From: Mytilinidion resinicola
Lineage: Eukaryota > Ascomycota > Dothideomycetes > Mytilinidiales > Mytilinidiaceae
Direction: 5' to 3'
Assembly (NCBI RefSeq): GCF_010093595.1
Contig: NW_022985463.1
Span: 157,085 to 221,084, forward strand
Length of the DNA: 64,000 bases
The notes beneath the pieces are model-generated. The model ran no database searches and had not been told where the DNA came from. It was given only the letters and a program-made list of their open reading frames with translations. This document shows, in pieces, positions 1 to 64,000 of this stretch. Both the position numbers and the translations under genes were made by a program. The stretch's first letter is position 1, and each line of letters opens with the position of its first letter.

Positions 1-2022
1 ATTCTCGTCTCCATCACTTGCACAAACAGCTCTTCGGCCTCCTTCCACCGCCCGTCACTATTCAAGGTCATGGCACATTTCCATACCAAGTTTGTCTTAG
101 CCTCGTCCTCTTGTCCAGTGAGGCCAGATAATAGAGCAAACTTAGCATGCGGAAGCAATCGTCTCCACTTGCTTCTGCTCCCATGATTATCGTCTGGGAA
201 CACCTCAAGCAGACGTGTAATGGCTACTTGACTCTGTTGACTCAGCAATCCCTCTTTTTCAAGCCAGTTGCGTGTCGAGACATGCACCAGTCGATGGAGG
301 TCGAGCGCTGATTCAGCTGTTCGTTTGGTGACAAATGAGTAGGCGTCGAGGGTTCCTACCGCGTGTATTCCCTGCTCATGCGGCGAGGCCGCCGGGAGAA
401 GAGCGAGCGGAACGTCGTTTCGGTCTACACACGCCATAAAGAGTAAATAATCAGCTGCCAAAGTATCGTGGCGACGAATCTGCTCGAACGAAATAAGCCA
501 GGTTGCAGCTATCACGTTCTCAGATTCTCGATGAAGAGGTTCAACTAAACCCTCCATTTTCTCAGCTAGTAGTGATAGATATTCTGGAAGCGTTATCTTG
601 TTGATATTGACGTAGGCTGCTGCTTGCACAATAGCTAGAGGGAGGTACGCCAGCCCTTTGAGCAAGAGGTCCGCCTTCTCTTGCTCGTTCGCCGGGTTGA
701 CCAAATACGTTTCTAGCATCCTTCGAGCCGTGTCCTGTTCCATCTCTGGCAACTCTACAATACTTTGTGGTGCCAGTTTCGCGGCCGTCTTCCTGTTAGT
801 TGTTGTGAAGATGATAGCCCCCTGCCCAGAGCTTGGTAGGAACTCCATCAGGCCGACTGCCTTAGCCTCGTCCGCGTTGTCGAAAACGAGGAGCCATTGC
901 CCTGCGCTCTCGCTGCTTAAGTGGAGTTGTACCAGCTTCCTGACATCCGCCTTCTCATCATCCAAACCTGGAATGTTAAGCCGTCGGGCAATGTGCGCAT
1001 ACGATTGATAGAGGCTCTCCTTATCGCTTGCAGATATCCAGAAGACTGAGCAGTTCTTAAGCTTTTTTTTGATTCTGTACGCCAACTCCAGCGCTAGCTG
1101 TGTTTTGCCTATCCCACCCGGGCCTGTAATTGCGACCTTTGTAGTTGATGCTCCGACGAAGAGCTTTCCTTCCAGCTCGGCCAGTTGCGATTCGCGACCA
1201 GTAAATCGAGTGTTTTGGTCAAATGGTACGATAAACGGCGTGGTGTTAGCTACGGGCTAGGCTTTAGCGATTATTCGAAAAACTTGTGTAAACAGTACCT
1301 TTTTCCATTTCCTCCTGGAGTCGCTCCAGTGCTCTCTTCATTCCTTCGCCGTATCTGAACTCCATGGACACACCGAAAATTCCAATCAAAGAGTACGCCA
1401 TATCTTCTTCTTGCGTTGTCTGGCGGCCCGCCATCCATGCCATTCGCTCGGGAACGCTAACTTCGTCGAGAGGATCGCCCCGTAACACTGTAACCGGGAT
1501 GCGAGTAATCTCATGGATCTGCTGCTTGAGGGAGTCTTTGTCCCCAAGTCGCTGACGATCTGAGGAAAAGAACTCGATTAATGCTGGAGCTAGGAGTTCT
1601 TGAAGCGTCCAGCCTCGAGTAAACCATCTGCTCTTTCGAAAGGATGCATCCCATGTACCCTCGTGCAGATGTGCATCTGCCATAGGCGTCGAGACGTCCG
1701 AGAGGAAAGCGTAGCATCTTGCCGCATTCTCATACCACTGGAACATAGAGTTTATCGCGTTTGACAGTTCGCGGAGTTTCCATTTGTCAATACAACAAGT
1801 GTCGACCCAAAAGTACTGTAGATGGTCATGAGCCGCTTGTTCACCGCAGAACATAATCTTTTTATAGCCAGCCTTGCCATGTCCAGTGCCATTCATCAGA
1901 TCTTCGAAGAGGAACTCGTCATCACACCAGGTGTGGGAAAGAATGGCATATGGCGGAATTGTTTCTTGGCTAAAATTCGTCGAGGTGAGTCGCCCGGAAC
2001 CATCAAAGTAAAGGAGTCGCAT
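1..2022 (-). CDS. HET - NB-ARC - TPR protein (5' part, runs off left edge)
   Basis: The model is complement(join(<1..1249,1299..2022)), at least 657 residues, with the 3' end outside the window. The first exon is a HET domain: it starts MRLLYFDGSG, has AILSHTW at about residue 27, WVDTCCIDK, and RGWTLQELLAP. A 49-bp GTACTG..GTAG intron (1250-1298, phase 1) joins it to an NB-ARC module with the P-loop GPGGIGKT near residue 283 and the kinase-2 motif WLLVFDNAD near 360. A winged-helix-like stretch follows. The last visible residues, NSDGRWKEAEELFVQVMETR, are a typical tetratricopeptide start. HET-NB-ARC-TPR proteins are fungal NLR-like receptors tied to heterokaryon incompatibility and cell death. 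That role here is inferred from the family. No stop or frameshift is seen in the visible part. Confidence 0.9.
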
Positions 2023-3085
2023 CGCAATAACGATAGTTCAAGAGAGCGGGCAATTTACAAGTAATCCGGAGGGACGGCCACGGGATCGCAGGGGAGATAG
2101 TAGCGCTCTATGTGTCATGATGGTGGGCCGCGTGAAGGCTGTGTGGAGGCTGTGTAAAGGCAGTGCAAAGGCGTTGAACAGGCAGGCTCAGCCGCACCAT
2201 CACGTGCAACAGAAATAGATAAGCAAATTGATCCAAACCATAAAGGAAGAACTTTGACGAACAATAAAGAACGAGTAGCGAAGGTAGTCACTTGACTTGT
2301 CAGCGATTGAATACAGAAGCTTTCAAGCTACAGCAGCAAGAAGGTTCGCCCTTTTGTACGCTTACATATGATGTTGATGGAAAAGTGCTGCAAGCTATAG
2401 CAGCGGGTCCTTGGCCGTCACCATCTTAACACAGTAACTTCACCCGCAGCTCTAAATAGATTGCAAATTGAGAATGTAGAGGGAGGAATCTAATGCTGCT
2501 TTTAGGGCGTAGAACATAAAGCTACTGCATATACAGTATAGGTTAAGCTGCGTAAGCATGCTAACTAGTAATACTTGACAGTGCTGAGAGGAATTTGCTA
2601 CTTAGATCTCGCCACCACGTACGGGGAGGACGGGCGACCGGCCACACTCTTGTGGGGCTCTAAACTCTGATAGAAGTACTTTTTGGTACAGTGGCAACTC
2701 ACGTGCCTTGGTATGTGGCGGGCAAAACGGTGAGGAATATAATACAGTTAGCTAAATGTATAATACTCTTCCACGTAAGCGCACTAAAGCCGTACGCCAA
2801 GACATTGAGCAATCCTTTGCACAGAGAAACTTTATTGTGCATGCCTTGGTCTTTAAAGCTCGGAGCTATTTTCTTTCTTGATAGAATTATTATTCTAAGG
2901 CTCCGGAATCTAAAACTGTATAAATAGTCGTAGTGGAGCAGGGGCGCAACACTAATATGGTTCTGGATGCCGTGAACGGAACGATCGACAACATGACCAA
3001 GATTGTTGTATTTTCTAGTTGTAGACTGGTTTCCTGAGGAAAAATTGTCTAAAGAACATTAATATATTGGCTATAACTTTGGGCT
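2023..3085. other. gene-less spacer
   Basis: I see no supported gene here. The stretch is moderately AT-rich with many stops in all frames. The first 200 bases are probably the promoter and 5' leader of the HET gene on the minus strand. The rest looks like decayed intergenic or repeat DNA. Confidence 0.4.
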
Positions 3086-3780
3086 AGTGCTACATGTACG
3101 ACCCCTTTTTGCTACCTGTACGATGTCGTATTGCTACACGTACGACCCCCCCTAGCAGACCTTTCACCGCGTTCTGATTGGCTCGCTTATCGGGCCGACT
3201 CCTCCGGAGCATAGATAGCGTACATTAATCAGCCGCCTAGGAAGCGCAGTAGGCCACCTAAGAACTCAACACCAGGAGGTCCTACAAAGAAGCAACGTGC
3301 GAATACCAAGGCAGACCTTGGGCGGAAGATTGCGCTACTAGCAGCGCAGGTACGGGGTTTACAGCCTGTCGCAGGAAGTACAGCGCAGTCGATAGGCCTG
3401 CCGCAGCCTCATGAGGCAGCTCGTAAGGCGGCTAATAAGGATTTTAATAAGTATGCGGAGGATCTTGTTGATGAGGACTTCATGTAGGTGCTTGTAGGCC
3501 AGCGGCGATGGAGAGAGGGCCGCTATTAGATGCGAAATTGACGGTTTGGGCATTCTCCTAGGCAGGTAGGCAGGTAGGCACGTAGCTATACAAAATGGGA
3601 AGGCTGCAGATGAAACGGAAAGGCTGCACGTGCATACAAGTTGAATAGCCGGAGCTTCCTCCGGGCCCTCCGAGCCAATCAAAACGCGGTGAAAGGTCTG
3701 CTAGGGGGGGGGGGGGGGGGTCGTACGTGTAGCAATACGACATCGTACAGGTAGCAAAAAGGGGTCGTACACGTAGGACT
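3086..3780. mobile_element. 695-bp TIR element, nonautonomous DNA transposon relic
   Basis: Inverted arms of about 100 bp flank the element (3086-3184 and about 3675-3780). Both begin AGT[GC]CTAC[AG]TGTACGACC when read inwards, and both contain the run TTTTTGCTACCTGTACGATG and the stretch CTAGCAGACCTTTCACCGCG. The C-run of 7 in the left arm corresponds to a G-run of 17 (3704-3720) in the right arm. Between the arms a reading frame without an ATG (about 3233-3487) encodes a basic peptide opening PPRKRSRPPKN and ending DEDFM before a stop. No transposase is visible and no clear target-site duplication is found. The superfamily is not assigned. Confidence 0.75.
3704..3720. repeat. poly-G tract (17 G) in right TIR arm
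   Basis: An uninterrupted run of 17 G lies inside the right arm of the TIR element, where the left arm has only 7 C. This is a homopolymer expansion, and its exact length is prone to sequencing error. Confidence 0.8.
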
Positions 3781-3988
3781 GGCCTAACTTTATAGGCTCA
3801 CGAGGAAAGACTTAAGATGCCCGAACATTAAAATTTTCTCGGCACCAGGGGTTTCTCGGCACCTAGGGACGCACCTTACATATGTGAAGCTCAAACACCG
3901 TTACGTTCACCTCTGCAGACGTTAACGATAGACTCACGTGACCAATACCGCTCTTTGTCCCTCCAATCCCGAATCCCAAAGCAACGCA

Positions 3989-4864
3989 ATGCCGTTCTTT
4001 GAGCTCCCCTTCACATTTCCATCTCCGGTCCCCTCTTTGTTCGCCAATTCAAATGACGAACCCCAACACTCAAAACCCTTCAACTCCTCCACTCCCTACA
4101 CCTCTCCCCATCACTCCTACTCCACCAAACATACCCCCAAAAAACCCCCAAAGCCTACCATGGCCAACCCCCACCCAATATCCTTCTCCCCCTCCTCCTC
4201 TTCCTCCACCACCACTTCCTCCGGCAGCTCCTACGAAATCTACGAACCCCCCAGCCCGCCCGGCTATGAATACGCACAACACCGCCGCTCCTCCAGCACC
4301 CTCCAATCCCAATCGTCTCGACGCCCCAGCACCCTCCCCTCATCTCCCCCCTCCCGCCACCCTAGCACCCTGTCCCAGATCCCCAACGTCCCGCCCCCCG
4401 GCCCCGCGGAACTCCACCCCGCTCTCAAAGCGGAGCGGCGACGCTCCTCCGGCGCCGCACCAACCCGGAGGGTTAGCCTCCCGGGCATCGCGCCGAGCAA
4501 GTACTCGGAGTATATCTACGACACCGGGGGAGCCTCGACATGGGAGACGGTGGTTTGGTGGGCCTCGCAGGCGGCGTTGTGGGCTGGCGCGGTTGTGTTA
4601 GCGGCGGTTGCGTTGGTTGTGCTCAAAGAGCTGGGGGGAGGGGTGTGGGGGGCGGTGGGGGAGTATAGGAGGAGTAGGGGCTGGGGCTGGGGCTGGGGCT
4701 GGGGGGTTGGGAGAATCGGGAGTTGGAAGTGGTGGTGGAGTTTGGTTGATGTTATGGGGTTTGGCGGCAGGGGCAAGGGGGATGGGTTGACGAGGGCGGA
4801 GAGGGCAGATTTGGGGTTTCTGCCGTGTTGGCGCGGGGAGGGGGGTAGGTGGGTTTGTAAGTAG
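3989..4864 (+). CDS. hypothetical Ser/Pro-rich single-pass membrane protein
   Basis: This is a 291-residue single-exon frame starting at the first ATG (MPFFELPF); the frame is open further upstream but has no earlier ATG. The first 190 residues are low-complexity Ser/Pro/Thr with many basic RRPS and RRSS patches that could be phosphosites. A hydrophobic stretch (WETVVWWASQAALWAGAVVL and the following VALVVL, about residues 197-222) is a likely membrane segment. After it comes a run of GW pairs from a hexanucleotide repeat, then a short C-terminal tail. A CACGTG at 3935-3940 lies about 50 bases before the ATG. I do not recognise a family. The C-rich strand bias makes the opposite strand open as well, so expression should be confirmed. 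Confidence 0.55.
   Translation: MPFFELPFTFPSPVPSLFANSNDEPQHSKPFNSSTPYTSPHHSYSTKHTPKKPPKPTMANPHPISFSPSSSSSTTTSSGSSYEIYEPPSPPGYEYAQHRRSSSTLQSQSSRRPSTLPSSPPSRHPSTLSQIPNVPPPGPAELHPALKAERRRSSGAAPTRRVSLPGIAPSKYSEYIYDTGGASTWETVVWWASQAALWAGAVVLAAVALVVLKELGGGVWGAVGEYRRSRGWGWGWGWGVGRIGSWKWWWSLVDVMGFGGRGKGDGLTRAERADLGFLPCWRGEGGRWVCK
4681..4706 (+). repeat. GGGGCT hexanucleotide microsatellite in coding sequence
   Basis: About four tandem copies of a GGCTGG-type hexamer encode the Gly-Trp repeat near the C-terminus of the preceding membrane protein. Confidence 0.7.
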
Positions 4865-5297
4865 TAGGGGAAAGGGTTTAGGGGGGTTGGACTGAGGAGG
4901 GGGATGGAGGGTGCAGGATGAGTTGTGGAGTAGGTAGGGTATTGTTGGGGGGATGGTGGTTTTGTAGAAAGAGGTAGAGGTGGAGTTTCTAGAGGTTTGA
5001 AGAGTTTGAAGAGCCGTTTCCTCACTAAAGTGCTATTTTTTGAACATCGACGTCTTTGCGAAGTACTTTATCGTCTTTAGTTCGGGTTCAGTTGCGTGCG
5101 ATTTCTTCAAAGGATGTTCTAGATATTCAGTCATTTGTGGATGTTTATGGTTTGGCTGGTCGTTACGATTGCCGCCATAGTCTATGTCGATCGGGTAGGA
5201 TGGCCAGCATTTTCGTCCCCTCAAGAGGAAATATCTCCGCGAAGACCCTTCAACACTATCAATGTCGCATTCACCGATATCCTCCATCATTGTACAG
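4865..5297. other. convergent intergenic region
   Basis: This is the spacer between the 3' ends of the membrane-protein gene (plus) and the F-box-like pseudogene (minus). I see no supported gene or RNA; it probably holds both 3' UTRs. Confidence 0.4.
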
Positions 5298-6579
5298 CTA
5301 CCAGTGACTTCCTATCGTCTTAACCTTCGTCCCCTTTTCTTTCGCGGCAGACCCCTCCACAGACCACTTTTCCATCTCCCAGAATGATCGAATGTCGCTC
5401 TTTTTCTGCATTAGCTGGTGCAGGGACGTGCGGGAATAGCATTGTAGATGCAATGTCCTCAACCCTTCTACATCAAGTAGACTTCGTAGGTGAAATTTCT
5501 CCACGGCGACCGAGAGCGGGGTTCCCAGCAAGTGGTGGACGTTGAAAGTAAGCCTGACTTCCCTCAACGCCGGACAACGACGGATGTCATCCCGATCCTT
5601 TTCATAGCAGCCGCTAATGAGAGTCCAATACGGTCCCCTAGCGATGCTAAACCCTGGGAAGGCGAGATATCGGACATACTTGAAAGAATTGTTTTCGGGT
5701 AGCGTCATCAAAAACGCCATGAGACCTCGAGCTTATTTGCCCTCATATGTGTCAAACCGGTATAGTTTGGGGAAGACAGCCGTGGTTTCGTGTTTAATCT
5801 GTTGGTTGGCGAAGCAGATTCTTGGAAGGAATTTGGTGGGGTGCTTAAACGGACTATCGTAAAAGACGTTAGATTTGAAGAAGAATGGATCGCATTCGTA
5901 GCCCCGGTCGGGTAGGACACACTCGTAGATCATGTCGCGCAGCTCGCGCGGCAGGTCGAAGAGTCGGAAACAGCGCTTGGAGTTGATGTTTTTGCCGGAG
6001 GCGGAGTAGAGTCTGCTTGTAGAAGGATAGCTTCCACTTATTGCGGCCGGGATCATGTTTTGTCCCATCATGGGCATTTGAGCTAAAGGCAGACTGAAAC
6101 GTCTGTTGTATGCGGTTTGGTGAGGAACTTGCGGGGGGGACCGGTTGAGGATGCAAACCCTGGAGTCCGTAAGGTGACGGATAGTAAAGATAGTGTGACG
6201 AGGGTTGGATGAAACTCGGGCATGGCGCGTTGAACGGATTCTGTGCAGCGACATGTGCAGAATTGGGGTTGAACGATTGATAGGCAGTATAGTGAGTTTT
6301 GCTGGAGGCGGAGTAGCTATTCTGTCCGTAGACGAAGTTGGTTGTCCAGGGATTGGGGTAGAGATTTGAATTCGCGTTTTGACTGGAGGTGTAGTGGGTA
6401 TTTCTTCCGCCGGCTATGTTGGCAGCGCAGGGATTTGTTTGGTTAATCATGGCGAAGCTCATGACGTTGTACCGGGCAGTGAGCGATGCCGACATGATCA
6501 CAGGCACAGGTCCAACGGTATAGGGAATGTTTGTGTAGATCCACGGCTGTGTACACCACTCCATAGGCTCCAGCTCCAA
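5298..6579 (-). pseudogene. F-box/2EXR-like protein, disrupted
   Basis: The centre of the frame reads CFRLFDLPRELRDMIYECVL followed by ICFANQQIKHETTAVFP, the hallmark of the fungal F-box-like/2EXR family (LPxELRxxIY, then NxQIxxE). The downstream part (5298-5732) continues in the same frame but is separated by an in-frame TAA at 5733-5735, with no splice signal to remove it. The Tyr/Asn/Ser/Pro-rich N-terminal part (about 6080-6579) sits in a different frame from the domain, and I find no credible intron to join them. One stop plus one probable frameshift suggest a recent pseudogene. Two assembly errors, or an unusual intron between about 5970 and 6100, are alternatives. The family role would be protein-protein interaction, often SCF-linked. 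Confidence 0.6.
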
Positions 6580-7398
6580 GAATGCCTGTCAACTGAACTC
6601 CAAGAATGCCCGTCACTTGCAGACTACCGGCCCAGATCTGGCCAATATTTTGCTCCGGCGCGTAGAGTACATTGGGATCGTATAACGTCTGCGTTATTGC
6701 TAGACGAAGAAACGATTGTAGTGTTTGGATAGTGATAGTGCGAGTAGATGTGATCTGGTGTCAAGAGTAGTGAAGACGTGGAAGGCAGTACAAAGCCATT
6801 ACGGTTTGCCTAGATGGTGGCCTCAAAAGTGAAGATCCATGGATCCAAGGAAGGTCTAGATATGATTGTGGGGCAGAAGTTCCCATGGATAGGCTGAATA
6901 AGCAAAACTAACTTGAAAGGTACTTAAACTACAGATGATGACTGAGGAGTACTACTCCGTCACGGCGGCCCTCTGAGGTATTGGTAAAGGTTCTGCTATT
7001 GGATGAAGAAGACTCCTGCTTACAGTATTTGGCCTGGAAGCCACCTCAGCTTGCTTCTAGCTGCATTTCGGCTTTATTGCTCATGTCCTGGGGGTTCGGT
7101 GCTTGATGGCACAATTTTAGAAGCGCACGAAAGTGCACCTGTTCAGGCAGCCTAAATTCGTACATCTGGACTGAATTTCCGATGATGCGCCAGAGCACCT
7201 CAGACGCTACAAGCAAGTATGCACGAACTTTGTCCAGGGACTTGGCAGGAGACTGGCTGATGACTTTCCATTCTTGATTGTGAGCTGTACATTTGAAAGT
7301 TAGACGCAGATTCTTGTATACCACCACTTTTGCTAAACCAGCAATGCTCCCGCACCTCGGCCTCTCAGAACGGCGCAAACGGCCTTCGATACCAATAC
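6580..7398. other. spacer, 3' region of CCDC47-like gene
   Basis: No supported gene. The 110-codon frame at 7046-7378 on the minus strand has no recognisable domain and lies directly after the CCDC47-like stop, so I read it as 3' UTR and spacer. Confidence 0.4.
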
Positions 7399-8885
7399 CT
7401 ACCCCTTCACGGTCGTCTTCTTCTGGCTCCTCCTCATATCCTTCTCCCGCTCTTTCTCCAAAAACTTCCGCTGCTCGTCAGCGCTCATGCCTTTCAGCAG
7501 GTTCTCCCGCTTCTCCTTCTTGGCCTTGTCGGCTTCGAGCTTACGCTCCTCGGCCTTCTCCTGCTCGTCAACCTTCTTGATCTTGCGGATCTCGTCTTCG
7601 CGGGTCTGGCGAATGCGGCGCATAGCTTCGGGGCGGAAGTGGGCGACGGAGGCGAGATGATCGGACATGCGCAGGAAGTACTGGAAGATGGGCAAGGTGG
7701 CTTCGTAGTCGCTTGCATTTGAGGGAAGCTTCATGGAGAGAGAGATGCGCTTCTTCGGGATTGTATCGTCCAGTCTAAGAATATTCTGTTAGCTTCTCCA
7801 TTATAGGAAGGGGATGAGAGAGGGAGAATGGAGTGCATACTTCTTTGGCTGGTCTTGCGGCTGGTCACTAATGACCAATGCCTCCAAAAGCTCTCCCGCC
7901 TGCTCCACAGCCTTGATCAACTCGGGCGTCAACAGCGTAGTCGTGACTTCGGCGCTCTCGCTCATGATGGTAGCCCACACAGGCAACTTCTCGTGGTCCT
8001 TAGTGGTTGTGAGACTGAGGTCGTAGCGATCCTCCCGCAAGCGCCTCATGAGATCCTTGTGGACGATGCCCCATACAAAGCCATCCACATGCGAGTTCCC
8101 AACTTTTTTCAGAGTCTCTCCGCCTGGCACAAGCTTGGTCTCACGCCCGTCAAACAGATACAATGTCGCCTCAACCCTCTCCTCCGGCGCCGGCAAGCTC
8201 TCGAAGAACAGAGAAAACGCCACTTCTCCTAGCCACACCAGCGGGTTGTAGCGCTTGTACATGCTAATCTTAAAGTCCACAAACGCGACATTCTGGCGGC
8301 CAGTCGCATAGCTCGTGAACTCATTCGCCGCCTTTTCCTTCAGCAAGGACGATGTGTCTCCCTTCGCAGCCGCAGCTTCAGCCGCCTGTCGCAGTCCCAT
8401 GGCACTCACATCGTCCGCGGTCGGTGCCTTCGGTCGTACCCCGAAGCCCACCAACGCAAACTCCTGGTGCAGGATTGGCGCGTGTGAGGTGATCCATCCG
8501 CGCGCCTTGCGCCGGTTCGTCTTAGTGCCCCAGACATGCACAAGGATGACGAGGAGGATGAATGGCGCAATGTACATCTCCTGGCGGAAGTCATTGATCG
8601 TCGTGCGCTCCCACACGCGGTACCAGGCCGTGTAAGGGACTGGAGTGCCAGTGGTCGCGGCGAAGGCGGGGGATGGAGGGACACTGGACGTGAGGGAGGA
8701 GGAGACTGGGACTGGAGAGGGTGCGCCGGCAAAGTCTGCGAAGTCTGTAGAGAGCATTGCTGGTTAGTTGCGACTGGTAGGCCAGATGTGGGGAATGAAG
8801 CTTGGGAGATGCGCATACCATCGTCTGCGGCAGACGGCGCAGCGGACTTGGGCCCTCCGAAGAAGCCCTTGATGATGTCTGCCAT
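7399..8885 (-). CDS. CCDC47-like (DUF1682) ER membrane protein
   Basis: The model is complement(join(7399..7774,7841..8744,8819..8885)), 448 residues, with introns of 66 and 74 bp that start GTATGC and carry CTAAC branch points. The protein starts MADIIKGFFG. It has one membrane helix (MYIAPFILLVILVHVWG, about residue 70), then the conserved globular region with FKISMYKRYNPLVWLGEVAF and SHVDGFVWGIVHKDLMRRLR. It ends in a Lys/Arg/Glu coiled coil closing KKTTVKG. This is the DUF1682/CCDC47 arrangement. In animals CCDC47 is part of the PAT complex, which assists multipass membrane protein insertion at the ER translocon; the fungal function is inferred by homology. The start fits: the ATG gives the family's short hydrophobic N-terminus and the next exon keeps frame. 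Confidence 0.88.
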
Positions 8886-9416
8886 TGTCACCTCGAACGC
8901 CCCGTTGTGAGTTGGTTGGATTGGAGATGGGAGGTGAAGAGTGGAGGTGCGGCGTTGCGGTGGTGATGGAGCTTGATTCTCGCGTACGCAAAAGCGGTCG
9001 ACTAGAGCTAAATTGGCAACTCATCTCGGACCGGCCTGAGATGGAGTGGTCTGTAATTTGGGTAGAGCTTGAGAATGGGCTATCCTTTAGCTTTGTGATG
9101 CTTGACGAAAGTAGATGTTGCTAAGTGGTGATGGGTGATGTCACGGAATCCTTGACCAGCCTCGAAGGCATAGCTGGATTGGGATGATTATATTAACACA
9201 TTGCACTGTTTTCGAAAGAGAACAGACTCGACCGCAAAGCAAATTGCCAGTGCAGAAAATGGTCTCGAAAAACCGATATAAACGCCCGAATCATACAAAG
9301 GCCGTCTGAGCCCCAGAGAAGAAGGCCCCTACAACCAGCTCCGTCCAATATCACCAATGCCCGTTTACTGTGCAGTCACGCCAAACCATCAACAGACCCC
9401 GGATGATAGTCGCAAC
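8886..9416. other. spacer between CCDC47-like gene and clathrin light chain
   Basis: This interval holds the promoter and 5' leader of the CCDC47-like gene and the 3' UTR of the clathrin light-chain gene, both on the minus strand. I see no further gene. Confidence 0.4.
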
Positions 9417-10306
9417 CTAGTAGCCAGTGGCTCCGGGGGCCTTCTCATCTTTCCGCAAGCTCAAGAGTAGCTCTCTGAACTTCTGCTTTTCACTTCCGCT
9501 GGCTCCGCCCTTGACGCCCTTCCCACTCAGGTCCACAAGCTTTGCAATTCGTTCCCATGACGTTCCGCCGGACGAAGTGTCCTCTCTCGAAGCTAGGAAC
9601 TCATCCGCCTCCCGACGTGCCTGCTCCATTTGCTTCTCTTGCTTGTTGTTGTAGTTGACGTAGAAGTCGTCAATGTTCTCTTGTGCCTCCTTGACGGTCT
9701 GCTGCTTTCGCTCCGCAGAGATCTCGTCGCGGTGCTGGAGTTGAAGATCACGTCGCTCGCGCCATTCTCGGATGACGTCCGGCTCTGGGGAGTCTGAGCG
9801 CATTGGTGTGTATGCGCGGCCGGTGGTCGGGGCGCCGGGGAGATATGGAAGGGTGCTGCCGGTTATAGTTCCGCCTGGGGCCATGTGCTGCGTAGTCAAT
9901 TAGCATGCTTGACTTCTGAAGCTCGGGAGCTTATGCGCTGAAATATAGCTATACATACGTCGTTTGTAGTATCAATCGCCGGGAAGGAATCCTCGAACCC
10001 AGCCATCTCCTGTCCACCGGCATTGCTTTGAAAGTCCCCTCCCAGCAAGTCATCATCTCCGCCGTCCTCGACAGTCGCTACTCGGTCGCCTGGGGATGTG
10101 AATTGGTTCGCGTCGTCGCCGAGTAGTGCTCGCTCGCGGGACAGGAAGTCGTCGCCATCAGTGGCATCGCCAACGAGATCGAAGTTTGAGTTACCGCGTG
10201 GCTCGGTGTGTCCTGAAATACTGGTCGTCAGTAGGTGAGATCAAAGGGAGTGCCTGCAAAACAAACCGGCATCGATCTCGTCTAACGAAGGGAATCGGTC
10301 AGCCAT
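9417..10306 (-). CDS. CLC1: clathrin light chain
   Basis: The model is complement(join(9417..9887,9959..10212,10267..10306)), 254 residues, with introns of 71 and 54 bp (GTATGT and GTTTGT donors). The N-terminus MADRFPSLDEIDAG leads into an acidic DDFLSRERALLGDDANQF region like the conserved clathrin light-chain N-terminus. The core from about residue 135 is a long charged helix (DVIREWRERRDLQLQHRD and onward to ENIDDFYVNYNNKQEKQ), which binds the heavy-chain leg. The C-terminus has the conserved W(E)RIAKLVDLS segment followed by KFRELLLSLRKD. The protein coats vesicles at the plasma membrane and trans-Golgi. The gene is divergently paired with the Rtt103-like gene across 328 bp. Confidence 0.93.
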
Positions 10307-10634
10307 TGTGAAGTTGTAGGCGTGGAAGTTGCCAGAGAGAAGGCTTGAGAAGTCAACGAAGTAGAGAGAAGAGAAGGGGGTGTTGTCGGGGGTGGTGTCT
10401 TGGTGAAAAAGACCAGAAGTTCAAGAAGTGGCCCAGAGACCGCGGTCACGTGCTCTGTGGTCCGAGCGCCCTAGTTTTATGCTTGACTTCGGGCTGTCGA
10501 CGACGTTGCAACTGCCACCAACCTTTGGAATTCTGCACTCTGCAAAGCACACCACATATAGCACTTGGGAGACTGCCTCGTTGTACAGCTAAAGCCGTGT
10601 TTGCGTGAAGCTTCTTAGGAGTGTTTCAGGCGTC
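10307..10634. promoter_or_regulatory. shared divergent promoter with CACGTG (CLC1 / RTT103-like)
   Basis: The 328 bp between the two divergent start codons contain one CACGTG (10447-10452) near the middle. CACGTG is the palindromic E-box bound by fungal bHLH factors such as Cbf1. Its use here is inferred from position only. Confidence 0.45.
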
Positions 10635-12088
10635 ATGGCGTACACAGACGATGCAGTGAAGGCAAAGCTCTCCAGCCTCAATGACACGCAGGATGGCATC
10701 GTGACAGTCGCGCAATGGATCATGTTCCACCGGCGCTATACAAACCAAACTGCAGAGCTCTGGATGGGCCGGTTGAAGGAATCGACGCCAAACAAGCGGC
10801 TGAACCTGATCTACCTCGCGAACGGTATATCCTCTATATTCGACACCATCGGGTAACAAACAAAGCTAATAATCGCATCCAGAAATCTGCCAGCAGTCGA
10901 AAGCCCGCCGTAAACTCGACTTCATCAATTCCTTCGCGCCTCTCATGGCAGACGGGACGGCCATCGCCTACAAAGGCGCCTCCAGCGACGTACAAGGGAA
11001 GCTTCGACGAGTCGTAGAAGTATGGCGACAGCGCGCTATATTCGACGCCCCGACTCAAGACGCAATCGAGAAACAGCTTGACGGTACAAAATCAACCATT
11101 TCCCTCCAAAACAATCCCTCTCTAATACCAAGCAGAAGTCGACCGGTCCCGAGGCCCAGGCAAGAAAGCAGCCCTCGGCGGCTCCCTCTTTGCCAGCAGC
11201 TCCTCCTCCACCCCTACAGAGCTCCAACCCCTCGTCCCCCTCCAAAACGCCTCCACGCGCGCCTCCACGCTCTCCAAAACCGCCGTCGACAACGCCGACC
11301 TCATGTACGACCAGCAAATCAACGCCAACCCCGTCCCCACACCCCCCGTGCACGCCGCTCGCCTCTCCACCCTCTTCGGCACCCTCGCCAACGCCGAAAC
11401 CGCCGTCGCCACCTCCATCGAGGCGCGCAAGAAGCTCATCTCTAGCCTCGAGGCCATGCTCGACGCCCACCGCGGCACCCTCGCGCGAGAAGAGCTCCAA
11501 AAAACCGAGCTCGGCATCCGCAGAACCGCAATCGAGACGCGCAAGCGCGACGTCGAGGACGCCATCATGCGCGGCCTCTCCGCCGCCGAGACCGCCACGC
11601 GCATCACCCCAATCCCCTCGCGGACCTCCTCCATCACCCTCGACGCCGACCCCCCGCGCCCCGAGGCCGAGGAGCTCACGCCGCCGCCCGTCGAGTCCTT
11701 CACCCCGACCGGCTCGCCCTCCCACGTGCCCCTCCCCGACGTCCCCGACGACGTCTTCGCCGAGCCGCTGGATATACCCATCGAGCCCACAGCTGTGCCG
11801 GCGCCGCACCCGCCGCACGCGGCGCACTTCTCAGCGCCCGCGACGGGCATCGTGGCGCCGCCGGGCGCGGATCTGCTGTCGAGTCTGACGGGCGGCGGCG
11901 CGGCGAGCGGCATCCTGAATGGGAACGGGCATCCGGCGATCCACCCGGGCTCAGGGGGCGCGGGCGGAGGGTCCAACAAGAAGCGGAAGATGAGCCGGAC
12001 CGCAGCGGAGGACGCGTTCGCGCCGTTTGTGGGCGACGATGCGATGGCGGGGATTGATGATGACGTTGCGGGGATGCTGGAGGGCTAG
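10635..12088 (+). CDS. RTT103: CID-domain transcription termination factor, Rtt103-like
   Basis: The model is join(10635..10824,10883..11083,11136..12088), 447 residues, with introns of 58 and 52 bp, both phase 1. Residues 1-130 form a CTD-interacting (RPR/CID) domain: MAYTDDAVKAKLSSL, QWIMFHRRYTNQTAELWM, NLIYLANEICQQSRK, KLDFINSFAPLM, and WRQRAIFDAP. A middle helical region (LSTLFGTLANAETAVATSIE and the following EELQKTELGIRR) fits the Rtt103 oligomerisation segment. A Pro-rich tail with the basic patch KKRKMSR ends in an acidic stretch. Rtt103 binds Ser2-phosphorylated RNA polymerase II CTD and recruits the Rat1 exonuclease for 3'-end termination. The start at 10635 was chosen because MAYTDDAV matches the family; an in-frame upstream ATG at 10605 is weaker. 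Confidence 0.88.
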
Positions 12089-12419
12089 CAGAAGGCCAGG
12101 AAGAGACGATCGAGGGAAGTTTAACGGGTGCTTCTCGAGGACTGAGGCCTGAGGGTTGTAACTTACGGTATTTGGCGTAGAACCAGGGGCTTTTTTTTTT
12201 CTAGGAGTCAGCGTAAAGGGGCATTTCGAGGTGCATTTGCAACCCATATCTAACGTGGGGCGCGTGAAATCCACTTCACAAACTGGAGAGTTTGTTACTC
12301 AAAAAGCTAGTCCGTTATCAGATTCGAGTGTATAAGTTATACAGCTATACAGTTTTGCTTCCTCTTAATCTTGTCTTCGTGGCCTCATCCGAACTCTCCT
12401 CAAACCTCACTCACTCAGC
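12089..12419. other. convergent spacer between RTT103-like and CDC37
   Basis: This short region holds two 3' ends. A T-rich run at about 12190-12200 is the only notable composition. No gene is seen. Confidence 0.4.
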
Positions 12420-14142
12420 CTACTCGGGATCCCCAGCCAGCTGCTCCTCCTCCACGAACCCCGGCATCCGCCCACTTCGCTCAATCTCCTCCATCGCCTT
12501 CTTCCCCTCCTCCGTCGTCGCATCGATAACCCCCTGCTCCAGACTCAACATGCCCCCCTCACCCAGCTTCCCAACTACCTCCTCCGCCTCCTCCACGCTC
12601 ATCTTCGCGAGCACCTTGTTCACTTCGTCCAGGCTCCCGCTCTCCAGCGCGCGCTGCAGGCCGGGCGGGAACGCGTCGAACACCTTGCGTGCCTCCTCCT
12701 GTCCCGCGCGCTCGGCGGGATCGTCGGACGTCGGCGTGGCGGGTGGAATCGAGATATTGATCTTGGTGTTTGGGTCCACGGCGTGCAGCTGGATCTGCTC
12801 GACGCCCTCGGCGGACTGGGGGTTCGCGGCGCGCTCCTCGGCGATTTCGGCGGCGCGGGTGTGGATACGGCGGTAGGTGGAGTCGACGTCGTCGGTGAAG
12901 AGTTTGTTGGCTTGGTGGTCTTTTGTTGTTATGCTGGCGCATCAAATGTCAGTATATTGATATGAACTATTAGGGGTACGCGTCAAGAAGGGCGGGCGAT
13001 AGGGGGGCTGTACGCACCGTTTAAAGAACAGTCCGACTCCATCGCGACCTCCGAGTTGGCGACAGTACTGGATCAGCAGGGCTTGGTGCACGCATTGCTT
13101 TGCGTGCTTGTGCTTGCCGTCGAGCTCGCTATTGAAGGCTTCGACGAGGAGGCCGTCGGTTTCGCGCTCGGCGAGCACTTCAGGGTGGGCCGAGATGAAG
13201 GCGAGGCAGGCTTTGTAGTCGCCGGCTTTGATCTTGGCGAACTCTTTCCCCAGGGGCGAGGCTTCGGTTTCGTCGCCGTCGGAGTTGGTGCCTTCTTCAA
13301 TGTCGGCGTCGGCGCCAGAGGATTGGCCTGTGTCGGTGCGGGTTAGGGGGTCGCGTTGCAGCGCGCCGGGGTTGAGGACTTCGACGGTGGATTGGGGCTT
13401 GGGTTTGCTGGTGGTGGAGGAGGAGGGTATGGGTGCGGCGGCTTTGACCTAATGGGCATGTCAATACTTCGTGTACAAGGGATGGTATAGAGAATGCTCG
13501 AAACTTACATTCGAGTAGTCGAAGCCTGTGTGTATGTCGTCACTTGTGATATGCCTCTTCTCCTCCTTTTCCAGCTCCGCCAATTTAGCGTATAGCTCCC
13601 CTTGTAGTGCCTTAACCCTATCTCCATGTTTCCTAATCTCAGTAATGAACGCCTCGAGCCTATTCTCAGACTTCGACTCGTCCACCTCCTTCTTGACCTG
13701 GTCCAACAACGAGCCCATCATCTGCGAATACGTCGGCTTCTCCTTCATTTGATCATGCACACCGGGCGGGGGCGGTGGAGGCTGGTCATCCGCCGGATCC
13801 CCCGCCGACTCTATCATGGAGCGGAAGAGCAGCTTGTCCGAGTCGTCGGCGTCAGCCTTGTGGGATTTGAGGGCGGTAAGGAGGTTGTCGATGCGCATAA
13901 TGAGGCCATCGTTGATTATGCGCTCATACTTGAGAGTGGTGATCTGGTGGCGCCGGCGGTCACGCTCTTGGTGGATTTGGGCTTGTTTGGCGCGGATGAA
14001 GGACTTCTTGTCGACGTTTGGGTGGACTTCAATGTCCGAGTCGTCGCTGATTTCCAGCGCGTCCTATGGCATCGTTAGAATAGGATTGGGCAGCTAGAGT
14101 ATATCAGGGGATTGGTACCCATTTGCTGTAGTCTACCACCAT
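12420..14142 (-). CDS. CDC37: Hsp90 co-chaperone Cdc37
   Basis: The model is complement(join(12420..12933,13018..13448,13509..14063,14119..14142)), 507 residues, with introns of 84, 60 and 55 bp. It starts MVVDYSKW, split from DALEISDDSDIEVHPNVDKK by the first intron. This is the invariant Cdc37 N-terminus, including the SDDSDIE casein kinase 2 site needed for kinase client binding. The following KSFIRAKQAQIHQERDRRR coiled coil is also typical. The middle domain has EFAKIKAGDYKACLAFISAH and GLFFKR, and the C-terminal domain has PPGLQRALESGSLDEVNKVL. Cdc37 loads protein kinases onto Hsp90 in the cytosol. A Pro-rich insert (DDQPPPPPPGVHDQ) sits in the N-terminal domain. The gene is divergent from the Ecm15-like gene. 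Confidence 0.95.
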
Positions 14143-14456
14143 GATTGCGGTTGTGGTGGTGTTGAAGTGGTGGGATGGCGGGGTGAAGTGGGATGAGGTT
14201 TCTAGCCTCGAGGCTAGACTTAACTTTTGAAGCTTCGGGATTGAATTGGTACGTTGTTTTAGTAGTAGTGAGAAGTTCCAGGAGAGTATTGCTGCCAGGT
14301 GAATCTACAGCCTGCCGCCCTTTACTATGTATGGACATCACCCTTTGGTGACCTTCGATAGAAATGTAGAGCTCGGGCTAACGATCACGTGCCACCCCAA
14401 CAACACTCCATTATTTAGCTCTCTCCACGACTTAGAGAACCACCCCAGAAGCCATA
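14143..14456. promoter_or_regulatory. shared divergent promoter with CACGTG (CDC37 / ECM15-like)
   Basis: The 314 bp between divergent start codons carry one CACGTG (14386-14391), the same arrangement as in the CLC1/RTT103 promoter. Regulation by a bHLH factor is an inference. Confidence 0.45.
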
Positions 14457-14944
14457 ATGCCGTCAGAGCTCTCAAACATATCGACGCCCCCGGCATGCAT
14501 TGCAGACTTCTGTCTGATTCCTATCGGAACGCCAAGTGCCTCGGTGTCAAAGGAGGTCGCGGAAGGTACTTAGATATTCAGAACAGCTGATTAGGCTCCG
14601 AGATTAATCAACTTTAACTCTTTTTGATAGTCCAGCGAATTTTGAAGAGATCTGGTCTGACGTACTCGATGCACTCAGCTGGTACAACTCTCGGTATGCT
14701 GACTGTCTGAACTCGAACATGATACGAAGCTCTTTGCTAATCCCAATCTTCAGAAGGGTCGTGGGATGAAGTGACGAAGACTATCGGTCAATGCCACGCC
14801 CTTCTACACGCCAACGGCGTCGTCCGGATTCAGAGCGATATACGAATCGGAACGAGGATCGATAAGAAGCAAACCTTTGATGACAAAGTTGCAGCTGTCC
14901 GCAAGATCCTGGAAAGCGACGAGAAAACCGTAGGGGAAGCATGA
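14457..14944 (+). CDS. ECM15: Ecm15/UPF0045 (MTH1187-YkoF) family protein
   Basis: The model is join(14457..14565,14631..14693,14754..14944), 120 residues. Both introns (65 and 60 bp) are phase 1 with clear GTACTT/GTATGC donors and GATAG/TTCAG acceptors. The middle exon is only 63 bp. The protein reads CIADFCLIPIGTPSASVSKE, then LKRSGLTYSMHSAGTTLEGS, then IGQCHALLHANGVVRIQSDI. This matches the small UPF0045 family, with S. cerevisiae Ecm15 as the yeast member. The ferredoxin-like MTH1187/YkoF fold binds thiamine-like ligands in some bacterial members. The cellular role in fungi is unclear; a thiamine link is inference only. Confidence 0.88.
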
Positions 14945-15490
14945 GGATATCTTAGCTGCTTCTAAGAAGAACGACTCGGGTATCTGTGATATAACTACAA
15001 ACAGTACAATTGTCTTAACCATTTTCTTTGTCCAATGGTGCTTGCATTCTTTCGGATTGCAATCCAGCCAAGGTCGATTCCCAGAGCATCTGCATCAGAC
15101 TCAGTCAATAAAACAAGCATTGTAGATAGATAGATATATTTCTGTACGCTGATGTAGCTCCCGCGAGAGTCCATACAGCGCGTAATCTACAGAGAGCATA
15201 TAGCCAGTGGCTATATTCCAAAGAGTGGAGATATTCTGAGCATGACAATCTCAGGTATTAATTATACCAACGACGGACTAGGTAAGGGTAAGGGTATATC
15301 CACATCCTTCCATCCAGCCATCAGTCCATCCAGTCCCAAACTCAGTACACTTTTGTTACAACGCACCGCTTAAAGCAATCCAGCCAACCCCACTGCCAAC
15401 TCAAACCCGACCTCCCATATTATACAAGTAAGCGACCCAACCATATGTATCCCATTACCCTCATCACGTCATCAAGTCCAGCTCGATGCT
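14945..15490. other. convergent spacer between ECM15-like and MDM34
   Basis: This interval contains the two 3' UTR regions. I see no gene, tRNA or strong repeat. Confidence 0.4.
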
Positions 15491-17296
15491 TCACGCCTCA
15501 TACGCCGGCGGCGCCTCCACATCGCCAGCTTCCCACATCCCGCTGTCCAGCTTCGCGGCAACCCGCTGCTCGCCTCGCGCCTCTTTGTCCTTCTCGTCCT
15601 GCACGCGCCGCGCGATCTCGTTCGCCATCTTCATCATCCAGGCTTGCTCGAGTATACCACCCGAGCCAGACGAGCTGGACTCTGCGTACGCGGTGGGCGA
15701 GAGCGGGTGGCGGGAGGTTGAGGAGCCAGACACGGAGGTCTGGAAGGGGATTTTGTCGAGGGAGAGAGAGCGGAGCATGCGAGTAGATCCAGACACTTGA
15801 TGGATGTGGGATTGGGGTGGTTTCGAAGTCGTTGAACGACCCAGCTGAGGGTGTTCCGGCGTAAGTGAGGGGAAAGGAGAAGCGGCTTTCGCTTTCGATC
15901 TGTCGCGGGAGGTTTTCGGGGTCGATAGTTCAGATAGGACGGGTGCGGTGGGTGTGGGGTCTGCGGGCTGTTCTAGGAGTTGAGCAGGCTCGCCGACGTC
16001 GAGACTGCCGTGCTGGCTTTCGTAGCGAAGAGTCTTGACCGGAGATTTGGGAGGGGTCGCGAGATCTTCTTCGTGGTCTTCTGGGATGGAAGCGATCTCG
16101 GAGATGGTGATGCTGGGGGGTGCGGAATTGTCTGTGCCGATGCTGGACGCATCTTCGCTGGTGGTCTTGTCCTTTCGGAGATTGACAACGCGGGTCTTCT
16201 TCTTCCGGGTAGTCCTCGTACGTGAGCCCATTCCGATGCCGGTTTGAGTGGAATTGAAGCTTTGTAAGGTCGGACGTGATGATGCTGTCTCGTTGCCGGT
16301 ACTGCTTGACGCAAGTGATGGAGTTGTGGACTTGTTGCTCCCAAACGAAGATTGTATGCGCGACAAGCTAGACTGTGTGAGAGACGGCGTAGCTATCCCT
16401 GAATGTTCGCTGCGCTCGCAGGCCCCGGCCCAAGCGCGGAAAACTGTCTCTCTCATCGCAGGTGTGAAGAGGGATAGGGTGTGATGAGATTCGGTTAGGG
16501 CTGCTAGTCGGATGAGGTTCTTTTGAGAGAAGGAGGCGTGGGTTTCGGAGGAGGGGTCGAGGGCGAAGGCAGAAAGTTGGTCTTCGTCAAGAGGGTTGCC
16601 AAACGCGTCTACGGCATCTTGAGGAGGACTCGCTAGAGGGTCTATCGGCACAGTAGTATCCTTCGCTTCTTGTTCCATGCGCTCATCATCCATTTCTGCA
16701 TATTCAGGCGACCAGAGGCGCAGCGATAGCCTGTGCAGAATGGCGGGAAGGTCTTCCATGAATAGCACCCTTAATTGTCCTTCGATTTCCTTCTGCAGAT
16801 AATCTCGAACAAACGGTATCGAGTCGAACGTCGAGGATACTTTCAGCGATTCGAGAGGGTCGTTACGGAAAACCAGTGTCAACCCTTTCTGTCGCGAGAA
16901 GACCAGTATGACGAAGCCTGATAACCGGATGTCCGATAGCGTTATTTGCAAGGGAATGGTCAAGCCGGATGCTGCGGCCAGAGGTTGAGGCGACGCAAAT
17001 GACGGTTTCGTGGATAGGTATGTGTTTAGAGGGTTTGCTTGTACTCGAGTCTTGAGCGTCAAGAAGGCGTCTCCAGTATATGACATCTTGAATATTCCAC
17101 GGAATCTGTCTTCGGCCAGGTCGCCAACCTCCAAGATCTCCAGCTCAGGCGGCGTTGATCCTAGATTGAGCTCGGTAACAATGATATCGTCGACGATGAT
17201 GGGCGGCTTCGGCGACTTATTCAGAGCCGTAGTTAGCATGATCCTCGCGGCGGAGGTGTCGGCCATTAGCGGACTCCAGTTGAAGTTGAACGCCAT
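15491..17296 (-). CDS. MDM34: ERMES complex subunit Mdm34
   Basis: This is an intact single-exon 601-residue protein. It opens [20 protein letters not shown], the characteristic Mdm34 start. Residues 1-200 form the lipid-binding SMP domain ([60 protein letters not shown]). [13 protein letters not shown] and [12 protein letters not shown] follow as in other Pezizomycotina orthologues. The long Ser/Thr-rich tail holds a basic [16 protein letters not shown] patch and ends PPAYEA. Mdm34 is the outer-membrane-side ERMES subunit that ties mitochondria to the ER and transfers phospholipids. A CACGTG at 17626-17631 lies 330 bp upstream. Confidence 0.95.
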
Positions 17297-17856
17297 GGTG
17301 TTGCTGTCGTAGCAGGGCGGCGGTCGTGGAATTTATATCGGTGTGGGCGAAAGTGCAGATGACTGTAGTCGCGTGCCAATCATCACTATCGTTGCCGCGA
17401 GAACGCGCAGGCGCGGCGGTGAGCAGCTTCCACAACGAAGATTGTGTGAATGAGAATTTAAAAGCGGGGAGAGGGCGATGAAATCCGGGGAGAGATGTAA
17501 TACGTCGGCAGTGGACTGAGAGGCTGCATGTGGAGTGATAGAAGGTAAGGTGAGCGATCGGGAAGTTCAGGGCCAAGTTTTCCCGGATGCGAAAAACTAC
17601 CTATCCCCATGTCATCGCTGCTCAGCACGTGCCAGCGAAGTCACAACAACCTCCTTAATTTTACAAGAGCGCGTATCCTGGCATTTTGGGGCCCAAACAC
17701 CTGCTTCGGACTTAGCACGCCAGCCCTGTCCTTGTTCAGTGATGGAACTATCCAAACCTTAAAGAGAAGTCGTAAAAGAGCCATCTGGGCGAGAAGAAAC
17801 GTGACTGGGACTCCCTCGACGCGTTTTCAAGGTCAAGTTGAGGATACTATGGACCG
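17297..17856. other. MDM34 upstream region
   Basis: This is promoter and leader of MDM34 with one CACGTG at 17626-17631. No additional gene is supported; the open frames here are short and lack domains. Confidence 0.4.
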
Positions 17857-18290
17857 GGTCTGATTTACATGCTGGAAACCTTTACATCGTATCCCTACTT
17901 TTTACAGTGTGCTGAAGAACGTCAGACGGTAGCAACAGGGTGTCAAAACGAACAGCCAGGTGCATCTTACATAGAAAAAGCTCCTAGATTACAGTCGCTG
18001 AAGGAACGAGTGTGATCTACGTGCTCGACTTCTTTACATCGCGTCCCGATGTCGAAGAGCATGCTAGAGGGCTACAGACAGTAGCATCAACATGTCAAAA
18101 CGAAAGCCACGTGATTCAAATCTACGCCGCGAAGATGTTGTATACCGAATTTGCTCATGACTACAACTACTAAGACGTGAGTCCTATTTAGATGCTGGAG
18201 GGTGGTGCGTTCTGTTGCAGTTTTGAGAGGATGCTGGAGGGCTGTAGATAGTACGACCGGGTTGGTAAAATGGAAGACCTGGAACGCTAA
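17857..18290. repeat. three diverged tandem copies, unit about 155-170 bp
   Basis: A unit that reads [tc]TGATyTACrTGCT, then CTTTACATCG, then GCTrnAGrrC, then CAGaCrGTAGCA, then GTCAAAACGAA, then CCA[cg]GTG is present at 17857-17960 and again at 18011-18113. A third, more decayed copy is at about 18179-18290 (GATGCTGGAGGGCTGTAGATAGTA, given here in two parts as GATGCTGGAGGG and CTGTAGATAGTA). There is no coding capacity. It is probably a decayed repeat fragment next to the MITE. Confidence 0.5.
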
Positions 18291-18360
18291 TTTTAGAGGC
18301 GCGGTTAATGGTGTTGAAAGACAGGTTGTAATCGTGATTATATAAGAAGCACATCCAATT

Positions 18361-18796
18361 TAACGTGTTCTACATGCATGTGGTGGTTACAAGCGAGTGG
18401 TGGCGCTTAATTTTTGGTGCGATTTGGACGTTTTGACACCCCAGCAACCTCAACAACTATAAAAGATTTGAATCTATAACTTAGAATAAAGATATGCATA
18501 GCTGTTTCAATATTATAAGACAAATTTTTAGGGTCTCTTAATGGCCACATTTAGTTATAGTAGAGTTTTGGCCCCCTAGCATTGGGTAAGATCTACGATA
18601 TAATAGAATTACAGAGACACATCACTCCAAACTATTGCCTAGCCATTGAAATGAGCTAAATACTATATGCATTCATATAATCTTATTTAATACTTTATGG
18701 TTGTTGAGATTGCTGGGGTGTCAAAACGTCCAAATCGCACCAAAAATTAAGCGCCACCACTCGCTTGTAACCACCACATGCATGTAGAACACGTTA
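18361..18796. mobile_element. MITE with ~100-bp near-perfect terminal inverted repeats
   Basis: The left arm (18361-18461) and right arm (18699-18796) are reverse complements with only a few mismatches over about 98 bases. The ends read TAACGTGTTCTACATGCATG in both. The central 240 bases are AT-rich with no reading frame. If the outermost TA at each end is the target-site duplication, the element is 432 bp and would fit a Tc1/mariner-type MITE. The superfamily call is inferred from TA only. The high arm identity suggests recent origin or folding-based conservation. Confidence 0.85.
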
Positions 18797-19285
18797 ACGT
18801 AGTTCACTGGCTAGTGGTTGCCCCTAGCTAGTGGTTGCCCCACCAAATTCTCGCAGCCAAAAACGCGAATTACACAACAACGAACAATCGTATTATATAT
18901 AACTATCTACTAGCTAGTTGCCTGCCGTCTAGGGCACGTACGTGCATTGTGTTCTAGTGAACTGCACATACTGCACTTAGGTGGTGCTCGTTGCCGTGGC
19001 TCGGCCGCTCGGTGAGCCTGGTGATCAGGACAAAAGCCTAATTCAGACGTTCCAAAATGTTACATCCTATTTTAATATTTCATGCCATACCAGAGGACTT
19101 CAGGCAGTACCATCACACTCCCATCCCATTTACACGCACTGCATATCATTCAGCTGACAAAGGTATCAAATAACCGCTCGTGAATCAGCCGCCTACTAAC
19201 ACCTATTTTTCCTTATGCATAACCCCCCAGGATCCACTCCAGATCCTCAAAACGCCGCGCAGACAAGATGGGTATATATACTAAT
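18797..19285. other. spacer with small direct and inverted repeats
   Basis: The 14-base motif CTAGTGGTTGCCCC occurs twice around 18811-18841. GTAGTTCACTGG at 18799 is matched by an inverted TAGTGAACTGC ending near 18965, which could mark a second 165-bp decayed insertion. No gene is seen; the right end is the 3' flank of SPT8. Confidence 0.35.
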
Positions 19286-21493
19286 TCACGAGCCAATGCC
19301 AATCTCATAACCTAACAACACCTCCGTCGAGGCCCCCTCCCAGCCCCGGTTTCCGCCCGTACTAATCATAAAGCTGCACGTAGGGTCAATATACAGCTGC
19401 GAAATGACCCCCGTGCGGTGCCCCGGCACAATGAGGTACGGCACCGCCGCGTAGCGTGCCCCTTCTTGCTCCTTTAAGTCATACAAGCGGAGGATATCGT
19501 AGGACGCGCTGCGTCATTATGTCAGTAAATGTGCCAAGAAGGGGAAATTGCGGAAGTTTGACATACCAGACGAGATGCTTAGCGTTCGGCATCGCACGCA
19601 CAGCACTTACAGGCCCACTTACGCCTGGAAATTTGAAAGTTCGGCGGGGCTCGCGTAGGCCTTTGTGGAGGCTGTATTCATCAACAGTGCCATTTCGGCG
19701 GCCAGCGTAGATGAAGTTGCCGTCGGGTGACCAGCACGCGTTCATGCACCACGGAGGGGTGTGGGTTGGGAGGATGCGGGCGACGGGGTTAGGCTGCCGG
19801 CGGTCCCAGATGCGCAATGTTCCGTCGATAGAGGCGTCGACGAAGGTGGTTTCGGAGGAAGGTGCTGGGTCGACTTGGCCGTTGGAACTGCCGGCGATGG
19901 TAGAGGTGTCTTCGGAGTGGGGGAGACCGTTTATGGTGCCAGTGGTTTGGGAGTCCGTTTCTCCGTTCATCGTCAGTTCGTCCGAGGTTTGTGGTGGCTC
20001 TCTAGCAGATTGGTCTAGTTCGGCAACGGGAGCGGGCGGCTGGACAGGCCCTCCTGCGTCTATCATGTCGATGTCGCCCTGCGCGTCTGCGTCTTCGTCG
20101 TCTTGCTGCTGGATGCCGCTTGCGATTGCCCGGGAAAATTCATCGTCTTCGTCGTCTCCGAAAGGCGCGACTCCTCCGCTTTTGTCATCGCCGAACAGGG
20201 AGTCTTTGTCGCCGAAGAGGGAGTCTTCAGGAGAGCCCTGCACATCCTCATTGCCGGCCTCTTCCTGGCGAGGCTGAGTAGGCCTTCCAGATGACACTCC
20301 GTTCGAATTGACTCCATTAGGAAGGGGTTTAGCTGCGTTGTTTGAGGAGAAGGTCCCGTTGGAGACGACTGCGGGTCCTGTGTCTTGCGGAACCGGCAAA
20401 GTGGATAGCGGACGCTGCTCTATGGCTGAGATCTGCGCGCCACTGCTCTGGTAACGACGCTTGACCTGGCCGGTATTGAGGTCCCAGTCATTGATTCTCT
20501 TGTCCCAGCTTCCTGAGAGCACTGACTTCTCGTCCTGGGCTAGGGAAAGGACAGATACTGCAGAGGTGTGCTCGCGAAGGCAAGTTATACGCCTCCCTTC
20601 GTCGTGGCGCACGGATTGTAGGTTGATGCCTCCAGACTCGAGTCCCGATAACAACCACAGGCCTTGGTGGTGTACAGCGAGCGAATAGACGGAGGAGAGG
20701 AGCGGCGAGTCATCCGTGCCGCTGCGTTGTTCTGCAGCTTGTGTTAGCAAACGAGCTTGCACCGAGAGTCTATATAGCTCATACCTTCTTCATTTTCCCA
20801 ATAGCTCATCAGTACTCCAGCCTTCGTGACACTGTCGACAAACGGGTGTCGTTGCGCAACCGTGAGCGCAAGCTTGAAGTTTGCGGTATCCACCCAATTG
20901 AACTTCCTGATGTATCCATCTGCTCCACCACTGAACACCCAGCGCATATCCGGGGTCGCGGTAATAGCATTGATCGACGTGCTATGCGGCGCCGCGATTG
21001 TTGGGACAATGTCGTATACGGGAGCTGTGAGTGCTTCGGCGCGCACGCTTGGTCGGAATGGCAGTCCTGCGCCGGGGAGAGACGCAGCTCTGGGGGACGG
21101 CGAGGTCAACAATACCCTTGGATTCGAGATGCTCGCACTGCCTTCTCGAGCTCCTGAAGCTCGAGTGGTGGTGGGGACGCCGTTTGTGAGAGTGGTACGG
21201 CGGATATTCGCTGGTCTTGAAGGCGACTCGTCCTCCTCTTGCTCATCTTCCTCGTCATTGTCACCCTCTTCTTCGTCATTGTCGCCGTCTCCGTCTCCGT
21301 CTCCATCAACATCCCCATCAGCGTCTGCGTCTCCTTCGCCGTCTGCGTCGACATCATCCGCATCCTCCATCTCGGCGTCGTTGTCTGAGCTCGGGTCTGG
21401 AGAACCTAGCGGGAAAGTCAATACTTGGAATTAAAGAATGCAAGGATAATACCCACCCGCTCCATTGTCGTCGTCGTCCTCGAAGCTCGCCAT
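19286..21493 (-). CDS. SPT8: SAGA complex subunit Spt8 (WD40)
   Basis: The model is complement(join(19286..19508,19567..20731,20785..21405,21457..21493)), 681 residues, with introns of 58, 53 and 51 bp. The N-terminus starts MASFEDDDDNGAG and continues as a very acidic Asp/Glu/Gly repeat (about residues 20-65). WD40 blades follow: TSINAITATPDMRWVFSGGA with DGYIRKFNW, SVYSLAVHHQGLWLLSGLES, TSAVSVLSLAQDEKSVLSGS with WDKRINDWDLNTGQ, TFVDASIDGTLRIWDRRQPN, and a final LYDLKEQEGARYAAVPYLIV with TGVISQLYID. The long acidic linker between blades (about 330-480) is usual in fungal Spt8. Spt8 helps SAGA deliver TBP to promoters. Confidence 0.92.
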
Positions 21494-21917
21494 GATGTTG
21501 GATATGGATGAGGTTGCGCGGAACGACGTCTAGCATTGAGAAAGAAATGGCGGGGTGGCTATGCTGTCATGCGCCAACCCGTTCCTGGCGTTGGCTAAAA
21601 TGCCCGTTTGTCGCCTCGTGAACTCTCAAGTGGCATTAACATAATGGTCAAGTCTGTCTTCACATCTAGAAACATGAAAGAGATCCACTTTAACATAATA
21701 ATTATAATTGAAGGAGTTCTAAGTCTTATGCGGTACAATATCTACTCCCGATAGAGTGGGCAGTATAACCACGATGATCGGGAAGTCAAATCCTAGCTGC
21801 TAAAGACCAAAAAGTATAATCGTCTAAATGTAAATTATATAGAATATAGCTATCTACTAGCTACTAGCCTAACACCAGAGAACCCTATAATCTCCCAATG
21901 CAGCTTTTCGTAACTCC
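21494..21917. other. spacer between SPT8 and crotonase-fold gene
   Basis: The SPT8 promoter lies at the high-coordinate side's start (near 21500); the rest is AT-rich 3' flank of the next minus-strand gene. No gene is seen. Confidence 0.4.
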
Positions 21918-22877
21918 TCAGACCAACCCCTCAGCCTTCTCAACATCCCTGATATCTCTCAATGCTCCCAGCTCAAACGCATTAGCCGTCTGATTATCCG
22001 TCAACTCCAAAAACCTCGGCAAAAGAGGGATTTCTTCAGGAAACAGTCGCAGAATAGTCGCAACATCTGCATCACTCTGCCCGACATTTGGGCCGAAGGC
22101 TCGTATAGCCGTCTTCGTCCCATTCAGCGCCCCAGCGGGCAAGATGGAAAGTCGATAAGTAAGAGCATCAACAGCCTTCCGCAACTCTTTCGCAGAGCCG
22201 TAAGCACGATTAACCCAGCCCATGTCCGCCGCTTCCTGTGCTCCGATGCTGGTGGCGGCTAGGAGGTACTCAGCAGCCTTCGCCATGCCCAATTTGCGCA
22301 CTAAGAACTGGATCCCACCGTTGCCTTGCAGACCCCCGACTGCAACTTCCATAGAACCAACAACGGCGTTTGGGCCTGCGAAGGCCATGTCGCATTGGAC
22401 GAGAAATTCGTTGCCAGATCCCGTAGCATGGCCGTTGATCTCGGCGATGAAAATCGTAGGGAGTGTGGAGAGGAGGCGGGCTGTTGCGACGGCGTTAGCG
22501 AAAAGGGCATTGGTTTCGTCCGTAGTCAAGTTCGTTCTGCCGGGGATCAAAAGTTCAAGGTCATAATGACCCATCCAGAAGTCGGGGTTGTCGGAGGAGA
22601 AGACTATCACTTTTGGAGGTGGATATTTGGCATTCGAGGGAATGTTGGAGGGAATGAGGCTGTTAAGGAGAGTGGTCATGTCTGTGCCCAGTTTGGCGTC
22701 ATACAGATTGATGGGTCCGTTCTGGATGTTGAGGCGGAGAATGCTTCCGTTATTCTTGCGAGTAATGGAAAGGGTTTCGTGGCCAAATGTGCCATTTTTT
22801 TCCCATGGTATGGAAGATGAGAGTGCGCTGACAGAGATGGCCGCACTGAAAAGCTGAAAGAGGGTTGTTTTGAACAT
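21918..22877 (-). CDS. enoyl-CoA hydratase/isomerase-fold protein with signal peptide
   Basis: This is a single-exon frame. I start it at 22877 (MFKTTLFQLFSAAISVSAL), giving 319 residues with a clear secretory signal peptide cleaved near SALSS. An in-frame ATG at 23018 would add 47 polar residues and mask the signal. The crotonase fold is shown by the oxyanion-hole segment EINGHATGSGNEFLVQCDMA, then VGSMEVAVGGLQGNGGIQFL, then AAEYLLAATSIGAQEAADMG and WVNRAYG. Glutamates lie at both usual catalytic positions (SMEV and AAEY). There are Asn-glycosylation sequons (NLTT, NGTK, NQTA), fitting secretion. Cytosolic or peroxisomal homologues use CoA esters; the substrate of a secreted form is unknown. 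A CACGTG at 23211 lies 334 bp upstream. Confidence 0.85.
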   Translation of the reverse strand: MFKTTLFQLFSAAISVSALSSSIPWEKNGTFGHETLSITRKNNGSILRLNIQNGPINLYDAKLGTDMTTLLNSLIPSNIPSNAKYPPPKVIVFSSDNPDFWMGHYDLELLIPGRTNLTTDETNALFANAVATARLLSTLPTIFIAEINGHATGSGNEFLVQCDMAFAGPNAVVGSMEVAVGGLQGNGGIQFLVRKLGMAKAAEYLLAATSIGAQEAADMGWVNRAYGSAKELRKAVDALTYRLSILPAGALNGTKTAIRAFGPNVGQSDADVATILRLFPEEIPLLPRFLELTDNQTANAFELGALRDIRDVEKAEGLV

Positions 22878-24275
22878 GATGCAAAAGATGGAACGTGGAG
22901 ACCTGTTTTTCTGATGCTGATGAAACGCAAAGCACTTGGATGATGAATAAGATGCAGGAGATTTAATTCGATTTATATAGGACTTGAGCTGTCCGTCCGA
23001 ACTGATCTCGGAAGGCACTGCAACCCGGCTCCAGTGAATTGGCTTAAGCCCCGGAAGTCAATTGAAAGGTAGATTCGACGATTTCGAAGCATTCTGACTA
23101 AGTCAATATCCCGCCAGCCGTACCCTATACTGACTCTGCTATGATTTCCTTTGCCAGATCTGTTGTGGCTCACGGCACGGAAGGGTTCCCCCCATTATCT
23201 CCGTGCTTACCACGTGATGTAGATGAGACACTGAATTTCTGAGAAATTATAAATCAGAGATGATGTTGGGGACGGGAGGCCGGAAGACCTAAATACTAAT
23301 CACTCAGACTTTGATGCTGGGCATGTTCCAACCCATTGAGTCCGCATTGAAGACACACTTGGCATCGATCAGTGGGATCTGAGGTTGAGGACAAAACTTT
23401 GGAATGGTTTGAGAGGGCTGGAGTGGGTGAGTGGTTGGTACAGGAGATTCTATAGTAAGCACGGGACTCGTTTCGCAACTACACCAACAGCCCATCGCGC
23501 ATCCCTCGCCATCTCCCTCCGCTCCCACGCTGCATTCCCTGTGATTCTCGCGTATCCTTGGCGTTATTGTCTTTGTTCCATACTGGGGAAGTGTACGCCG
23601 AAGTCTTGGCGGCTGCCTGGAGCTCCGATATCAGCTTCACGTGACGCTAACCCGTGCGCCAGAGACCATTCAACCTCGCTTGGAATCCTGGAACGACAGC
23701 TTCTCCAATATTCCACGATGACAGGCAGCCAATTTCTGAGAATCCTCTCCTAGTCTAAATCGTTGCTCCCAGGTAAAATAAGCATTGGTTGTCTCGTGGA
23801 AGAATCAGCTTTCCAGCACAACGCGAACCATTGGAAGAAACGAACCTTCATACACCTTTCTCAATTACAATATAAACTTTGACCTCGCGGACAGTTCCTT
23901 CCAGAAGCTGTGTCACCTCAAACGTTACCTCAGAGCGCGAGGGTAAGGGTTGTGAATATGAAGCTTGTATTAATCGGCTGTAAAGCCTGTAGCTATTGTA
24001 TACGAAGAATTTACTAGGGAGAGAAAATTTGTATCGAGCGATCGCGTAGAAAAACCCATTGCTGGTGGTACGCTAAGTAAACGTGGGCAGGCTACCAGGT
24101 GAAAGAACCAGGGTTCATCCCATACCTAGGTAACACAAGCCATGCAGGAAATCGGACTACCACCAATGAAGAAAACAACAACGTGTAATCGACCAGAATC
24201 TAGCTTGCGAAGTCACGGGTGGGATTGCACCATCTTGATACCGCCCAGCCCAGGTCTTCCATTGCCTTTCTCGAA
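22878..24275. other. long spacer upstream of the crotonase-fold gene
   Basis: The first few hundred bases are promoter for the crotonase-fold gene, including CACGTG at 23211-23216. I find no supported gene between there and 24275. The open frame at 23385-23753 has no domain and unnatural composition. Confidence 0.4.
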
Positions 24276-25765
24276 TTAGACCCATTTGCCGTCAGCGGAC
24301 TGCATACCATAGCTATTGTGGTACTCAGGCGCTACGTGGACAAGTTCGATCTGGTCTGCTGAAGTCGCTCCATGCTCCCCCATTCCATGATTCAGTTCCT
24401 CTCTTTTCTTTTCAAGTCTCCTTTGCTGTACAGGTCGCATGTAAGTACTTGAACAAGTCCTCGAATGGAGACAGTGTGAGTGCGCACCTTGTATTTGCCT
24501 TTGACGTCGTCGAAGACCTTCAGAAAACCGGCCACACCAATGACAAACGGGATGAGCTGACCAGTGGAGTTCACAGTGTAAACACCGGAAACCTTATTCC
24601 ATTTCAAGGTCAGCTCAATTGCGAGGATTGAGTAGATCGGGGCACAGGAGTGGATCATTTGTAGCAGCATTTTGATCCACTGCTGCTTTGCTCGACTGGA
24701 CTCGTACATTAGTCTCGGTTTCCGAGGTTCGTCATTCACGAATCGTCATATCTGGAAATTTCTTGGCAGCACTCACCGTTCGGAAACTCCATACTCGTAA
24801 GAGCGGAATACTTTGAATGCTCGTCGTAGGTGGCGGCGACTGACCCTCAGGCGTCCAAGAACGCTTGTAACATCGGACTCGGCGCCAATGGATCCGTCAC
24901 GTACTGCTTCATCCGCCTCAACATGCATTTCTTTGAGACGATCCCATATTTCGCCATAACTTTTCATGGCTGGTTGAATTGGGACGACATATTTTGTGGT
25001 GCCACCATCGGCGCTGATGTGAAGACCGTCGAGCCTAATATCCACTAGGTGTGCAGAGAGTGCGCTTGTGGAGGACAACGCACAAGAGTATCGAAGGAAG
25101 AGGGCGAGTGATGGTTGGGCTTCCTTGTTTATCCACTCGATCAAGTCAGCCCTGCGCGTTTGGTTCCTTGCGTCGACGGATGAGCGGCGGGTCGCCCTGT
25201 ATCGAAAGATATTCATGAGGGGTCCTTTGTAGAGTAGGACAAGGCCAAATACTATGGCGACAGCGCAGTAGAGCGAAAGAAATGCAAAAAAGTTGCTTGC
25301 TCTTTCAAAGTGTCGAGCTGGAATTCTTCCAAACAAAAAGACGGTATTCCCGCAGGGCGTAGCAAGGAAACGATCGCCGGACCTGCCTTTAATCCAGAAC
25401 CAAGATCCATATATTGACATCGCCATGATTGTGGCATTTCCAAGTAGCAACCGCCACGTTGTTGGCATAGCTTCTTGAAATCTTTTTCGGTAGCCTTTTA
25501 CAGAGAGAATCCCACCAAAGAACATGTAGAACATGACAACAATCTCAATCGTGTAAGTTCCATCTTGAAAAGTCAAAACAAATAGCGCAATCTCCAGTGC
25601 AATTGAGAAAAGGATGTAGGCATCGGATAGATCATTAGAGCCTTCCAGATGGAAGTAGAATGCGATCTGCGAGGTGAACCACTGGAGGTAGACACCTATC
25701 CTGATTCCGAGGCCGTACAGATCGGAATTTCCGGAGAAACCGCATTGCTGGTGCGTTGCAGACAT
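24276..25765 (-). CDS. polytopic membrane protein, uncharacterised fungal family
   Basis: The model is complement(join(24276..24425,24488..24713,24777..25765)), 454 residues. Introns are 62 and 63 bp (GTGCGC and GTGAGT donors). The protein starts MSATHQQCGFSGNSDLYGLG. It has about seven hydrophobic helices: GIRIGVYLQWFTSQIAFYF, ILFSIALEIALFVLTF, IEIVVMFYMFFGGILSV, LLLGNATIMAMSIYGSWFWI, FFAFLSLYCAVAIVFGLVLL, SCAPIYSILAIELTLKW and GQLIPFVIGVAGFLKVF. A soluble loop with charged helices lies between helices five and six. The C-terminus reads HNSYGMQSADGKWV. The family is common in ascomycetes, but I do not know its function. The third exon was added because frame, branch point and tail all agree. 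Confidence 0.75.
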
Positions 25766-26194
25766 TTGCTCTGCTGGAGTAGCCTGATTAGAGCCTAGAG
25801 GAACGATTCATCCCAGGTGGCTCTCATGCAAAAAAAGGACCTAAAGATTCACATCAAACACATCAAACACTTCGAGTAGACAAACGATATTGGATCCGCT
25901 GCGAAAACTGTGAGGAAAGGAGAGCATTGGGCAAAGTAGAAGTAGGTGAAATGGAAGACTGGGAGATGCAATGGGGGCTGAAACTCAGGTCCTTCAGCTG
26001 CGCCCTACGGTATTCTAGCGCTCTAGAGGGTGTGCTAGGGTCGCGAACGATTTCCGAAAATCACCACGAATTCGAACACGAGGCTTTTCGCACCGTATCT
26101 ATATTTCTATACAGCCAAGCTCAGTAGATGAGGAAACTGAGGTTGTAGATTCATAAAACCGTGATGGTAGGCTCCCTAAATCGCTCCGGGAGCT
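25766..26194. other. upstream region of the polytopic membrane protein gene
   Basis: This is probably promoter and leader of the minus-strand membrane gene, then the edge of the transposon-relic zone. No gene is seen. Confidence 0.35.
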
Positions 26195-26640
26195 GTTTCC
26201 TACGTGTGACCCACTGTAGCCTCAGGCTCCTCTGTGTCCGTCTCATCGTCTATCCACCCGGGTTCTTCAGCAACTGATGGCTCAGGAGGAGGCCTGAATA
26301 GCTTCATAGCCCTAGTTTCGCCGCGGGACTGCTGTTTGGTGGCCTTAGCTGCTTCCTTGGTATCCTTCGCAGCCTATTTCCTACTCGCAGTCTCAGCCCA
26401 CTGTGCCGATACCTCTCTCTCGCACATCTCCTTGTTCTGCACCCGAACAAGGGCCCGTTCTTTGGCCAGTCTGCGTTTATCCTCCTTCTTCTCCTCCCGT
26501 AGAAGCTTGTTTTAGAGCGTTCTGTCGGCCTCGACATCAATCGCGCGTTTCTTTTCCTTCTCTTACTGCTACTAAAGATTATAGAACTACTGTACCTTAC
26601 CAGGACTATAGAATATAGCTCCACTATTACTTATTGTCGC
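26195..26640 (-). pseudogene. C-terminal relic of a pogo/Fot1-like transposase
   Basis: Read on the minus strand, one frame gives SGAIFYSPGKVQ, then a Lys/Arg/Glu-rich stretch (NKLLREEKKEDKRRLAKERA, then KDTKEAAKATKQQ) and a tail EEPGWIDDETDTEEPE, broken by several stops. The [GS]G[AG][IV]FYSP[AG]KV motif followed by a long charged helix is the usual C-terminal part of fungal pogo/Fot1-type DDE transposases. The catalytic core is absent from the window. It is a decayed fragment; identification rests on memory of the family and composition. Confidence 0.6.
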
Positions 26641-28568
26641 AATCTAGTAAAAGAGAGGCCTTAGCTTCTACCTCTTCTACTGCTTTACCCTAACAACTCT
26701 CCAGTAGCCCTTAATATATAGCTAGAGGATAGTATTCTAAGCTATTAGCTTCTAGAAATATTGATAGAGACTATATATCTTATAGAAATAGACTTACTTG
26801 TGAGGTGACCGAAGCACCTGCAGTATATAGCTACCGGATAGGATGCAGATACATCCTTTCCGATACATGTAGCCTGCCTGCGTAGGCGTATAGCCTGCGA
26901 GTCACGTGCTCGCTTAGGCCGGGATATATATAGCCCCTGGCCACGCATCACGATTCCTCGAGGATCCGTCTCTCAATATACGAATATCATTAATTCCATC
27001 CTCGAGATCCCTGCCGTGCACTCTCCTCTCACAGCGAAGAAGTGGGAGGAGATAAGTTGATCGGAGGTCTACGCGCGTATCAACTCGCCAGCGGCCCTCC
27101 TCAAAAGCGCCAACTACATGCACAACTTCTACTTGGTTGCCTACCCCAATCGCTGCCCCACTCAGCTCGAGAATCTCAGAGGCACCAGAAACACTAGCGT
27201 GATGTGGATCCAGATGCATACATTCGGATAGAGGAGGTAGAGGTGGCACGTAAAGGCAAGCTGGATGTGCAGAAGATGCTGCACAAATATCTTGACTTTC
27301 GCGCTGGGGATCCTAAACACGCTTCCAGGCCATCCAAGTCAAAAAGGGGCCCTACATGCACGCTCAAGGGTTATGCAGATTCAAATCCACACCTAGGGAC
27401 TGATTCAGGGACTTCCCAGGGTAACTCAACCTTTGCTCAGGTTGAAGCAGCGGCTACTCAGACTAGCAGCTGTCGCTAAACAGGTCGCAGTAGACAATAC
27501 TACAGACCTCAGTAGGTAGCATTTGAGTAATGCGTTGCGTATTGATGGAGAGCCTAGCTTGCTTGCCGATTACGTACTTGCATACTTGTAACCTATTTGG
27601 ATGCGGACGAGACCTGTGGATGGAATTGCCTCTTTCAAGATCGAACAAGTGGCGTATTGTAAGTCTAGTATAGTCAGTGGAACATGCTTGGTCCGAGCAG
27701 CTCTATCTAGTGGCTCTTAGCTGCCTCCGTAGGCTCCGTATGAAGCGAGCAGGGAGCTCAGCCGTCGAAAAGGCGCGTCTCTACGGTTGGTACAACGCAA
27801 ATTCTCTATGAAATGTAAGAGTACTACATTAGATCCCTGATATCTCTATGAAGAGTAGATCGGTCACCTTGGACTTCGCAATCAGGTTCGTGATTGGTGT
27901 AGGCCAGCTGCAGGTTCCCGAACAAACTTTTATCACACCTGAGCGTGTTCTAAACTAGACGCCCTCGCTCCATTACGATTGTGAGTATACGATATGCGAT
28001 AGTTGCAGATTCTGGCCGGTGCACTTTGCTCGCCTTTTACTTCATCTCTCTCAAGCCATATCTCGACCATCTCCCATCTGCATCATCGATCTGGAACATG
28101 TCTCATTGCCCTCTGTGTTTTACTTCACAAGAAGCCAAATAACCGCTTCGTTTGCTAGGAGGGACAATCTTGTGGTCCCAACCCAAAAGTATTTGACGTG
28201 GTCTCACTCTTGTCAAGCGCAAGTCTCGAATCACGAGCGGAGTCCAAACCAGCAAGCAAATCCCAGCTTTGAGGACGTATTAAAGGCGTTATCTACTTAT
28301 GACAGTATCTCTGATCGAAGCTCGAAGTTGAATTACGCGTATCGCGGGCGTTGAACACGTAGGAATCGCGCCGGAAGCTGCTCCCGAGGTCTGCTCAGGT
28401 GAGTTGCACCGCCAGCGCGGACCCGTCACTTCACCACCGCTCCAACCCTAGCTTCACCACCATTCTACGCCTCGCTGGCCACACTCATTACTAATAGTCA
28501 ATTCATGGAGTCCTGCTAGTCGCATCACGTCCCAGACCAGGGTGACAGCACAGGAACAGGGTGCCACG
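26641..28568. other. repeat-relic zone without an intact gene
   Basis: The stretch is AT-rich with scattered stops up to about 26800. At 26903-26918 CACGTGCTCGCTTAGG is followed by TATATATA (26925), a promoter- or LTR-like combination. Coding-like fragments on the plus strand (about 27050-27180, 27420-27660 and 28100-28350) are broken by stops and not recognised. The last 200 bases are the likely promoter of the NF-X1 helicase gene. Confidence 0.35.
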
Positions 28569-31500
28569 ATGTCGTTCAGAGCGCATCGCCATGGAGACGT
28601 GCCGGGTAAGCACTCGCTCGGCAGCCAAGCAAAGGCTCATCTTCTCGTGTCTAATCTGGGCTAGGAGCCACTTATGAGACAAACAATCCGTTCGAAACGT
28701 TGATAGACGTTGAAGACGATGCGATCCTCCAAGGTGAGCAGCCATAGCCTCCCTGCCGCAGAGCGCTGGGCTCCTCCGCCATGCGCGCTCTGTTTGTACA
28801 TCCCTATATTCCCTAGTCATGGCTGACGCGGTCTTCGTAGAAGTCAACGAAACACTGAAGGAGCCATTCCCTATCCCAAATGCCGCTGCCCATCCCCAAC
28901 AGCCTCCTGAGCCGCAATCCTCCACTTGGGTTACCCCAACGAATACCACCCACCAGATCCGGAGGTACATGGATGCAGTCAAGGAGCAAGTGAGTGGAGG
29001 CTCGTGGCTATCAATGCCAGAGCTACCGACATCATCGGAAGTTATGGAGAATAGCGACAAGTGTGATCTTGCAAACAAGATTGAAGGGGCACATAACTCG
29101 AACGAAAAGTATCTGAGTTCACATTACGAGTTGCAGAGAGAGGACGCCATTAGACCGCTCCGACACGCTGTGCAGGACGTGAAAGGGCGACCTTCGTTGC
29201 AAGAGGCGGAGTACTCTGGAGGAGTAGGCATCTATTCAAATGTGAGTGCAAAGGCTACCCAAGCATCTTGAAAAGTCACTCATCCTGATCAGGTCTACAT
29301 CTCCGCCTGTGTATTCTCCCCACGAGGTCTGGCGGTGCGAGTCAGTTTTTCGCTCTCTCGCATTGGAAAGCGAATCCGGTGGGAACAATCGAAACGTCTG
29401 ATCACCGGCACGCTGGTTGCACTCACACCAGCCGACGATATGTTTAAGACCACGTGCATCCTTGCCACGGTTGCCGCTAGACCTCTCGCTGCTCTGGAGC
29501 AAAACCCGCCTGAGATTGATTTGTTCTTCGCAAGCCCTATGGACCTCGAACTCGACCCAACCAGGCCTTACTGCATGGTAGAGGATCGGAGCAGCTTCTT
29601 TGAGGCTAGTCGACATACCATGCTAGCTCTCCAAAAGCTCATGCGGGAGCCGTTCCCGCTGTCGGAGTATCTCGTAGGCGTTAAACCAGATGTGGAGCCT
29701 CCACTCTATGTTCTGAACAAACCACATACCGATCTCAGCTCGATCGTCGCCATCGAGGATTCAGCATCTTACGAGAATGTCAATATTCTGGAAGAATGGC
29801 CGGATACGTCTACCACTGGGCTTGACAAATCCCAGTCCGTAGCTCTCAGGCGCATACTTACCAAGCGCCTTGCAATCGTTCAAGGACCACCAGGTACTGG
29901 AAAGACCTACGTCTCGGTGATCGCTCTCAAGGCCCTAATAGCGAATTGGCGGCCTGGAGATCCTCCAATTATTCTTACTTGCCAAACTAACCACGCTTTG
30001 GATCAGCTTTTACGGCACATTCACCAATTTGCACCAGAATTCATCAGACTTGGAGGGCGATCCAAAGATGAGGATATCATCAAGAAGCGCACTCTTTTCG
30101 AAGTCCGAATGTTGTCTCCACCCAACAAGACCCGTTACAAAGGTCCAGCCATAAAGGGACTGAAAGACATGACAAAGCGTATGCAAGTCTTGCTGTCACC
30201 GCTTGAAGCTAACAAAGGTCCTATCGATCATCGTCTTCTGGCAACGCTGCACATCATCGACAAAGATCAGGCAGCGTCGTTAGAAGTCGGTATCGATGGC
30301 ATGGAAGGTCTTCCTCAAGACTCTCCTACTGTTCCAATGGAAATGTGGATGGGCCATAATCTCAAACGTGTGGCACGGAACCAAGAGCAAGACTACTTCG
30401 AATACGAATATGAGGACATAGATCTGGACTTCGAGGAATTGCAAGAACTGGAAGCTGAGGCCTTCAACAGGGACGACGATGATCTAGAAACCCTGAGAGG
30501 CCCGGTAGTCCTTCTTGGAGACAACTATACCGGAGCACGGAATGATCACATATCAGATGAAAAGATTCTCAGCCTTCTCGCCAAAACTAAAGATCTGTAC
30601 AGGATCCCTTCGAAGCTGAGAGGTTCAGTGTACTGCTACTTCCAGAAGCAGGTGAAAGAACTCATTTTGGCGGAATTCCGCAATCTTGCAATACGTTATG
30701 ATTACTATGTCCAGCAACGACGTATCAATCTGTGGGAGAATGATAACCTGATTCTGAAAGAGCAAAAGATCATTGGTATGACGACCACAGGACTGAGCAA
30801 GTACCGCGCCTTGGTTGAGAGTTTAAATCCACGTATCATCCTCGTTGAGGAAGCCGCCGAAACTCTCGAGGCTCCGATCATTGCAGCCTGTCTTCCTTCT
30901 TTGGAACACCTGATCCTTGTCGGCGATCACCAGCAGCTGCGACCTCACACTCAAGTCAGAGAGCTGGAGGGAGGCGATGTCAATTTCGATATGTCACTTT
31001 TTGAACGAATGGTCCACAACGAAGTCGAGTACGATAGCTTGCAGCGGCAACGCCGTATGATCCCTGAGATTCGCCGACTTCTCAGACCCATATATGGCAA
31101 ACTCATTTCCGATCACAAGACTGTCCTCGATCCAAAGAACCGCCCCCCAATTCCAGGTATGGGAGGGTGTAATAGTTTCTTCTTCACCCATGACTGGCCA
31201 GAGACTCATGACGCCAACATGTCTGCCTGCAATCCACACGAAGCGGACATGCTTGTTGGCTTGGTAGATTACCTGGTCCTCAATGGCGTCAAAGTTGAAG
31301 AAATTACCATTTTGACTTTCTACAACGGCCAGAGGAAACTCATTCTCAGGCGTCTTATGGCCCATCCAAATCTTACCAGTCGCCGTTCGTCCTTCAAGGT
31401 TGTCACCGTCGACAGCTACCAAGGCGAAGAAAACGATATCGTTCTCCTGTCTCTTGTTCGAAGCAATGACAAGCACAGCATTGGATTCTTGAACGTGAAT

Positions 31501-32511
31501 AATCGTGTCTGCGTGGCCCTTTCCCGAGCGAAACGCGGCTTCTATCTCTTCGGGAACGGCCTACTCCTCTGTCAAGAGAGCAAGACTTGGGCTGAAATCG
31601 TGGAGATCATGTACGGAAAGAAAGGCGACAAACCAAAGACCGGAGCTGTGAGGCGAGTAGGATTCCACATTCCTTTGGAATGCACGAACCATAGCCGCAA
31701 GACTTGGATCGAAGAGCCTGGTGATTGGGAATCGGTCAACGGTGGCTGTGAGCAGAAATGCCGCTGCAAACTTCCCTGTGGGCATACCTGCATGCTCATG
31801 TGTCATCCGTTCGATGCTTCTGACATCAATTGTACCCAGAAGTGCCTGAAGGTGGTCGAAACCTGCGGGCACCCTTGCTCCGAGATATGTGTGGACCATT
31901 GCCGCTGCGCTATGTGCGAGAAAGCGACAAAAGGTGCGAGATCACTGCTCCGGCAAGCGCCTCTGGACTCCGTCAATGGAGTTAGGCAAACCTTTCACAC
32001 GCGTGACTTTTCCGGCGGATCTGATCCGGCCGCTTGGACTAACTACGCCAAAGGAGGCGTCAAAGAATCCGATGCCGTAGACGTCGCTCGTGCGAAGGAG
32101 GCGAAGGAGGAGAGTCTCCGCCAGGCTGAGGCTGAGGCGCAGGATTATCGTCAGAGCATCAAGGCTCTTACTGAAGAGAACGCCATGACTCTGCTCGCCG
32201 ATGGAAATGATGTACCTTCACTAACGTCAGAACCCACAATGGCTTCGGCACCAGCACCGACAACGATTTCGGCACTAGCTCCGCCTACGACACCTCCTGC
32301 CCAGCCATCTGCAGCAGGACAGCAGCAGGGTCTCCTACTCATGACGCCTCCTACATCGGCAACTCCTGAACAGCGTCAGCGTCGCAAGGAGGGCCTCTTG
32401 ATCGATGTCGACTCGCCGCCGCCACGCCGTATCCACTACAGGGAGACTTTTGACTACTCGCCCTTTTCGAGGTCGAGCAAAGCGCCCGAGCGGAGCCTGC
32501 TTGACGATTGA
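28569..32511 (+). CDS. NF-X1-type zinc-finger SF1 helicase (ZNFX1/Hrr1-like)
   Basis: The model is join(28569..28605,28665..28733,28817..29241,29293..32511), 1,249 residues. Introns of 59, 83 and 51 bp all keep frame. Walker A GPPGTGKT lies near residue 375, the Walker B equivalent LVEEAAETLE near 695, VGDHQQLRP near 719, TVDSYQGEENDIVLLSLVRS near 881 and VALSRAKRGFY near 918. This is the Upf1-like SF1 order. A Cys/His cluster from about 974 (HSRKTW..CEQKCRCKLPCGHTC, CTQKC, CGHPCSEIC, CRCAMC) is an NF-X1 zinc finger. The tail is Ala/Pro-rich. Fission yeast Hrr1 of this class belongs to the RNA-directed RNA polymerase complex in RNAi heterochromatin; that role here is inferred. The first two exons are small, so more upstream exons are possible. 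Confidence 0.85.
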
Positions 32512-33140
32512 GTTGGCCTGGTCGTCGGAGGTGTGAGGCAGTATGGTACAGAATGTTGCCTGGGGATAGAGCATTGCAATTACTTGCTCTGGCTCGTGAT
32601 GTCTGGCTACTCCTGCACGACGATCTTATTGGCATGCTGCCATCCGTCAATATTTCACTTCTTCCATTCACTTCTTCTCTACTACTACCCCTATACTCTT
32701 GCTTCTACACACTCTTTTTCCTTTTCGCTTCGGGTAGCAGCTTTCTACGTGCTTTCGGTTTCACGGTCAGGATTATAAGCCTATGCAGGGGACTTCAAAA
32801 CTGCGGCATGCAGCGGGGTTTTGGTATACGGAGACTATGCGTCGGGCTTTAACCTCGAAAATGGTGCTGTAGAAGCTGACATTGAACGGGGATATGACGG
32901 CCTGCTTTCCCTTTTCCTTTTCTATGGATCTGGGCGGGTTTTTGGAATGGATAACTAGATAGTTGGAATGGGAGGTTTTCTTTCTTCATTGAGCCTACCG
33001 TGCCGTGACACCCTATCGTCGTGTGAGACCCTTCGACCCATCTTCGAGAGTCTGAGATCAGTGTGAGCTCGCAGTTTTGGGGAATCGGTAAGCGCACTGG
33101 GCCACCGCAGACCATGGGATGAGTATACAGTGATAGTCAT
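32512..33140. other. 3' flank of helicase gene
   Basis: This is the probable 3' UTR and spacer. No gene is seen. The sequence GGGTCTCACACGACGATAGGG on the minus side (about 33000-33030; written here in two parts, GGGTCTCACAC and GACGATAGGG) may be an arm of the promoter-like module that follows. Confidence 0.35.
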
Positions 33141-33420
33141 GTGATTCACGTGCACGCTTAGGTAAGTGGCCAAAATCTTTTGTTCGGGCGGGTATAACAG
33201 CTGATATTGGAGCAGAGGTAGAGGACATAGTAGAGTGTTAGGAGAGGGAGGGGAGATCAAACACTGACGGATGAATACATGATGGTCTAATCAAAGTGTC
33301 AGATCTCCGTCCTCATGGAGAGTGGAGGGTTGGCGGTTGGGGTATCAAAACGGTTCTGCGACTGGTGCATTGAGCGGGAGTAGTTGGACTCGGGGGGCCA
33401 GTGATGGCGAAGTGCAGTAT
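33141..33420 (+). promoter_or_regulatory. promoter-like module 1: CACGTG, TATA, repeat arm
   Basis: CACGTGCACGCTTAGG lies at 33147-33162 and GGGTATAA at 33190-33197. Downstream, ATCAAA-type cores occur at about 33256, 33289 and 33343, in the context GGGGAGATCAAA, GATGGTCTAATCAAAG and GGGGTATCAAAACGG. The spacings of about 33 and 54 bases are the same as in module 2. No protein frame is evident. Confidence 0.6.
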
Positions 33421-33510
33421 CTTAGAGGAATACTAGGTTTCATATCGCTACACGGATGCTAAACGGCGGCATTCAATATCTCTCCGATAAGCAGCAAAAA
33501 ACAAAGGAAA

Positions 33511-34062
33511 GCCTACTCATCACCCCCCTTTTTGCTACGTAAACACCCGCCATTTTGCTACACATCAACCCCCCCTAGATTTAGCCTAGCTCCGGCCCGT
33601 ATTAATATTGTTTCACCAATCATGCTCACTTGCTCGCAGCTTATGCAAAGAATCACATGACTCCTAGAAGCGGAAAGCGCCTAGATAGCCACCTCTTAAT
33701 TGCTGATTGAAAGGAACGCCGTATACACCATTATACCAAGGTTTCACACCCGAATATCCTCATGCTGCACCGGTTCCTTCACTACGAACAGCCTCCTTAG
33801 GAGTAGACAGAGGGCCATCATTAAGGGCCAGTTGACTGTTGGGGACTAAGGAAATAGAGCCCTTGGTCACTGTTAGGGTGCCGGCTTATCTGGCGGAGAG
33901 ATCCGGTGCTGTATTGGTGAATTAAAACCCGTAATTAAACAATAGTATTGCCTAAGCGACAGTCTAATTGGTGGAACAAAGTTATTACGAGCCGGAGCTA
34001 GGCTAAATCTAGGGGGAGGGGGGGGGGGGATATGTAGCAAAATGGGGGGGGGATGAGTAGGC
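33511..34062. mobile_element. 552-bp TIR element related to the one at 3.1 kb
   Basis: Inverted arms of about 115 bp begin GCCTACTCATC and share ATTTTGCTACA and CTAGATTTAGCCTAGCTCCG, with C-rich runs between them. The right arm holds G-runs of up to 10 (34021-34029 and nearby) where the left arm has 7 C. The interior includes CCTAGAAGCGGAAAGCGCCT, resembling the basic-peptide start of the 3.1-kb element, and both elements share the TTTTGCTAC plus C-run terminal design. No transposase is present. They look like two members of one nonautonomous family. Confidence 0.7.
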
Positions 34063-34099
34063 TCGTCCAAAACAAATACGTCTGCCCTCTCTCAAACTC

Positions 34100-34760
34100 C
34101 AACTGCAACCACATCGATCGAGTCTTGTACCTGTTTGATCAGAAGATCTCCAACTCCAACACCATTCACTTTTCTACTCTTGAATTTTGATCCAAATGCT
34201 CTTTGCCCCAAACATTGAGGTCTGGTTGAGGTTATTTTACCAGACCGCAGCATACTCCCGACCACATCAGACACTCTTGAGGTCGTATCCGATCCTCTCT
34301 AGTCCTCCTTCCATGAAGAAGAAAGAGGAGCCGCAGCCTGGCGGTCTTTTTTATATGCGGAAGAAGTTTGGAAGCACGAGGGCCCCGTGATCGGAGAGCG
34401 GAGGTGCTGCCAGCAGATCATGCATAGGGGCAGCACATGATGCACGTGAGAAAGAGAGAGCGCGTGGTTCAAGGGAAGAGATCACGGGTCAGTGGAGGAG
34501 CTTCCCAGAGCCGCTGCGATAGGAGATTTAGTGAGGAGGAAGAATACGAGGAGCACGTGAAGCACGTGAGACCTGAAATCCTGCGTGGGTTGGGGTATAA
34601 AAAATCGACTTGCCGGCGAACGAGGGTTTGAAGTCAAGGAAGGGGAAGAGGTGGGAGGAGATCAAAATTCATGAGCTTGTTCATGATGGTCTGGTCAACG
34701 CGGAGAATTGAAGAGTTCTATGGGAAGTGCAGAGCTGGTTGTTGAGTGATCAAATCCGCA
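34100..34760. promoter_or_regulatory. promoter-like module 2: divergent TATA pair with three CACGTG
   Basis: A minus-strand TATA (GCATATAAAA, about 34346-34356) and a plus-strand TATA (GGGGTATAAAAAA, 34592-34604) are 245 bp apart and face outwards. Three CACGTG lie between them (34443, 34554 and 34563). Both arms carry the core GATCAAAATTCA followed by [AT]GAG (34660 on plus; about 34184-34200 on minus). The plus arm also has GATGGTCTGGTCAACG (34684) and GATCAAATCC (34748), matching module 1 in order and spacing. Confidence 0.65.
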
Positions 34761-35340
34761 AAGATCACCATCAATGGCTCGGGGAGACTGGACTGGGTGC
34801 TATGCGAATGAGGGTTGATGATTATGAGCTGCAGTGAGTGGCTCTGAGCGATGTCGACCCGGAGGTGTAGTAATAACGACCACCACCTTATTCTTTCGCT
34901 AACATTCTTCAACATAATGGAGATGGCATCATCCAAACCCCACAGCAACCCTCAGCATCATAGTCCCTAAGGAACGCCGTAGACTCTCCCACCAATCCGA
35001 CCAAGTTCCCCCACCATTAGGCATTTTGGCGCGAAGTTTTGAAGACCCGAACCGCATTGTGAGTCGATATCACCAAGTTTTTGCCCATCCGCTCTCTCCA
35101 TCAAATACCTGGTCTCGATGTTTCAATACACCCGACAAGCTCCCTCCTTGACCACCTACCTCCCCTCAATCCTCCCTCTTATACAAAAGAAAAGCAGCAC
35201 CCACGTGACAAAGCACCCACCACTCAATCACGCCCACTCCCTCCATCCTGCAGTGCTCCCATCTCACGTGAAACAGATAACCACACGTGACCATACCCTG
35301 GCAGTTTGTCTGGCGGGTATAAAGCCTCCGCCTCTCGCTC
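34761..35340. promoter_or_regulatory. promoter-like module 3: divergent TATA pair with three CACGTG
   Basis: A minus-strand TATA (TTGTATAAGAGG, about 35176-35187) and a plus-strand TATA (GCGGGTATAAAGCC, 35313-35326) enclose CACGTG at 35202, 35265 and 35284. The plus arm is the 47-bp repeat array that follows. The minus arm (down to about 34760) is irregular but has GATGGGCAAAAACTTGG. No coding frame is convincing. Confidence 0.65.
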
Positions 35341-35365
35341 CTCAACTTTCGTTCTACAGGGCGAG

Positions 35366-35730
35366 ATGAAGGATGGAAGGGAGCAAACGGCAGATTAGAG
35401 GCGATCCATGGAGAGCGGTCTGGAGGGAGCGAAAAAGTCTACCGCTACGCGCTACGTGGAGGAGGGGATTTGGAGAGCAAAACGCACAGCCGAATCCCCT
35501 CATGGTGGAAGTTTGACTGGAGGAGGCAACACCACTCGCCGCTCAGCACCATATGGAGAGGATTGTGGAGCAAAACAGATGATATAGACCGATGATGGTG
35601 GAAGTTCGGTGGGAGAGAGCAAAGAAGACCTCGACGTCTCCTCATGGAGAGGGGGATGGTGGAGTAAAACCTACTACATCATCCCGTCATGGTGGAATGT
35701 AAACCGTTAGAGGCTGAGCTGAATGGAGCG
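35366..35730 (+). repeat. diverged minisatellite, ~47-bp period, core GGAGNNAGCAAAA
   Basis: The core [TG]GGAG[AG]GAGCAAA[AC] recurs with the A-run near 35393, 35429, 35475, 35526, 35570, 35619, 35665 and 35699. Most spacings are 44-51 bases. Between cores CATGGTGGAAGTT recurs. The array begins about 45 bp after the plus-strand TATA of module 3. Units share little besides the core, so ordinary slippage does not explain the pattern. Confidence 0.65.
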
Positions 35731-35984
35731 GGATCTGGTGGGATTCCAAGAAGTAACAGTAATGGCAGTCGTTAGGCGGTGCCGGGAAAGCTCAACAAAT
35801 CTGCATAATGGCAGAGAGCGGTCCTACAGATTGATGATACCAGATAGCGAGTGAAGGACTCTATAAAAACTAGCAGAAATAAGAGTCAGTGCTCCGAATA
35901 TATACTGGCTACTAGCATTATCCCTCGTGTATCTAGACTTATAGGTAGGAGGAGCAAGAGGCAGTGCAAACCGCTAATAGAAAA

Positions 35985-36190
35985 TGATGAAGTGCATGGA
36001 AATACTTAGCAAACAGCCAGGAAACAGCCCTCCATCGATGACTCTTCGCGTTGTGTTTAATCACTGTTTTACTTCTCCCCTTCCCTCACCTCTCCTTCTC
36101 GTACCCATCCTTACCTCCCTCCTCGCTCACGTTTTATACTCCCCCCTCCCCAATACAACACATCACTCACGTGCCACACGTGCCCTTCGC
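35985..36190 (-). promoter_or_regulatory. promoter-like module 4: minus-strand TATA with two CACGTG
   Basis: A minus-strand TATA (GAGTATAAAACG, about 36131-36141) is preceded on its upstream side by CACGTG at 36168 and 36177. The arm read on the minus strand has GGGGAGAAGTAAAACAG (about 36065-36081), a variant of the array core. No plus-strand TATA is evident. Confidence 0.55.
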
Positions 36191-37855
36191 TTCTCTCCCG
36201 TGACCTCTCCCGTGATCTCTCTCACGCCCACCTCCGCGCCCCTCCCCTCAACCAATCACCCACCCCTGCGCCACCGTTGCCAAGCCCCTCGACACACACC
36301 CAGAGCAATCGGCCGCCTGCCACGATCTTGACAGTTAACGAGCGGCCGTGCGGTGCGCTAGCCATTGCAAACGGGGGTGGCGGGCAGGGTGGTGTGACAT
36401 CCCCATCCCCAAGAACCGCCCCTCCCTTTCTTCTTCGACACGTCCAAATCTGACTTGTCTCCGTCTCCGTCTCTTCAGCGAGCGGATAGCCACGGATAAG
36501 GTGCGATTCGTTGCGTTCTTATTTCATTTCCATCGAGTCCTTGGCTCTCGTTCGGAGATGGGGAGGCCCAGCCAATCCAGTCTTCCTGCACAACGCCCCC
36601 TCATCCCAGCACCCAGCATCCAGCTCCACAGAAATGCAACCCAATAGACTAGGAAAAGAAAGTGGTCCCATTCCGCTATGTACAATCAATCACCTGCCCG
36701 ATTCATGCACCACCCATCCTTCTTGAGGATTAATTCGCAATTCGGAGAGAGTAGTGACTGTGGAGCACTCAATAATTTGAAATGTCGTCTTGGGATCGAA
36801 CCATTGCATTTGCAGGGTCGGGTCTCACACCACCATCAGACGACCTAAGCTCCGCAGAGCATGGTGAATGTGATAAGCTGCAGTCTCCGCCCCCAAATTC
36901 ATGCCAGACACACCCTCTGGCTCAGATCTATGCATTGGGGGGAGCGCATCTCGACACCTCACAAGCGCATACACGTGTGCAATTGGATTGGAAGTAAGTT
37001 TTTCTATGTATGTAGACTTAAATTTCTACCATAAATGTAAGTATGTGAGGTATGTTTCCCATCCCAATACCATACTTTCCTTTCCTCCCTCCTCACGCTT
37101 CAGCCTGCACTCGCATCGAAGAGGACAAACATTACAGTTTTTCTCGCAACCCGAATTGCATACTCCTCGAAGTGTCCAGCGCTTCTCTCGCCAGCCAATC
37201 CACACTCATCTAGCAAGAAAAAACAAACCATACTTTTTATCGTGTTTAAGCATCGTAAATCACAGAAAACAGAACATATAGTGCTGTATATCCGCATTCC
37301 ATATCCGCAGTCAAGAAAGAAAGATTTAGCACAGAACACGGGATATCTCGCACTTGAAAAAACACACGCAAGAAAGAAAAGACATGAAGCATAAGAGAAG
37401 AGAATCTAGGACGGCCTAGAAGCCATCCAAAATGGTATCACACCTATAAATGCCGCACCTTGCGGCTCCGAATTGATCGAAGCAGAGAAGCAGGACAAGA
37501 CAAGATGAAATGAAGCACGAAAGACAGTCAAGACCATCCCCGTCTCATGCCATGCAGGTCCCGCGCCCGCACACTGATGTTTCAGCATGCCAGCGGCCCA
37601 CACCAAAAAGCGCCTAGCCGTACCAGGGATGCCCGAAGAAAGATACAGAGGAAAATGGGGTGAGCGATCAGCATCCTCCAAAACCCGTCCGTGACAGATG
37701 GGGAAAGAGGTCCCGCTAGCCAGGGTGCCATGCTCGTCGCTTCGGATGCGAACATGCAGGTTCATCCGGAGCGTTCGTGCGTTTCGAGCGAGATTTCGGG
37801 TTCCGCGCTCCGACTGCTGAGTCGAGCGCGGGTTGAAACTAGGATTGTGAGATTC
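36191..37855. other. gene-less spacer, 3' side of the DUF8032-like gene
   Basis: No gene is supported. The last few hundred bases are the likely 3' UTR of the minus-strand DUF8032-like gene. The open frames at 36901-37281 and 37406-37765 have no domains. Confidence 0.35.
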
Positions 37856-40800
37856 TTAAGGAGACGACTCGCGCCCTCGACCTCTCTTGCTGCGCTCCAT
37901 CCACCGCCGCTTCCCAACCCGCGTCTCGAAGTGCGGGGCAACGTCGGTAACGTCTTTGCCTGCTGCGACCATGGTGCTGCGCATCTTGTTGCGGTAGGCG
38001 TCCACTGGAGAGGTAAGTCAGCTTCGAGACCCTGACTGCGGCGTGTGCGATGGTTACTTACGAGATTTTTGCAGGAAGAGTGTCCGGTTAGCGAACACCC
38101 GGCTCTGGCTCCAGCTCATTCGATAGCCCAAGTCATTGAGCGTAATCTCCTTGCGTCGCTTTTGCCTCGTCATCCGCGGTTTTGGGACTCTCGCTTCCGT
38201 CCCGTCGAGCATTGGGACTGGAACAAGCGTGGAACCCGAAACTGGCGGAGCGCCCTCCTCATTCGGCTCGATTTCGTCGTTGAACACTCGGCTCCCACGG
38301 GGAGAAGTGGGCGGAGAGGTCATCTGCATGGGGAAATACGATCGGGGAAATACCGAGTTCTTCTCGCGGTAGGAATCTGGCATCTCTTCCATCTGAACTT
38401 GGTCGAGCATGACTCGGACGCGCACTCGCGTTCCTCGCTGCGCATCATCCACAAGGATGAATTTGCGACGCTTAGAATCTGGTAGATCTCCAAACAACGC
38501 AATATTGCGCTCTTCCTCCTCTTGCTTAGTTACTGGCGCGGCCGTCGCATGGGACGGGGCGCGGCCGCTGGAATGCCCCATTCCATCGTGGATCGGCGGC
38601 ATGGTTGATTCGCCCACCGATGAGCTCGTAGGGAACGACGGATAAAAGTTCTGCGTTTGCCGGACGTCGTGTGGCGAAGACTGGCCGTTCGGGGCTTGGT
38701 GGTGGTGAGTGTGCGATTCAGGATACTCATTATCGGCTACATAAGACAAAGGAAATTAGCTCTCACATTTCAAACTCAATCCTCTGGTGCATAATATGTG
38801 TGGTGTGGGGAAAGTGTTACATCAAGGAGTGTAATGTACATGCGATACAGAACGACAGGATGGCTCTCAATTCAATATCCGTCAAGTATGCTTATTGCAC
38901 GTATTGTCACATCTGGTGAAACATACCGCTAACGTCATCTTGCCCTCCAGGCCCACCGCCTGGATGTTCATGGTGGTGGTGCAACTGCGGCCCTCCCATG
39001 CTCATGCTAGGCTGCCTTGGTCCTGGAGCGGCCAAGCCTGCCGAATTCGGACCCCCTGCAGACCCCGGCACAGGACCTGCCATGTGATTATGGGGCTGCG
39101 GCTGCTGAACGGCCTTCCTATTGCTGATCTTGGCCATTCTCCGAACCCGCCTACTCCTTAGGCGTGGATCTTGGTTGCTGTTGCGCCAGCTGTCTACGGC
39201 GCGCTGGATAAGGCCGCGCTTCCCTCTTAGGCACGGGTTGAGCTGGGCGAGCGCCCATCCCACGGTGTTGCACTCGGTCTCGTAATGAAGTCGGTTGCCC
39301 TTGTACTGGTCCTTGTGGCAGCACGCGCGGGGGTATACGCAGTTCTCGGTTTTGAACTCCTGGGCGAGCTCGTCGACGTTGATGGACTCGACATCGCACC
39401 GAATCGTGTACTCCATCTTGACGCGGTCTCGGGAGTACTCAAACGCAATCCATTGGACGCCGTTCTGGTCTTGTCGTACGACCAAAGGAGTGGTTGCTGG
39501 AATGGGGCCGGGAGCTGCGTTGGGGTTGACGTTGGAGCCCGGAGCACCGGGATGCATGTTCGGAGGTCCAACTGGAGGTCCTTGAGGTGCGGCTTGAGGC
39601 GGTCCCAGTCCTGATCCTGGTCGTTGAAGCGGAGCTTGGGACATTCGCGACTTCGGGCTGCCCAATCCAGGCGTGTGCGGGTGCGAGCCTTGGTGCTGCA
39701 TTGGCTGGCCTTGCTGATGGGACATCAAAAGCGAGTTGGTGGCCATCGGCTGGTGCTGCTGGGACGACGGGTGCTGGGCGTAGGGCGATTGCTGTGCTAC
39801 TGGGTACGGCGTGTAGTACATGCCCTGTGGTGGCATCTGGCTCGTCGGCTGCCCGTAGAGAGGTCGTCCATGCTGGTCGTGCTGCGGTGACTGCACTGAC
39901 GCTGGCGAGTTTGACTGCGGCGTGTGGTAGATGGGTGGGAATGTGCGGTTCATGGTAGCGGTTGCCATGAGGTCTGGGTTCTCTGCAGATCCAGTCAGAA
40001 ATCAATACAGCTCGGGGCCCGCCGTTTCGACAGGGCGAGGTTCCCACGACGCGTCTTCTTGCAGAACATCCACAAAACAACAGAACCGCTGCCACAACAG
40101 AAGCACTGCGAGACAAACGCGTCAGAGGAAAAGAGCTTTGAAACTGACCTGAGGACGTGTAGCTTCCGGAAGCACTGTTCGTGCTGTACGGACTCGGGTG
40201 GGCAGGGTAGTAGGGGACTTCCTGCTGCTGGCCTGGCGGACCTGGGATCGGATTTCCGTACGGCGACTGGTGCTGCTGCGGAATCGATGGATTGGATGGG
40301 TGTGGCGACGCGTACGGTCCTTGAGCCGGCGACTGCGCGGGTTGAGACTGGTGAGGAGAGTCAGGATGATGCTGCTGGACGACGCCCGCGCGCGGATGTT
40401 GGAGATGCTGTGGCGGTGGGAGGCCCTGCGCTGAGGGGTGGGGGTGATGCTAGCGCACGACACGTTAGCCACGACGTCCCTACAGTGGATGAGTAATGAG
40501 CAGGGGAGTGGTGTGGTGTTGCAAAACAAAAGCCCTCGCGCACATCCACGTCCTGGCAAGAGAGCAGTAGTACCTGGGCGAGATCGGAGCAGACAGATCA
40601 GACCAAGGGTGGGAGACTGGACAAGGAGAATAGACAGGCAGAAGAGACGGCAAACAAATGCAGGGTTTTTGAGAGGATGGAAGCAAGTGGGTGATGGTTG
40701 GATGGGTGGCGGGGGTGAGGGGCATATGAGGGCGGTGTCTTCAGAGATGCGCACTAGGCCAACCGCGTTCGGACAGCTCTGGACCAGGGTGCGTGCAAGG

Positions 40801-41319
40801 CGGCGGTGACAGAAGGAGACATAGAAAGACCACGCAGTGCGGAGGAGTGCTCAGACGGCGACAGCAGCGCGCGCTGGTGAGTGGTCCGGGCAGGACGCAC
40901 AGCGGAGGGCTGGGACGAGGCTCCAGGGTTCCGCTGCTGGCCTCGGGCGCACTGCTTGGACATGACAGGGGGGTGCTGGTGCAGGAGAGGCCATCGCAGG
41001 ACAGGTGCAAGACGAGAGGGTGCAGGCTGGGGGGGTGAGGGTTGAGGCCGCTGCTTGGCGAGAAGGGCCTACCATGTAGCCAGTGCAGCACTGGAGCTGG
41101 GGGTTGGGGGATAGCTCGGGATGCGGCGTCGTTGCAGCGCGGATGTGCAGCAGAGGGCTGATGCATGCAATGGGCAAAGCCAACGGTCGGAGGGAGGGTG
41201 CGCGAGTGGTGGAGGTTGAGGAGCAGGGAGGCACTCACCAGCTGGGCCGCCACAGGAGCCGGCTCTTCCTTATACTTGCGGGGGCTGCCTGCCCTATCTC
41301 GCGACGACGCATGCGACAT
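37856..41319 (-). CDS. Q/P-rich nuclear regulator with conserved fungal domain (DUF8032-like)
   Basis: The model is complement(join(37856..38004,38062..38736,38927..39982,40149..40449,41239..41319)), 753 residues, all junctions in frame. Introns are 57, 190, 166 and 789 bp. After a Gln/Pro/His-rich N-terminal half, a conserved block of about 110 residues (GVQWIAFEYSRDRVKMEYTI, then CDVESINVDELAQEFKTENC and PRACCHKDQYKGNRLHYETE, ending PRLRSRRVRRMAKISNRK) appears. I recall it as a fungal domain of unknown function, DUF8032. A second conserved part has KRRKFILVDDAQRGTRVRVR and MSWSQSRVFANRTLFLQKS; the end is basic (GKRRWMERSKRGRGRESSP). Composition suggests a nuclear transcription regulator. 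The first exon (MSHASSRDRAGSPRKYKEEP) is joined by the longest intron and is the least certain; a microexon near 41075 is possible. Confidence 0.75.
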
Positions 41320-44300
41320 TGTTATTATTGCTGCTGGAGGTCTGGGGGGAGTCAGTGTGAGTTGGGCGCGAGGGCAGGCCGTGCAGGCTAACAACGGCCG
41401 TCTGTGCAGTGCCGCGCTAGCTGCGTAATTTCAGCACACCACCGCCTCCAGGGTGGGCCCCGGGCTGCGTGGAAAAGAGAAACGCCCTAACGTGCCGAGT
41501 CCAGCCACCGGCTTGGGCGGAGCGCTGGGGCAGGTGCACGGCGAGGATACGGCTGTGTGAGTGGCCGAGGGCGCTGCAGCAGCGGGACGACTGCCTGTTG
41601 CGAGCTCCGGCGCCGCGGCTGTTGAGCGCGGATAAGGCCCTGTGCAACGGCCGCTGTCCGCAACGGGCTGGCGGGAGGGCGTGGTTGTGCCGGGGGGACG
41701 GCCGGGGCGAGCGCTGGGATGCGCGCACGAGTTCGGGGTGGCAGAGGAGCGCTGGTTTGCCGGCGGGTCGCTGGTGCTGCGAAGGTGCTGGGTTGTGTGC
41801 CGGGTATCGGCTAGGGCTTCGGCAGGGCGAGCTCTGATGGCGGCGATGGCCCGGGAGGCGGCCAGCCTGCGCGTGGGAGATGAGAGGACGGCGACAGGGG
41901 AGCTGCGCGGTGGAGCAGCGAGGACGAGAGATGGAGGCGATGGCCTGGTGGATGGGGCCAGGATGGACGACATGTCCTTGAGCGTCGCGTGCGCCGGCTG
42001 GCTTCCGGGATGCCAAGCCCGGCCGCGCGGCGCTAACCTCGGCGCTACCGCTTTCTTTAGCCCAAGACAGCCAGTATCTTACCACCGGGCCCCTTCCAGT
42101 GAAATGTAACGCCCGTATTATACCTCGCGCTCAACTGCTGCCCGCCACACCGCGGAACCCACTCCACCTCTGCCAATTTTATCCATTTATATCGGCGCAA
42201 ACCACTGAACGCCTCCCGCCACCATTGACACGTTCGCGCTAGGGAGGCACATCCTCTCTCGCACCCTAAAATTGCAGAGCCCGCCGCGCTGGAATCACAT
42301 CTTTCAAACGCGCCCGCGTCCCGAACGGTGCCGCCTCTGAGCCCGCAACCCACGATAATACTCCGCCGCGATATAGCCTAGGTTGCGCTCGCGGTGCCGT
42401 GTCTCAGATGCGACAGCTGCTCGGTTCCCTCGAGTCCTCGGCCTGCTGTCCTCGACGTCCTGCTAGCCCAGCGTCGACTCGGGGCAGACGCATCCTCCGA
42501 GTTGCTCCCATTGGCCTGCGGGCTGCTCGAAAATGCAAGTGATCAACGTCAATCAACGGCCACAGCGCGCGCCAGACGCCCCTAACCTGCTTGTGCCTGG
42601 CGGGCCCCATCCGCCCCATTCGACGCGGATCGACACAGCAGCACAGACGGAGCCTGTCCGACACGGCACGCAGGATGCGAGAAGGAAACATGGCGTCGAC
42701 GGGCGAGCCCTGGGGATCTTCGCTCATTTCGCTCCCTGCGAGCCGTTGATCACGTCCAAGCCATCCGTCGCGCGCAGGCCTGTCAGAGATCGTGAACACT
42801 GCGAGGAAAGTTGCGGCGCTGCCACCACTCCTCGAGACGGCCGCAAGAATCATGCTCCGGAGCGTCTCAACGCTGCCTGAGTCGCTGCTGAGATTGGAGA
42901 GCAATGCTGACCTGGGAGGATGCCTGTGCGTCTTCATGCGATGGCGCGCAAGACGTTGGCCCTGCACGCCCAAGAGCCAACGGCGCGCCGGCAGATGCCA
43001 CGGCGATGGCAAGGCGGGCTGAACTGGCCTCATGGCGCAGACGAAGGCCAATGTCGCCATCCAACTCTCTCCCCTTCGCGGTGCAGGAGAAATGAGGGTC
43101 GCGTTGACACGGGCGCCACAGCGAGAAAGAGTCCTTCAAGTAGCTTCGCCGCTGGCCCGCCGCGGGCCCGCCGCGGATGTCAGAATGGCCTGATGCTGAG
43201 CAGAAGGATGCGCTGCTACTGCATGGCGCCCACCCGGAGTGCCAGAATAGATTAAAGCTCTGGATTCGCCACTGAGGACAAATCGCAACGGAACTCTCCA
43301 CCCGGCGTCGGTTCCGTCGCGCTGATAAACTCGCAAAAACCTGCTCAGCGTTGAAACGAGCCGCGTCACGAGCGTGTCAACTGTCGGCTTTTTCCAAGAC
43401 TGAATAGGCTGACAGCGCTCGCCGGCTGGGTGGAAGATGCGACGTGAGGTCGAGGCTATAGCACATATAGCACATCCTGGTATAGCAAATGCTCCTAAAT
43501 GGGCAGCCTGCGAATGCGGAGACACCCTGGGAGCGACTGGGAGTGACAGCTTGCCTAAAGAAGCACCGCTGCTGAGTTAACAAGGGCAATTACTCAGGTA
43601 CCGAGGAAGGGTTAATGCCTGGTGCTGCAACAACAACTCTAATCCAACAACTGGAACGCCCTCAGGCACGACGTCGAGCTCGAGCGGCGCATCGCCATCG
43701 GCATCACAATCAGCAACACCTTCGGACGGCGTCGACAGCACGAGCAAACGATGGCGGCTAACCAAAGTCTCGCGAGCTCGACAGCTCAACTGGAGAATCC
43801 TTCGGGGTGCAACGGCATGCGATCGAGCGGATCGAAGGCTACCGAGGTGAGGACGACTGATAACAACTGTGAAGGTGTGCTGTGCCGGGACCCAGCGTTC
43901 AGAGACGACGGAGATTTCTCCCTTTCGCAACAGAGGCCGTCTCGAGCAGGACGAGCTGCACGAGATGCGGGCAGGCGCCTGGAGATCTCGTCCGAAAAGG
44001 CCGCTGCCCCGCGGACAGCCAAACGGACACTCATGCTTCGAGTCGCTGTCGCACGCCCAACGCGATAAAAGAACGGCGGCGTGCATCTGAAGTCGCTCAG
44101 ACCAGCAGCGCGGCGGCGTGCAGCCGGCCACAAGTCAGCAGCGCGCTCGTGGTGCCCGAATGCAAAATTAGCCCGATAGGCTCGCGCCGTCATCATGTGC
44201 CAGTTCTACCACGTCAACGCTTCCGCTCAGTGACACAGCTTGCGGATCCAGAGAGCAGTAGCTAGAAGAGGGGGGTGCGTCGTGGAGAGTCGCCATCACA

Positions 44301-47300
44301 TCAGCTACACTGCGGTGGCTAGTCTCTGCTGTCGCGGTGTTGATGTCTGAGACTCTGAGGGTGGGGTTGGCAATGCTCAACGTGCCCAGCCCGGCCGTTG
44401 AGCTTGTGCTGACGGGAGACATGGATGCGATGCCTGTCGCGCCGCCCGCTGTCCATGCCTGCCGACAACGGTGGGCGATCGGCCGTGAGGGTATGGGAGC
44501 ACAGGCTCGTGGAGGCCCCAGGATATGCCGTTTCTTACCGTACCGATAGAAAACGGAGCGCCTCCGGCCTAGACCAGCAGGGGTCGTCTCCCAGGCTCGA
44601 CTCTCAAGGTTCCCCCGACGGTATGTAAAGCCTGAAACAGCATTCACTCAACGCCTCGATATACCCTCATTCTGGCCCCAATCAGCATCTGCCGGCCACT
44701 CTATCCAACGCATGCTCTGCTATACTTAACTGCCGGAGACGTGGTTCCGGCGCGGTCTCCGCGAATACCAGGCTGAAGTAGAGATCAGCACCACATGCTC
44801 TCCGCCAGCAGCCCCCGTTTCCATCTGCGATGCAAGACCCTCGTCAGAACCACTCCGGATCCTCCCACGGGCTAGACAGCAAGGCCTCGACCGATTCTGC
44901 TGCTGCCTGTGGCCCGGAAATTTAAATTAAGGTTGCTGCCAGGCGGCGTCAAGCAGCAGCATGGGAAAGGGGCAGGCAGCCCGATTGTGGAGGACGCCAG
45001 CCAGCCTCCCCTCCCATGCTCGCGATCTCGTCAGACTTCCGCTGCCTGCCTTGCTTCCCGCGCTTCCTTGAGGGTGATGGCTCTGCTCCCGAGCAAGCCT
45101 GGCCAGCGCAGCAATCGAGCCAGGAGGCCTGGCGGTGTGGACAGGCAAGCCGGCCCCCGGCGGCGGAAACACACGAGATGGCTTTTGCCGGCGATCCGAG
45201 GCATCGCACGGCTCGACAAGGAGCGATCTGAGGAGGACTTTGTCGTTGCTTTGAAATGGACCTCTAACCGAGCTCTCGAAACTCAACGGCCATGCATAAG
45301 CGTGGTTCTGGCAAGACCGTCTCGCGCCATGATTTGCTGCCCGGCGCGTTTTCTGCTGGCGGCGCTGTCGCCATGGCCCTCCGGCCGTGCAAACCATGTC
45401 CTTAGCAGAGCGGCAGTGCCAGGACTGCCCTGCTTCCCGCTCATTCCTAGTCGGTGACCGGGGGCCCTGATCACTTTGTCTGACAGGCGGATGGTGGGGT
45501 TCTGGCAGCGGCATTGCTTTCATGGGCTGATATGTCTGCGTCCACTCCATGATGTCAGGAGAGCCGCGTGTCGTCGATTGGACTCGCTGGCGGGGGCCAG
45601 ACTGCCGCTTGGACACGGCTGCTGTTGCTGAGATTTGTTAATGCATCCTTCAGGAGAAGAACTGTTTTGACCCAGACTGGCGGGTCGTCAGCGGTCCAGG
45701 ACACGTATCGCTCGAGATGGCTTCGCAAACATGGCACAGGCGACCAGGCGAGATGCTGTGCCAGATAGAGCGAAGACTCCTAATTACCTCAGGCAACACG
45801 GCTGTGCAACCTCGCGTGGGACCTTGGAGGCCGCGAGAGGTTTCGAGCGCAGCATCAGAAGCGATCCTCTGCAGCAACGCGTTGGCCAATCAGCACGCGT
45901 ATGGCACCATCCGAAGAGCATCGCTCACAGACTTGCATCAGTCACCGGAAAAGGCACCTTTGCGCCGTCTCTCCGCCCGTATCGCTCCGCTCTACACGAA
46001 TCGCGCCCACAAAGCGGCTGACGTGGCACGCGAACTCGTCTGGCTGCGGTATGCGCAGCTTGGAAGATGGAGGCCTGACGGCATGGCGATCGACGCGCGA
46101 CGTGCTGGACCGTTGTCACTCTCCGCATCTCCGCCCTGGTCCCGTGACTTGCGCGTGATTGTAGCGGGGATTGAGGTGAAGGAGGCCCAAGCCAAGCCAG
46201 CAGCCCTTTTCCGCCCGATGAACGCCTTAGTTTTCGGCAATTGTCGCTGGCGCCGGGACGATTTCCATGGTTTAAGGAAACGGTGCGCGGAGCGATTTCA
46301 ACGAAAAGCCACTCATCAGCCCGCGACGCCTTGCAGCGCTTAGCCAGCCTTCGCAGACCCAGTGCGGATCGCGGCCGATGTGCTTCGAGGGCCCTCGCCG
46401 ACCGAGTCTTGATGGCGGTTTCGAGGCTGCGAGCCCGTGACAGCCACACACATGTGCTGGCCGTGCTAGCCGTTGATCCAGCTTTCCCCACTTCTCCGAG
46501 GCCTTGCTCCTGGTGTGTGTCCCGGCGTGGTTGTTGGCGGTCCTGGCAGCTTCCGGCACCCCTGTTCCGACGAGCTCTCTCGAGGTCTCTCCTCTGCCAC
46601 TGCGCATCGGGACTGTCACCGTTCTGATGTCTTACAGCGACGCCAGAGCAAACACAGACAAAGGTCGAGTCCGCATCCACAAACGGCCGAAACGCCGATT
46701 ACGCCAGGCAATTTTGATTTCTGCGCATTTAGCTGACGTTGATGGGCGCTGCGGTGACACGCATCCGCTTCCTCCGAGAATAAAGTCCGCAGCGACCACT
46801 ATTGCGCTGTATTACAGTAAGGCGAACATCACCACACCGGGTGCGACAGTGCTCTGGCGAGGTCTCAGCCTGCGTGAGTCGTTTGAGGGACGAGGACAGC
46901 AGGTGGATTGTGCAGCAGCCTCACCGTGGGGCCGTTCTCGTCGAGCTTCTAGCGCTTTTCTAGAAAAAGGGGCCTTCCCTTCACTGCGGTTTCAACCGCC
47001 AACTTTATATCGCCGACGAGTCACGTCTGTCGAAGCACTGTTGCACCATTGCAATGGGCGGCTCTCGCGGGCGGAGCATTGACGGATCACCAAACATCAT
47101 AGTCCAATCTACTAACATCAACCGGACCAACTAACAATAGGATAGTCACGCAAACCTCCATCCACCCCACGCATCGGCCACCATAAACGCGTCCTCCAAA
47201 TTGCCCAATCCGAGCCAGCATAGAAACGAAATAGTCGCCGGATCACGAGATGAGATGCGTCACGGCGTCCCACCGTGTCTTGTGTCCCACAACCTCGTTT

Positions 47301-48900
47301 GCCCGTCAACGCGGGCGTCTCCAACGCCGTAGCTGTGGATGCCGCAGCGAGGTGCGCGCCGGTAATGGAAGGGATGTCCACGCGCGTGCCATGCCGTCTC
47401 ACATTCCGCAGCAGTTCCGTACGTACGTACCGCAGGATCACACAGGCACCGCTCCATTCGAACCGCCCTGGCATCCGGCACTCTCCTCGCTGGTAGCGAC
47501 TCGAGAAGAGCCGGGTCGGGGGAGGGTAAGGCGTGGGCGAACGGACACGCGGGGTATCGTTTCTCCCGTGTCTTGTCCAGCGTTCCCTAACCACACGCGT
47601 ACGTCTCGCGCCACTAGCTACCGTCGAGACGTACAAATAGCTGCTAGCGGCGCTGTGATTGGTCGTATTGTGTGTTCCATAACACTCGCCCTTTGCGTGC
47701 GGCGTGTGGCAAATAGAACGGCATCTCACGCTATGTCGAAAAGCGAAACATTGTGAGTGGTATGTATTTTGGGATAATGACAAATCTCCAAACGCCGAAC
47801 ACTGGCCACGGCAGGAAGTGGGTGCTTTTGTCAGCTGGACTGGACCTGCGCCTGGGCTGCTGGACGCGATGTAGGCGCTGTGGAAGGTGAGTTTGCTGTG
47901 TTTATGCGTCTGACTGTGGTACGATTTGGCGAATCCTTCGCGCGAGGCGGGCGGGTGGTGGGTTTCAGAAGGCTGCTTGCATCGCACGGCATAAGGTGGG
48001 GGCTGCGACTTGTTTTAGTCGTGGTATCCGGTGATGATGTGCGGGGTGAGCGAGCAGCATCACTTTCCTATTTCAGATTCGTGATGTGGGATAGGAGATC
48101 AAAAGATGAGTCTCGTAGTACTAAACAGGTAGGTCTAGTTGCCTTGTTCGGCTATGCTGCATTTACATTTCGAGATTCGTATATCAAATCTATCCACTCA
48201 TGCACTATATGCCATGTCTTGGTCACTATCATGCGGATATCTGAACTACTATTCTCGTGTCTCTGCAAAAGACTACCATCACGCAGTCATCAGGTCTCTT
48301 TCTACGTCAACACCACATCAAACGCACCCGCGTCTTGACGATTTGCAGTCGCATGCTTCATGCTTACCACCATCCCTCTACCCCTTCCACCCAGACCCCT
48401 CCCCTATCTCTTCTCCAGCTCAGACTTCAAGCATCCTCCCGTAAAGCTCACCCCATCCCATTCCCCCGCTCGGCTACATACCCAAACCCAAAATATCACT
48501 CCCACACCAACTAACAACCCCGTATTTCCCAAAAACCAACTCGGTAGGCATCCCACCAAGCTAATCAGTCCTCTCCTCCTGGCGCGACAGATATCTCGCA
48601 AGACGGCCTCGCACCAGATATCGAAACCACTCGGTCTAAATCCTAGCTTCTTCTCCCACCTTCCTAACTCAGCCATCCCCACGCGTGCGGTCGTCGGAAA
48701 TGGTATTCGGGGCGGTGGGCGGTCTTACGGAGCGCACATCCGCTACGGGGACGCCGAGGGTCGGTGGTTGGTGCAGCATTTCGCCGATCTGGACGGGTGT
48801 GCTGTTGACCACCGCGTTGAGAAGGTGCCTTTCCTGAAGCGGGGAATAGACAGCAAGTGGGAGCTTGAGTAAGTCCCGAGATGGGCACGCTGTCCCCGTG
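41320..48900. other. ~7.5-kb GC-rich, gene-less upstream region
   Basis: From 41.3 to about 47 kb the DNA is GC-rich, with long overlapping open frames on both strands. None shows a domain, biased codon use or a natural protein composition; the frames reflect lack of A/T-rich stops. From 47 to 48.9 kb composition returns to normal without a clear gene. The region is upstream of the DUF8032-like regulator. Long upstream regions are known for fungal developmental regulators, so extended regulatory DNA or long leaders are possible, but I see no defined sites. Confidence 0.4.
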
Positions 48901-49290
48901 CCTGGGGCTTTCTTTTGGTATAAAAGATCGTAGGCGGAGGTGAGCCTAAGACAGGGAGGAGTTCAGCCGGCCACTATCGATATATGAGAGATGTCGACTC
49001 GATGGAGTGAGCGGTCGAGCAAAAAGGGTTATTGTCACCAGCCATATGAGTTTTGGACTTTCAAACCCAAAACCCGGATACGACATGGTTGGTTTGTTTG
49101 CGGAGAGGCAGCTTGGGAGGGTGTGAAAGCCGAATGCACAGCATCTGATGGTGCGCTGGGTTGATCTAGGTACGTTTAGTTGGTGGAGATTACCGAGACG
49201 ACTCGTTGAGTGTAGTTGGGGGGTTTTGATGTCGACGTTGGATAGAAGACGCAGCTGGTGGTGTGCGCTGTCTTTTATAATCAATTCAAA
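48901..49290 (+). promoter_or_regulatory. promoter-like module 5: plus-strand TATA and repeat arm
   Basis: GGTATAAAAG (48917-48926) is followed by GTGAGCGGTCGAGCAAAAAG (about 49008-49027), then TTTCAAACCC and CGACATGGTTGGTTTG. These resemble the array cores of the other modules. No exact CACGTG is present; the nearest is GTGCC/GGCAC pairs around 48880-48905. Confidence 0.45.
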
Positions 49291-49520
49291 AAGCGTAATT
49301 ACCGAAATACGGTGATATTCGTCTCCTCAGAATGTTAATTTTGATTCTTATCTTCAGACAAATATCCTCCTAACTATCATCATTCGTATCCAAAACCTCC
49401 CGACTCCGCCAACACAAACACCCGCACCATTCGGATCCGAATCAAGCGGTGGTTTGATCTCCCACGCAATCCACGCCATGATGGGCCCCATGTAACTGAT
49501 GTGCCCATGGAGGTAGAACG
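49291..49520. other. end of minus-strand repeat arm, no gene
   Basis: No gene is seen. The sequence continues the minus-strand arm of module 6 without a clear repeat core. Confidence 0.3.
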
Positions 49521-49830
49521 CTGGATCTTTTGCTCCCCCAAACGACACCACATTAGAAGACTCTTCGTGGAATTTTGCTCCCTCCAACCAGCCCATCACA
49601 TCGATTGGTGGGACTCTGCCTTTTGCTTTCCCAAACAACGCCACATCATATGAAAGTTGGCGGTGATTTTGCTCCCTCCAACCAACCCGCCACATGGGAT
49701 CACGTTCTCGAACTGTTGCTCCAGCCAAACAAAACCACATGATAGGAAAATGTCTAGGCTTTTACTCTCTTCCACCGAACCACCACATTTATGGTTGCTT
49801 CCCTGAATTTTGCTCCCCCGCCTCGACCGT
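49521..49830 (-). repeat. diverged minisatellite, ~47-bp period, same core as at 35.4 kb
   Basis: On the plus strand TTTTGCTCC[CA] or close variants start at about 49528, 49573, 49621, 49667, 49715, 49759 and 49807 (spacings 45, 48, 46, 48, 44, 48). Read on the minus strand the unit is ATGTGGnGGnTTGG, then GGAGGGAGCAAAA. This is the same core and period as the array at 35.4 kb, again starting shortly after a TATA box. Sequence between cores differs between copies. Confidence 0.75.
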
Positions 49831-49869
49831 TGAGGTCGACCTTGAAGAAAGGAAGTTGAAAAGTGGAAG

Positions 49870-50360
49870 GGGAGGTTTTATACCCGGTGGCAGAGCGGAA
49901 AGGAGGGGAGTCACGTGGAAGGGAGGAAGGTGGCAGCTGGCGTAAGAAGGGCAAAGGATCAGTGAGGAAAGCATGAGTTGTATTGAGGTGCTAACGAGTG
50001 GCTATATAGTGAAGAGAGACCAGGGGTTGCAGGCAGCAACGGTGACAAAACAACAGGTGAACCTTGTCCAGCCGAGAAGTGAACCCTGTACAGCTGAGAC
50101 GCGTAGGCAGACGTGCGTAGGAGCATTCTAACTGGCTGCCAGATGAAGCGAGATGTGAGGGGGATAGGGGAGGTGGACGTGGGAGAGGGATATGCGGAGT
50201 AAGGTGAGCACGTGGTCGATTGCAAGTCACATTTTGCCTGCTTTCCTCCAGATATAAAGGAGAGGAGTGAGAGTGAGAGATTGTCTAGGGAGGAGGTTCC
50301 AATGATTGGTTTTCAAACCCAGAGTCGGAACAAGGAATGGAGGGAGTGGCTGAGCAAAAT
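49870..50360. promoter_or_regulatory. promoter-like module 6: divergent TATA pair with two CACGTG
   Basis: A minus-strand TATA (GGGTATAAAACC, about 49874-49885) and a plus-strand TATA (AGATATAAAGG, 50250-50260) are about 370 bp apart and face outwards. CACGTG occurs at 49912 and 50209, each within 50 bp of one TATA. The plus arm carries GGTTTTCAAACCC (about 50307) and GGCTGAGCAAAATC (about 50349), 42 bases apart. The minus arm is the 47-bp array. Confidence 0.65.
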
Positions 50361-50639
50361 CAGAACTCCCGATATTCATGTGTGCAAGATTTTGAAAAAC
50401 AACAGGACGAAGGAACTAGTCCTCAGACTGGTGCCATCATCCGTGAAAGAGGATGCTTAACATCGCCCCGTTAAGTTAACGAAGATCATCGTACTCGTTC
50501 GAACGCTACTTGTACCCCTATTCCGAAGATAGATGCTCAACCTCGTTCCTATATTCCAGTAAACGCTTTTTTCGGTGCGTTAATCTACCCACAACACCCA
50601 ACCTTGTAAGAGTGTTGTGAAGATTGTTGATGCCACTCC

Positions 50640-51410
50640 ACCCCAACTCAATTCATGGGCAATAACTACCCACGATATTGATATCCCGACCTCCGCAGTC
50701 CAGTCATGAGTTTGTTTAGAAGAGCGGTTTGAACCACCCCATCGCTAGGAAATCTGCGAGGTGTTGAAATCCCGATCTCCGCTGTCTAGCCATAGATTCT
50801 GTTCGACAGAAGTTTGAACCAATCCATCATTGGGAACTCTTCAATCTGTTGATACCCCGACCTCCTCAATCCAGCCATGTGTGTTTCTCTTGGCTTTTTC
50901 TTGAACGAACTCGTTGCGAACAAGTCCTCAAAGCGATGTTGATTTCCCGACCTCCACAGCCCAACCATGTGTTCTTGTTGTTGGTGAGATTGAACCAACT
51001 CATAGACAAGTTCCGCAAACTGTTGTTTCCCAGACCTCCCCAGCCCAACAGGTATTTCGAAGTCTGATTTTTTGAACCAAACCACCTCCCACGCATAGGA
51101 ACCTTAGCTTTGGGGTGGTGACAGCACGCCCACTCCCACCAACCCATCACTGCTTCCCGTCGATATGTTGATATCCAGGCCAACCCAGCGCAGCCATCGT
51201 GAGCCAGTTTGTGGTATTTCAACCAAGCCTCGCTCCGAACCATTCAAAGCTCGCCAGGTGGAAGTTTGACACTCCCACTCCCACTCCCACCAACTCATAG
51301 GCTGATAATGTCTGGTTTGTTGATCTCCAGCCCCCACCCCAGCCACAAGATTGGCCAACAGGATGTTTTGAACCACCCACACGGCCCTATCCAGCCCCAT
51401 CGGTGTTGCC
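50640..51410 (-). repeat. tandem array, alternating ~43-45-bp half-units
   Basis: On the plus strand CCCGACCTCC-type cores (about 50684, 50771, 50856, 50946, 51029, 51172, 51325) alternate with TTGAACCA-type cores (about 50729, 50814, 50901, 50990, 51072, 51217, 51367). Successive half-units up to 51072 are 39-45 bases apart, giving an 86-bp higher-order period; beyond that, spacing is longer. Read on the minus strand the cores are GGAGGTCGGGAAATCAACA and GGTTGGTTCAAA, variants of the G-rich/CAAA design in the other arrays. Confidence 0.7.
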
Positions 51411-51639
51411 TGGTAGCAGTTCTGCCAACACTCCGCTCCTCCACCCCAAGCCATCAGACCCTTACACCTCGGTACTTGATCCCAAACCTCCATCCACACA
51501 GCCATCGTACTCTATCCTCATCGATATTGAACCACCACACCGCCCACTCCCACCCAGCCATTCGGCAATGATCATTTGGGTTTGATTCCCTCTCCCACCC
51601 AATCCATTCCAGCTGAAGGCATAAGATTTTGATTCTCCC

Positions 51640-51910
51640 CTCCTCCTTCTTCCCTCCTTCTGTGTTTGCTCTGAAGAAGAAGAAAGCGAGACGGGGGGGG
51701 GGGGAGAAGTTTATATACCGCTTAGGCGCTAAGGCGCTTGGCGTTCACGGGGGGAAGCTCGTGACTGGAAAGAGGGGAGGTGGTGACATTGAAAGAGGGG
51801 AAGCGGCATGTGATGGGCGTGATGTGGATGGATGCGTTGTGGACGGATGCGTGACGTAGCAAGAGATTGTGCTGAAAGGAGACCGTGACGTGAACTTGGT
51901 TGGATGGTTG
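51640..51910 (-). promoter_or_regulatory. promoter-like module 7: minus-strand TATA upstream of the 50.6-51.6 kb array
   Basis: A minus-strand TATA (GCGGTATATAAACTTC, about 51706-51721) points into the array. CGCTTAGG next to it (51719-51726) is also found after CACGTG in module 1 and at 26.9 kb. No exact CACGTG is present here. A run of about 12 G lies at 51693-51704. Confidence 0.5.
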
Positions 51911-52608
51911 GATGGTTGGAGGAAGGATGACACTATCAACCATCTTATCAACCAATCCCAGAAACAATGAAAAAGGTCAGAAAAGCGAAAGGAATAAAGA
52001 ATACGGAAGATTGAATAAGACCATGAGGCTATTAGTGCTCATACCACACAATATCACCCAAAGCACACACACACCTGCTAGAAACGAAGGGTATATTCTC
52101 GCAAACGCTAAGAGCAAGGTTTCCATACTACATACACATTCATTACCACCCTCCCTCCTCCCTCCCCGCCTCATCTACTTCGCCACTTCCCTTCCTCCAA
52201 AGCAGCAAAAAAAGCAGCACAACGCACGCACCCAGCAACCAGCAACCAGCAGCCCGGGGAATCAAAAGCACCACCTCGAAGCTCTCGAAAATACAAATAC
52301 ACTCTGGGGGGACCATAAACAGGAAGCAAGAGAAGGTGCAAGTAGCCGCGAACGACAAAGGATCGGAAAAAGGTGGGGGTCCAGCATGATACAGGTCGTT
52401 CGTTCTTCGTGCCTCGTGGCTTTCGTGTTGCATGATGTAATAGATCTGATGACTAGGGGGGAGAAAAGGTGTTGTGATGACCGAATCGAAAGAGAAAATC
52501 TCAATGCTCTGCCTCCGTGCGAAATGCAATCAGTCTGATGCCATATCAATTGCGTCTTCTCCTCTCGCACCCTCCCTCGTTCCTTTCTTCTAAATCGCTT
52601 AGACTCAT
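51911..52608. other. 3' flank of the KDEL repeat protein gene
   Basis: No gene is supported. This is the likely 3' UTR and terminator region of the minus-strand gene ending at 52609. Open frames on both strands lack domains. Confidence 0.35.
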
Positions 52609-55600
52609 CTACAACTCATCCTTGACTCGATCCGTCGCTTTCGTCGCCGCGCTCGAAACACTGCTCGCCGCCTCCCCAGCATAACTCGACGCACCACTCG
52701 CAGCGCCGCTAGCAGCACTATTGATGTTGCTGGCGAGTTCCTCAATCTTCGACTTGGCAGCCTCAACTTGCTCCGGGAGTCCGTTTTCGTACAAGTCGTT
52801 GATCTTGGCTTTGGCGCTCTCGATAGCAGCCGAGAGGCGTGATTGGGCACTCTCCACCGCGCCCTGCTCGGGTCCGTAAATAGCCTCACTGACCTTAGCC
52901 TTGGCAGCCTCGTAGCTCTCCCCAGCCGCGGAAGCAGCAGCAGCAGCGTTATCAGCGACAACAGAGGAAATGGAGCTGTACGCGCTCGCAGCGCCGCTAG
53001 TCACGGACTCAATGGTGCCGGTGGGTGTCCCGTAGATAGCGACGCTGATGGCGTTTTGAGCGCTCGACGCGACGTCAGCAAAGCTGGCTTGCGCGGCCTC
53101 GACGTAACTGGGCTGCGTGCCGTAGACTGCTTCGCTGGCGCGGGACTGGACGGAAGAGTAGGCGCTCGCAGCAGCTTCGGTGGCTTGCTCGATGGTGCCC
53201 TTCTCTGTGCCGTAGACTTGGACGGAGGCGGCTTCGACCGCGGCGTTGATCTGCTCGGTGGCGGATTCGAGGATGGCTTCGAGAGCAGCCGGAGGGGTGA
53301 AAACGGAGGTTACGATGGATGAAGCGGAGGCGTAGGCATTGGAGGCATACGATGAAGCTGCTTCATAATTCTCGCTGGCCAGGGAGCTGGCAGATGATGC
53401 GACTGCAGGGTATCCGGTGTAGTATGCGGAAGAAAACTTGATCATGACGCTCTCGGTGAAGTCCGGCTCTTTGCCAACGACGAGCTCGGAGATCAAAGCT
53501 TGTACGGCGGCATATTGCGAAGCAGCGGCATCGGTGGCCTGAGCTCCATATGCACCTGCTTGCGAAAAGACGGATTCGGAAAAGGGAGTAGGAGCACCAT
53601 AGATCTGTTCACTGGCTTTGGAGATGAGAGCATCCCAGTTTTGACTGGCCTGGGCTGCGACTGATTCGGTCCAGGGAGTTTCGGTTCCAATGATACCAGA
53701 GCTGGCCTCGGATGCAATTGAGGCAGCCGACTCCGAAATAACAGAGCCAACAGACTCAAAGGTACCCTGTTGAGTGCCGTAGATGGCTTCACTGGCCTTG
53801 GACGAAGCTGCCGAGAAAGAAGCAGCTGCGGCTGACGTCGCAGCTACGAATTGAGATGAAGCGGAGTCAATAGCAGTGTGTGCTGGAGACTTGCCAGTCT
53901 TGCCAACGACAGAACTGGCAGCTCTGAGGACACCATCCAAGTTGGAAAAGGCGGCGGCAGTGGCAGCAGAGTATTGGCTTTGGGCCGCTGCAATTGCAGC
54001 TTCGTATGCTGGTATTGGTGTGCCGTAGATGGCTACACTAGCGTTGGACGAGGCTGCTGAAAGCGAAGCAGTAGCTGCAGATACAGCGGCGTCATATTGA
54101 GAAGAGGCAGAGTCTATGACACTCTGCGCTGGAGACTTGGTGGTCTTGCCAGCGACAGAGCTGGCAGCACTGAGGACGCCATCCAAGTTGGACGAGGCGG
54201 CGGCAACAGCAGCTGAGTATTGGCTTTGAGCCGCTGCAATTGCACCCTGGTATGCTGGTGTTGGTGTGCCATAGACTACACTTGAGGCAGCCTCCACAAA
54301 TTCCGAGTAGCGAGCGTGGGCGAGGCCAATTCCTTCGTAGTAACGACGTTGAGCGTCGGCCAAGTATTTCTGCGATGCAGGAGTCGGCTCAGCACCCACA
54401 GCAACCTTAGCGCTGGTGTACTGTGCAGATGCGAGACTGAGGCCTTCCGAGAGTCTTGACGCGGCAACCGACGAAATGGATTCCATGGCGCCTTGTGTTG
54501 GGCCCGACGCATAGCTCTTGACTGTGTCAGTATACTGAAGAACAGCATGCCACCTCTCGCTCGCAGCAGACAATGACCCGGAGTACGCGTTCTCGATAGA
54601 AGAGAGCATTTCCTCGTGGACAGGTTTTGGCGTCCCTGAAACAATCTCCGAAAGTCGAGCTTTGGCAATGGAGTACTGGTCTTGAGCAACACTAACGGCG
54701 TTGGCGTATCGAGAGCTTGCCTCAGACTGAAGTGACGACAAGACTGGCGCAGGAGTTCCATATATGGCATACGAAGCACTGTATAACGATTAGCGCTAAG
54801 ATCTTCAATCTTCGAACTGTTCCTGGCACTTACGCTGTGACGGCCTGAGCATATTTCTCCGCTGCGATGCTTGACACACTCTCGACTGCGCCTTGCTCAG
54901 TGCCATAGATTACGCTGGAGGCAGCGGCGAGCGCCTTTTCGTATTGCTCACCCGCCAAAGATGTGACTGATTCTACAGTACCTTGGGTAGGAGCAGGCTT
55001 GAGCAGAGCTTCACTAATCGCCCTCGTCAAATCAGCTGCGCGATCACCGGCTTCACTGACAGCGCTTTGAATCTTCTCAGAGTAGCTCGTGTCGTCCGAA
55101 TCATCGATGATATCTTCGTAGACGATTTTCCTAGCTTCGACATGTTGAGCCATGGCGCCGCCCCAAACCTTCTTTGGTGCTTCGGAAGCGACAGACGCGG
55201 CAGGCTCGATACTGGAAGATGCTTGGGAAAGTGGTGGTGCCGGAGTGCCGATGATAGCCTCTTGGGCCTGGGCTTTCTTGAACTTTGCTGCCGAAACGAC
55301 GCTCTCGCCAGCGGCAGAGGCACCACTGGCTACGGAAGCAGCAGCGGATGAGATAGAATCAGTAGCTTGCTCCGCCGCGTTAGCTTCAGTACCAATGACA
55401 GCCTCAGAAACTTTGGACGTGGCCGAGTCGAAGTTCTCTTTCACAACAGAAGCAATGCTCTCGGCGGCAGGTGTTTCGGAGTCAACGATGGCCTCGGACG
55501 CCTGAGATGCAGCCTCCTCGATATTCTCTTGGGCTTGTTGGGCAGCCTTGAAGACTCGCGCGGGGACTTTCTTGTTGCTAAAATCGTCGGTTGAGTCTTC

Positions 55601-57616
55601 AGCCCAAAGCTTCCATCTGGCGACTTCCTTGAGTCTGACAAGTTCCTTTGCTGTCTCCTCGGCAATTCCCATGGCCTTGTCTTCGACACTCATGCTTTCC
55701 TCATGGGCCTTGCGGAGACCCTCATGTCGTGAGCCGACTGCTTCAACCTCGTTGCGCCATTCTTCCAGGGTGTTCTTGAGCTCATGGTATTTCTGCCAGT
55801 TCTTGTAGGTCACACCGTCGGTCCATGCCCACCGCATACCGATCTCCTGTAAGCCGAGGTCTTGAATGTTGTCTAGAATCTTGACAGTTGATGCCGTCGC
55901 AGCTCTGACCAGGTTGTCTGTTTCCTGGTCGTAGTCCAATCTCCAGGTCCTCACTGCCTGAGCCTTCTCCTTAATAGTAGTGCCAGCGGTTCGCGTAGCT
56001 CCGAGGACCTGTTCGTAGAGAGATTCAAGCTGCTCCTCTGTCACGTCCTCAGGGATCGTCTTGACAAGCTTGTTGATAGTCGATTTGAGACTGCTGATGC
56101 TGCTTTTGGATATTTCTTCCAGCTGCACAAGCAACGCTCCGCCGACTGCATGGGCCTGGTTCTTGATTTGTTGCGCCGTGATGTCCTTGACGCGCTGTTC
56201 CAAGTCCTCAGAGCCCTTATCGGCAGCCACAGCGAATTTGTTCTGCCACGTTCGGAGGTCATTTGTGAGCTTCTCTTGGAGCTCCTCCTTTGTCAGTTTG
56301 GTCTCCGACGGCTTCGCAGATTCGCCTGCGGCGGCACTTCCAGTTTCCTGAGTAATAGTGGCAGCACTGGACAGTGATGCCGATGAGATCTTGGCTGAAA
56401 GGGACTCGAGAGCAGCCGATCTAGAGATGTTAGAATATTTCGGGTAAGCCAAAAAATTGGGGAACCTACACGTCTACGGAGTCGGCAGCAGCTTCCATTT
56501 TCTTTCCATCCTTGTACCTACCGAGCCTCTCACTAATTCGAAGGAGTTGAGGCTCAACGTTATCCCCGTAGAGTATTCTCATCTGCGGCCATAGTGTCCG
56601 AGAGAGGAAGGCGAACGAAGATTCCTTGGCGAATCGTACGTACGGGAAAACGATGTGAGTGGTAATGTGGTGGCCCTGAGCGTATCCCTTCTGCGCATAT
56701 GGTACAGCAGCTAGATAAGCCGGAAGGACAACGCTTTGGTATTTCTCTAGAACAGTGGCCTTGGTGGTCTCATAGTATGGCTTGACCGCGTCTGAGCCCT
56801 GCTTGATGCGAGGCGCGAGATGCAAGTCATATTGTCCTTTTGCTTTGGCTTGAGCAATGTCCAACTGCGGCTTTATCGCTTTGTTCCACTCATTCTGGAC
56901 GTAGACCTGCGCTTGTTCCACACGATGAGCGCCGTATGTGTTGTACTTGTCTACCGTGAACGCGGCGGCGGGTGTGTAAACTTTCTTGTTGAATGTGTCC
57001 ACATGGGGTCGAATCTTGTCCACCTGTGGCGCGAGGTAGGCTTCGTAGTATGGATCGACGTACGGAGAAGCGTAGGATCGTGCTTCTAGGTATGGTTTGC
57101 AGACTTGAGGGGAGGAATCCGACAGCTCGGAGATGGAGGAAGGACACCGGAATAGCACTGTTATCAACAGATACCACGATAGTAGCCTGTAAATGTGTCA
57201 GTTGACTTCCAGTCTCGCAGACGGCGGATCTAGCGACGTCCGCCGATAAGTCATCCAATCCCATACCACCCAGAAGATGTACAGAATGAGATTTGGGCCA
57301 TCGCCAACGAGAAGAGAGTGTTAAGCTGCCAGAAAATCTCCGCATTGGGTTACTGGAAGATAGTTGACATCACCGGTCGAGGTTGTTGCCAGCAGCGGGC
57401 ATATCTAGCCGTGTGAAATTCTCTCGCTATATCGTACCTTGCGGACATGCTGAAAATGCTTCCTACGAAGCTTCCTCTCTGCTTGACTGGCCTCGCGGGT
57501 CGTGAAAGCTGGCCGTTCACTTTGGGGTCTGCATTGCCGTTGGCATAGCCGTTGGCATGGCCGTTTGGCTCGGCCTTCTTGGCCTTCTTGGCCCTTCCGT
57601 TCGTCTGAACAGCCAT
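52609..57616 (-). CDS. large Ala/Ser-rich repeat protein with signal-anchor and C-terminal KDEL
   Basis: The model is complement(join(52609..54778,54834..56420,56470..57186,57438..57616)), 1,550 residues; introns are 55, 49 and 251 bp. Residues 1-60 are basic (NGRAKKAKKAEPNGHANG). LLSWYLLITVLFRC at 61-74 is a likely signal-anchor. Residues 90-300 are Tyr/Pro-rich helices (SPYVDPYYEAYLAPQVDKIR) that recall apolipoprotein- or perilipin-like amphipathic repeats. Residues 310-560 are coiled coil. From about 590 to the end, some twenty degenerate copies of a 35-45-residue unit (YGTPTPxxESxxSxAxxQYxxA) are present. The protein ends DRVKDEL. A basic cytosolic tail, one membrane helix and terminal KDEL together suggest a type II ER-lumenal protein. 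I do not recognise a characterised family member. The 251-bp first intron is the weakest part. Confidence 0.8.
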
Positions 57617-58747
57617 TGCTGGACAGGCGGAGGTGTCCTGAGCACCGATTCAGAGCTATCTGACTGTGTTGCGTCCGGGATGCGCGTGTTGCTCGGTCCG
57701 GGTCGGAGCAGTTAGGCGGTTCGTAGGGAGTTCGGGGTGCTTCTAAACTCGAACGCTGTTAGGACTACGGGCGGGCGCACAAAGCTGGGGGCGGGACTCA
57801 CGAGGCCTGCCTCAGAGGCTATATTTCTGCAGAATTGTGGGAGCAGGACGGTCGCGGTGTTGCCAGGAGCAGGCAGGTTTCCTGGTTTCAGGGCTCTTGC
57901 GCTAGATGTGAAGCGAGGTAACGTCATTAACATCACTGGGCGGGACGGGGAGAGTTCGGCGCGTGGTTCGTGAAAGACGGTCAACGCCTGACAGCGCGAC
58001 GCCTGGCCGCCGTGCGATGGGACGGCGATGGGACGGCGATGGGACGGCGATGAGCCGAGCGCAGCGGAGGCCACAGTTGCAGCCGCGAGCCTCAAGCCAT
58101 TCACTCTGGTTCCAGAACACGCCCGACGGGAAACATGCGCGCATCGCTTGCGCATCGAGGTGCTGCCAAGCGCGTGCTCTCTTGGTACTCGACGGCCACC
58201 GCACGCGCCAGAGGAGTCATGGAAGAGTAGATGGAGCTAGAATCTGCCTGGACGAGTCTCTGCGACTCTCACAAGGCTGAAACGCTGCTGGACGATGCAC
58301 CACATCGTCGTCGCCGTGGTGTTGGCGGAACTTGCCGGCGTCCTCTCCGCCCAGCTAGCACCTGCGGCCCGCGCTCGATGACTTCAACCTGCCCAGTTGC
58401 CTTCATCAATTCGCTTGCGCCCGCAAACTGCTTTCCTAGATACCCCTTGGTTATAGACTCTGTTCGCCTTTGGTCTTCTCCCTCTGTCTGCCACCTTTTG
58501 AGCCCAATCCCGCCAATCGCCGCTGCCGCTGCCGCTGCCGTTGCCGCCACTTTGTCCGACGTCTAGACTACCTTGCCTCCGCAATTAACTCCACCAACTT
58601 ACCTTCTACCACCGCTTCTACCACCGCTGCAAGAACCTCCGCTCCCTCACACTCCGAGCCGATGCTATCACCATAACCACATCCGCCTTTACGGCTTGCG
58701 CCAGCTCTCTTAAACACACCCCCTCATTTCCGATCTCCGATCTCGCC
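57617..58747. other. divergent spacer, promoters of KDEL-protein and DOA10 genes
   Basis: The interval separates two divergent genes and must hold both promoters and the DOA10 5' leader. A three-copy 11-bp repeat lies at 58016-58050, and a CTGCCG hexamer run at about 58521-58545. No other gene is seen. Confidence 0.4.
58016..58050 (+). repeat. 11-bp tandem repeat, three copies
   Basis: The unit GATGGGACGGC is repeated three times in a row without mismatch, in the divergent promoter region upstream of DOA10. Confidence 0.75.
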
Positions 58748-61700
58748 ATGGAGGACCAGCCTGGTACTGCCGCTGCTCTGGATCCTTTCCCAGACCTCAT
58801 GAACGACCCCGCATATGCGACAAATACGAAGGCCCAAGACAAGAATGCAGAGGAGGCCGACACATGTCGGATATGCCGCGGCGAAGGGACCCCCGATGAG
58901 CCCTTGTTCTATCCTTGCAAGTGCAGTGGCAGCATCAAGTTTGTCCACCAGGAGTGCCTGATGGAGTGGCTGTCGCACTCTCAGAAGAAGCACTGCGAGC
59001 TATGCAAGACACCCTTCCGCTTCACCAAGCTCTACCATCCGCACATGCCGCGCCGCCTTCCCACCACCATCTTCTTCCGCCGAGCCATTATCCACATCTT
59101 CACATACTTCATATCATGCTGTCGTGCGCTGCTAGTCGGCACAGTATGGCTTCTTTGCCTGCCGTGGTGCATGCGGGTTACTTGGCGAAGCTTGTTCTGG
59201 GTTGGAGACGGTGGATGGACTCGCGATTTGTACGACGACCCACCTGCAAGAGTTCACCCACCTGTGGTGCCCTCTGCAACGCCCTGGACTGGAGACGCTA
59301 TAGAATCTATACGGTCAACCATCGCATCGGCTCGAGCCGCTAATTCTACCATATCATTTGGAGGTCTCCCGGCCTTCCTGACCCCTTTCTCCCAGACCTT
59401 GAACATGAGCTCGGGAGAACCCTCGGCGTGGAAATTCGTTAAGAAGTATGTTTTGGGGGTTTACACTGCCTCCAATGGTTCATCTGCAGCTGGCACGAAC
59501 AACCTCACGCCGAACGCTACGATTGAAAGTACACTTGGAAACAGAAACCCGTCACTCCTTTCCGACGTCGCATTCTTTGAATGGTTCAACTCACCAACGC
59601 TCAATCGGTTTGTTCTCGACGTACTGGAAGGACAGATAATCACGCTACTGGTTGTCATTGCCTTCATCCTTATTTTTCTCATACGAGAGTGGGTTGTACA
59701 GCAACAGCCTGTCATCAATATGGCTGCCATGGATGCAAATCACGCAGGGCAGGTTGCGGAAGTGCAGCAAGAAGAGATGGAGCCTGCTGCAGTTGTAGAT
59801 CTAACTGGATTGGGGCCTGCTGAAGCTGTAGATCTGACAGGACCAGAGCAGGACGACATTGAAGTGGACGAAGAGCAAGCTGCTAGAGATGAAATCGATA
59901 GACTGGGAGTGGAGCGTCAAGCCTTAATGGATGAAAATGCTAGGCTGAGGACAGAGCGTCACGCTAGAGATGCGGCGCGACTTACAGCACAGCTGCGACA
60001 TAACCGGCCTGGGCCAGCAACGCCCGTCAACTCTAGGCGATCCTCGTCGGCTAGAAGGACGCGCGACGCTGATTGGGGTTCGTGGCAGACCAGTGAAGAG
60101 CTTCCCGAGCCTATACGACATGCTTTGCGAACAGGCACTCCTGCGGAGGTCGCTTTTTTGGTTGAGAGCTTGCCACAAGAGGAGGCTACTAGGGTACGCA
60201 AGACCCTTGTCAAATTATCGAAAGAGATGCACAGTGATGATCTAGTATCATCAGACGAAGAGTCGCGAAGCTCGAGGAAGAGGAAGCGTGGTTCTAGGGC
60301 AGACCGTACCTCAGTTTCAACTCAGGCCGGAGAATTTGCTATCGTGGAGGCTGCTGGCACACCTGCGTTGAGAGAGGGCCCGGCCAGGTCTCCTGAGGTG
60401 GTGCAGCCTGACATTTCCGAAGCATCGAGCTCTCAACAACGGCCAAACATGCCAGCAAGAGACCGCTCATTTCTTGCTACGGAGATCCGTCGGAGCTTGG
60501 AAGAAGGCGAAACATGGAATCCGCTATCTCCAGATCCCACAGAGTCTCCGAGCGTTATTGAACATAATGAAGAAGCTCAGAACACAGACGACGTTTCGCT
60601 TCCAGGACTGAGTAAGGAGGATGGCGAAGCCTTGAACACACAGCCTCATTTCCACGTATCACAATCGGACTCCGAACCAGAAGAGCACGAGAGCGATCAC
60701 AGCAGCGAAAGCTGGCAACAAGTAGCTGCCCCTACTAATCAAGGCTCTTCAAAAGGCAAGGAGAAGATCACTGAGCCAGAAGCTGGCGGCCAATCAACAC
60801 TGGGATCATCTCCTACAGAGTCATCTGTGCATGTTACCCCCGCAGCATCCGAGAGTGGTAGTCTTGAGGTGAACATTACCGACGAGGCTGCAGATCCATC
60901 AGACACTGCCGCAGACATTGAGTCGCTTGATCTCTCAGATTCTTCAGTATCTGATCTGGTATTCCCCGACTACGACGATAGCGAGGCAGTGGGACCACCC
61001 ATTGTTGCTGGACCCGAGCCTCCAAGGGAAGCTGTACCTCGTCAGCCTAGCTTGATGGAACGTATCATGGACTGGCTATGGGGAGATGTCGCGCCGGCTA
61101 CACCTCCAACTACAGAAGACGCCGGTAACGACGAGCATGTGGTGCAGAACCTAGCAGATGAAGCCCCTTTCGTGCCCTTCGCAGGCCAAGTAGCTGCCGC
61201 TCACCGGGAGCAAGGGAACGCTCAAAGACAGGACCCAGAGGTAGCTGCTGCCGCCGCTCAAGCTGGCATTGATCTTAATGACCAAGACGCAATTGACGAC
61301 GCCGAAGACCTAGAAGGTATTCTAGAACTGATTGGGATGCAAGGGCCATTGACAGGGCTTTTTCAGAACGCGATCTTCAGCGCTATGCTCATTTCCGCGA
61401 CACTAGCCCTGGCTGTCTGGGTCCCATATCTTTGGGGCAAGTTCGTGCTCGTTGTCATGGGAAGTCCGATAGTCATTTTTGTCAAGTTCCCGCTCCAAGG
61501 TATTGCCATAGGTGCGGATCTTATTGTGGATGCAGCGTTGTGCGTTGGTGCCGGTGTTGTCTACTGGAGCGTACAGCTCATCCGCTGGATGCTCGTACCT
61601 CTCACCCTGGGTCTGCTCTCCAACATTCTTAATAAGCCGGCCGACTTCATCGCGAAGCCTGCACGGGCGGTAGCTGAAAATGCTATGGACCGCATCGCCA

Positions 61701-63991
61701 AAGCTTTCGTAGAGACGAGTACAATCTCCGGTCCGGACTTCTTTGCGTTGTCCACGAACTCGCATATCGCCTTGCGGACCATCCAAAACACGACATCTGA
61801 GGCCTTGAACACCACTGGTAATGCGATTGTCCTCCTCTATAAGAATGTTGCATCTGCCAGTTCAAACGGCGCAGTACTCGACATGCTTCGTCAAGTCCCT
61901 CCAACGGTATTTCTTGCCACATCCGCTGCTCTCAACAAAGCCCAGGACGTTGCCTTGTTCTTATGGACGTCCAAATCCTACAAGATCACTTTCAATATCG
62001 GCAAGAATGTTACTTCAACCTATGCTGCGATAGAGCAATGGACAGCCACCGACCGCCTGATTGCCGTCTTGGCTGGTTACATGTTCTTTGCCGTAGCTGG
62101 TGCCCTTTATCTGAAGAAGAGCACCCCATTCAGCTCCTCGCAACAAGGGCGAAAGGTTGAAGGGGTCGTAGCTGATGTTCTACAACAGGCTGGTGGTGTC
62201 TTAAAAGTCATCTTGATTATTAGTATCGAGATGATAGCATTTCCGTTGTACTGTGGCCTGCTGTTGGACGCCGCTATGCTACCGCTTTTCGAGAACGCGA
62301 CCGTGTGGTCACGATACCAGTTCACGATGAAGTCGCCCTGGACATCCGGATTCGTGCATTGGTTTGTGGGCACCTGCTATATGTTCCACTTTGCATTATT
62401 CGTCTCCATGTGTCGAAAGATCATGAGAACTGGCGTCCTATACTTCATCCGCGACCCCGACGATCCTACTTTCCATCCGGTTCGCGACGTACTGGAGAGA
62501 AGCGTTACTACGCAGCTCCGCAAGATTGCGTTCAGTGCCTTGGTGTATGGCGCTTTGGTCATCATATGCCTAGGCGGTGTGGTCTGGGGGCTCAACTACA
62601 CGTCTACTGGCGTCCTTCCCATCCACTGGTCATCGCACACTCCTGCGCTAGAGTTCCCACTGGACCTGCTCTTCTACAATTTCCTCACGCCGTTGGTCCT
62701 GAAGCTCGCTAAGCCCAGCGATGGCCTCCATGCGACATACCAATGGTGGTTCCGCACTTGCGCCCGCCTCCTTCGACTGTCTGATTTCCTGTTCGCCGAA
62801 AAGAATGCGGACGAACTAGGACACCACGTCCACCGAACTTGGAAAAGCCAGTTCTTTAGGTCCAAGGGTGACGTGAGAAAGCCCATTGTTAGAGACGACC
62901 CCAACCTTCCTGCGGAAGATCGAGACAGAGACGTATACTTCCTCTTCGACGGCAAGTACGTGCGTGCTCCCGCCTCCGACCAAGTCCGCATCCCTAAAGG
63001 AGACCCCGTATTCGTCGAAGTCGACCAATCCAACCACCGCCTCGACGGCAAGCCCGAAGAAAGCGGCGTGCACGCCCGCCACTCCGACATGATCACCATG
63101 GTCTACGTGCCGCCCTGGTTCCGCGTGCGCATCGCCCTCTTCGTGCTCACCATTTGGCTCTTCGCGGCTGCCACCGGCGTCGGCATCACCATCCTCCCCC
63201 TCCTCTTCGGCCGCTATCTCTTCTCCCTCTTCATCCCCCACTCCGTCCGCATGAACGACATCTACGCCTTCTCCCTGGGCATCTACACCCTCGGGGGCCT
63301 CCTCTACGCAGCGCTGCACATCCGCCCGCTGCTCGCGCACCTCCACCAACCCCTCCGCTCCCCCTTATCCACTATCCGCACTCTTGTTGTCACAGCCTCC
63401 CACTTCGCTTGGAGAGTCGCCCGCATTACCTATGTCTACGCTTCCCTGGTGCTACTCCTGCCAATCCTCTTCGCCCTCTTGCTGGAACTCTACATCCTCA
63501 TCCCCCTCCACGCTTACCTCGGGCCTCACGAGCCCCACGTCGTCCACCTCATCCAGGACTGGACCCTCGGCTTCCTGTACGCGCGTCTCGCGGCTCGCCT
63601 ACTCTTCGCGAACCGCCAATCGCGCCCGGCCCGCGCTTTCGCCGCTGTCGTGCGGAACGGGTACGGTGATCCCGACGCAAGACTCGCGACTAGGTGTTTC
63701 ATCGTCCCGGTGCTGGTTGGGTTCGGCATCGCGATTGCGGTGCCGAGTGCGTTGGCGTGGGGGCTGAATCGCACGGTGTGGGCGGGCGGGAGTGAGGAGG
63801 TTAAGCGATTGGTGTGGCGATTCTGTTATCCGGTTGTTGCAGGAGCGGGAGGAGGGGTTTGGGGCGCGAGGGTGTGTGTGCGGTGGGTCAGGAGGTGGAG
63901 GGGTGTAGTAAGGGATGAGGTGTATCTAATTGGGGAGAGGTTGCATAATTTTGGAGAGAGGAGGGGGGGTGCTGTGAGTTCGGCGGCTTGA
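58748..63991 (+). CDS. DOA10: ERAD E3 ubiquitin ligase Doa10/Ssm4 (RING-CH)
   Basis: This is an intact single-exon 1,747-residue protein starting at MEDQPG (CCATGG context). Residues 39-95 are a RING-CH (C4HC3) finger: CRICRGEGTPDEPLFYPCKC, then FVHQECLMEWLSHSQKKHCE and LCKTPF. Hydrophobic helices follow at about 112-145 and 293-315, then a charged, acidic, Ser-rich cytosolic loop (about 330-860) with a GSWQTSEELPEPIRHALRTG segment. About ten more membrane helices fill the C-terminal half, including the TEB4-Doa10 region (GPLTGLFQNAIFSAMLISAT onward). The length and topology match fungal Doa10 (about 1,300-1,700 aa, 14 helices). It marks misfolded ER, nuclear-envelope and soluble proteins for degradation. 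The stop is at 63989-63991, just inside the window. Confidence 0.95.
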   Translation: MEDQPGTAAALDPFPDLMNDPAYATNTKAQDKNAEEADTCRICRGEGTPDEPLFYPCKCSGSIKFVHQECLMEWLSHSQKKHCELCKTPFRFTKLYHPHMPRRLPTTIFFRRAIIHIFTYFISCCRALLVGTVWLLCLPWCMRVTWRSLFWVGDGGWTRDLYDDPPARVHPPVVPSATPWTGDAIESIRSTIASARAANSTISFGGLPAFLTPFSQTLNMSSGEPSAWKFVKKYVLGVYTASNGSSAAGTNNLTPNATIESTLGNRNPSLLSDVAFFEWFNSPTLNRFVLDVLEGQIITLLVVIAFILIFLIREWVVQQQPVINMAAMDANHAGQVAEVQQEEMEPAAVVDLTGLGPAEAVDLTGPEQDDIEVDEEQAARDEIDRLGVERQALMDENARLRTERHARDAARLTAQLRHNRPGPATPVNSRRSSSARRTRDADWGSWQTSEELPEPIRHALRTGTPAEVAFLVESLPQEEATRVRKTLVKLSKEMHSDDLVSSDEESRSSRKRKRGSRADRTSVSTQAGEFAIVEAAGTPALREGPARSPEVVQPDISEASSSQQRPNMPARDRSFLATEIRRSLEEGETWNPLSPDPTESPSVIEHNEEAQNTDDVSLPGLSKEDGEALNTQPHFHVSQSDSEPEEHESDHSSESWQQVAAPTNQGSSKGKEKITEPEAGGQSTLGSSPTESSVHVTPAASESGSLEVNITDEAADPSDTAADIESLDLSDSSVSDLVFPDYDDSEAVGPPIVAGPEPPREAVPRQPSLMERIMDWLWGDVAPATPPTTEDAGNDEHVVQNLADEAPFVPFAGQVAAAHREQGNAQRQDPEVAAAAAQAGIDLNDQDAIDDAEDLEGILELIGMQGPLTGLFQNAIFSAMLISATLALAVWVPYLWGKFVLVVMGSPIVIFVKFPLQGIAIGADLIVDAALCVGAGVVYWSVQLIRWMLVPLTLGLLSNILNKPADFIAKPARAVAENAMDRIAKAFVETSTISGPDFFALSTNSHIALRTIQNTTSEALNTTGNAIVLLYKNVASASSNGAVLDMLRQVPPTVFLATSAALNKAQDVALFLWTSKSYKITFNIGKNVTSTYAAIEQWTATDRLIAVLAGYMFFAVAGALYLKKSTPFSSSQQGRKVEGVVADVLQQAGGVLKVILIISIEMIAFPLYCGLLLDAAMLPLFENATVWSRYQFTMKSPWTSGFVHWFVGTCYMFHFALFVSMCRKIMRTGVLYFIRDPDDPTFHPVRDVLERSVTTQLRKIAFSALVYGALVIICLGGVVWGLNYTSTGVLPIHWSSHTPALEFPLDLLFYNFLTPLVLKLAKPSDGLHATYQWWFRTCARLLRLSDFLFAEKNADELGHHVHRTWKSQFFRSKGDVRKPIVRDDPNLPAEDRDRDVYFLFDGKYVRAPASDQVRIPKGDPVFVEVDQSNHRLDGKPEESGVHARHSDMITMVYVPPWFRVRIALFVLTIWLFAAATGVGITILPLLFGRYLFSLFIPHSVRMNDIYAFSLGIYTLGGLLYAALHIRPLLAHLHQPLRSPLSTIRTLVVTASHFAWRVARITYVYASLVLLLPILFALLLELYILIPLHAYLGPHEPHVVHLIQDWTLGFLYARLAARLLFANRQSRPARAFAAVVRNGYGDPDARLATRCFIVPVLVGFGIAIAVPSALAWGLNRTVWAGGSEEVKRLVWRFCYPVVAGAGGGVWGARVCVRWVRRWRGVVRDEVYLIGERLHNFGERRGGAVSSAA

Positions 63992-64000
63992 TTGATAGGA

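Follow-up and report, generated by a model that had tools for sequence, protein, structure and literature searches.

Promoter-led arrays with a fixed 20-nucleotide variable slot in the genome of Mytilinidion resinicola

Related systems

In bacteria and archaea, a CRISPR array consists of a leader or promoter, followed by repeats that alternate with unique spacers of near-constant length. In arrays of the Xist A-repeat type, which are part of noncoding RNA, conserved short cores are separated by variable spacers of loose length, and in recombination signal sequences two short motifs are held approximately two helical turns apart, with free sequence between them. The sizes of small RNAs include 20 nt, and the guides of Argonaute commonly start with a 5′ U. 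The fungal milRNA loci catalogued in PMC9757828 are hairpin loci, the major milRNAs of Neurospora are transcribed by Pol III (PMC3547838), and meiRNA of fission yeast, which carries many UNAAAC (DSR) motifs, UCAAAC included, lures Mmi1 (PMC4077057).

The arrays described here were found in a 64-kb stretch of DNA (the window) and elsewhere in the same genome. They share with CRISPR arrays the leading promoter and the alternation of repeats with unique spacers of near-constant length (19–21 nt). In contrast to the near-identical CRISPR repeats, however, the linkers are degenerate, G/T-rich, and 28 ± 6.6 nt long (152 linkers of up to 45 nt); moreover, the spacers measure only ∼20 nt, the locus is a nuclear fungal one, and no source was found for the three spacers tested. 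As in Xist A-repeats, short cores are conserved and spacers variable, but here it is the linker that is loose, the spacer having a fixed length. With recombination signal sequences, the arrays have the motif pair at a fixed distance in common, but they are directly repeated and lie behind promoters.

Array anatomy and promoters

Behind the TATA box, each arm forms a chain: a G/T-rich linker, which varies in length and has TCAAA at its end, is followed by a spacer of 19–21 nt, by ATGG, and by the next linker (Table 1). Detection of units required the anchors, a G/T-rich flank, and a spacer of 18–22 nt, so these features are conserved by construction; the spacing was tested separately, by shuffling the arms, with a genome-wide pattern, with an altered-spacer control, and by a recount without the selected anchors. 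In nine arms of the window, 34 cases fell into the 17–20-nt class of distances between [GAT]CAA[AC] and ATG; 500 dinucleotide shuffles of these arms yielded best-class counts of 5.5 on average (sd 1.3, maximum 10). Among units outside the pattern selection, the spacing peaked at 19, 20, and 21 with 19, 33, and 11 cases, respectively, versus 2.8 per distance class. The strict pattern with a spacer of N19–21 matched 41 times on 16 of the 44 contigs (two matches have a common start in contig C2, and the linker of C10:309661 is C-rich), compared with three matches for N24–26 and none for the reversed pattern. The spacer itself holds approximately zero bits of sequence information (n = 242 units). 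The fixed quantity is the spacer length, not the period: the period has a median of 48 bp (93–94 for pairs in the right arm of module 3 and the left arm of module 6), and core-to-core distances are uneven, whereas the TCAAA-to-ATGG gap is even at 20 nt. Near-identical direct repeats are absent; all that linkers have in common is the G/T bias and the anchors, while their length and sequence vary. We regard this anatomy as nearly certain.

An earlier note on this DNA had described tandem arms with a ∼45-bp period, diverged sequence between the cores, and possibly evenly spaced binding sites. Tandem arms, spacing above shuffled controls, and further genomic copies were all borne out by the counts given above, but the period is not fixed; the divergence is real but resolves into a ∼20-nt spacer plus a loose linker, and the evenness is that of the gap, not of the cores. 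Autocorrelation exceeded 100 shuffles in module 3 (right arm), module 6 (left arm), and module 7, but not in module 1, both arms of module 2, module 3 (left arm), module 5, or module 6 (right arm). TATA boxes and CACGTG sites lie where they had been placed, the latter near modules 1, 2, 3, 4, and 6; around modules 5 and 7, no CACGTG was found within 70 bp. Two outward-facing TATA boxes are present in modules 2 and 6, but the left one of module 3 is only TATA-like (GTATAAG). Modules 3 and 6 indeed carry a GGAGnnAGCAAAA type array in opposite orientation. A two-unit sequence profile, built from 27 of the 52 unit-pair rows (rows in another alignment register, among others, were left out), matched 27 times (E up to 10) in the window, always within 33242–51642; seven of these matches are rows that built the profile. 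An element with terminal inverted repeats lies between modules 1 and 2.

Table 1. Features of the seven modules in the 64-kb window.
Feature	Positions	Strand	Motifs and spacers
Module 1 promoter	33147..33199	+	CACGTG 33147-33152; TATAACA 33193-33199
Module 1 arm	33240..33480	+	spacers 33262-33281, 33296-33314
Module 2 left arm	34070..34355	-	TATAAAA 34349-34355; spacers 34216-34235, 34166-34185, 34115-34133
Module 2 CACGTG sites	34443..34568		at 34443, 34554, 34563
Module 2 right arm	34596..34900	+	TATAAAA 34596-34602; spacers 34667-34685, 34700-34719, 34755-34773
Module 3 left arm	34920..35184	-	TATA-like GTATAAG 35178-35184; spacers 35058-35079, 35018-35037
Module 3 CACGTG sites	35202..35289		at 35202, 35265, 35284
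Module 3 right arm	35318..35860	+	TATAAAG 35318-35324; spacers 35388-35407, 35482-35501, 35531-35552, 35575-35594, 35624-35643, 35669-35688, 35704-35722
Module 4	36036..36182	-	CACGTG 36168 and 36177; TATAAAA 36132-36138; one unit in the scan, weak, spacer 36036-36055
Module 5	48919..49260	+	TATAAAA 48919-48925; spacers 49024-49045, 49066-49084
Module 6 left arm	49360..49882	-	TATAAAA 49876-49882; spacers 49789-49808, 49741-49760, 49696-49714, 49647-49667, 49602-49621, 49554-49573, 49509-49528, 49431-49452
Module 6 CACGTG sites	49912..50214		at 49912, 50209
Module 6 right arm	50253..50480	+	TATAAAG 50253-50259; spacers 50318-50336, 50359-50377
Module 7 arm	50560..51717	-	TATATAA 51711-51717; spacers 51608-51627, 51562-51580, 51299-51318, 51244-51264, 50828-50847, 50794-50812, 50743-50762, 50708-50727; weaker units between
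Module 7 20-nt spacer	51347..51366	-	identical copy in an array on contig C2 (1006259-1006278)

For the wider family, five of the 30 loci from the first genome search (L010, L013, L019, L024, and L028), chosen for their array-like look, served as sources; the other 25 did not, and six of them overlap the five or one another. A set of 31 regions was picked among array-like genome matches, which enriches the counts there by choice. BLAST with module 7 returned one other stretch, on contig C2, and BLAST with the array of locus L042 only the array itself, although such a search may overlook isolated 20-nt matches. A homeologous copy of the locus was considered and rejected, the DUF8032 exon having one match in the genome. 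In Rfam 15, neither the window nor nine further loci had a match above the gathering score, and an ARAGORN scan of the window was negative for tRNA; a resemblance to tRNA or Pol III B boxes and to C/D-box guides was considered and dropped. The arrays are a noncoding family spread over the genome, and the earlier view of a repeated noncoding unit, not a simple satellite, fits this spread, the missing Rfam match, the TATA orientation, and the unit lengths, the latter two set out below.

A TATA box leads the array in sense direction in 35 of 52 cases, versus two of 48 in the mirrored control; two of the 35 (L061- and L064+) may read a neighbor's TATA. CACRTG was found upstream of TATA in 23 of 30 cases (background 13%), at distances clustering near 25, 35, 45, and 56 bp, that is, in helical order; of 35 sites, the two at 77 and 84 bp were left out of this distance test. 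As a search pattern, CACGTG plus six bases plus TATAAA was uninformative (six matches vs 17 in the reversed control). Promoters of this kind suggest transcription by Pol II. They also bear on the idea that each unit is a mini-promoter, its G/T-rich linker and TCAAA starting one short RNA per spacer, as in those piRNA genes of nematodes that are transcribed individually. The fixed distance from motif to ATGG and the strand-specific layout would be in keeping with it, but one set of TATA and CACRTG before many whole arrays would then be superfluous, and we consider it very unlikely.

Sites on double-stranded DNA usually combine free sequence with a rigid spacing, here 20 ± 1. One protein or a pair of proteins might contact TCAAA and ATGG on one helix face, ∼two turns apart, with the 20 bp between the anchors as a mere spacer of the kind known from bacterial promoters and recombination signal sequences; the arrays would then tune transcription or chromatin. 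The clear genome-wide spacing control (41 vs 3) and the helical order of the promoter distances speak for such a reader, which we deem unlikely on balance. Successive units, however, are not on one helix face, as no 10.5-bp order was observed between them (linker lengths, p 0.77; periods, p 0.39; 152 cases), array orientation is tied to TATA, and the fact that spacers are either kept or wholly different (see below) would be left unexplained.

TCAAA is present in most units, the base after it, with which the spacer opens, is A in 62% of the 242 units and C in 20%, and the linkers are rich in TGGA and GTGGA and poor in GGG (n = 89). A long noncoding RNA with many UCAAA, AUGG, and UGGA-rich motifs could collect an RNA-binding protein as decoy or scaffold, like meiRNA, whose many UNAAAC motifs, UCAAAC included, lure Mmi1 (PMC4077057); a long noncoding RNA (putative here) with many motifs resembling this type, UCAAAC being one of them, may be common to both. 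The linker composition is consistent with a decoy, as is TCAAA in each unit, though the latter by unit definition. Yet the motif here is mostly UCAAAA, without the terminal C of the decoy motif, and it belongs to a large dispersed family in which AUGG is its partner at the fixed distance of 20 nt. Such a second anchor, as well as block replacement, would be unexpected on flexible single-stranded RNA. We consider a decoy distinctly unlikely.

In agreement with the earlier note, no convincing protein frame was found. An ATG is present in each unit (by definition), and module 6 is traversed by an open frame of 128 aa, as might be expected for coding repeats, for example, precursors of short peptides opening at each ATG. 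Unit length, however, is uniform modulo 3 (35/30/30), stops occur within spacers in all three frames (42/1507, 34/1452, and 31/1380 codons), and 50 of the 242 ATGs are followed by an in-frame stop within nine codons or fewer. Coding was rejected on the uniformity and the stops and is hardly credible. G-quadruplex linkers were dismissed as well (two-tier matches, 31 vs 25.9 in shuffles; GGG runs, 85 vs 113.5).

Spacer content and exchange

Among the 242 spacers, three pairs have at least 16 matches, all within one array, versus none in shuffles. Similarity at a weaker level comprises 529 pairs with at least 11 matches (403 in shuffles) and 125 pairs with at least 12 (90 in shuffles). When units of one locus and strand with homologous flanks were paired (n = 19), the spacers were at random level in 16 pairs, had 18–20 matches in three, and were intermediate in none. 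Because spacer identity in homologous frames is bimodal, spacers seem to be replaced as blocks within homologous linkers. In locus L042, flanks matching at 35/40 enclose spacers matching at 6/20, and flanks at 30/39 enclose spacers at 18/20, indicating uncoupled histories. The identical spacer of module 7 and contig C2 is missing from the 19 pairs because the module 7 unit then has GTG. A pair in locus L068 with 12/20 spacer matches lies just under the flank threshold of this set.

Similar units that include the spacer, as in a minisatellite, were thus not observed in 16 of these 19 pairs. A decayed minisatellite with chance promoters, whose tandem copies drift under residual motif constraint, could account for the recent tandem duplicates in loci L019, L042, and L062. 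Drift, however, would not hold the 20-nt slot exact while wiping its content; it predicts the intermediate spacer identities that none of the 19 pairs has, and the one-sided placement of TATA is not expected from it. This origin is highly improbable.

Three spacers kept by duplication (of 242) were searched for in the genome. Besides the array copies, the first has two places at three mismatches (reversed control, one); the second has five places at two mismatches, which is above the control of two; the third has one place at three mismatches (control, eight). Exact matches in IMG/VR comprised zero, one, and zero contigs, and the single viral contig matching a 19-nt spacer pattern was taken as chance. 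A clear target or source was not found for these three of the 242 spacers.

A candidate guide-RNA function

The reading we tentatively favor is that the arrays are precursors of ∼20-nt RNAs loaded as Argonaute guides. Dispersed noncoding genes would be transcribed from CACRTG and TATA promoters into an RNA in which variable spacers of ∼20 nt alternate with G/U-rich linkers that have AUGG and UCAAA as their borders. Cutting of the long RNA at or near these two flanks would define the 20-nt product, and the pieces may serve as guides in an Argonaute of this genome, no hairpin precursor being involved; spacers would be the payload, exchanged as blocks, and linkers the frame. The array grammar, its spread over the genome, the association and orientation of promoters, the rare related spacers, and the block-like differences are seen in the sequence; transcription, cutting, Argonaute loading, and guide function are what we infer. 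Argonautes and RdRPs are encoded in the genome: Piwi matches number 12, of which the top three lie in open frames, and there are seven RdRP matches on four contigs. One Argonaute is identical to that of Mytilinidion resinicola, and the closest named ones otherwise come from Lepidopterella palustris and Glonium stellatum. While a 5′ U is common in Argonaute guides, the spacers start mostly with A. A further counterpoint to guides is that one motif would suffice for measuring the product, yet two anchors exist.

Like the milRNA loci of Neurospora and other fungi, the arrays are noncoding and belong to a genome that encodes Argonautes, and their product would be of similar size. However, the milRNA loci catalogued in PMC9757828 are hairpins and the major Neurospora milRNAs are transcribed by Pol III (PMC3547838), whereas here many units make up an array, the spacers fold no better than shuffles, and TATA and CACRTG suggest Pol II. 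No stem-loop precursor was apparent in 42 runs, whose folding did not change when the spacers were shuffled (mean MFE z -0.06). In the predicted folds of these 42 runs, the spacers barely exceed shuffled ones in openness (mean z 0.27, standard error 0.15), which is another point against guides. Hairpins inside spacers were rejected, as 40 spacers had no excess of palindromes and folded like their shuffles.

Taken further, the guide reading would amount to a eukaryotic guide-array system with hundreds of exchangeable ∼20-nt guides, hairpin-free processing, and swapping of spacers as whole cassettes, a renewable guide library that follows the logic of CRISPR arrays or piRNA clusters but is of independent origin; in this extended form, we consider it rather unlikely. 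For no fungus did the literature searched yield a nuclear, promoter-led repeat–spacer array whose variable slot is fixed at 20 nt and whose spacers differ in block-like fashion. The family has the look of a library in which small sequences are stored, and every reading of it yields a sharp, testable prediction. If the spacers are a ruler on DNA, a protein that reads two DNA sites at once, and does so at many places, would be new; if they are guides, fungi would hold a stored guide library that changes and does not follow the hairpin model.

Layout and genomic spread of the units

About ten arms were read in the sequence behind the TATA boxes of the promoter-like modules (window 33141-51910), and they follow one rule: away from the TATA box, a G/T-rich linker leads to TCAAA (or GCAAA, TCAAC), followed by 19-21 bases without preference, the spacer, and then by ATGG, which opens the next linker. 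In nine window arms, 34 distances from [GAT]CAA[AC] to ATG fell in the 17-20 nt class, compared with a best-class mean of 5.5 and a maximum of 10 in 500 dinucleotide-preserving shuffles. Linkers of up to 45 nt measured 28 ± 6.6 nt (n = 152). Because linker lengths vary, plain autocorrelation exceeded 100 shuffles in arms m3R, m6L, and m7 only. A sequence-only profile of two units (27 rows from the window and nine other loci) matched the 64-kb window 27 times at E up to 10, always inside 33242-51642, with 7 of the 27 matches being rows of the model itself. Two spacers of different modules (Table) have the 12-mer ATTGAAGAGTTC in common at different offsets; shuffles gave 0.04 spacer pairs on average sharing a stretch of that length.

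Throughout the 47.1-Mb genome, TCAAA-N18-21-ATGG-N10-38-TCAAA matched 177 times (38 for the reversed pattern). A stricter pattern from GATCAAA with N19-21 gave 41 matches on 16 of 44 contigs and 0 when reversed. Reset to N24-26, the strict pattern gave 3 matches versus 2 reversed, at least two of the three without a G-rich linker; the 20-nt distance is therefore a genome-wide property. Distances of 19, 20, and 21 to ATGG occurred 34, 44, and 19 times at 17 loci beyond the window (2.2-2.4 in 40 shuffles); with pattern-selected anchors removed, 19, 33, and 11 cases remained, versus 2.8 per class elsewhere. The window, itself chosen by no pattern, holds 3 matches of the looser pattern and 33 units in runs; with a genome-wide excess of about 139 matches, this leads to a rough estimate, from three window matches, on the order of a thousand units.

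Unit lengths modulo 3 were uniform (35/30/30). A coding reading was rejected, and the arms stand as noncoding, as first supposed. Rfam yielded no family at gathering score for the window and nine other loci, and a tRNA search found none in the window. The array layout also fails defining tests of a CRISPR array, a hairpin milRNA locus, and a minisatellite. Spacer folding was not above shuffles, and openness and structure of the arrays were hardly above those of arrays with shuffled spacers. The neighboring gene flanked by modules has homologues bearing PF26087, the named ones being DUF8032; its exon had no Pfam match and one match in the whole genome. The element at window 3071-3795 is seemingly of the same style as that between modules 1 and 2.

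Features in the window and elsewhere in the genome
Feature	Position	Strand	Details
MITE-like element between modules 1 and 2	window 33510-34068		50-nt inverted repeats at the termini (90%); C-rich outer ends carrying TTTTGCTAC
Second long inverted-repeat element	window 3071-3795		arms 82 and 40 nt at 93-98%; ends with 22-bp TGCTAC..GTACGACCCC units
Inverted repeat	window 18360-18797		arms 109 nt, 96% complementary, 220 nt between
Open frame, 666 aa	window 52609-54609	-	Ala/Ser-rich; 246-bp internal tandem repeat; no Pfam match
Spacer with common 12-mer	window 34700-34719	+	
Spacer with common 12-mer	window 50828-50847	-	
Long array L046	C8:1951200-1953600	-	13 units in merged count; three paralogous blocks
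Piwi-match cluster	G000 C1:2610639-2619140		several matches with internal stops

Array promoters

TATA[AT]A stood no more than 250 bp upstream of 35 of the 52 merged arrays that had at least 250 bp of preceding sequence, and in 29 of the 35 its distance was 60-127 bp. The control, mirrored to the far array end, gave 2 of 48; for random positions the rate was 17%. CACGTG, CACATG, or CATGTG lay within 90 bp upstream of TATA in 23 of 30 promoters (background 13%), and GTGAC or GTCAC, at sites partly overlapping these motifs, in 13 of 30 (background 11%). In the 30 array promoters, CACRTG-to-TATA distances group near 25, 35, 45, and 56 bp. Their helical order, tested on 33 of 35 CACRTG sites, some paired in one promoter, had a resultant of 0.64 at 10.5 bp versus 0.16 for the smooth null (0/5000), with a broad peak from 9 to 12 bp. 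It is a fair inference from these distances that a putative E-box-type factor acts from one set helix face.

Content and turnover of the spacers

The spacer set comprised 242 units in 79 runs from 34 of 37 examined sources, 33 units coming from the window. After small-sample correction, positions 2-17 carried -0.01 to 0.05 bits; the first position was A in 62%, and the final two bases were biased towards C. Within the allowed range of 18 to 22, lengths of 18, 19, 20, 21, and 22 occurred 8, 64, 115, 47, and 8 times. Linkers (n = 89) were 52% G and 25% T, enriched in TGGA and GTGGA, and depleted of GGG. TA was depleted in spacers (0.63), much as in three nearby reading frames (0.65) and intergenic DNA (0.53), but GA and TC were commoner than in either. 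Spacers look more like ordinary DNA than random additions; mutational equilibrium would give the same picture.

Duplicated units or blocks occur inside several arrays (L019, L042, L046, and L062). Units of one locus and strand were paired when their 40 flanking bases, without anchors, scored 18 or more, a procedure possibly inflated by chance likeness of G-rich flanks: spacers were at random identity (5-10 matches) in 16 of 19 pairs, matched at 18-20 bases in 3, and were intermediate in none (random mean 7.1, 99th percentile 11). Of two L042 pairs, one has the closer flanks (35/40) but unrelated spacers (6/20), whereas the other combines more distant flanks (30/39) with an almost unchanged spacer (18/20). 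Linker and spacer histories are therefore uncoupled, which is not produced by even drift; the doubt about chance flanks does not apply to the blocks of L042 and L046, which are collinear. Replacement of the whole slot would produce such differences, as would recombination between units. One 20-mer is identical in module 7 and an array on contig C2, within a 105-bp stretch 81% alike. The linkers of L046 carry a 10-bp inverted repeat on both sides of the first spacer.

Readings of the slot and precedent

The joint puzzle for any mechanism is why two anchors frame a slot of 20 ± 1 and why the slot contents differ blockwise. Tentatively, and from sequence, we propose a guide array: slot length would be the length of a product and slot content its payload, which would account for both. 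A DNA reader that bridges the two helix turns between the anchors accounts well for the slot length, but leaves the blockwise differences aside and would meet successive units on differing helix faces, and we consider it unlikely. More doubtful still is a meiRNA-like RNA decoy, which would explain the recurring UCAAA but not a second anchor at a set distance; moreover, the meiRNA motif is UNAAAC (PMC4077057), whereas the sixth base is mostly A here. As for the guide array, Argonaute and RdRP genes are encoded in the genome. Three clean Argonaute frames lie on contigs C3, C18, and C6, besides the Piwi cluster on C1, where introns or decay may explain the stops. One Argonaute frame matches a protein of Mytilinidion resinicola (Dothideomycetes, Mytilinidiales) at 100% identity across 864 aa. 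It counts against a guide array that the three duplication-kept spacers examined had no clear target: besides array copies, they had 2, 5, and 1 genomic near matches (1, 2, and 8 reversed), and the viral contigs that they matched exactly numbered 0, 1, and 0.

In a body of literature with few subscription journals and no bioRxiv preprints, nothing comparable turned up under tandem-repeat spacer arrays, fungal CRISPR-like repeat-spacer arrays, fungal piRNA-like small RNAs, noncoding tandem repeats of Dothideomycetes, direct repeats interrupted by unique spacers, or repeat units led by an E-box; with such coverage, lack of precedent is no proof of absence. In the same literature, papers that name Mytilinidion resinicola and mention a genome concern chitinases, copper radical oxidases, and rhamnosyltransferases. 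In anatomy, the arrays are classed as a new category.
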